From Roseibium sp. (GTDB lineage: Bacteria > Pseudomonadota > Alphaproteobacteria > Rhizobiales > Stappiaceae): a DNA stretch of 33,924 nt. The translations under genes and the position numbers were made by a program. The notes beneath the pieces are model-generated. The model saw only the letters and a program-made list of their open reading frames with translations, had not been told where the DNA came from and did no database searches. This document shows positions 1 through 33,924 of the stretch, one piece after another. The stretch lies in contig NZ_JAILWL010000011.1 in the NCBI RefSeq assembly GCF_025698965.1, positions 1 to 33,924 on the forward strand. The letters are read 5' to 3'. Position 1 is the stretch's first letter; every line of letters starts with the position of its first letter.

Positions 1-1710
1 GAAGTAAGGGTCAGCGCACGAGGGTATCTCGGACGGCGCGGCGGCGTCGACCTGATGGTCTCCGTCAACCCGCAAAGCATGGAAAAGGACGTACAGAGCA
101 TCGAGCCGGGCGGCTATTTTGTGTATGATTGCACCAAGCCTCTGGCACAGCATCTCAAACGGGACGACATCCACTATTTCGGCGTGCCCTTTACCGAAAT
201 GTGCATGAAGGAATTCTCGCCGCCTCGCCTGCAGCAGCTTTTGAAAAACGTTGTCTATGTCGGCACTCTGGCCGCCCTGCTGGACGTCGATTTTGCTGTC
301 TTGAAAGGACTGCTCCACGACCAGTTCAAGGGCAAGGAAAAGCTGATTTCCTCAAACGTACACGCGCTGGAAATGGGCTATCAGTACGCCATGGACAATT
401 TCCAGTGTCCATTGCCGATCCGGCTTGAGAAAAACTTCAATATCGCCCCGCATATTCTTGAAGCCCCCCATATCCTGATGAACGGCAACACGGCGACGGC
501 GCTTGGTGCCATTTATGGCGGTGCAACCGTTGCGGCCTGGTATCCGATTACACCGTCGACGTCTGTCGTCGATGCCTTCGCCAAATATGCAAAGCGGATG
601 CGCATCGACCCGGGCAGCGGCAAGAAGAACTACGCCATCGTTCAGGCCGAAGACGAGCTGGCGGCGATGGGCATGGTTGTAGGCGCAAGCTGGAACGGCG
701 CACGGGCTTTTACTGCCACCTCGGGTCCGGGTCTTTCGCTCATGAGCGAATTCCTGGGGCTGGCCTATTTTGCCGAAGTTCCTGTGGTTCTGATCGATGT
801 TCAGCGTTCTGGCCCGTCCACGGGCATGCCGACGCGCAGCCAGCAGTCGGACATCCTGGCCGCCGCCTATGCCAGCCATGGCGACACCAAACAGGTCCTT
901 CTGTTCCCTGCAACACCTCGGGAATGTTTCGACATGACCGTCGAGGCGTTTGACCTTGCCGAGCGACTGCAGACCCCGGTCATCATGATGTCGGATCTGG
1001 ATCTTGGCATGAACGACTGGATGTCCCCACCCCTTGAATGGGACGACAATTATCAGATGGACCGCGGTAAGGTGCTGGATGCCGAGGCGCTGGAAAACGC
1101 CACTGACTGGGGCCGATACAAGGATGTTGACAACGACGGCATCTGCTATCGGACCCTGCCGGGCACCCATCCTGAAAAAGGTGCCTATTTTACCCGTGGC
1201 TCGTCGAAGAACGAAAACGCAATCTATTCCGAAAGCGGCGAAGACTACGTGCGGAATGTGGACCGTCTCCTGCGCAAGTTCGAAACCGCCAAGCAGTTGG
1301 TTCCCCGTCCCAAGACCCACCCGCCGATCGAGGTCAAGAAACCCAAAACAAAACTGAAGCTCGGAGCACTCTTTTTCGGCACCAGTGCGTCACCGAGCTA
1401 TGAGGCGGTCGAGATGCTTGCTGCCGAAGGGTATCCCATCGACACGATGCGCATTCGCGCCTTCCCCTTCCATGAAAGCCTCGACCAGTTCATCGATGAA
1501 CACGACCTATCATTCGTGATCGAGCAGAACCGCGACGGGCAGATGCGCCAGTTGATCATGAACGAATGCGAAGTGCCAAGAAACAAGCTGATATCGGTAT
1601 TGAACTATTCCGGCACGCCGATAACGGCACGCATGATCGCCGATCAGATCCGCAAGACCCTGAAAACGAAAAGCGCTGATGTGGTTCGCCTGCATCCGGA
1701 GATTGCCTGA
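1..1710 (+). CDS. 2-oxoacid:acceptor (ferredoxin) oxidoreductase, fused gamma-alpha subunit; 5' truncated by window edge
   Basis: Frame 1 is open from base 1 (EVRVSARGYLGRRGGVDLMVSVNPQSM...). Gamma-like N-terminal part, then alpha pyrimidine-binding part (GATVAAWYPITPSTSVVDAF, SGPGLSLMSEFLGLAYFAEVPVVLIDVQRSGPSTGMPTRSQQSDI). Stop TGA overlaps next ATG (TGATG at 1708). Confidence 0.9.
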   Translation, partial: EVRVSARGYLGRRGGVDLMVSVNPQSMEKDVQSIEPGGYFVYDCTKPLAQHLKRDDIHYFGVPFTEMCMKEFSPPRLQQLLKNVVYVGTLAALLDVDFAVLKGLLHDQFKGKEKLISSNVHALEMGYQYAMDNFQCPLPIRLEKNFNIAPHILEAPHILMNGNTATALGAIYGGATVAAWYPITPSTSVVDAFAKYAKRMRIDPGSGKKNYAIVQAEDELAAMGMVVGASWNGARAFTATSGPGLSLMSEFLGLAYFAEVPVVLIDVQRSGPSTGMPTRSQQSDILAAAYASHGDTKQVLLFPATPRECFDMTVEAFDLAERLQTPVIMMSDLDLGMNDWMSPPLEWDDNYQMDRGKVLDAEALENATDWGRYKDVDNDGICYRTLPGTHPEKGAYFTRGSSKNENAIYSESGEDYVRNVDRLLRKFETAKQLVPRPKTHPPIEVKKPKTKLKLGALFFGTSASPSYEAVEMLAAEGYPIDTMRIRAFPFHESLDQFIDEHDLSFVIEQNRDGQMRQLIMNECEVPRNKLISVLNYSGTPITARMIADQIRKTLKTKSADVVRLHPEIA

Positions 1711-2759
1711 TGTCCTATATCAAACCGAATTTCCGTCATCCGCGCCTTCCGGTTAATACGCTCGGCTATACGGTCGCCGACTACGACGGAGCGATCTCGA
1801 CGCTGTGTGCGGGCTGCGGACACGACAGCATTTCTGGTGCAATCCGCAACGCCTGTTTCCTGTCCGCGATCCCGCCCCACCGTATCGCCAAGATTTCCGG
1901 CATCGGCTGTTCGTCGAAAATGCCGACTTATTTCCTTGGCAAATCGCACGGTTTCAATTCGGTTCACGGGCGCATGCCGTCCGTCGCCACAGGTGCCAGC
2001 CTGGCCAACCGCAGCCTGACCTATATCGGGGTTTCCGGCGACGGAGATACGGCGTCCATCGGCATGGGACAGTTCGTTCATCTGGTCCGACGCAATGTGA
2101 ACATGACCTATATTGTCGCGAACAATGGCTGCTATGGTCTCACCAAAGGGCAGGACAGCGCCACGGCGGATCACTGCTCGGTCAGCAAATACGGTGATGT
2201 GAACCCGTTTGACGGCATCGATCTGGCCGGATTGGCCCTGCTTCAGGGGGCAAGCTTTGTCGCCCGCAGTTTTTCCGGCGACAAGGAACAGCTCGAACCG
2301 CTGATCCGCGCCGCCATGGCTCACAACGGATTTGCCTTCATCGATGTGGTCTCACCCTGTGTCACCTTTAACAATCACTCGGGCTCGACCAAAAGCTATT
2401 CGGCAACCCGCGATCATCTGGACGTGATGCCATTGGATTTCGTACCGATGCGCGAAGAAATCCGCACGCAATATTCCGAGGGCACCAGCAAAAGCGTCAC
2501 CTTGCATGATGGTTCAGTCATTCACCTGCACAAGGCCGACACCAGCTTTGCAACAGATGACCGCACCGGATCGATCAATGCAATACAGCAGGCCAAGGAA
2601 GACGGACGGATCCTCACCGGTCTTTTGTTCCTGGACCCGGATACCCACGACCTGAACCACAATCTGGATATCGCTTCACGTCCACTGAACGAGCTTGGTA
2701 AAGACGAGCTCTGCCCCGGGAGCAAGGTTCTGGACAGTATCAACGAAGGCCTGCGCTGA
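1710..2759 (+). CDS. 2-oxoacid:acceptor (ferredoxin) oxidoreductase beta subunit, TPP-binding
   Basis: CAGCGHDSISGAIRNA, KISGIGCSSKMPTYF, GVSGDGDTASIGMGQFVHLVRRN, YIVANNGCYGLTKGQDSAT are beta-subunit TPP motifs; translationally coupled to the alpha subunit. Confidence 0.92.
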   Translation: MSYIKPNFRHPRLPVNTLGYTVADYDGAISTLCAGCGHDSISGAIRNACFLSAIPPHRIAKISGIGCSSKMPTYFLGKSHGFNSVHGRMPSVATGASLANRSLTYIGVSGDGDTASIGMGQFVHLVRRNVNMTYIVANNGCYGLTKGQDSATADHCSVSKYGDVNPFDGIDLAGLALLQGASFVARSFSGDKEQLEPLIRAAMAHNGFAFIDVVSPCVTFNNHSGSTKSYSATRDHLDVMPLDFVPMREEIRTQYSEGTSKSVTLHDGSVIHLHKADTSFATDDRTGSINAIQQAKEDGRILTGLLFLDPDTHDLNHNLDIASRPLNELGKDELCPGSKVLDSINEGLR

Positions 2760-2940
2760 CGCATTGAACTCGGGCATCTTAATAGTCGCCAGTCGGTTTC
2801 CAACCGCACACGATGCAAGGACTATTGTAGTTGTGGCAGTGTCGACGACCAGTCGATCACCGAAAATGGCGTCGCTGTCTATGTGGTCGTGACCGCTTAA
2901 GTCCTGAAACTTCCGGAAACAAAACAAGCAATCTTGTTCA

Positions 2941-2978
2941 CACCAACCGCCTGTCACTCAAGTGACTGGAGGTTGGTG
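2941..2978. terminator. Hairpin between convergent korB-like gene and soeC; probable bidirectional terminator
   Basis: CACCAACCgcctGTCACTcaAGTGACtggaGGTTGGTG: near-perfect stem (two mismatches) in the convergent gap 2760-3007. Confidence 0.6.
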
Positions 2979-3007
2979 CGAACGGAACCACGAATGCTGA
3001 GGGCCGA

Positions 3008-3904
3008 CTATCCCGCGACGGCCTGTGCGCTGCGAGCACCATAATAGAGCCCGACAACATGCTCCGCTTCAGCAAAGAAAAGCCAGCGGGAGGCAAATGT
3101 CCCGATCAGATAACAAAGAATCGCAAGCGCTGCCGATACGATCCCCTGGGGCAGAAGGATCAGAACCGCAATCGGCAGAACGATCATGAAGACAAAGGCA
3201 ATCACCCGCAGCTTTTGCGCATGCTTGCGCCCGACCACGTGAACCATCTCCTTCAACAGATAGTTTGTTCCCGTATGCGGTGGTTCAAACAGACGCGCTG
3301 CTCCGATATCGCCCAGTCCGGTCGCACTTTCGATCGTGTGACCCCGCTCTTCAAACCTTCGATCTCCTAGCACCCAGTGCAAAATCTGCACGATCCCGGC
3401 CACCACAAGCAACGCTAAAGCCACTGCACTTTGCTGAGCAAGGATTGCGCCCCCGGCCAGAGACAATGTGAGCAGATGAAGTGGCGTCAGCCAGTGGTTC
3501 CAGCGGGGGACCGTCATGAGTTGCGCATAAATCATCGAAGTCGCCACAACTGTCGCAACTGACAGGGCAGCACCAAGCCAGCCGAGCAACCCGGCGGATA
3601 TGTCCAGAAAAACCGCAGCAAAGGCATATAATCCCATCGCCACCAGCGCCAACGACGAAAGCCACGCTTCTCTTGAAAGCCAGCTGGTCTTCCATTGCGT
3701 GAAGGCTTTCAAAGCCCGCTGCGGATTGCCAAGGTGAAAGGTGGAGGCCACAAGCCCGCCAACGGCCAGCGCAAAAGCAAGGGCGAAATAGAAAAATGCC
3801 TCCCACCCGGTCACCTGCGGCAGGCCAAGGCCCAGAAAACTCAGCAATCCGAACCCGAGACCGGACAGCACGGTAAAGACGATAACGGACGGTGCCGGAT
3901 GCAT
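3008..3904 (-). CDS. soeC: DmsC/NrfD-like membrane anchor subunit, SoeC-type
   Basis: Multi-TM protein; start MHPAPSVIVFTVLSGLGFGLLSF at 3904 overlaps the soeB stop (TGATG). Downstream of Mo and FeS subunits and in the xsc operon. Confidence 0.75.
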   Translation of the reverse strand: MHPAPSVIVFTVLSGLGFGLLSFLGLGLPQVTGWEAFFYFALAFALAVGGLVASTFHLGNPQRALKAFTQWKTSWLSREAWLSSLALVAMGLYAFAAVFLDISAGLLGWLGAALSVATVVATSMIYAQLMTVPRWNHWLTPLHLLTLSLAGGAILAQQSAVALALLVVAGIVQILHWVLGDRRFEERGHTIESATGLGDIGAARLFEPPHTGTNYLLKEMVHVVGRKHAQKLRVIAFVFMIVLPIAVLILLPQGIVSAALAILCYLIGTFASRWLFFAEAEHVVGLYYGARSAQAVAG

Positions 3905-4653
3905 CAGATCGCCTCCAGAGCTTTGTCGAGCCACTTCAGGAACCCTTTCGGCTCCCCGGCGACCGGTTCCAATGCAGGCGATAGAACATCCATGTCGGGC
4001 AGTTGATCCTTGGGACGAGGCGGCAGATACTTGTTTGTCGGCTGTGTCCCCTGTTCGGGCATCAGGTCAAAACCGCCACGTTCGGCCACCAGCATCGAAA
4101 CCTCGCTTGAAGGGTCACCAAGATCACCGAAATGGCGCGCGCCTGCCGGGCAGGTGCGCACACAAGCCGGAATGCGATCTTCCTCCGGCAGGTTCTCGTT
4201 GTAGATACGATCCACACAGAGTGTGCATTTCTTCATGACACCGGCAGCGAGATCCAGTTCCCTCGCGCCATATGGACAAGCCCAGGCGCACAGTCCGCAA
4301 CCGATACAGGCATCCTCTTCCACCAGCACAATGCCATCTTCCTGGCGTTTGTAGCTGGCACCCGTCGGGCACACGGTCACACATGGCGCATCGTCGCAAT
4401 GCAGGCAGGATTTTGGAAAATGCACTGTCTGACTGCAACCGCCGGCCCGCGGTTCGACTTCATAGGAATGGACACGGTTCAGGAAGGTCCCCGATGGATT
4501 GCTGCCATAGGCATCCATATCGCTCAGCGGAGCGCCGTAGTTTTCCGTATTCCAGCCTTTACAGGCGGTCACACAGGCGTGACAGCCGACACATGTGTCC
4601 AGGTCAATGACAAGGCCGAGTTTCTTTTCGCTCGTTTCCGGCAACTGGGTCAT
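3904..4653 (-). CDS. soeB: 4Fe-4S ferredoxin-type electron-transfer subunit, SoeB/DmsB-like
   Basis: CVGCHACVTACK, CLHCDDAPCVTVCPTGA, CIGCGLCAWACPYGA, CTLC...CVRTCP cysteine clusters; ATGA overlap with soeA. Confidence 0.82.
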   Translation of the reverse strand: MTQLPETSEKKLGLVIDLDTCVGCHACVTACKGWNTENYGAPLSDMDAYGSNPSGTFLNRVHSYEVEPRAGGCSQTVHFPKSCLHCDDAPCVTVCPTGASYKRQEDGIVLVEEDACIGCGLCAWACPYGARELDLAAGVMKKCTLCVDRIYNENLPEEDRIPACVRTCPAGARHFGDLGDPSSEVSMLVAERGGFDLMPEQGTQPTNKYLPPRPKDQLPDMDVLSPALEPVAGEPKGFLKWLDKALEAI

Positions 4654-7472
4654 TTGCTCACCTTCTGACGAACCACGGCAGGTCCTTCCCCGACCGGCGA
4701 TTTCAAGGCACCGAAGACGGGCTGGCTCTCCTCTGGTGCTGTCACTTTTTCAATGCGGACGCGAAGATCGAACCAGGCCGCCTGCCCGGTAATCGGGTCG
4801 GAGTTCGCCCATCTCATGCCATCGCCCTTCGATGGCAGCAATTCATGGATCAGGTGGTTCAGAAGAAACCCCTTTGTTGCCTCCGGCGCGTCATCTTCAA
4901 GTGCCCAGGCCCCTTTGCGTTTACCGATGGCATTCCACGTCCAGACGGTGTTTTCGTTGAGCCCGGCCATGTGGGCGACCGGCACCGTGATCTGTCCATG
5001 AATGGATGTCACCTGTGCCCAATCGCCATCTTCAAACCCGTGCTGCTGCCAGATTTTCGTTGGCACATAAAGCGGATTGCGCCCGTGGATCTGCCGCAGC
5101 CAGGCATTCTGACTTCCCCAGGAGTGGTACATCGCCATTGGCCGTTGCGTGAGCGCATGCACCGGGTACTGCTCAGGATCGACCACCGTCTCCTCCAGGA
5201 CCGGATACCAGGTCGGCAACGGATCCAGACACTCAAGGATCTGCTGGCGCAGGTGATCCGGAGGCTGCCGCTCGCCATGTCCCTCCGCTGCAAGTTGCAG
5301 CCGTCTGAGAGGTTCGACATAGAGCTGAAAGAGATAGGGCTGTGGTTTGTCGTAAAATCCGAGGCCGACCGCCCAGTCCTGATAGGCCCGGTTCCAGGGT
5401 TTGTAAAAAGCCGCTTCATCCGGCACATGTTCGACAAAAAAGCTGCCGTTCTCGATGTATTTTTCAAGTTGATCCGGATTGATATCTCCCCGACCGGTCT
5501 TTGTACCGTCGCCACGGAACCCGGCAAGCGGACCGATTCCGGGCCGGCGCTGATGATTGACGATGTAATCGGCATAGTCTTCGTAACGAGCCTCGCCATT
5601 CTCATCGATAAATCCGGGAAGACCGAGCCTCGCTCCCAGATCGATCAGAACTGACTGAAACCCGCGCACGTCCCTGTCCGGTTCGACCACCGGCCAGCGG
5701 ATCGCATCTGCCGCAGCTTCCGCTTCACAGATCGGCCTGTCCAGAAGCGAGATACAGTCATGCCGCTCCAGATAGGTGGTATCGGGCAGGATCAGATCCG
5801 CATAAGCGACCATCTCGGAGGAATAGGCGTCGGAGTAGATGATGCGCGGAATGACATAGTCTCCGTTCTCATCCTTGTCCGTCAGCATTTCCATGACACC
5901 ACGCGTGTTCATGGACGAGTTCCAGGCCATGTTGGCCATATAGAGGAACAGCGTGTCGATCTTGTAGGGGTCGCCCGCATGTGCATTGGAAATGACCATA
6001 TGCATCAGGCCATGCGCTGAGAGCGGATTCTCCCAGGTGAATGCCTTGTCGATCCGCGCGGGAGATCCGTCTTCCTTGAAGGCAAGATCTGCCGGTCCGC
6101 GAACAAAACCAAGATGGGGACCATCAAGCGGACAGTCCGGTTTTGAATGACAATGAGGTGTCGGATGTGCCTCGACCGGCTTCGGGTAAGGCGGCTTGAA
6201 ACGGAACCCGCCAGGGACCTCGACAGTTCCAAGGAGGATTTGCAGGACGTGAAGCGTCCGACAGGTCTGAAAGCCGTTGGAATGCGCTGAAATCCCGCGC
6301 ATGGCATGAAAGCTCACCGGTCTTCCGGTCATCGTCTCATGCCGTTTGCCGCGAAAATCCGTCCAGGGTTGGTCGAGTTCGAATGCTTCTTCAAATGCAA
6401 CCCGGGCCAGTTCGGCGGCGATCGATTTAATGCGCCCGGCGCTGACACCGCATCGCTCGCCAACGGCTTCGGGGCTGTAGTCTTCCGAAAGGAAACGTTC
6501 GGCAAGGTGTTGGAAGACAGTCCGGTGCGTCACCCCGTCCATTTCAACACTGGCTGCCAGATTGGGTTTGACGCCAGGCTCGTCGAACGGTGTTAGCGTG
6601 CCGGTGGTTCGGTCGACAACAAGCGGCTTGCCGTCACTGTCCCGCAGCAGAAGGCCGTTGTCCGGAGACCCGGGTGTCTCGTTGAGCAGACAGGGTGCGT
6701 TGGTAAAGTTTGCAAGATACTTCAGATCTATCTTGCCGGCCTTCAAAAGCAGATGGATCAGCGCGGAAATAAAAAGCCCGTCTGTTCCGGGCGTGATGCC
6801 GACCCATTCGTCGGCGATTGCGTTGTATCCGGAGCGGATCGGATTGACCCCGATCACCTTGCCTCCGCGAGCCTTCAGCTTGCCGAGCCCCATCTTGATC
6901 GGATTGGAATCGTGGTCCTCCGCCACTCCGAAAATCATGAAGAGTTTCGTCCGGTCCCAGTCCGGTTGACCGAATTCCCAGAACGCCCCACCCATGGTGT
7001 AGATACCGGCGGTCGCCATGTTGACCGAGCAGAACCCGCCATGGGCCGCATAGTTCGGAGTACCGAAATTCTGGGCCCAGAAACTCGTAAAACTCTGCGA
7101 CTGATCCCGGCCGGTGAAAAAAGCAAGTTTCTCCGGAGAAGACTTGCGGATCGGCTCAAGCCACAAGGTTGCGATCGACAGTGCTTCGTCCCAGGAGATT
7201 TCCTCGAATTCTCCAGACCCGCGCGGCCCGGTTCGTTTCATCGGTGCACGCAACCGGGACGGTGCATTCACCTGCATTATGCCGGAAGACCCTTTGGCGC
7301 AAAGCACGCCCTTGTTGACGGGATGGTCGCGATTGCCTTCGATATAGGCCACCTTGCCATCTTTCATATGCACGTTGATCCCACATCGGCAGGCGCACAT
7401 GTAACAGGTTGTTTTCCGAACTTCGTCAGACACTTTGGGCGAGGTGTCGAGTGCCCGATCTTCAAAAAACAT
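4650..7472 (-). CDS. soeA: Molybdopterin oxidoreductase catalytic subunit, probably cytoplasmic sulfite dehydrogenase SoeA
   Basis: Start at MFFEDRALDTSPKVSDEVRKTTCYMCACRCGINVHMKDGKVAYIEGN (ATG 7472 overlaps ackA stop); CxxCxxxC FeS motif near the N-terminus, no Tat RR leader, Mo-bisPGD oxidoreductase body; adjacency to xsc supports sulfite as substrate. Confidence 0.78.
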   Translation of the reverse strand: MFFEDRALDTSPKVSDEVRKTTCYMCACRCGINVHMKDGKVAYIEGNRDHPVNKGVLCAKGSSGIMQVNAPSRLRAPMKRTGPRGSGEFEEISWDEALSIATLWLEPIRKSSPEKLAFFTGRDQSQSFTSFWAQNFGTPNYAAHGGFCSVNMATAGIYTMGGAFWEFGQPDWDRTKLFMIFGVAEDHDSNPIKMGLGKLKARGGKVIGVNPIRSGYNAIADEWVGITPGTDGLFISALIHLLLKAGKIDLKYLANFTNAPCLLNETPGSPDNGLLLRDSDGKPLVVDRTTGTLTPFDEPGVKPNLAASVEMDGVTHRTVFQHLAERFLSEDYSPEAVGERCGVSAGRIKSIAAELARVAFEEAFELDQPWTDFRGKRHETMTGRPVSFHAMRGISAHSNGFQTCRTLHVLQILLGTVEVPGGFRFKPPYPKPVEAHPTPHCHSKPDCPLDGPHLGFVRGPADLAFKEDGSPARIDKAFTWENPLSAHGLMHMVISNAHAGDPYKIDTLFLYMANMAWNSSMNTRGVMEMLTDKDENGDYVIPRIIYSDAYSSEMVAYADLILPDTTYLERHDCISLLDRPICEAEAAADAIRWPVVEPDRDVRGFQSVLIDLGARLGLPGFIDENGEARYEDYADYIVNHQRRPGIGPLAGFRGDGTKTGRGDINPDQLEKYIENGSFFVEHVPDEAAFYKPWNRAYQDWAVGLGFYDKPQPYLFQLYVEPLRRLQLAAEGHGERQPPDHLRQQILECLDPLPTWYPVLEETVVDPEQYPVHALTQRPMAMYHSWGSQNAWLRQIHGRNPLYVPTKIWQQHGFEDGDWAQVTSIHGQITVPVAHMAGLNENTVWTWNAIGKRKGAWALEDDAPEATKGFLLNHLIHELLPSKGDGMRWANSDPITGQAAWFDLRVRIEKVTAPEESQPVFGALKSPVGEGPAVVRQKVSK

Positions 7473-8614
7473 CAACAGGGCTCCGTAAGGGACAAGGCAT
7501 TTCTGGCAATCATTTCTTCCTCTTCCGCCGGTACGATCCACACCTCCACCCTGGAATCGGCGGCGTGCAATTTTGCTGAACCAGCCTCGTTGGCCTGTTC
7601 GTCGACGTCAACGCCAAGCCATGAAAGACCTTCAAGAATTGTGGATCTTGCCCTGGCATCGTTTTCCCCGATGCCACCGGTGAAGGCGACGGCGTCCAGA
7701 CCGCCCATTGCCGCAATCATCGAACCGGCATGGCGAATGGCCCAATAGCAAAAGTGTTCGACCGCAAATCGGGATTCTTCGGTGTTGAGAGACTGAAGCT
7801 GACGCATGTCCGAAAACCCGCCGAGCGCCAGCAGACCGCTTTCCTTGTTGAGGATATCCGACGTGCGTTCAACTCCGTGTTCCGCCACCATTTTCAGAAC
7901 GACGTTGCCGTCGATGGATCCGCACCGGGTTCCCATGGTCAGACCTTCCAGTGGGGAATAACCCATCGTCGTCGCAACGGACTTGCCGCGGCGAACCGCA
8001 CACAGGCTGGCACCATTTCCAAGGTGAAGCGCCAACAGCCTTTCCGGCACATCTTTTCCGGAAACGCCAGGGAGCTTGTGCACCAGGCTCTGATAGGAAA
8101 TACCGTGAAACCCGTAGCGCTGCAGCCCGGCTTCGGTTTCACTGTCGGGAATGGCGTAACGCCTGGCAACTTCAGGATTGGTCGCGTGAAATGCCGTGTC
8201 GAAGCTCACGCATTGCGCAAGCTCAGGCGCAATCTCGGCAACTGCCCGAATGGCAGCGAGATTGTGCGGATTGTGAAGCGGTGCCAGCGGAATGCAACGA
8301 TCGATTTCCGCAAGAACATCTTCGTTCACCAGGCAAGGGGCAAGAAGGTTACGTCCACCATGCACCACCCGGTGAGCTGCCGCCCGGAGGCTGGAAAGAG
8401 CAATACCCATTTCTTCCAGCGCCCCGAAAATGGCATCCAGCGCGCTGACATGACTGGGGAGCGACAAGCCCACTCCATGAGTGTCCACGATCAACTTTGA
8501 GGCGCCGCCGATTTCGACAGCGCTCCCATAGGTTTTTTTCGACAAGTCCGCTGCGAACACAGCGAACTTGATCGAGGACGATCCGGAATTCAGGACAAGT
8601 ATGTCTCCCATCAC
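7472..8614 (-). CDS. ackA: Acetate kinase
   Basis: MGDILVLNSGSSSIKFAVF, RVVHGG, FDTAFH, RYGFHGISYQSL, LHLGNGASLCAV, TMGYSPLEGLTMGTRCGSID, FTGGIGENDA are AckA motifs. Confidence 0.95.
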   Translation of the reverse strand: MMGDILVLNSGSSSIKFAVFAADLSKKTYGSAVEIGGASKLIVDTHGVGLSLPSHVSALDAIFGALEEMGIALSSLRAAAHRVVHGGRNLLAPCLVNEDVLAEIDRCIPLAPLHNPHNLAAIRAVAEIAPELAQCVSFDTAFHATNPEVARRYAIPDSETEAGLQRYGFHGISYQSLVHKLPGVSGKDVPERLLALHLGNGASLCAVRRGKSVATTMGYSPLEGLTMGTRCGSIDGNVVLKMVAEHGVERTSDILNKESGLLALGGFSDMRQLQSLNTEESRFAVEHFCYWAIRHAGSMIAAMGGLDAVAFTGGIGENDARARSTILEGLSWLGVDVDEQANEAGSAKLHAADSRVEVWIVPAEEEEMIARNALSLTEPC

Positions 8615-8631
8615 ACTGTCAGGCCTGCCGG

Positions 8632-10410
8632 TCAGGCGCCGGTTTGCGGACGCATGTCGTCAGCCGATATTCCAGCCACTTCCACCGGCTTTTTCATGGC
8701 ATCGCGCCGGAAAGGCTCACCAAGTTCCTGGTTGATCAGCACTTCGATCAAGGTTGTCTTGCCCTGGTTCATCTGCCGGTCGACCGCCTTGTCGAGTTCA
8801 TCCGTCAACTCGGTCATGGTCCGGGCCTGAACGCCTTCCAGTCCACAGGCCTTGGCGATACCGGCGTAGCTGACCTGTTCATCCAGCTCGGTACCGACAA
8901 AGTTGTCATCATACCAGAGTGTCGAGTTGCGCTTCTCCGCACCCCACTGATAGTTCCGGAAAACAACCATGGTGATGGCCGGCCACTCGCTGCGGCCGAT
9001 TGCCGTCAGTTCGGTTACCGCGATCCCGAAGGCGCCGTCCCCGGCAAACCCGACAACCGGCGTGTCCGGGCACCCGATCTTGGCGCCGACGATTGACGGA
9101 AGCCCGTATCCGCACGGCCCGAACAGGCCCGGTGCAAGATACTTCCTGCCCTGTTCGAAGCTTGGGTAGGCGTTGCCAATGGCGCAGTTGTTTCCAATGT
9201 CGGAGCTGATGATCGCTTCTTTCGGCAAGGCCGCCTGAATTGCGCGCCATGCCTTGCGCGGGCTGAGCCAGTCCGGCTTGGCTTCGCGTGCACGCTCGTT
9301 CCAGGTTGTGCCCGGGTCGTCGTCTTCATGATCCATGGACGATAGCTGCTGCGCCCAGCGCGACTTCGTTTGCGAGATGGTGTGCACGCGGTCTTCACGA
9401 CCCTCGTTGCCTGCAGTTGGAGCAAGTTTTTCAAGGATCGCATCAGCGACTTTCTTGGCATCTCCGACAATTCCGACGGAAACTGTTTTGGTCAGGCCGA
9501 TACGGTCGGGGTTAATATCCACCTGAATGATGCTGGCATCCTTCGGCCAGTAGTCGATACCGTATCCGGGCAAAGTGGAGAACGGGTTCAAACGGGTGCC
9601 GAGCGCAAGCACTACATCGGCCTTGGAAATCAACTCCATGCCCGCCTTCGATCCGTTGTAACCGAGCGGTCCCGCAAAGAGCCGGTGTGAGCCCGGGAAT
9701 GCGTCATTGTGCTGATAACCGCAGCAAACCGGAGCATCCAGACGCTCCGCAAGCGCCATGGAAGCCGGGATGGCACCACCGAGAACGACACCCGCACCGT
9801 TGAGGATGACAGGAAACTTTGCCTTGCTCAAAAGCTCGGCAGCTTCCGCAATTGCCGTTGCCCCGCCATCCGGACGCTCGAATTCAACGATCGCCGGAAG
9901 GGCGATGTCGACCACCTGGGTCCAGTAATCGCGCGGGACGTTGATCTGTGCCGGAGCGCTTGCGCGTTTTGCCTGCATGATGACCCGGTTCAGGACCTCA
10001 GCGATGCGGGACGGGTCACGAACTTCTTCCTGATAGGCGACCATATCCTTGAAGAGATCCATCTGCTCGACCTCCTGAAAGCCACCCTGACCTATCGTCT
10101 TGTTGGCAGCCTGAGGCGTGACGAGCAGGAGCGGCGTATGATTCCAGTAAGCCGTCTTGACCGCTGTGACGAAGTTCGTGATTCCCGGACCGTTCTGGGC
10201 GATCATCATGCTCATCTTGCCACTGGCGCGGGTATATCCATCGGCCATCATACCTCCGGAGCACTCATGGGCGCAGTCCCAGAAGTTAATGCCGGCCCGG
10301 GGGAACAGATCGGAAATCGGCATAAACGCCGAACCGATGATTCCAAACGCATGTTCGATACCGTGCGCCTGAAGCACTTTGACGAATGCTTCCTCGGTCG
10401 TCATTTTCAT
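8632..10410 (-). CDS. xsc: Sulfoacetaldehyde acetyltransferase (TPP-dependent)
   Basis: Likely start MKMTTEEAFVKVLQAHGIEHAFGIIGSAFMPISDLFPRAGINFWDCAHECSGGMMADGYTRASG at 10410; IGSAFMPISD and GGFQEVEQMDLFKDMV are Xsc-like; TPP motif GDGAFGIAVTELTAIGRSEWPAITMVVFRN. Confidence 0.95.
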   Translation of the reverse strand: MKMTTEEAFVKVLQAHGIEHAFGIIGSAFMPISDLFPRAGINFWDCAHECSGGMMADGYTRASGKMSMMIAQNGPGITNFVTAVKTAYWNHTPLLLVTPQAANKTIGQGGFQEVEQMDLFKDMVAYQEEVRDPSRIAEVLNRVIMQAKRASAPAQINVPRDYWTQVVDIALPAIVEFERPDGGATAIAEAAELLSKAKFPVILNGAGVVLGGAIPASMALAERLDAPVCCGYQHNDAFPGSHRLFAGPLGYNGSKAGMELISKADVVLALGTRLNPFSTLPGYGIDYWPKDASIIQVDINPDRIGLTKTVSVGIVGDAKKVADAILEKLAPTAGNEGREDRVHTISQTKSRWAQQLSSMDHEDDDPGTTWNERAREAKPDWLSPRKAWRAIQAALPKEAIISSDIGNNCAIGNAYPSFEQGRKYLAPGLFGPCGYGLPSIVGAKIGCPDTPVVGFAGDGAFGIAVTELTAIGRSEWPAITMVVFRNYQWGAEKRNSTLWYDDNFVGTELDEQVSYAGIAKACGLEGVQARTMTELTDELDKAVDRQMNQGKTTLIEVLINQELGEPFRRDAMKKPVEVAGISADDMRPQTGA

Positions 10411-10494
10411 GTCGATTACTCCCGTGAATTCGATGATGTCTGTTCTGCGCAAGCAGTGTTGGCTCTAGTTTTAACTCCCTTTTCCCTCCGTCTC

Positions 10495-10527
10495 TTAGGG
10501 CCAGATTGTAGGCCTTCATATAGCCAG
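10495..10527 (-). promoter_or_regulatory. Candidate TauR direct-repeat operator upstream of xsc
   Basis: Minus-strand CTGGCTATAT (10527-10518) and CTGGCCCTAA (10504-10495), 23 bp start to start; the latter is identical to the box upstream of tauR at 19830. Confidence 0.6.
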
Positions 10528-10799
10528 AGCACGATTTCACCTTCGCTAGCGCTGGAACTTTCTCTTCCTTGCGACATCGGTCATGACCTTAGGGAATTGA
10601 TGATCTGAAACACAGGACGACACAGCACTCGAAAAGCGCAGCTCCAATGCTCCAATATGAGGCTGTAACCCTGGCCTTCGCGACAAATGGGAAATTACTC
10701 CGCCAGCGTCAGAGTTGCTCAGGCGGCGCATAAGATTACCTGCCGTCCGAAGCCCAAAAGCCAACGTTTTTTCAGAGACTTACATTAAAGCTCAAAAAG

Positions 10800-10896
10800 C
10801 TGCAGGCAAAACAGGCCGAATTGGGTTTGCCAGACGGGAATATGCGCCACATGTTCTTTCGTCTCGCGCGCCAAACTGACCTGTTTTGCCTGCGGC
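10800..10896 (-). terminator. Long-stem hairpin followed by T5 on the minus strand; probable terminator of the demethylase operon
   Basis: GCAGGCAAAACAGG (10802-10815) and CCTGTTTTGCCTGC (10880-10893) are a perfect 14-bp inverted repeat with a 64-nt loop; minus-strand 3' side reads ...CCTGCAGCTTTTTGAG. Confidence 0.6.
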
Positions 10897-10940
10897 ACCG
10901 CAATTCACTGACCTGCGTCAGCAATTTACGGCACACCTGG

Positions 10941-13388
10941 TCAGACCTTCACCCGTTCAGATTTCGGGTCATACATCGGTTTCAGAGACGCCTCGGCTTC
11001 GACGCGCGTCCCGGCCACTTCGATTTCGTAGGAAGAGCTCAGAACCTGATCCGCGGTTTCCCCGCTGCAGGGCACATAACCAAGCCCCATGGCACCGCCC
11101 AATGTGTGACCGTAATTGCCACTGCTCAGAAAACCGACCACCTCGCCATCCCTGAGGATAGGCTCCGCGTGATAGAGCAAGGGGTCGGGATCGGTCAGCC
11201 GGAACTGCACCAGCCGCTTTTGCAAACCCTCTTCGCGCTTGCGCAGCACTGCTTCGCGGCCAATAAAATGAGGCTTGTCCCGCTTGACGGCAAAACCCAG
11301 CCCTGCCTCCAGCACATGATCTTCGCAGGTTATGTCGTGACCGAAATGGCGGAAACCTTTTTCGATCCGGCACGAATCCATCATATGCATGCCGCAGAGC
11401 TTTGCATTCATCTCCTGCCCGGCTGCATGAAGGGTCTCGAACACATGTGCTGCCATATCCGCTGAGACATAAAGCTCCCAACCGAGTTCACCGACATAGG
11501 TCACCCGATGCGCTCGCGCCAATGCCATGCCGATCTCGATTTCCTGCGCCGTTCCAAATGGATTGGCAGCGTTGGTGAAATCATTGGGAGAAATCGCCTG
11601 CAGCAATTTCCGCGAGTTTGGTCCCATGACTGCAAGAACAGCCTCGCCAGCCGTCACATCCGTGATCACGACCCGGAAATCGCCTATATGCCGCCGAAGC
11701 CAGGTTTCATCGGCCAGCCGGGTCGCAGCTGGCGTTACGACGAGATAAGCGGTTTCCGAAAGACGCGTTACCGTCACGTCCGCTTCGATCCCGCCCCGGT
11801 CGTTGAGCAGCTGGGTGTAAACGATCTTGCCTGGAGGCACGGAGTAGTCGCCGCCGCCGACATAGTTCAAAAAAGCCTCGGCATCCGGACCTTCAACACG
11901 GATCTTGCCAAAGGACGACATATCATAGACACCGACATTCTCTCGGATCGCCAGATGTTCACGTGCTGCATTTTCAAACCAGTTCTGGCGTTTCCAGGTG
12001 TAGCGGTATTCTCTTTCCTGCCCTTCATCCGCAAACCAGTTCGCCCGTTCCCAGCCTGCCAACTCTCCGAACACGGCTCCTTGCGCCTTTAACTGCTCAT
12101 GCAATGGCGTGCGGCGGATGCCACGTGCTGTTGCCTTTTGCCGGTAAGGAAAGTGATCGGCATATAGCAGGCCAAGCGTTTCCTTCGATCGCTCAAACAG
12201 ATAGTGGCGATTGCCCTGGAAAGGCTGCATGCGTGAAATGTCGACATCGCCCAGGTCGAATGGCTTGGCACCACTGTCCATCCATTCCGCCAGTGCCATG
12301 CCCGCCCCGCCCGCAGACTGGATGCCGATGGAATTGAAGCCCGCAGCCACCCAGACGTTATCCATTTCCGGCGCAAGACCCAGATGATAGGCATCGTCCG
12401 GAGTAAAGCTCTCCGGCCCGTTGAAGAAGGTGTGAATGCCGGTTTCGGCCAACAACGGCATGCGGTTGACCGCAGCTTCGAGGATAGGCTCGAAATGATC
12501 GAAATCCTCTGGCAGCTGATCGAATTCGAAATCGTCCGGGATGCCCGTCATACCCCAGGGTTTGGCATTCGGCTCGAACGCCCCGAGCAGGATCTTGCCG
12601 GCATCTTCCTTGTAATAGGCACATTCATCCGGAACGCGCAGAACAGGCAGCTGCGTCAGGCCGGGAACATTCTCGGTGACAATGTAGAAGTGCTCGCAGG
12701 CATGCAGCGGAACGTTGACCCCGGCCATGCGGCCAAGCTCATGGCCCCACATGCCGCCGCAATTGACGATGTGGTCGCACTCGATAACGCCGGCGCCATC
12801 AGCCGACTGCCATTCGACACCCGTCACGCGGCGACCTGATTTCTGGAGACCCGTAACTTTCACCCGTTCCAGCACCTTGGCGCCGCGCTTGCGCGCTCCC
12901 TTTGCCAGTGCCAGAGCGATATTGGCCGGGTCCCCCTGGCCGTCGAGAGGAAGATAAACACCGGCAACAACATCCTCGACATTCAGATGCTCATAGCGTG
13001 CCTTGACTTCCGAAGGCGTGATTTCTTCCACTTCGACGCCGAAGGCCCGGGCCATGGAGGCCTGACGGAAGATTTCCTCCTTTCGCTCTTCGGTGAGCGC
13101 GACGGTGATCGAGCCGCACCGCCGGAAACCGGTGGCAACCTCCGTCTCTTCCTCTAGCTTGCCGTAAAGCTCCTGACTGTACTTGGCGAGCCGTGTCATG
13201 TTTTCGGTCGCGCGCAGCTGGGCAATCAACCCTGCGGCGTGCCAGGTCGTGCCGGAAGTCAGCTGCTTGCGTTCCAGCAGAACGACGTCCGTCCAACCTT
13301 TCTTGGTCAGATGATAGGCGACGGAACACCCGACAACGCCGCCGCCGATGACGACAACCCGGGCCTTTGATGGAGGTGCCACGTTCAA
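10941..13388 (-). CDS. FAD-dependent oxidoreductase/GcvT fusion (sarcosine/dimethylglycine dehydrogenase family), copy 1
   Basis: N-terminal ARVVVIGGGVVGCSVAYHL (FAD), LTSGTTWHAAGLIAQLR (covalent-FAD His context), C-terminal GcvT aminomethyltransferase region (ENVGVYDMSSFGKIRVEGPDAEAFLN, TYVGELGWELYV). Confidence 0.9.
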   Translation of the reverse strand: MNVAPPSKARVVVIGGGVVGCSVAYHLTKKGWTDVVLLERKQLTSGTTWHAAGLIAQLRATENMTRLAKYSQELYGKLEEETEVATGFRRCGSITVALTEERKEEIFRQASMARAFGVEVEEITPSEVKARYEHLNVEDVVAGVYLPLDGQGDPANIALALAKGARKRGAKVLERVKVTGLQKSGRRVTGVEWQSADGAGVIECDHIVNCGGMWGHELGRMAGVNVPLHACEHFYIVTENVPGLTQLPVLRVPDECAYYKEDAGKILLGAFEPNAKPWGMTGIPDDFEFDQLPEDFDHFEPILEAAVNRMPLLAETGIHTFFNGPESFTPDDAYHLGLAPEMDNVWVAAGFNSIGIQSAGGAGMALAEWMDSGAKPFDLGDVDISRMQPFQGNRHYLFERSKETLGLLYADHFPYRQKATARGIRRTPLHEQLKAQGAVFGELAGWERANWFADEGQEREYRYTWKRQNWFENAAREHLAIRENVGVYDMSSFGKIRVEGPDAEAFLNYVGGGDYSVPPGKIVYTQLLNDRGGIEADVTVTRLSETAYLVVTPAATRLADETWLRRHIGDFRVVITDVTAGEAVLAVMGPNSRKLLQAISPNDFTNAANPFGTAQEIEIGMALARAHRVTYVGELGWELYVSADMAAHVFETLHAAGQEMNAKLCGMHMMDSCRIEKGFRHFGHDITCEDHVLEAGLGFAVKRDKPHFIGREAVLRKREEGLQKRLVQFRLTDPDPLLYHAEPILRDGEVVGFLSSGNYGHTLGGAMGLGYVPCSGETADQVLSSSYEIEVAGTRVEAEASLKPMYDPKSERVKV

Positions 13389-13427
13389 CTCTTTCTATGC
13401 TTTCTGTCACACATTCACGATGGCCCA

Positions 13428-14984
13428 TCAGGACCTTGAAAGACTGGCCAACGGCATGGCCGCATGCAGCGCGGCTTCCGTCTGAGGGTCAATCAGATGA
13501 CTGTCTTCGGACAATATGGATCGAACTCTTTCGGCAGCCGTATCGAGCAAGCGTGGTTTGCCGCGCTCTTCCCATTCCTTTGGGCTCGAACGATCTGCAA
13601 GTTCAGGATAGATGTACTCGCTTTGCATCAGCTGCAGGGTCTGGTCGTGACCGAGGTAATGTCCCGGCCCATCCAGCACGACGGAGCGAACCACCTCCAG
13701 GTCGACATATTCGTCCTTGACCTCGATGCCGCGCACACAGCGCTGCACCTGACCGAGCATGTCATTGCCCAGAACCAGGGATTCCAGACAAAAACCGAGC
13801 AGGGAAGCATGCATCCCGACGGACTCATAGACCATGTTGAGGCCCGAAAGACCCGCCATGACATTGCTGATCCCCTGCTCCCAGCCTGCCTGCATATCGG
13901 GCAACTTGCTGTCGGCGATACCGGCGGCGGCTCCGCCGGGCAAACCGTAGAACTGATGCATCTGCGCACAGGCGGCACTCAGCAGGGCCTGCTCTCCACT
14001 GCCTCCGGACATCGCTCCGGTGCGCAGATCGCTTACGAACGGCCAGGTACCGAAAATGGCGGTATGACCGGGCTTGACTGCATTGACATAAACAACGCCG
14101 GCGAGGCACTCGGCAACTGCCTGGACAACAGCCGTGGCAATGGGTGCAGGCGCGGTTGCCCCCGCCTGACCCGCCGACAAAAGCAGCACCGGCATGCCGG
14201 CCAGAATGCAAGCCTCCATCACCTCGCAGCTTTCCTCGGCAAATGTGAGCGGCGGCACGACAAAACAATTCGAGTTCGACACAAAAGGTCGCTCGCGCCA
14301 GGCATCTTCACCACCTGCAATCAAATGCAGCAGCTCCATGCATTTGTGAACGTTGCCTGCTTCGGTGAACGACGTCCCGATATGTTTGCTTGTCCCTGCA
14401 CAGGCCGCATAAAGCGTGTTCAGATCCAGGTCGAGCGGTGTTTCGAACTCACGACACACCACCGGGCGCTGGAAGAAATGGACATTGTCCAGCCGCTGCA
14501 CTATCCGCGCGGCATCATAAAGATCCTGAACCGAAGGATTTCGGTAGTCGCCGGTAACGGGATCGACCATGTGGACGGCCGCACCCGCTGTGCCGTAATG
14601 CACATTGGTACCCTGAAGCTGCAGATCATGTTGCGGGTCTCTCGCGCAGAGCGTGAAGTCCCGAGCGGCCCTGGCCAGCATGTCTTCAATAAGTGCGCGT
14701 GGAAACCGGATACGTCCATCGTCCCCTTCGATGGCTCCGGCAGCGGTCAGATAAGCCCTGCCGGACGGCGGAGCCGATCCCATGCCGATATTTTCCAGTG
14801 CATTGATCGCCGCTTCGTGGATGCGGGAAACATCCTCATCCTTTAAAGCTCGGAACTGCCCTCCTGGCAAGCCGGGCCTGACTGGCCGGATCGCCTGGTC
14901 CAGGGGACGAGCCCTGGCCGCAGTGCGCGCGGAACGGCCACCTGAACGGCGGCGTTGTTTCAGTTCACTTCCGCTCATAAACAC
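13428..14984 (-). CDS. MttB-family (trimethylamine/glycine-betaine type) methyltransferase, non-pyrrolysine
   Basis: YGTAGAAVHMVDPVTGDYRNPSVQDLYDAARIVQRLDNVHF, KPGHTAIFGTWPFVSDLRTGAMSGGSGEQALL, ADSKLPDMQAGWEQGISNVMAGLSGLNMVYESVGMHASLLGFCLES resemble the MttB superfamily; continuous 518-codon ORF with no internal amber. Confidence 0.88.
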   Translation of the reverse strand: MFMSGSELKQRRRSGGRSARTAARARPLDQAIRPVRPGLPGGQFRALKDEDVSRIHEAAINALENIGMGSAPPSGRAYLTAAGAIEGDDGRIRFPRALIEDMLARAARDFTLCARDPQHDLQLQGTNVHYGTAGAAVHMVDPVTGDYRNPSVQDLYDAARIVQRLDNVHFFQRPVVCREFETPLDLDLNTLYAACAGTSKHIGTSFTEAGNVHKCMELLHLIAGGEDAWRERPFVSNSNCFVVPPLTFAEESCEVMEACILAGMPVLLLSAGQAGATAPAPIATAVVQAVAECLAGVVYVNAVKPGHTAIFGTWPFVSDLRTGAMSGGSGEQALLSAACAQMHQFYGLPGGAAAGIADSKLPDMQAGWEQGISNVMAGLSGLNMVYESVGMHASLLGFCLESLVLGNDMLGQVQRCVRGIEVKDEYVDLEVVRSVVLDGPGHYLGHDQTLQLMQSEYIYPELADRSSPKEWEERGKPRLLDTAAERVRSILSEDSHLIDPQTEAALHAAMPLASLSRS

Positions 14985-15029
14985 TCCTCCAAGTAAGAAG
15001 CAAAAGCCTGTGGTACTGCTCGGCGCGTT

Positions 15030-17471
15030 TTACGCCCGAATACGCTCATTTTCCGGATCCCAGAGCGGCGCGTCCGGCTGGACAGTTGCCTTGAGCCGCT
15101 TGCCGTAAATTTCAATCTCGACTTCGGTCCCGGCCTTCGCAAGATCCGCCCGTATGACGCCCATTGCGATCGAGGCATTGATCCGGTAACCCCAGCCGCC
15201 CGAAGTGACCTCGCCGACAAGATCGTCACCGAGCCAGAGGGCCGACATGTAAGGCGCATCACAATCCTCGGCATCGACGATCATGGACACGAACCGTCTT
15301 TCGACCCCCTGCTGGATTTCGTTCAAAAGGGCCGCCTTGCCCGGAAAGTCCTGGGGTTTGTCGAGTTTCACAAACCGGTCCAGACCGCCTTCAAAGAGCG
15401 TGTAGTCGGTGGAAAGGTCCCCCTTCCAGGTCCGATAGCCTTTTTCCAGACGCAGCGCATCCAGCGCATACATACCGAAGGGTTTTGCACCTGCCTCCAG
15501 AATGGTTTCATAGATGACAGGCATATCTTCGAAACTTGCATGGACCTCCCAGCCCAATTCACCGGCAAAGGAGACCCGAACCAGCATGACATCCTTGCCC
15601 GCGACCTTCGCCTGCTGATGCGTCAGCCAGCCGAGTGAAAGATCCGCTTCGGCGATCTTGCCAAAGAGTTCGCGCGACTTTGGCCCGGAAACAATAAGCG
15701 TCGTCAGATCCCGCGTCCGATCCGTCAGGGAGAGCCCGTCCGCCAGATTGAACTTCAGCAGGTCAAAGTCGTGCCATTGCGCGGCAGCCGCGGTGATCAG
15801 CGTGAACGCGTCCTCGCTGTGACGTATGACCGACATTTCCGTCACGATCCGTCCGCGGTCATCGGCGAAATAGGCAAGGTTCATCCGACCCGCCTTTGGC
15901 AATGCGCCGGTAATCCGGCCACGCAACCACTCGGCTGCACCCGCACCTGTCAGGCTGAACCGGGAAAACCCGGGCAGATCGAGAACGCCGACATGATCCC
16001 GGACAGCTTCGCATTCTTCGCGGACACGCGGTTCCCAAGGTCCGGATCGCGACCAGGTCTGTGTGGCTTCTTCGGACGTGTCATCGCCCTGTCTGGCAAA
16101 CCAGTTGGCGCGCTCCCAGCCGTTGTAAGCCCCCATCTGCCCACCAAGTTCCAGCAATTTGTCGTGGATCGGCGACAATTTGCGGTCACGTCCGGCAGGC
16201 CAGGCGTGATGCGGAAAGTGCATGGCGTATTCATGACCATAAACTTCCATCGCCTTGTCGATGCAGTACTGCTTGTCGGTGTAGTCGGTATAGCGGCGCG
16301 GATCGCACGACCACATGTCCCACTCGGTCTCGCCGTGCATGATCCATTCCGCGGCCACTTTGCCCGCACCACCACCCTGGGCAATGCCGAAGGTAAAGGT
16401 ATGGGCTTCAAAGGCATTGGGAACACCCGGCATCGGTCCGATCATCGGCAGCCCGTCGGGCGCGTATGGGATTGGGCCATTGATGTTCCTGCTGACGCCC
16501 TGCGTTCCCAAAAGCGGAACACGCGCCATGGCGTCTTCGATATACCATTCAAGCCGGTCCAGATCGTCCGGATAAAGCTGGAAACTGAAATCTTCCGGCA
16601 TTGGGTCGTCCGGTCGGATCCAGGCTGCCTGACAGTTCCGCTCATAGGGACCAAGGTTGAAGCCCTTGGTTTCCTGTCGCAGGTAATAGGACGTATCGAC
16701 GTCGCGCAGCAGTGGGAGTTTCCGGCCGTTCTTGTCACTCCATTCTGCAATTTCCGGAACCGGCTCGGTCAAAAAATACTGGTGGCTCATGACGGCGGCT
16801 GGAACGGGACGGCCGCCATGGGGAATGAACCATTCTCCGACCCGCGGTGCGTAATAGCCGGCGGCATTGACGACGTATTCGCAGCGAATGTCACCCTTTT
16901 CCGTATGCACGATCCACTCGCCGTTTTCACGACTGACGCCGGTTGCCGGTGTAAACCGCGCGATCAGGCCACCAAGAGCGCGCGCGCCCTTTGCCAATGC
17001 CTGGGTGACCTGCGCCGGGTCGATGTCGCCATCCAGCGGATCCCAGAGCCCGCCTTCCAGATCGTGAAGTTCCATAAAGGGATAGTGCTGAAGCAGCTCT
17101 TCCGGTGTGCAGACGTCCATCTGCAGCCCCATGTGCCGGGCCATTGTCGCGGCATGCTCGAATTCCATCATCCGCTTGTGGCTGTGCGCAAGGCGCACTG
17201 ACCCGGTCACGTGATAATTGATCGGATAGTCGACTTCCTCCGCCAGGCCACGATACAGCTCAAGCCCATAGCGCTGAATATTCATGACACCGAAGCTCAT
17301 GGCGAAGTTCGGACAGTTACCGGCTGCATGCCAGGTGGAACCTGCCGTCAGCTCGTTCTTTTCCAAAAGCACACAATCGGACCAGCCGTTTTTGGCCAGA
17401 TGATAAAGCGTCGAAACGCCTACGATACCACCACCGATAATGACAACACGGGCTGTAGAGGGTACGGACAT
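15030..17471 (-). CDS. FAD-dependent oxidoreductase/GcvT fusion (sarcosine/dimethylglycine dehydrogenase family), copy 2
   Basis: ARVVIIGGGIVGVSTLYHLAKNGWSDCVLLEKNELTAGSTWHAAGNCPNF (covalent-FAD His motif), GcvT C-terminus (GVLDLPGFSRFSLTGAGAAEWLRG, FAGELGWEVHASFEDM). Confidence 0.9.
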   Translation of the reverse strand: MSVPSTARVVIIGGGIVGVSTLYHLAKNGWSDCVLLEKNELTAGSTWHAAGNCPNFAMSFGVMNIQRYGLELYRGLAEEVDYPINYHVTGSVRLAHSHKRMMEFEHAATMARHMGLQMDVCTPEELLQHYPFMELHDLEGGLWDPLDGDIDPAQVTQALAKGARALGGLIARFTPATGVSRENGEWIVHTEKGDIRCEYVVNAAGYYAPRVGEWFIPHGGRPVPAAVMSHQYFLTEPVPEIAEWSDKNGRKLPLLRDVDTSYYLRQETKGFNLGPYERNCQAAWIRPDDPMPEDFSFQLYPDDLDRLEWYIEDAMARVPLLGTQGVSRNINGPIPYAPDGLPMIGPMPGVPNAFEAHTFTFGIAQGGGAGKVAAEWIMHGETEWDMWSCDPRRYTDYTDKQYCIDKAMEVYGHEYAMHFPHHAWPAGRDRKLSPIHDKLLELGGQMGAYNGWERANWFARQGDDTSEEATQTWSRSGPWEPRVREECEAVRDHVGVLDLPGFSRFSLTGAGAAEWLRGRITGALPKAGRMNLAYFADDRGRIVTEMSVIRHSEDAFTLITAAAAQWHDFDLLKFNLADGLSLTDRTRDLTTLIVSGPKSRELFGKIAEADLSLGWLTHQQAKVAGKDVMLVRVSFAGELGWEVHASFEDMPVIYETILEAGAKPFGMYALDALRLEKGYRTWKGDLSTDYTLFEGGLDRFVKLDKPQDFPGKAALLNEIQQGVERRFVSMIVDAEDCDAPYMSALWLGDDLVGEVTSGGWGYRINASIAMGVIRADLAKAGTEVEIEIYGKRLKATVQPDAPLWDPENERIRA

Positions 17472-17494
17472 TCGATCTTCCTTCTTGGAGCGGA

Positions 17495-18052
17495 TCAGTA
17501 AACAGGCGGGGAAATGACCCAGACGGCAACCGCCGGCTCTGAGTAAGGGTTCTCCCAGCGGTAAGAGGCATCCCGGATGCGAAAACTGTCCCCGGCCTCA
17601 ACCGTGAACTTTTCGTCATCCAGCCAGATATCGAGTTTGCCGGAGACGATGTAGGCAAGCTCCTGAGTGGGACGCGAAATCAGTTCCACCCGGCGTGAGC
17701 CGGGTTGGAACGTTGAATGGATCATCTCGAAATCATCCGTAAGGTCGGGCGAAATCAGGGTTTCGACCAACCCCTGATCGCGCTCTCCGATCACGCGGCG
17801 CGAAGCGGCTCGAACAACCCGTCCCCGCTCCCTTTCCGGCCCGTCGGTACTGCCGAAAAACAACGAGAGCTGAACACCGAAAACATCTGCGATCTGACGC
17901 AGGTCGGACATTCTGGGCGTAGAGATATCGCGCTCGATCTGGGACAGCCAGCCGACGGACCGCCCAAGCTTTTGGGCAAGCTCCTCAAGCGTCATCTTTC
18001 GGGCCGTTCTGAGGGCTCTTAGGTCCTCACCCAGGCTGCTGTTTTCCGTCAT
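17495..18052 (-). CDS. XRE-family HTH regulator with C-terminal cupin domain
   Basis: N-terminal HTH LRALRTARKMTLEELAQKLGRSVGWLSQIERDISTPRMSDLRQIADVFGV; C-terminal cupin VELISRPTQELAYIVSGKLDIWLDDEKFTVEAGDSFRI. Confidence 0.9.
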   Translation of the reverse strand: MTENSSLGEDLRALRTARKMTLEELAQKLGRSVGWLSQIERDISTPRMSDLRQIADVFGVQLSLFFGSTDGPERERGRVVRAASRRVIGERDQGLVETLISPDLTDDFEMIHSTFQPGSRRVELISRPTQELAYIVSGKLDIWLDDEKFTVEAGDSFRIRDASYRWENPYSEPAVAVWVISPPVY

Positions 18053-18063
18053 GGCGATCCATT

Positions 18064-18123
18064 CGTGAAAATTTCGAGGATAATTTCACGCGACTCCGTG
18101 AAAAAATCAATCAAAATTTCACG
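18064..18123. promoter_or_regulatory. Symmetric heptamer array CGTGAAA-N13-TTTCACG-N6-CGTGAAA-N13-TTTCACG, candidate XRE-cupin operator
   Basis: Heptamers at 18064-18070, 18084-18090, 18097-18103, 18117-18123; 33-bp repeat unit; begins 12 bp upstream of the XRE-cupin ATG. Confidence 0.7.
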
Positions 18124-18357
18124 GCGAGCCGAAATTCTTTGATCACATCTTGTGGAAGCGCGGCAACGATCGCGCCAAAACAACGCTAAATTGTTGATTT
18201 AAAAAAGGTTTTACTTACTAGGACAATGCAGGACGTGCGATGAAAATTGACGTCTCAATCCGCGCCAGGTCGGCCTCAGTTGGTCAAGGGCCAGACCACT
18301 CAAGCCACTTTTCTTCACATTGGTGTTTCACGCATATCCGCGGCGATCCGCAGTCGC

Positions 18358-19827
18358 TCAGCGGGTCGCCTCACCGACCCTTTTCGCGATCAGTGAAATG
18401 CCTTCGGGAATACGCACCGAAGCGATGGACGAATAGGCCAGTCGGTAGTAGCCGGGCCGTTCCTGACCATTGGCAAAGAAGGCGCGTCCTGGCTCGATGA
18501 GAACACCATCGTCACGCAGGTTGAGAGCCAGTCCGGAACTGTCAATCCCCTCCGGGGCCTTCATCCAGAAGGAGGAACCACCAAATGTGAATTGTCCGGA
18601 CTGGGACAGGCCGTGCTCACTCAGGCACTCTTCCATGATCGACCTGCGTTTACGGTAGATACGCCCCATCCGCGCGATCTGGGCGTCGTAATGACCAAGC
18701 GACAGAAAGTAGGCTGCGGTCCTTTGAATGAGGCCGGGCGGATGGCGCAGAACAAGGGAGCGTAATGCCCGCGCTTCCCGGATAAAGGGTTCCGAAGCAA
18801 CCAGATATCCCAGCCGTAGTCCGGGAAACAGGGACTTGGAGAATGAGCCCACATAGATGACCGATCCGGTCGGATCGAGCGACTTCAGCGCAGGTGATGG
18901 CGACTTTAGGAACGAAATCTCGAATTCGTAGTCGTCTTCAACGATGACAAAGCCCTTGCGTGCAGCAAGTTCCAACAGCCGATGGCGGCGTGAAACAGGC
19001 ATGGTCGCATTGCTCGGGCAATGGTGGCTTGGCGTGGTAAAAACCACATCCAGATCTTCAGGCAGGTTTTCCGGCGGCAGGCCGGCCGCATCGACATCCA
19101 CGGACACGGTATTGCAGCGCGTCTGATTGAGGATCTGCCTGAGACCGGGAAAACAAGGGTTCTCGATCACCGCGCTGCGGCGCTGTGTCAGCAGGATCTG
19201 CGCCGTGATCCAGAGCGCATGCTGAGCGCCCATCGTGATCAGGATTTCTTCAGGGCGCGCGGTGATGCCCCGGCGTGGCAGGATCTGCCGCAGGATAAAC
19301 TCCACCAGCATGGGATCGTCACGTTCGTAGTAATCCGTTGCCAGAATATCGAAGTCCTTCCGACCGACTGCTCTCAGCGCACAGTTTCGCCAATTGTGGT
19401 GATCGAACAATCGGGGGTCGGATTGACCGTAAATGAAAGGATACTTGTAATCCTGCCAATTGGAGGGTCGGACCAGTGGAACATGCTGCGAAAATCTCTG
19501 ACCAATGGCACGGGCCCAATCGATCTGACCGTCTGCCACCTGATCCGGCAAATCGAATTTCGGTCGGCTCGGCGCGGTCTGCGCCACAAAATAACCGGAC
19601 CTGCCTTTTGACACGAGATATTCGTTGGAGACCAACTCAGTATAGGCGATTGTGACCGTTATTCTTGCAACACCAAGATGATCGGCGAGCTTGCGGGTTG
19701 AAGGCATCTTCTCCCCCGGCAGGCAACGGCCGGATAAGATCGCCTCCACGACCAGCCGCTGGATTTGCTGCTGCAAGGTTGTTTCATTGTCAGGCTGAAG
19801 AAAGAACGTCTCCGCCGGTATCGCCAT
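18358..19827 (-). CDS. tauR: MocR-type (GntR HTH + aminotransferase-like) regulator of taurine utilisation
   Basis: N-terminal GntR HTH (LPGEKMPSTRKLADHLGVARITVTIAYTELVSNEYLVSKGRSGYFV), PLP aminotransferase-like domain with YVGSFSKSLFPGLRLGYLV; located between tauABC/tpa and xsc. Confidence 0.88.
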   Translation of the reverse strand: MAIPAETFFLQPDNETTLQQQIQRLVVEAILSGRCLPGEKMPSTRKLADHLGVARITVTIAYTELVSNEYLVSKGRSGYFVAQTAPSRPKFDLPDQVADGQIDWARAIGQRFSQHVPLVRPSNWQDYKYPFIYGQSDPRLFDHHNWRNCALRAVGRKDFDILATDYYERDDPMLVEFILRQILPRRGITARPEEILITMGAQHALWITAQILLTQRRSAVIENPCFPGLRQILNQTRCNTVSVDVDAAGLPPENLPEDLDVVFTTPSHHCPSNATMPVSRRHRLLELAARKGFVIVEDDYEFEISFLKSPSPALKSLDPTGSVIYVGSFSKSLFPGLRLGYLVASEPFIREARALRSLVLRHPPGLIQRTAAYFLSLGHYDAQIARMGRIYRKRRSIMEECLSEHGLSQSGQFTFGGSSFWMKAPEGIDSSGLALNLRDDGVLIEPGRAFFANGQERPGYYRLAYSSIASVRIPEGISLIAKRVGEATR

Positions 19828-19829
19828 GT

Positions 19830-19861
19830 CTGGCCCTAAAGCTTGGGTTATCTGGACCTAT
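19830..19861 (+). promoter_or_regulatory. Candidate TauR direct-repeat operator at the tauR start
   Basis: CTGGCCCTAA (19830-19839) and CTGGACCTAT (19852-19861), 22 bp start to start, immediately upstream of the tauR start codon (19827) and in opposite orientation to the gene. Confidence 0.6.
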
Positions 19862-20004
19862 TAAACAGGCGGTTTGGCAATTTGGCAAATCCTGCCGGAC
19901 CGTTCGTCTATCAAAAGGGAAATCTCATTCGACTTCTCAAAGGCACATGGCAGAGTTCGCTCTGCCATGTGCAATGGTTTTCTCTAGCGGACTTCGCCTG
20001 GTCT

Positions 20005-21384
20005 TTATCCAAAGACCCGCGTCAACGCACCGTCAATTGCATCCGTGATCTGATCGATGTCATCCGAGGTCGCAATCAAGGCCGGAGACAGACACAGGGT
20101 GTTGTTGAGGCCAGGCAAAGAGCGGTTGGTTGCGCCGATGATCACGCCCTGCGACGCGCAGTCTCCGACAACGGCCTGCACGAGTTTTTCTGCCACCGGC
20201 TCCTTCGTGGCCCGATCTGCAACAAGTTCAGCTCCGCAGAACAACCCCTTGCCCCGGACATCGCCAATGGCCTGATGCTTTTCCATGAGCACGTGCAGAT
20301 TGCTCACAAGACGCTCACCCATGGCCGTGGTGTTGTCCAGAAGGCCTTCGTCCTCGATGATCCGCATGTTTTCAAGCGCGGCTGCCGGACCCGCCGTGCA
20401 CCCGCCAAAAGTTGAAATATCCCGGAAATGGTTCAGCGGATCGCCTGCGTCATCCTTGAACAGGTCGAATACCCGTTCCGTCGTCACCATGCAGGCAATT
20501 GCCGCGTAGCCGGAAGCAACGCCTTTTGCCATGGTCACGAAATCCGGTTCGATCCCGTAATGCTGGTACCCGAACCATTTTCCGGTTCGGCCGACGCCAC
20601 ACACAACTTCATCGATATGCAACAGGATCTCGTATTTGCGGCAGATTTCCTGAACACGCTGCCAATATCCCTCGGGCGGCGTAATGACACCGCCACCGGC
20701 AGTCACCGGTTCGAGGCAAAGCGCACCGACGGTGTCCGGACCTTCGCGCAGGATCACTTCTTCAATGGCGTCGGCCGCCCGCTCGCCATAGTTTTCGACA
20801 TCCCACTGCGCCCTGTATTCACAACAATGCGGCACTTCAACAAAGCCCGGTGTATAGGGACCGTATTGCGCATTCCGCTCCGGCTGACCACCGGCTGAGA
20901 TCGCAGTGATAGAGGAGCCATGGTAATCCCGCTCGCGGAACAGGATCTTGTGCTTCTTGCCACCGTAACGCTTGTGGGCAATCTGCCGGACAAGCTTGAA
21001 CGCCTTCTCGTTGGCTTCGGTTCCCGAGTTGGTCAGGTAGACCCGGCTCATGCCCGGCATCTTCGAGATCAGACGTTCGGAGAACAGAGCACCGGGAATG
21101 GAGCCTGCCGAATTGGCAAAATAGTTCAGTTTCACCAATTGGTCGCGAACAGCGTCGGCAATGGATTCGCGGCCATAGCCGACATTGACGGTCCACACGC
21201 CCCCGGAGACAGCATCGAGATGTTCCTTGCCGGTGGCATCCCAGAGCCGCATGCCCTTTCCTTCCACCATGATCTTGGGATCGACGGTCTCCAGCGATTT
21301 GTGCTGGAGCAAGTGATGCCAGACATGGGTGCGGTCGGCCTCAATGATATCGCTCATGTCATTCGGGGCTGCTGCAATGTTCAT
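20005..21384 (-). CDS. tpa: Taurine--pyruvate aminotransferase (class III)
   Basis: Likely start MNIAAAPNDMSDIIEADRTHVWHHLLQHKSLE; class-III motifs YLTNSGTEANEKAFKLVRQ, LHIDEVVCGVGRTGKWFGYQHYGIEPDFVTMAKGVASGYAAI; adjacent to tauABC and tauR. Confidence 0.92.
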   Translation of the reverse strand: MNIAAAPNDMSDIIEADRTHVWHHLLQHKSLETVDPKIMVEGKGMRLWDATGKEHLDAVSGGVWTVNVGYGRESIADAVRDQLVKLNYFANSAGSIPGALFSERLISKMPGMSRVYLTNSGTEANEKAFKLVRQIAHKRYGGKKHKILFRERDYHGSSITAISAGGQPERNAQYGPYTPGFVEVPHCCEYRAQWDVENYGERAADAIEEVILREGPDTVGALCLEPVTAGGGVITPPEGYWQRVQEICRKYEILLHIDEVVCGVGRTGKWFGYQHYGIEPDFVTMAKGVASGYAAIACMVTTERVFDLFKDDAGDPLNHFRDISTFGGCTAGPAAALENMRIIEDEGLLDNTTAMGERLVSNLHVLMEKHQAIGDVRGKGLFCGAELVADRATKEPVAEKLVQAVVGDCASQGVIIGATNRSLPGLNNTLCLSPALIATSDDIDQITDAIDGALTRVFG

Positions 21385-21533
21385 GGCAATGTCCTTTCGT
21401 ATTTCATCGTCATGCGCAAAGATTTCAGAGAGTTCGAACGCGGTCAGGTCTTGCTCGCAAATGGGCAATTGCACATTATTGAAACAAGGAACTGCTGGTT
21501 TCGAGATCAGACTGCACGGCCCGACAGCGACAT

Positions 21534-21566
21534 ATAGGGCCAGATCTGGAATTACGTTAGATCCAG
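21534..21566 (-). promoter_or_regulatory. Candidate TauR direct-repeat operator between tpa and tauA
   Basis: Minus-strand CTGGATCTAA (21566-21557) and CTGGCCCTAT (21543-21534), 23 bp start to start; same motif as at xsc and tauR. Confidence 0.6.
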
Positions 21567-21700
21567 TCGAGTGTTTTTATTGTCACAGCGTCTTTCTGCC
21601 GTAACCATTTTTACCACGCAGGTTAGCCGAATTACACAAATGGCATAAGACGGGAAAACCCGCACACCTGCATTCCAACCAGGGAACAGTGGGAATAACA

Positions 21701-22702
21701 ATGACCATCAAATCAAAGTTTTTGAGCACACTGGCTGCTTTGTCCTTCGTGGGCAGTGTCCAGGTCGCTTCCGCCGCAGACGAACTGACTGTCGCCTACT
21801 TCCTCGAATGGCCCATGCCGTTCCAGTATGCCAAGGCAACCGGCATGTATGACGAGGCCCTCGGCGTGCCCGTCACCTGGGTGTCGTTCGATACCGGCAC
21901 CGCCATGTCGGCAGCGATGGCGTCAGGAGACGTCCAGATCGCCGTCAGTCAGGGCATTCCTCCCTTCGTCGTCGCAACCTCCGCCGGTCAGGATCTGGTC
22001 CTCACGGATATCGCTGTCAGCTACTCCGAAAACGACAACTGCGTGGTTGCCGAAACTCTTGAAATCGAGAAAGGCAATGCGAAGGAGCTTGAAGGCAAGA
22101 AAGTTGGCGTTCCGATCGGCACAGCAGCGCACTTCGGTTTCCTTGAGCAAATGAAACACTTCGATGTCGACGTTTCGACCATGGAAATCGTCGACATGGC
22201 GCCTGCGGATGGCGCTGCTGCATTTGCCCAGGGCAACCTGGACATGGTGTGTGGCTGGGGTGGTGCGCTGCGTCGCATGAAAGAGCATGGCAACGTTCTC
22301 TTGACCGGTGCGGAAAAGGAAGAGCTCGGCATTCTCGTATTTGACGGCATCAGTGTTCCTGCTGATTTCGCCTCCGAGGAAAGTGAACTTCTGACCAAGT
22401 TCCTTAAAGTAACCGCAGACGCCAATGCCATGTGGAATGCCGGTGACAAAAAGGCTGAAATGCTCGAAGTCATTGCAAAAGACGCCGGTATGGATCCGGC
22501 TGACGCAGAAGCTTCGCTCTCAACCTTCACCTTCCCTTCTGTCGATGAAGCCTTGAGCGACAAATGGATGGGTGGAAACGTCCAGAGCTTCATGCTGGGT
22601 GTTGCCAAGGTCTTCCAGGATGCCGGCTCCATCCCGCAGGCGCTTGACACCTATGTCGACACGGTCGACTCCAGCCATCTGGCCGCGACCAAGAGCCAGT
22701 AA
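21701..22702 (+). CDS. tauA: Taurine ABC transporter substrate-binding protein
   Basis: Signal peptide MTIKSKFLSTLAALSFVGSVQVASAADELTVAYFLEWPMPFQYAKATG; SBP fold, upstream of tauBC and divergent from tpa. Confidence 0.88.
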   Translation: MTIKSKFLSTLAALSFVGSVQVASAADELTVAYFLEWPMPFQYAKATGMYDEALGVPVTWVSFDTGTAMSAAMASGDVQIAVSQGIPPFVVATSAGQDLVLTDIAVSYSENDNCVVAETLEIEKGNAKELEGKKVGVPIGTAAHFGFLEQMKHFDVDVSTMEIVDMAPADGAAAFAQGNLDMVCGWGGALRRMKEHGNVLLTGAEKEELGILVFDGISVPADFASEESELLTKFLKVTADANAMWNAGDKKAEMLEVIAKDAGMDPADAEASLSTFTFPSVDEALSDKWMGGNVQSFMLGVAKVFQDAGSIPQALDTYVDTVDSSHLAATKSQ

Positions 22703-22723
22703 CACGCATTTCCTGCATTACGT

Positions 22724-22745
22724 GGGGCGGCCACCCGGCCGCCCC
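22724..22745 (+). terminator. Intercistronic GC hairpin between tauA and tauB
   Basis: GGGGCGGCC-accc-GGCCGCCCC perfect 9-bp stem followed by ATTCTTTC; likely attenuates or stabilises the upstream tauA mRNA. Confidence 0.65.
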
Positions 22746-22782
22746 ATTCTTTCAACGCTCAAGCTGCAGGAGACGGCAGGCT

Positions 22783-23589
22783 ATGGACGGCCTTCACATT
22801 GAAAATCTATCCATGCGTTTCGATTTGCCCAACGGAACGTATGTTCAGGCTCTGGAAGATGTTTCGATCGAACTCGGCACTGGCGAGATCATGTCGGTTC
22901 TGGGACCATCAGGATGCGGCAAGACCACGCTTTTGAACATCGTCGCAGGATTTCTCGCCCCGACCAGTGGCCAGGTGCGCATGAATGGTCACGTGGTAAC
23001 CGGACCTGGCGCCGAGCGCGGAATGGTTTTCCAGAAAGGGGCATTGTTTGAATGGATGAACGTTCGCAGGAACGTTGAATTCGGCCCCAGAATGAAGTCG
23101 ATGCCAAAAGGAGAGCGCGACGATATCGTCGACCATTTGCTTGAAACGGTCGGACTACAGGATTTCAAGGAAAAAGCGGTTTATGAACTTTCCGGAGGCA
23201 TGCAGCAGCGTGTTGCTCTGGCACGCTGCCTCGCCAATGACCCGGACGTCATACTGATGGACGAACCGCTCGGAGCGCTGGACGCCCTGACGCGGGAAAA
23301 GATGCAAGGACTGGTCCTGAAGCTCTGGAAGGAGACCGGCAAGACGGTGATCCTCATCACCCACTCGGTTGAGGAAGCCCTGCTGCTGGGTGAAAGGCTC
23401 CTGGTGATGGCTCCCCGTCCTGGCCGCATTCACAAGGAATACCGTCTTCCCTTTGCAGAACGCGGGGTTCTTGCCGATCTGCGAGAAGTCAAGAAAAGCG
23501 AAGGATTTGCCGAGACTCGGGAAGAAATCCTGTCGATGATCTGGGAAATGGAAGAGGAAATCATGGGCCGATCGGAGACCGCAGCATGA
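22783..23589 (+). CDS. tauB: Taurine ABC transporter ATP-binding protein
   Basis: Walker A GPSGCGKTT, signature LSGGMQQRVALARCLANDPDVILMDEPLGALD. Confidence 0.93.
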   Translation: MDGLHIENLSMRFDLPNGTYVQALEDVSIELGTGEIMSVLGPSGCGKTTLLNIVAGFLAPTSGQVRMNGHVVTGPGAERGMVFQKGALFEWMNVRRNVEFGPRMKSMPKGERDDIVDHLLETVGLQDFKEKAVYELSGGMQQRVALARCLANDPDVILMDEPLGALDALTREKMQGLVLKLWKETGKTVILITHSVEEALLLGERLLVMAPRPGRIHKEYRLPFAERGVLADLREVKKSEGFAETREEILSMIWEMEEEIMGRSETAA

Positions 23590-24848
23590 CCGGACTTATC
23601 GTTTTCCTCATATATGCGTCTCTGTTCATTGCGGCGTACTTTCTCGTCACCTATGTCACCGGGCTTAGCCAGCGACGGCAGGATTTCACCAGCCTCAAGA
23701 CAGTGACGTTCGGCGACGAAAGTGCGATCCGTCCAAACCGTGCGGCGTCCATCATCTCGATCGTCGTGATCTTCTTCATTTGGGGCGCGTTCACCGGATC
23801 AAGCCTGGTGCCCTTTCATGTTCCAGGTCCGTTTGTCGGTGAGACCAACTTCACCTACACGGTTACAAATGAAGCCGGACAGACCAACGAAGCTTCCGTC
23901 AATGTTGTGGTGCACGAAGTCGGCAACAAGATAAAAGCACCTGAACCGCCTCCCAACGATGGTTTCGCTCAAAACGATTCCGCAAGCGTCGGGGCCTGGA
24001 GATCCGTGCTGTTGAAGGTCGCACGAAACGACGGTGACGGTGCCAAGGTAACCGCCGTTGACGGAACGCCGATCGCTCCGGGTGAAAACGTACGCGTTGC
24101 GAATGGAACCGTCACCATGACGGCAAAAGGCTCGCTGAACTTTCAGCCCGATACCGGTTTGCAGATGGAGCCGATTTGGATGCCGTCTCCAGAAGCCGTG
24201 GTGGAGCGTTTCATCAGCATCGCCTCCGAAGGTTATCAGAACTTTACTTTGTGGGAGCATTTGGGCTGGTCGCTCATCCGGGTTATCGGTGGTTTTATCG
24301 CAGGTTCTCTCATCGGGATTCCACTTGGATACGCAATGGGTCTTTCAAGTTGGGTCCGTGGCTGGTTCGATCCGATTGTTGAATTCATGCGTCCGGTTCC
24401 GCCGCTCGCCTTGATCCCTCTTGTCATCATCTGGTTCGGCATCTGGGAAACCGGCAAGATCGTATTGCTGTTCCTTGCAGCCCTCTGGATCATGACGATT
24501 GCGGCAAGAGCAGGTGTCTCCGGGGTCAACATCTCCAAAGTTCACGCTGCCTATTCGCTGGGTGCCAACAAGCGCCAGGTGCTCAGATACGTTATTGTGC
24601 CGAACTCGCTTCCCGAAATCTTTACCGGAGCACGAGTTGCGATGGGCGTTTGCTGGGGAACGGTCGTTGCCGCCGAACTGGTCGCCGCGCAAAAAGGTGC
24701 GGGGATGATGATCATCGCAGCCTCGAAGTTTCAGCTCACCGATATCGTTATCATGGGCATCATTCTTATCGGGATTGTCGGCTACAGCATCGACATCCTG
24801 ATGCGTATGGCCGAACGGGTCCTGGTGCCTTGGAAAGGCCGTTCATAA
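23586..24848 (+). CDS. tauC: Taurine ABC transporter permease with periplasmic beta-rich insert
   Basis: C-terminal BPD-type permease (EHLGWSLIRVIGGFIAGSLIGIPLGYAMGLSSWVRGWFDPIVEFMRPVPPLALIPLVIIWFG); ATGA overlap with tauB; N-terminal two TM segments and insert at aa 83-191. Confidence 0.9.
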   Translation: MTGLIVFLIYASLFIAAYFLVTYVTGLSQRRQDFTSLKTVTFGDESAIRPNRAASIISIVVIFFIWGAFTGSSLVPFHVPGPFVGETNFTYTVTNEAGQTNEASVNVVVHEVGNKIKAPEPPPNDGFAQNDSASVGAWRSVLLKVARNDGDGAKVTAVDGTPIAPGENVRVANGTVTMTAKGSLNFQPDTGLQMEPIWMPSPEAVVERFISIASEGYQNFTLWEHLGWSLIRVIGGFIAGSLIGIPLGYAMGLSSWVRGWFDPIVEFMRPVPPLALIPLVIIWFGIWETGKIVLLFLAALWIMTIAARAGVSGVNISKVHAAYSLGANKRQVLRYVIVPNSLPEIFTGARVAMGVCWGTVVAAELVAAQKGAGMMIIAASKFQLTDIVIMGIILIGIVGYSIDILMRMAERVLVPWKGRS

Positions 24849-24854
24849 ACTTCA

Positions 24855-24896
24855 CCCGGACAGGGGAAACGCTTGCGTGCCGTTCCCCTGTCCGGG
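24855..24896 (+). terminator. Hairpin downstream of tauC
   Basis: CCCGGACAGGGGAA (24855-24868) / TTCCCCTGTCCGGG (24883-24896): perfect 14-bp stem, 14-nt loop; no T-tract follows, so terminator function is uncertain. Confidence 0.55.
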
Positions 24897-25282
24897 CAAA
24901 ACAATTCACTGACACAATAGTCAGCCAGAACCTGATACCCCAAGGCTGGAGCGCTGAACCTGGCAGAAAATCTGCTTTTCGCTCGACACCTTGCAGCTTC
25001 TCGCCGTTGCCGCGCAATCGCAGCTTGTATTAGGAGGGTATGACCTGTGTCTTTCACCGACATAGTATTAAACATCTATATATAATTATATAATTCATTA
25101 AAAGTCGTTATGAATTAATATAGTCGGGTGATGTGCAAACAACCCCCAACTCATTTCCCTATGGCATCAATGAGGCCTCTTGAAGCCATGGGGACTTTTC
25201 TTGAAAGTCGAAATTTCAGAAATATTCGCTCAAGAATGCGGCATCATTCTCTTCCGCTATTACCATTAAGCCGATTTTATAC

Positions 25283-25459
25283 ATGAAAAGGGAGCCGTCG
25301 CGCCTCCCAATGTATAACAATTTCCTGCGACTTCAAAAACTTGCCGTTGTTAATCGATCCAGAGTTCATTCGTTCTTTGGCCTGATCGAAGCATGTGTCA
25401 CTGCTCTTTTGATTATACCTATTATTATATATTTCGAATTTATCGAAAGAAAAATATAA
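25283..25459 (+). CDS. Small ORF, 58 aa, single predicted TM helix (hypothetical)
   Basis: MKREPSRLPMYNNFLRLQKLAVVNRSRVHSFFGLIEACVTALLIIPIIIYFEFIERKI*; read directly, below the supplied ORF-track size; no obvious SD. Confidence 0.3.
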   Translation: MKREPSRLPMYNNFLRLQKLAVVNRSRVHSFFGLIEACVTALLIIPIIIYFEFIERKI

Positions 25460-25603
25460 TTAACAAATCGTAAGAAATACAATTACCAACCCTACCCTTG
25501 ATCGCAAACAAGCTTAGGGATCGAGATATACAATAAAAACATGAATGTATATTTCGACTTATCTAACAAGCGCAAAGGAGAGGACATGCCGGAGTAGGTT
25601 ATC

Positions 25604-26368
25604 ATGCGGAACCCAACAGTATGTGTTGTAATACCAGCTAAAAACGAAGCTCGAAATCTTCCATTGGTATTAAAGAAAATCCCCGGATGGATCGATGAAG
25701 TGATCCTGGTAGACGGGAATTCCGAAGATGACACAATTGCGGTTGCCCGCAACCTCATGCCCGGCATCAAAATCGTCTCCGAAGACCGCCCAGGTAAAGG
25801 CGCTGCCTTGAGATGCGGTTTTGCAGCTTCCCGCTCCGATATCATCGTCATGATAGATGCTGACGGTTCCATGGATCCGGCGGAAATACCTGCCTTTGTC
25901 GGCGCTCTGCTTTCCGGCGCGGACTTCGTAAAGGGGTCCCGATTCCTGCAAGGCGGCGGAACTGATGACATGGAATGGTATCGGCGCATTGGCAACTGGG
26001 GCTTTGTCAAGCTCGTCACCTGGAGATTTGGCGGCAGGTTTACCGACCTTTGTTACGGCTACATCGCATTTTGGCGCGAGAGCCTGCAGCGGCTTTCCCT
26101 TGAAAACGACGACGGATTCGAAATCGAAACCAGCATGAACGTGCAGGCTCTCCAGGCTCAACTGGCCATTTCGGAAGTTCCCAGCAAGGAAGCCCCTCGC
26201 GCCTATGGCGTCAGCAACTTGAGGACTTTCCCGGACGGTTGGCGCGTTCTGATGACGATCGCCCGTCTGGGATTGCCGCTTCCAGGCAGCCGTCTGGGCA
26301 CCCCAGCGCCGATCAGCAACAGCCGACTGGCAACAAATTCAACCGATGTCCGCAACCCCAACCCCTGA
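25604..26368 (+). CDS. Family 2 glycosyltransferase (dolichyl-phosphate mannose synthase-like)
   Basis: VCVVIPAKNEARNLPLVLKKIPGWIDEVILVDGNSEDDT, GKGAALRCGFAASRSDIIVMIDADGSMDPAEI. Confidence 0.9.
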   Translation: MRNPTVCVVIPAKNEARNLPLVLKKIPGWIDEVILVDGNSEDDTIAVARNLMPGIKIVSEDRPGKGAALRCGFAASRSDIIVMIDADGSMDPAEIPAFVGALLSGADFVKGSRFLQGGGTDDMEWYRRIGNWGFVKLVTWRFGGRFTDLCYGYIAFWRESLQRLSLENDDGFEIETSMNVQALQAQLAISEVPSKEAPRAYGVSNLRTFPDGWRVLMTIARLGLPLPGSRLGTPAPISNSRLATNSTDVRNPNP

Positions 26369-26376
26369 GACTCGAG

Positions 26377-28587
26377 ATGAGCACACCCGTCACGATATCG
26401 GTCGTTGTCTGTGCACATACGCTGGATCGGTTGCGCCACATCGGCGAGATGGTGTCCTCCGTGCGCGCACAGACTTACCCGGCGATGTCTCTGATTATCG
26501 TGTGCGATCACAGTGAAGCCCTCTTCAGGGTTCTCAAGTCCGAATTTAAAACCGTCGAAGTCATCAGGAACGAATACGAAAAAGGGCTTTCGGGCGCCAG
26601 GAACACAGGCGTCAAATGTGCGCTTGGAGATGTCGTCGCCTTTCTTGATGATGACGCGGCCGCAGACCCTTGTTGGCTGGAACAGATCGCGATCGCCTAC
26701 GAAGATCCCGCTGTCATGGCCGTCGGTGGCTCCATTGCCCCTGCCTGGACAATCGGGCGGCCTAAATGGTTTCCCTATGAGTTCGACTGGGTCAACGGAT
26801 GCAGCTACATCGGACTGCCCAGGGAACGACGCCCGGTGCGCAATCTGATCGGTTGCAACATGTCGGTTCGCCGAAACGTCCTGGAGCAAACCGGCGGCTT
26901 TCGATCCGGCCTGGGCCGTGTCGGCAACAACGCGGCCGGGTGTGAAGAAACGGAATTTTTCATAAGGGCCAAATCCCTCCTTCCCAACCAGGTTATTCTC
27001 TACGAGCCACAGGCCCGCGTTCGCCACCATGTGCCTCCTGCACGGTGCACCTGGAAACATTTCATGGGTCGCTGCCGGGCTGAAGGAAGGTCAAAAGCAC
27101 AAATGGCTCGCCTGATCGGCCCTGACCGAGCCCTTTCCAACGAAAGAAGCTTCGCCTTCAAGACCCTTCCTGAAGGCGTATTGCGTAACATCGGTGAGGC
27201 TTTGCGCGGGGACTTGTCCGGCTTGGCCCGCGCTGGCGCAATTTTGACCGGACTGACCGTCACAACCGTTGCCTACTGCCGTGAACGTGTATGGTCCACA
27301 AGGGCCCAGCACCGCCCTCCGCCTCCGTTTGAGCCCATTCAAATCATTGACTGGGATCTGGGAAACCGTCCACCTTCGCGCCTTCAGGATCAACTGAAAC
27401 CGGATGCGTGGTGTGGGGGCGCGTTTTGCCTGTTCAGATCCAAAGGCACCCCGATCGCCATCGAGGAACTGCGCTTCGACAGGTCCAGGAAGATCGATAA
27501 TTGCGTAAGCGAAATTCTCGACCGCCTGCCGCACTCGAATGTTTCCCACCTGCTTAGAACACCTTCCGGTCCTCGCAGCCCGTGGGTAACTGTTGTCGTG
27601 GCGACAAGAGACAGACCTGACAGTCTTCTCAAATGCCTTGATAGCCTTCTGCAACAATCCTATTCGGCCATGAACATTATCGTGGTCGACAATGCTCCGT
27701 CTTCGAATGCGACTGCCGATCTTATTGCCGGAGTCTTCGCACCGAGCGGCCGTGTGCAATATGCGCGTGAAGATCGTGCTGGCTTGGGAACCGCCCACAA
27801 CACCGGACTGGCGCTTTCGCTGGGGGACATCGTCGCATTCACGGACGATGATGTCATTGTCGATCCCAACTGGGTTGCGACAATTGCGTCTGAATTTTCA
27901 ATATCTCCAAAAATCGGTTGCGTAACGGGCATGATCTTGCCCGCCGAGCTGGAAACACGGGCACAATATTGGGTCGAACGGCACGGTGGTTTCGGCAAGG
28001 GCGTGGACCGACGCGTATATGATCTGGAGGACAACAAGCCCGCGGATCCTTTGTTCCCCTATACAGCCGGCACCTTCGGCTCCGGGGCGAATATGGCTTT
28101 CAGGCGGAAGGCACTCGTTGAAGCCGGTGCGTTTGACGGCGCACTCGGCGCCGGAACTCCGGCACGAGGCGGTGATGACCTGGCCTCTTTCGTCGCTATA
28201 CTCGAAGCCGGGTATCAGCTTGTCTATTCGCCCGGTGCAATCGTCTGGCACTTCCACAGACGCGCAGAAGCCGGCGTGCGCCGCCAGGCTTATGGCTACG
28301 GCGTCGGTCTGGGAGCATATCTCACCAAGCAGGTTTTCGATAATCCGGGCAAACTGTTTCTGCTCGGCAGAAAATTTCCCGCTGCCTTGACACATCTGCT
28401 TTCGAGCAAGTCTGAGAAGATGGTGCGGCTGCCCGATGACTACCCCCGCCACCTGATCTGGCGGGAGCGTTTCGGCATTCTTATGGGCCTGCCCGGATAT
28501 CTCCAAAGTCGTTTCAAAACACGCCGCTCCATTTCCTCAAGAACGCGTTCGCAGGTTCTGGCGGGCGCAGACCCATCGCTGGAGTGA
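26377..28587 (+). CDS. Bimodular family 2 glycosyltransferase (two GT2 domains in tandem)
   Basis: First domain VTISVVVCAHTLDRL...GARNTGVKCALGDVVAFLDDDAAADP; second WVTVVVATRDRPDSLLKCLDSLLQQ...GTAHNTGLALSLGDIVAFTDDDVIVDP. Start taken at ATG 26377, after the preceding stop. Confidence 0.88.
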   Translation: MSTPVTISVVVCAHTLDRLRHIGEMVSSVRAQTYPAMSLIIVCDHSEALFRVLKSEFKTVEVIRNEYEKGLSGARNTGVKCALGDVVAFLDDDAAADPCWLEQIAIAYEDPAVMAVGGSIAPAWTIGRPKWFPYEFDWVNGCSYIGLPRERRPVRNLIGCNMSVRRNVLEQTGGFRSGLGRVGNNAAGCEETEFFIRAKSLLPNQVILYEPQARVRHHVPPARCTWKHFMGRCRAEGRSKAQMARLIGPDRALSNERSFAFKTLPEGVLRNIGEALRGDLSGLARAGAILTGLTVTTVAYCRERVWSTRAQHRPPPPFEPIQIIDWDLGNRPPSRLQDQLKPDAWCGGAFCLFRSKGTPIAIEELRFDRSRKIDNCVSEILDRLPHSNVSHLLRTPSGPRSPWVTVVVATRDRPDSLLKCLDSLLQQSYSAMNIIVVDNAPSSNATADLIAGVFAPSGRVQYAREDRAGLGTAHNTGLALSLGDIVAFTDDDVIVDPNWVATIASEFSISPKIGCVTGMILPAELETRAQYWVERHGGFGKGVDRRVYDLEDNKPADPLFPYTAGTFGSGANMAFRRKALVEAGAFDGALGAGTPARGGDDLASFVAILEAGYQLVYSPGAIVWHFHRRAEAGVRRQAYGYGVGLGAYLTKQVFDNPGKLFLLGRKFPAALTHLLSSKSEKMVRLPDDYPRHLIWRERFGILMGLPGYLQSRFKTRRSISSRTRSQVLAGADPSLE

Positions 28588-28593
28588 TCGATC

Positions 28594-29427
28594 ATGCGTA
28601 CCATTCCGATCTTGATGTATCATTCCGTGGCCGACCAGGTAGACGCACGCTACAAGACATGGGCTGTGACCCCGTCGCGCTTTGCCAGCCAAATGGCTGC
28701 CCTGTCGGAGAACGGCTATTCTGTGTTCGGCATATCCACAATTCTGAGGCGGCTCGATGCCGGACTTCCACTTCCCCAAAAGTTTGTCGCGCTGACATTT
28801 GACGACGGTCTGCAGGATTTTCTGATCGGGGCTTTTCCGATTCTCGAAGAAAACAGGTTTCAGGCAACGCTCTATGTGGTCGCCGGCCGTGTTGCCAGCA
28901 GCAGCAACTGGTTGGCCACATTGGGAGAAGGCGACAGACCCATGTTGCGTGTCGAGGAGATAAGAGATCTTCATTTCAACGGCATCGAAATCGGGGCCCA
29001 CAGCCTGACACATCCCGAACTCGACCTTTTGAATCGCAAAGCCTGCGAACGAGAGATCCGCGACAGCCGCCTCGTGCTTGAAGACATGATCGGAGCTCGC
29101 GTTTCGACATTTGCCTATCCGCATGGTTATGCCTCACCGACAACCCGGCAACTGGTGCACGAAGCCGGATACGCGTCGGCTGTGCGTGTTCGCCATGCGC
29201 TCTCCCATGCATCAGAGAACCGTTATGGACTTTCCCGTCTGATCGTCACTCAGAAACACGACCCAGAGGGATTGATCGCCTTGCTCGAGGGCAAGGGGAT
29301 ACCAACAGCGCCGCCTCAGGATCGCCTCGCCGGAACCTGCTGGCGAATTGCGCGGCGCATTCGCAACCGACTGAAGCCACCGCTGACCGGCGATGGCCCC
29401 TTTATGCCTGCTGGGGGACGGATTTGA
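28594..29427 (+). CDS. Polysaccharide deacetylase (NodB-like, CE4)
   Basis: IPILMYHSVAD, FVALTFDDGLQDFLIGAFPILEE, IEIGAHSLTHPELDLL, STFAYPHGYASPTTRQLV. Confidence 0.92.
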   Translation: MRTIPILMYHSVADQVDARYKTWAVTPSRFASQMAALSENGYSVFGISTILRRLDAGLPLPQKFVALTFDDGLQDFLIGAFPILEENRFQATLYVVAGRVASSSNWLATLGEGDRPMLRVEEIRDLHFNGIEIGAHSLTHPELDLLNRKACEREIRDSRLVLEDMIGARVSTFAYPHGYASPTTRQLVHEAGYASAVRVRHALSHASENRYGLSRLIVTQKHDPEGLIALLEGKGIPTAPPQDRLAGTCWRIARRIRNRLKPPLTGDGPFMPAGGRI

Positions 29428-31139
29428 TGAAACAGATTTTTTGTTCGACCGCATTACAACGCGGCGCCTTGATCTTCGCAACCTGCCTTGCGACCGGCTT
29501 TGCCGGGAATGCTGCAGAGGCCACAAGCGGTTCCGGACAAACAGATCCGGCAATCTCAAAAGCCATCACGCTAATCGGCGACATGTACCTGGAAGGCACA
29601 ATAGGACGGAGCGACGGCGCAATCGCACTTGCTTATTATCAGAACCTTTCGACCAGCAACGGCAGAATACTTGCTGCAATCCCTCCCGAAAAACTCATCA
29701 CCAGTTCTGATGAGAACCCGCAGCCGGACAGCATAAGCGCAATCGGTGTTTATCAGGTGGCGGCGAACCAGGGGAATCCGGATGCTTTTTTGCGGCTTGG
29801 CGATCTCTATCTAGATGGCGATCTGGTTACGGCAGATCCGGAAAAGGCCTTTTCCTTTTTCGAGCAGGCAGCTGAATTGGGAAGTGAGACGGCCGCCGTC
29901 AACATCGGATTGATGATGATTGATGGCAACGGAACGTCCCACGACATCAACGGCGGTATCGCGCTCTTGTCGGAAGCGGCGGGCAATGGCAATGGCAGGG
30001 CATTGATGGCGCTTGGCAACATTTACAGAACCGGATCGGCAGAGGGGGTCGATATCGATGCGGCTCGCAGTTTCGACTATTACAAACGCGCTGCAGATGG
30101 TGGCAATATCGCTGCATCGCTTATCACCGCACGCATGATGATAGACGGTGAAGGGACTCCAGCCACACCAAAAAGAGGATATGAGATCGCTCATCAGCTT
30201 GCTGAAGCAAATGACCCTTCAGCACTGCTGCTCATGGGAGACATTCATCTGACCGGTATTGCAGACTTGCTGCCCCCCGATCCGGTAAAAGCCTATGAGG
30301 CATATTCCCTAGCCAGCCAGGCAGGCAGCACCACCGGGCGCAAGCAGACAGCCTTGATGCTGATCCGCGGTGAAGGTGTAGGTCAGGATCCGGACGCGGG
30401 CCTTGGTATTTTGCAGGAAATGGCCAAAGCCGGCGATGCGTCTGCAATGTATTCTCTTGGCCAGCTCTATGAGAACGGATCCGAAAATGCCGTCTCGGCA
30501 AACCTCCCAAAGGCCTTCGAATACTACAAGAATGCCGCGGCGGCCGACGACCCCAGCTCAAAGCTGAGAATGGCCTATATGCTGATCGAAGGCATTGGAA
30601 CCCAACGGGACATGAAGGCCGGAGCTGCCATGCTTGAACTGTTGGTGATAGGTGGCAATTCTGACGCGAACCTGATGCTGGCTGAATATCACTCCGGCGC
30701 AATCGGGGAAGGACAAGCCCAGGACCTCAACAAGGCCTTCGGTTATTATCAAACCGCCGCGGCCGCCGGCAGCGGAACGGCGCGGGTGCAGGCAGCTTTG
30801 ATGCTTCTGCGCGGTCAGGGAACAGAAGTCGACCAGCAAGCGGGCATGACGCTCCTGAAATCTGCAGCCGATGCGGGAGATCCCAACGCGTTGCTCACGC
30901 TCGGGACGGTTTACGTCTCTGGTGAGGCAGGAAAGATCGACGCGAATGCCGCGATTGCCGCATATGAAGCAGCCGCCGCACGCGGTGTCGCGATGGCCTA
31001 TATCCTGCTTGGCGACCTTTACAGCCGCGGCGAAATCATTCCAGCTGATGGGGAGCTTGCCGTTCTCTACTACAAGAAAGCGGCAGGTATTGAGCCTCCG
31101 GCTGAAGTCAGTCCGATCAACAACGCCAACACTCAATGA
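29427..31139 (+). CDS. Secreted Sel1-like repeat protein
   Basis: Signal peptide MKQIFCSTALQRGALIFATCLATGFAGNAAEA; repeated AF.YY..AA..G...A...LG.MY..G Sel1/TPR-like pattern; TGATG overlap with the deacetylase gene. Confidence 0.87.
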   Translation: MKQIFCSTALQRGALIFATCLATGFAGNAAEATSGSGQTDPAISKAITLIGDMYLEGTIGRSDGAIALAYYQNLSTSNGRILAAIPPEKLITSSDENPQPDSISAIGVYQVAANQGNPDAFLRLGDLYLDGDLVTADPEKAFSFFEQAAELGSETAAVNIGLMMIDGNGTSHDINGGIALLSEAAGNGNGRALMALGNIYRTGSAEGVDIDAARSFDYYKRAADGGNIAASLITARMMIDGEGTPATPKRGYEIAHQLAEANDPSALLLMGDIHLTGIADLLPPDPVKAYEAYSLASQAGSTTGRKQTALMLIRGEGVGQDPDAGLGILQEMAKAGDASAMYSLGQLYENGSENAVSANLPKAFEYYKNAAAADDPSSKLRMAYMLIEGIGTQRDMKAGAAMLELLVIGGNSDANLMLAEYHSGAIGEGQAQDLNKAFGYYQTAAAAGSGTARVQAALMLLRGQGTEVDQQAGMTLLKSAADAGDPNALLTLGTVYVSGEAGKIDANAAIAAYEAAAARGVAMAYILLGDLYSRGEIIPADGELAVLYYKKAAGIEPPAEVSPINNANTQ

Positions 31140-32383
31140 CAGGGATAATCTCCAGTCTGCTTCTTCATGCGGTGCGCCATTGGGCGCGCTGCATGCAGGT
31201 GCTTCTGTTGATGTTTATCTGTTTTCACCTATCCGCTGCCGAGGCAGAAACACCATCCCGATCGCTTGAGGCTTCTGCCCTCTCTCGATTGGGCGAACTG
31301 ATCCTGGACGGCAGGTTGTTGCAATACGACCCATCGCAGGCGCTGGTCTATTTTTCCAAGGCAGCGGAACTCGGTGATCGGACGGCGCGGTTGCGCATGG
31401 CGGAGATGTCTCTTCGCGGAATTGGAACGAAACAGGATATTGAAAGCGCTCTTCAGGAAATCAAAACGATTGCAGCAGAAGGCAGTTTGAGCGCTCATGT
31501 AAGTCTCGGCGATATTTATGCTCTCGGCTATGCCGGTTTCATTGATCTTAACGCCTCGCTCGCAGCATACGAAAAAGCTGCCGATGCGGGAAACATTACA
31601 GCAGCCCTGCGCCTTTCTGAAATCTACCGATACGGCCTGTTCGGCAGAAAGGACCCAAGGCGCTCTTACGGATATCTCGCCCGAGCAAAGGCCCTCGGAA
31701 ATTCCTATGCGCTTTATCTGATGGGCACAGGTTTGGTCGAAGGAGAATTCAGACAGGTTGGGCGTCCAAGATCAGGCTTGGAAATGTTCCGGGAGGCTGA
31801 AAAGAGAGGTGTCGCAGACGCGACAATTGCACTGGCGATGCGGCGGGATAATCGGGCCGCGCAACTGTTACCCCGGAGCAAACTGCTCAACAAACTTGCC
31901 GGCATGGCTGACAACGGCAACCGGGAAGCGGCACTTCGCCTATTCGACTACTATCTCGATCCGAAAAACTGGGGGTCCCGCTACCTGTCTGCCAGAAACA
32001 TCAGAATGGCGCGCGCGCGTCTTGAAAAAATCGCAGGACGCATCGATCCGGGTGAATTGGAGTATCGCGAACTTCTTCTCGACATCCTGTCCGCGGAAAA
32101 GGCCGCCTATGCTTCACTTTACGATCGGATCGATACAATTCCGCCGCGCAGTCGCCCAAGCCTGCTGAGGAGAACTCTTAGAAGCAATCCGAATGCTTTC
32201 TTCTATTTTGTTCAAATGCGTCTATCTGAAACCGGTTTTTTCCGAGGGCGGCTGGATGGACTTTTGAAACGAAGGACGATTTCAGCAATTATGAACTACT
32301 GCGCATCCCTGGGTGTTAAAACCATGTGCAGGCGCGGACCTCTCTCGGTTCAGACGACACGTTTGCTCATTCACGCGTTTTGA
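31136..32383 (+). CDS. Sel1-like repeat protein with C-terminal peptidoglycan-binding-like segment
   Basis: Sel1 repeats (ALVYFSKAAELGDRTARLRMAEMSLRGIGTKQD, ASLAAYEKAADAGNITAALRLSEIYRYG); C-terminus FYFVQMRLSETGFFRGRLDGLLKRRTISAIMNYCASLG resembles PG_binding_1; ATGA overlap with previous gene. Confidence 0.8.
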   Translation: MTGIISSLLLHAVRHWARCMQVLLLMFICFHLSAAEAETPSRSLEASALSRLGELILDGRLLQYDPSQALVYFSKAAELGDRTARLRMAEMSLRGIGTKQDIESALQEIKTIAAEGSLSAHVSLGDIYALGYAGFIDLNASLAAYEKAADAGNITAALRLSEIYRYGLFGRKDPRRSYGYLARAKALGNSYALYLMGTGLVEGEFRQVGRPRSGLEMFREAEKRGVADATIALAMRRDNRAAQLLPRSKLLNKLAGMADNGNREAALRLFDYYLDPKNWGSRYLSARNIRMARARLEKIAGRIDPGELEYRELLLDILSAEKAAYASLYDRIDTIPPRSRPSLLRRTLRSNPNAFFYFVQMRLSETGFFRGRLDGLLKRRTISAIMNYCASLGVKTMCRRGPLSVQTTRLLIHAF

Positions 32384-32682
32384 ATTTTTGAGCAAAATTC
32401 TGCAGAATTCGAGTTGACGTCCAATATCACGCCAACTTCCTGGCCCGGCTGTGCAATTTGAGGTCACAGGCTTGCAGAACCACACCCATCTTCTCCAAAT
32501 TGGACAAAACTATGAACAATTTTTCCCCAAATTTAAAGATTTAGTCCTAAAGCTCTAGATGACATCTACGGCATTTTTTAATATTATTGCGAGGTCGTGG
32601 AAATTAGCAAAATACAGTAAATGACATCCCCATCGCAACGGGTCGCTGTGCTCGTCTATTTTTAGATTGAAAGGCTAACGGG

Positions 32683-32862
32683 ATGGAAAGTGGGCAGCAT
32701 CTAACCGACTACTCGGACGCTCCGCCTGAGTATGATCGGAAGTATCAACCAGAAGACACATTCTGGTTTCATCTCAGAATGCTGACAATGCAAGATCTAA
32801 TAGATAAGAAGAATGCTACGAATCTGAATTACCATAGAGGTAATCCAAACATTACCAACTAA
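32683..32862 (+). CDS. Small ORF, 59 aa, acidic/polar (hypothetical)
   Basis: MESGQHLTDYSDAPPEYDRKYQPEDTFWFHLRMLTMQDLIDKKNATNLNYHRGNPNITN*; read directly, missing from the supplied track; weak G-rich region upstream. Confidence 0.35.
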   Translation: MESGQHLTDYSDAPPEYDRKYQPEDTFWFHLRMLTMQDLIDKKNATNLNYHRGNPNITN

Positions 32863-32912
32863 GCGACCATTCAAACGGAATAGGTTTGCGCGGTAAGGGC
32901 ATTTCATTATTA

Positions 32913-33060
32913 CGCAGGCCTTCTTTTGCAAGGAGACCTGCGAAAGGTCGGGCTTGTCTATCGCAGAGCGAGCAAGACCGCCGACCTCCTATCGAAGCCG
33001 GCGCTCATTTGAAGGGCATACCGGAAAGAAAGCAGGCTGGCTTGAAGCTACGCAAGCAGC
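32913..33060. other. Cluster of three adjacent inverted repeats/hairpins; candidate structured RNA or degenerate palindromic repeat
   Basis: 32913-32942 CGCAGGCCTTCTT-ttgc-AAGGAGACCTGCG; 32945-32987 AGGTCGG-g-CTTG-tcta-TCGC-aga-GCGA-g-CAAG-accg-CCGACCT; 33036-33060 GCTgGCTTG...CAAGCAGC. Confidence 0.45.
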
Positions 33061-33176
33061 TGATCGTTTTGTCGACACATAATGAAGTCGAAGCAACCTG
33101 GTCACAGGTCACTTGAGCCTGCGCGCGAACATCATTGAACGCCTCACAGAAGCATGCTCAAATCACCGAGCAAACT

Positions 33177-33893
33177 CTATCTTTCCAGGCGGCGTCGATC
33201 ATCGGCGTCCTGAATTTGAAAAAACGCTGCTGCTGCCTCAGTCCGGTTGGACACACCCATTTTCGAGATGATGTGGTGAATGTGCAGCTTTATTGTGTGT
33301 TCGGACAAATTCAGATTAGCGGCGATAGTTTTGTTTTGCTGCCCTTGCGCGATCAGAGCAAGCACCTCCCGCTCCCGCGGTGTGAGAGCACCGACGGCAT
33401 GATGATCGCCGGTCTGAACGACTTCCTCAGTGTTTCGTGTTTTTTCAAGCTGCATATTCCGGTCAATCTCCAACAGCTCGACAAGGTCGGGCGGCATGTA
33501 AGATCCACCATGCAACATGATCTGCACGGCAAACAGCCACAGATCCAGTCTCAAATTCATGGGCAGGATATTGTGAATTACTCCAGTTTTGAGACATTCG
33601 CGAATATACTGCTTGGAGTGATAATCACCGTTGAAAGTCAGACACAATCCGGTATTGGGGTATTTGTCCTGAAACTGTCGAAGGTTGGTTGTATTAGCCA
33701 CCCCATACGCCTCGTCAATGAGGATCAAATTCGGGTAGGCATCATCATGATCAGCGGTACGGACCAGGTTTACCCAGTCATTGGTAATATGCACCGCCAG
33801 ATCAGGAAGTTCCCTGACCAGGGCATTTTCGAGTGGGTTAGGCAAACGATCACCAGGCCCTATAAAATATAAATAACGCAATTGGTTCGACAT
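33177..33893 (-). CDS. LuxR-family transcriptional regulator with atypical receiver-like N-terminus
   Basis: C-terminal GerE HTH ALTPREREVLALIAQGQQNKTIAANLNLSEHTIKLHIHHIISKMGVSNRTEAAA; N-terminal alpha/beta domain YLYFIGPGDRLPNPLENAL...PNLILIDEAYG. Confidence 0.9.
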   Translation of the reverse strand: MSNQLRYLYFIGPGDRLPNPLENALVRELPDLAVHITNDWVNLVRTADHDDAYPNLILIDEAYGVANTTNLRQFQDKYPNTGLCLTFNGDYHSKQYIRECLKTGVIHNILPMNLRLDLWLFAVQIMLHGGSYMPPDLVELLEIDRNMQLEKTRNTEEVVQTGDHHAVGALTPREREVLALIAQGQQNKTIAANLNLSEHTIKLHIHHIISKMGVSNRTEAAAAFFQIQDADDRRRLER

Positions 33894-33924
33894 TTGTGGC
33901 CTCCCGAGTTTTTGTCATTTTTTT

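Follow-up and report, generated by a model that had tools for sequence, protein, structure and literature searches.

MttB proteins require a corrinoid partner. For N-methyltaurine, the described route employs an unrelated dehydrogenase and is not known to involve an MttB or a GcvT fusion; it also supplies Xsc with an intermediate of the taurine pathway. Non-Pyl MttB enzymes, the DMGDH/SARDH family and the Tpa-Xsc pathway are all known. The non-Pyl enzymes of family PF06253 include MtgB of Desulfitobacterium and MtgB of Ruegeria pomeroyi DSS-3, the latter forming a system with MtgC and MtgD (PMC12478193). In R. pomeroyi, an aerobic alphaproteobacterium, the stand-alone corrinoid protein, the pterin-binding partner and the reactivase (RamA) are scattered in the genome, and the later methyls are left to DMGDH/SARDH-type enzymes. 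Up to seven PF06253 genes occur per genome, and other substrates have been suggested for them (PMC12478193). The demethylases, namely DMGDH, dimethylglycine oxidase and sarcosine dehydrogenase (4p9s, 5l46, 1pj5), are full-length DAO + FAO_M + GCV_T proteins. In the Tpa-Xsc regulon of TauR, regulated genes are preceded by paired CTGGACYTAA-like boxes (PMC5320631).

In the window, the whole stretch of 33,924 nucleotides that was analysed, relatives of these components lie side by side. The bacterium is a marine Roseibium (Stappiaceae), to judge from the best matches of the window. The minus strand carries the row xre-dmg2-mttB-dmg1 from 18052 to 10941, exactly between tauR, tpa and tauABC on one side and xsc, ackA and soeABC on the other (Table 1). 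The intergenic gaps from xre to dmg1 measure 23, 45 and 39 bp, which makes a single operon likely; 305 bp lie between it and tauR, and ~490 bp between it and xsc. All four reading frames are intact. The initial annotation had described a minus-strand block of two demethylases, mttB and an XRE gene between xsc and tauR/tpa/tauABC, and this arrangement is borne out, as are the proposed enzyme classes (one MttB-family protein, two GcvT-fused demethylases), which agree with the domain matches. A scan for sigma-70 promoters and terminators gave signals not above those of shuffled sequence. Among the flanking genes, the tpa candidate has no second copy in the genome at more than 35% identity, and the soe membrane subunit, which has no NCBIfam match, is assigned by position. 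At one end of the window lies a 2-oxoacid:acceptor oxidoreductase pair (55-2759), and at the other a PgaB-like deacetylase and TPR/Sel1-like repeat proteins (25604-32383), possible exopolysaccharide genes.

Table 1 Features of the demethylation block and the flanking taurine locus.
Feature	Coordinates	Strand	Description
soeABC-like molybdopterin oxidoreductase, Fe-S and membrane subunits	3008..7541	-	domain matches
ackA, acetate kinase	7472..8614	-	TIGR00016, 323 bits (cut-off 293)
xsc, sulfoacetaldehyde acetyltransferase	8632..10452	-	TIGR03457, 938 bits (cut-off 676)
TauR-like direct-repeat boxes, upstream of xsc	10495..10527	-	23-bp spacing, 3 mismatches
dmg1	10941-13388	-	815 aa; DAO + FAO_M + GCV_T + GCV_T_C (Pfam); 459 bits to DMGDH 4p9s
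mttB	13428-14984	-	518 aa; PF06253, 359 bits; MtgB structures 9yce/2qne, 177 bits
dmg2	15030-17471	-	813 aa; DAO/FAO_M/GCV_T/GCV_T_C (Pfam); 565 bits to DMGDH 4pab
xre	17495-18052	-	185 aa; HTH_31/HTH_3 + Cupin_2; first gene of the operon
Candidate XRE operator 1	18064..18090	.	27 bp; perfect palindrome arms CGTGAAA-N13-TTTCACG
Candidate XRE operator 2	18097..18123	.	perfect CGTGAAA-N13-TTTCACG; 33 bp from operator 1
MocR-type regulator, TauR candidate	18358..19827	-	GntR + aminotransferase domains
TauR-like direct-repeat boxes, upstream of tauR	19830..19861	+	22-bp spacing, 1 mismatch
Class III aminotransferase, taurine:pyruvate aminotransferase (tpa) candidate	20005..21474	-	PF00202
TauR-like direct-repeat boxes, between tpa and tauA	21534..21566	-	23-bp spacing, 2 mismatches
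tauABC-like ABC transporter	21689..24848	+	best NCBIfam matches are taurine SBP/ATPase/permease models

The PF06253 domain of mttB spans residues 13-508, nearly the entire protein, and its score far exceeds the gathering cut-off of 25 bits. Pyl334 of 7xcl aligns with an isoleucine, and an in-frame TAG is absent; mttB is therefore a non-Pyl member and not the trimethylamine MttB, and assignment as the Pyl-dependent trimethylamine enzyme was rejected. The similarity to the MtgB structures is only modest in bits (about 177). Five MttB genes are present in the genome, and the operon copy is the most divergent by far, with 359 bits to PF06253 vs 670-804 for the other four. No corrinoid partner for MttB is encoded within the 33,924 nucleotides of the window. 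Elsewhere the genome encodes, in addition to MetH, two stand-alone B12 proteins (B12-binding + B12-binding_2), one Pterin_bind protein and one reductive activase of the RACo type, a dispersed set like that of R. pomeroyi, and the operon MttB presumably pairs with the corrinoid protein of the genome.

Both dmg1 and dmg2 are full-length FAD and GcvT fusions of the DMGDH kind, with the four domains in one chain and the TWHAAG stretch retained in the alignment. The closest relative of dmg2 is dimethylglycine dehydrogenase, and a tertiary-amine step is its putative role; dmg1 is probably sarcosine-dehydrogenase-like, with a putative secondary-amine step. The next DMGDH-like gene of the genome shares 48% identity with dmg1, and several further ones exist, one pair of them adjacent. 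Contigs C634, C276, C194 and C224 of this genome (G000) carry additional modules with MttB or DMGDH: one with a mandelate-racemase-fold enzyme and a choline-dehydrogenase-like gene, one with SDRs, one as an MttB-DMGDH pair and one with a Rieske-like protein. These modules likely constitute a broad betaine-degrading repertoire.

The palindrome found twice in front of xre is kept at this place in almost all of the relatives examined (about 60 loci), usually as paired sites 32-39 bp apart (for example 14192-14250 in L006), and xre itself is conserved as the first gene of the block. In 3.6 Mb of loci, a set that contains duplicated stretches, the motif has 80 matches (≤1 mismatch), of which 76 are found no more than 300 bp upstream of xre. 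The remaining four represent a single site pair, present in two overlapping loci, in the gap that separates dmg1 from tpa in R. alba, where an inverted dmg1 is preceded by its own pair of perfect operators. Since the motif is almost confined to these two positions, it is very probably the operator of the XRE-cupin family, and in R. alba the control of dmg1 appears to have been kept after the operon was split. Paired boxes of the TauR type (PMC5320631) are found in the window only at xsc, tauR and tpa/tauA, with none upstream of xre. Having its own XRE operators and no TauR boxes, the demethylation block thus appears to be a separate regulon inside the TauR regulon. Such an arrangement fits induction by a distinct methylated compound, without naming it.

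The context of the block was surveyed in 45 sampled Roseibium genomes, a copy being counted as mttB at ≥80% identity. Eleven genomes carry it, and in ten of these the block resides inside the taurine locus, with dmg1 inverted in two of the ten. The exception is R. sediminis. Its taurine locus has the same gene order but no block (L264); the block lies elsewhere, where its neighbours are a TRAP transporter, an SDR, an ADH and a histidinol-dehydrogenase-like protein. The histidinol-dehydrogenase-like protein scores 723 bits with 8wwe and 545 with HpsN, and at most 257 with real histidinol dehydrogenases; from these matches it is predicted to be a DHPS dehydrogenase, so that a sulfonate pathway adjoins the block in this genome too. 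In the R. sediminis loci L009/L125, a class III aminotransferase and a glutamine-synthetase-like gene precede the block, and genes resembling those of a DHPS (hps) locus follow it. A twelfth Roseibium genome (G054) presents the row xsc-ackA-xre-dmg2-dmg1-mttB together with tpa and tauABC. In the trees, mttB and dmg2 of G054 do not group with the main taurine clades, so the assembly of this locus seems to have been independent, at least in part. Each of the 12 block-positive genomes contains xsc, vs 10 of the 33 other Roseibium genomes (p about 2e-5, a value that ignores kinship among genomes that are not independent). A second xsc locus, found in G045 (L131, 2029-13184), G044 and G069, includes a GMC oxidoreductase, a TRAP binding protein and a YeiH exporter. 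It adjoins an MttB gene (43%) and a DMGDH-like gene (38%), and so presents another MttB/DMGDH pair at a C2-sulfonate locus.

In Rhodobacteraceae, dmg1 is present in 263 of 397 sampled genomes. Most loci read there have the common form, in which xre, dmg2 and dmg1 follow one another, often with a LysE-type exporter after xre and often with a homocysteine S-methyltransferase after dmg2, and with no taurine genes. Taurine-linked copies are a minority, at least about nine, where 1-3 are expected by chance. Blocks with mttB occupy the taurine locus in Aliiruegeria and G477, and in G666, which also has purU and, between tpa and tauA, a third DMGDH-like gene. Three blocks lack mttB (G699, G540, G594), one is ended by a contig edge (G804), and two include a homocysteine methyltransferase (G595, G533); in G609, dmg1 stands directly upstream of tpa. 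Shuffled gene orders, with or without mttB, are seen at the taurine loci of at least eight Rhodobacteraceae, and a further one in Roseibium G054. In several genomes tpa and dmg1 are 50-90 kb apart, so some of the adjacency may be old regional linkage. The genes following dmg1, purU in G666 and ETF-like genes in G791, match, as expected, a need for folate-C1 and electron disposal. The third FAD-GcvT enzyme of G666 (L260, 9312-12904) is 38% identical to dmg2 and is accompanied by a LysR-type regulator.

In the trees, 16 of 17 taurine-linked dmg1 fall within one 24-member clade, 15 of 16 dmg2 within a 19-member clade and 13 of 14 mttB within a 17-member clade. Rhodobacteraceae also possess a sister module away from taurine genes, in which a divergent lysR is followed by dmg2, dmg1 and an mttB of 67-72%, often joined by a 3-hydroxyisobutyrate-dehydrogenase-like gene and an aldehyde dehydrogenase (L012, L027, L040, L046, L062, L072 and about 60 more loci). 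Between taurine-linked and other dmg1 and dmg2, no separating column beyond the N-terminus appears at 80% conservation, and only mild columns appear at 60%. The mttB alignment shows ten mild clade-specific positions vs the non-taurine sister clade; the residues of the window's clade are not shared by the separately placed MttB of G054, giving no signal of convergence in these columns. Co-location with taurine genes is strong in the block's own clades and weak in the wider family. The initial annotation had held that a block lying mostly away from taurine genes in relatives would speak against its proposal; this is the pattern of the wider dmg1/dmg2 family and not that of the block's own clade, where the survey it called for reveals a link with taurine genes, and once with DHPS genes, that recurs and withstands rearrangement. 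Location by chance alone was dropped as an explanation, the block recurring as a unit in too many relatives.

From this context, the block may degrade taurine betaine and N-methyltaurines to taurine and so feed the flanking pathway, a substrate assignment to which we give slightly less than even confidence. The substrate, a quaternary amine and most likely taurine betaine (N,N,N-trimethyltaurine), would give up one methyl, which MttB would transfer to the shared corrinoid protein of the genome and onward to folate. The dmg2 protein would then oxidatively demethylate the tertiary amine and dmg1 the secondary amine, each passing its C1 unit to tetrahydrofolate in the GcvT half. The resulting taurine would proceed through Tpa, Xsc and AckA, with the sulfite oxidised by SoeABC. 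Both the order of steps and the identity of the substrate are as we infer them. Family membership and gene neighbourhood give good support to the mechanism class, in which one N-demethylation is corrinoid-dependent and two are folate-linked. Taken as a whole, a complete aerobic sulfobetaine route, in which corrinoid-dependent loss of the first methyl through a new MttB subfamily and two folate-linked demethylations lead to taurine under an XRE-cupin sensor with its CGTGAAA-N13-TTTCACG site, plugged into the TauR regulon, is proposed tentatively and with a confidence somewhat below even. Several features count against a methylated taurine as substrate: the wider dmg1/dmg2 family, with the same XRE and operator, lies mostly off taurine genes; no residue pattern sets the taurine-linked copies apart; and TauR-type boxes are absent upstream of the block. 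In the paper library searched, no relevant paper on bacterial breakdown of N-methyltaurine or taurine betaine was retrieved.

The same enzymes could instead form a glycine betaine module inside the taurine locus, with MttB acting as MtgB, dmg2 as DMGDH and dmg1 as sarcosine dehydrogenase, yielding glycine. Co-location would then derive from shared ecology, both compounds being osmolytes of marine animals and algae, or from inherited regional linkage. We consider this reading, the main rival, somewhat less probable than the taurine one; the pattern of the wider family agrees with it nearly as well. Its main argument is the lack of strict column differences between the dmg1/dmg2 of the block and those of the common form, to which the operator shared by taurine-linked and other copies is added. 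The kinship of dmg2 to DMGDH also agrees with it, as does the homologous Rhodobacteraceae block, where both enzymes are paired with a homocysteine S-methyltransferase in the layout of the betaine-homocysteine route. In R. pomeroyi, DMGDH (SPO3400) and sarcosine dehydrogenase (SPO3396) are predicted a few genes apart (PMC4744692), and the steps predicted for dimethylglycine and sarcosine are elevated with glycine betaine (PMC12478193); the two genes are probably the common form of the block, as putative orthologues. What a glycine betaine module does not predict is the repeated placement at taurine loci in differing gene orders, the dmg1-tpa pair of G609, the DHPS-linked exception or the restriction of the block to xsc-positive Roseibium. 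Four other MttB and several other DMGDH-like genes are, moreover, free for glycine betaine in the genome.

Another betaine, such as beta-alanine betaine, which has a two-carbon spacer like taurine betaine, would give a product outside the taurine pathway. The sister MttB clade, which sits in a different operon away from taurine genes and differs at ten columns only, lends this option some room; the genomic context that ties the window's clade to taurine and DHPS genes makes it improbable. Pure hitch-hiking, in which a mobile demethylation cassette landed in the taurine operon with no functional meaning, appears very improbable. Empty and filled taurine loci do both exist, and the block brings its own regulator and operator. 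Against this, the association outlasts inversions and re-orderings, recurs in Stappiaceae and Rhodobacteraceae, and the XRE operators are kept at the inverted dmg1 of R. alba.

Most of the up to seven MttB paralogues of marine alphaproteobacteria have no known substrate (PMC12478193), and for one of them the block offers a specific candidate together with a full downstream pathway. If the methylated-taurine assignment is true, Roseibium and Rhodobacteraceae would be able to draw carbon, nitrogen and sulfur from these compounds, which would join glycine betaine and DMSP among the currencies in which marine microbes exchange methyl groups, nitrogen and sulfur.

Compared with known systems, the window resembles the Mtg systems in its non-Pyl PF06253 enzyme, its scattered corrinoid machinery and its aerobic alphaproteobacterial setting with later methyls left to DMGDH/SARDH-type enzymes. 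Unlike them, its MttB is divergent and shares one operon, at a taurine locus, with both demethylases and an XRE regulator. The dmg1 and dmg2 proteins retain the full-length architecture of the DMGDH/SARDH family, whereas their genetic context points to sulfonates. The flanking genes and their paired boxes follow the TauR regulon (PMC5320631), whereas the demethylation operon, with its XRE operators, forms a second regulon that interrupts the stretch from tauR to xsc. In conclusion, the new elements are the operator and the union of these known parts in a single XRE-controlled operon with a recurrent link to taurine genes.

Follow-up and report, generated by a model that had tools for sequence, protein, structure and literature searches.

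A probable palindromic double operator of an XRE-cupin regulator at the head of an N-demethylation unit in Roseibium

Characterised XRE-cupin regulators are local repressors of adjacent genes that bind core-promoter palindromes of 15-25 bp near the -10 element (PMC7901475, PMC12724383). The Pseudomonas proteins PsdR, PauR, ErfA, PA0535, PA1359, PA1884 and PA4987 share a helix-turn-helix (HTH) plus cupin architecture, a palindromic dimer site in the core promoter, adjacent metabolic targets and a very small number of targets (PMC7901475). DbuR of Pseudomonas putida, also an XRE-cupin protein, protects a palindrome that covers the -10 element of its target, a catabolic operon (PMC12724383), and PuuR of E. 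coli is an XRE-cupin protein that leaves the DNA on sensing putrescine (PMC7901475). The family does not guarantee the sign of regulation, since the XRE-family protein NceR is reported to be an activator of ompA (PMC10470515). In Alphaproteobacteria the MocR-family protein TauR governs tauABC, tpa, xsc, ackA and bisC/dmsC/hybA-type genes, and its sites are direct repeats of CTGGACYTAA (PMC5320631).

Here we describe a locus from Roseibium sp. within a window of 33,924 nucleotides, the whole stretch of DNA that was analysed. By its gene content, the locus appears to combine taurine dissimilation with an N-demethylation module (Table 1). We propose that the repeat block at 18064-18123 is, very probably, a double operator by which an XRE-cupin regulator represses its own gene together with DMGDH1-MttB-DMGDH2, and that a ligand of the pathway releases this repression. 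All sequence-level features by which a protein would be placed with the Pseudomonas and DbuR repressors are found here, and by analogy the regulator should work as they do. The locus differs from the Pseudomonas systems in its consensus (TGAAA-N13-TTTCA), in its alphaproteobacterial demethylation genes, in a mostly doubled site with the -35 element in one palindrome and the -10/start region at the other, and in a unit headed by the regulator's own gene; repression is here something we infer. DbuR differs in its single 20-bp palindrome (AATTCTCATATATTAGAATT), its divergent gene arrangement and its D-amino-acid genes.

Table 1 Features of the Roseibium locus in window coordinates
Feature	Position	Strand	Remarks
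Taurine-dissimilation unit	3008..10452	-	xsc 10452->8632, acetate kinase 8614->7472, SoeABC-like molybdo-oxidoreductase 7541->3008
TauR-type direct repeat, 23-bp period	10495..10527	-	upstream of xsc; consensus from PMC5320631
DMGDH-like demethylase 2 (DMGDH2), 815 aa	10941..13388	-	39 bp after MttB gene; closes close-packed unit
MttB-superfamily methyltransferase, 518 aa	13428..14984	-	below pyrrolysine-MttB cut-off; 45 bp after DMGDH1
DMGDH-like demethylase 1 (DMGDH1), 813 aa	15030..17471	-	DAO + FAO_M + GCV_T + GCV_T_C; 23 bp after regulator; FAD/folate type
XRE-cupin transcriptional regulator, 185 aa	17495..18052	-	HTH_31/HTH_3 + Cupin_2
Putative proximal operator (site 1)	18064..18090	-	minus-strand sequence CGTGAAATTATCCTCGAAATTTTCACG; overlaps putative -10 and transcription start
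Putative -10 region, GAAATT	18082..18087	-	17 bp after -35; weak match to sigma-70 consensus
Putative distal operator (site 2), CGTGAAA-N13-TTTCACG	18097..18123	-	minus-strand sequence CGTGAAATTTTGATTGATTTTTTCACG; contains -35-like TTGATT
Putative -35, TTGATT	18105..18110	-	inside distal site, offset 11-16 of 23-bp core
MocR-type regulator, TauR-like	18358..19827	-	directly upstream of XRE-cupin gene
TauR-type direct repeat, 22-bp period	19830..19861	+	adjoins tauR start
Class III aminotransferase, Tpa-like	20005..21474	-	
TauR-type direct repeat, 23-bp period	21534..21566	-	between tpa and tauA
tauABC-like taurine ABC transporter	21689..24848	+	divergent

The repeat block and the regulator

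The first-pass annotation had described four exact heptamers in alternating orientation with a 33-bp unit, and its coordinates were all confirmed in the window. CGTGAAA lies at 18064-18070 and 18097-18103 and TTTCACG at 18084-18090 and 18117-18123, making up two perfect 27-bp CGTGAAA-N13-TTTCACG palindromes, and the ATG of the XRE-cupin gene, read on the minus strand, follows after 11 bases (18053-18063). These two copies are the only matches to the 27-bp palindrome in the window with up to three mismatches allowed, and a pattern search of the 6.36-Mb genome returned two perfect copies, both in the block. A fifth TTTCACG at 18326, which had been attached to the same system, is indeed present; its role in the operator fell away, as it is one of six heptamer occurrences outside the block and has no N13 partner in the window scan with up to three mismatches. 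We therefore rejected it as background that needs no special explanation.

The regulator carries an N-terminal Cro/C1-type HTH (HTH_31, 3.4e-13) and a C-terminal cupin (Cupin_2, 1.2e-11). Its predicted fold would place helices in the N-terminal part and a set of strands in the C-terminal part, with 1y9q, an HTH_3 regulator, as the best PDB match. The best NCBIfam match is PuuR (NF007408), yet the 48.8 bits obtained fall far under the equivalog cut-off of 211 and an identification as PuuR was rejected. The methylamine regulators known from Roseobacter, TmaR and TmoR, are of the AraC and GntR type and were set aside as candidates. In an alignment read by eye, the aligned region (RPTQELAYIVSG and YRWENP) lacks the ligands of a metal cupin (HxH...E and the His of the second motif). 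Among 32 sequences T129, E131, W166 and N168 are invariant, and a conserved His is absent from that cupin region. The pocket, with conserved residues that include E131, W166 and N168, is apparently metal-less, and we suggest only that it would suit an organic ligand.

Conservation, number and spacing of the sites

Orthologues of the regulator share 45-69% identity within the same order, followed by a gap down to about 41%. A scan of genome contigs contributed a further 80 named loci, largely from the Roseobacter group and Stappiaceae, and the footprint set comprised 109 upstream regions (95 non-redundant), each scanned over 250 bp upstream of the gene. Conservation in orthologous promoters was a point on which the first-pass annotation had let its operator stand or fall, and the footprint came out firmly in favour: an exact TGAAA-N13-TTTCA is present in 92 of the 95 non-redundant promoters compared to a mean of 0.12 and a maximum of 2 in shuffled sets, and the remaining three match with one mismatch allowed. 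Such sites recur in more than 100 related bacteria, and even a 53%-identity orthologue on a short contig carries the motif. Upstream of 17 paralogues (31-43% identity) no TGAAA-N13-TTTCA was found with up to one mismatch. Across the 95 promoters N13 is the sole dominant inverted spacing, the others being far behind. The profile of 148 sites reads C-R-TGAAA-W-W-N9-W-W-TTTCA-Y-G and holds about 30 bits over 31 positions; the invariance of TGAAA and TTTCA is built in, as the search required them, but it left the R, W and Y positions free, and these are near-absolute too. On sequence grounds the earlier assignment of the block to the adjacent XRE-cupin gene thus appears sound, because the motif tracks the orthologous group, is missing from paralogues and overlies the gene's promoter.

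Two 41%-identity paralogues have inverted repeats of their own upstream, similar in geometry and place, TAAAAA-N12-TTTTTA (L168) and CTAAAA-N14-TTTTAG (L185), possibly diverged operators of sister regulators. In one record titled Nocardioides marinus, the name of an actinobacterium (L117, JAHVJD010000003.1), regulator and operator group with Ruegeria/Phaeobacter, and the record is probably mislabelled.

The fourfold symmetry, which had been taken as the functional unit, did not survive this comparison. One site is found in 32 of the 95 promoters and two or more in the other 63; the conserved element is the single N13 pair, and the central TTTCACG-N6-CGTGAAA occurs only in the 33-bp class, for which reason we rejected the N6 pair as a dimer site. 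As read from these alignments, the functional unit is one putative dimer site, C-R-TGAAA-WW-N9-WW-TTTCA-Y-G, and its doubling, which gives the fourfold symmetry, is lineage-specific.

The distance between sites is most often 39 bp (n=38), followed by 33 (n=7), 34 (n=5) and 36 bp (n=4), and 30 bp also occurs. In a FastTree protein tree the spacing classes cluster by clade: the window's regulator falls with Roseibium, Pseudovibrio and others into a group of 32-34-bp spacing, the 39-bp spacing belongs to the Roseobacter group and a separate same-order family (f24), and the earliest branches have single-site promoters. The first-pass annotation had further proposed cooperative, DNA-phased autoregulation, which we considered as a key mechanism in which two helically phased dimers bind cooperatively through the DNA. 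The tight spacing inside clades, 32-34 bp in that of the window and, for the majority of the Roseobacter clade, 38-40 bp, and the number of promoters with at least two sites are what such binding would lead one to expect. A spacing of 33 or 34 bp corresponds to 3.1-3.2 turns and one of 39 bp to 3.7 turns, however, a difference of about 0.6 helical turn that puts the sites on clearly different sides of the helix and lends no support to a shared phased contact. With spacing constrained only within clades, no helical phase is conserved between the two sites; a third of the set has one site only, and the spacing may be explained equally well by the overlap with the -35 and -10 elements. We consider phased cooperativity unlikely as the key mechanism.

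In five upstream regions (L027, L102, L119, L108 and L177) two operator copies overlap with a 12-bp offset (TGAAA-N7-TGAAA ... TTTCA-N7-TTTCA), an alternative way of doubling the site.

Promoter overlap and the sign of regulation

We then related the sites to the promoter. A sigma-70 consensus prediction called no promoter here, and the -10 hexamers are poor compared to the E. coli consensus; the -35 and -10 assignments in the window are accordingly drawn from conservation. Among 45 two-site promoters with spacings of 33, 34 or 39 bp, 41 carry a TTG within the distal site, at offset 11 or 12, the exceptions being the three 34-bp cases and one 39-bp case. The 39-bp class has a conserved CATCGT exactly 17 bp after the distal TTG and abutting the proximal site, and several early-branching single-site promoters read TTGACA/TTGCAT-N17-AATATT/AATATA with the -10 inside the palindrome. 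The exact match in 92 of the 95 promoters and the overlap of sites with -35- and -10-like elements are, at the level of sequence, the features of a palindromic dimer site within the core promoter. A distal site on the -35-like TTG and a proximal site overlapping or abutting the -10 fit promoter occlusion, that is, autorepression.

In the mechanism we propose, each CGTGAAA-N13-TTTCACG palindrome would bind one regulator dimer, the distal dimer lying over the -35 and the proximal one over the -10 and start region. As the dimers would cover both elements, the bound regulator would exclude RNA polymerase and repress not only its own gene but also the demethylation unit that runs in the same direction, and a small molecule of the pathway, possibly an N-methylated taurine or glycine, would enter the cupin pocket and bring about release of the repressor. 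From the same sites the regulator could instead activate the demethylation unit, or regulate it in a dual manner; in favour of this, the weak -10 hexamers, as found at activator-dependent promoters, and the precedent of NceR might be cited. The position of the sites, which cover the -35 and -10/+1 and do not lie upstream of the -35, speaks against activation, as do the characterised Pseudomonas XRE-cupin targets, which are upregulated in regulator mutants (PMC7901475), and we regard this alternative as improbable.

The unit under repression probably consists of the regulator, the two DMGDH-like demethylases and the MttB-like methyltransferase, with a 488-bp gap between the DMGDH2 gene and xsc. 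Co-directional DMGDH genes lie 3' of the regulator gene in nearly all orthologous loci; in many Roseobacter loci other genes stand between regulator and DMGDH1, so the extent of the operon varies. In two loci (L058 and L062) the match to DMGDH1 is broken up into two or three segments, for which frameshifts or assembly errors may be the cause.

Two regulatory modules and the possible ligand

The first-pass annotation had placed the whole demethylase operon under the XRE-cupin protein. Control of the entire locus by this operator does not agree with the distribution of TauR-type repeats, since xsc-ackA-soe-like, tauR, tpa and tauABC carry these instead. Exactly three pairs of TauR-type repeats were found in the window and none in 20 Markov simulations, and the tau regions of several relatives hold matching pairs. 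The taurine-dissimilation unit is therefore probably outside XRE-cupin control, and two regulatory modules seem to share the locus, an XRE-cupin one for demethylation and a TauR one for taurine. The three-subunit molybdo-enzyme of that unit is similar to the sulfite dehydrogenase SoeABC, a name we base on subunit make-up and context. In the TauC-like permease (23586-24848), a protein of 420 aa, some 200 residues precede the permease domain, with a weak Big_9 match at 127-191. L035, L041 and L052 have forms of similar length, and in L047, L050 and L051 only 226 residues align.

With a MocR gene immediately upstream of the block (18358-19827), the sites might be owned by another regulator such as this TauR-like protein. 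TauR sites are direct repeats and not palindromes, and at the XRE-cupin promoter (18053-18357) no direct repeats of CTGGACYTAA were found; the palindrome, in turn, tracks the XRE-cupin orthologue even where no TauR-like gene was found nearby. TauR was therefore rejected as owner of the block, and ownership by any other regulator is very improbable.

The XRE-cupin regulator, our preferred owner, looks local. In its own genome, pattern searches with the strict RTGAAAWW-N9-WWTTTCAY gave two matches, both at 18064-18123, and no wider regulon at that pattern; 22 orthologue genomes have 0-3 matches each, with at least one in 20. Two sites in 6.36 Mb and the linkage to DMGDH genes would thus describe a regulator with adjacent metabolic targets and few other genomic sites. 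A near-identical 25-mer, ATGAAAATGGYGARTTTTATTTCAT, matches the motif away from the regulator at G148:C46:64508, G083:C86:2228 and G057:C107:5284 and is conserved. A chance repeat or low-complexity AT sequence, to which only the AT-rich palindrome arms might point, is virtually discounted by 92 of 95 orthologous promoters against 0.12 by shuffling and by a backward-read control of the strict motif that gave no matches in the regulator's own genome.

As for the ligand, tauABC-like or xsc genes lie in 9 of 20 same-order orthologous loci (fetched stretches of 12-19 kb). In Roseobacter loci DMGDH1 and DMGDH2 accompany the regulator, and the loci read in detail also hold a homocysteine S-methyltransferase of the kind named MtgE in a glycine betaine study. 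On the strength of these linkages, the inducer may be N-methylated taurine, dimethylglycine, sarcosine or a shared product. It is possible, and we put this forward tentatively, that the regulator is a dedicated sensor of a taurine-betaine/N-methylated-taurine pathway in marine Alphaproteobacteria, in which the MttB-like and the two DMGDH-like enzymes would remove three N-methyl groups under XRE-cupin control and taurine would then be dissimilated under TauR, a two-step relay in one locus. The nine loci with taurine genes support this reading; for some Roseobacter orthologues, a nearby mtgE-like gene speaks for glycine betaine. In the literature searched on taurine betaine, dimethyltaurine and N-methyltaurine we found no genes or regulation, nor did we find in the papers searched one that names this XRE-cupin regulator or its operator. 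A glycine betaine study of 2025 on these bacteria (PMC12478193) does not mention XRE and has the word "regulator" only in a reference title.

The operator type is already known from XRE-cupin local repressors; what is new is the definition of an operator, most likely for autorepression, for a methylated-osmolyte regulator on which we found no study. The regulator is widespread in the Roseobacter group and Stappiaceae and sits on N-demethylation genes for methylated osmolytes of the glycine betaine or taurine type. Its sharply defined operator leads to a testable regulon and a reporter design, and reveals what appear to be two interleaved regulatory modules in one taurine locus.
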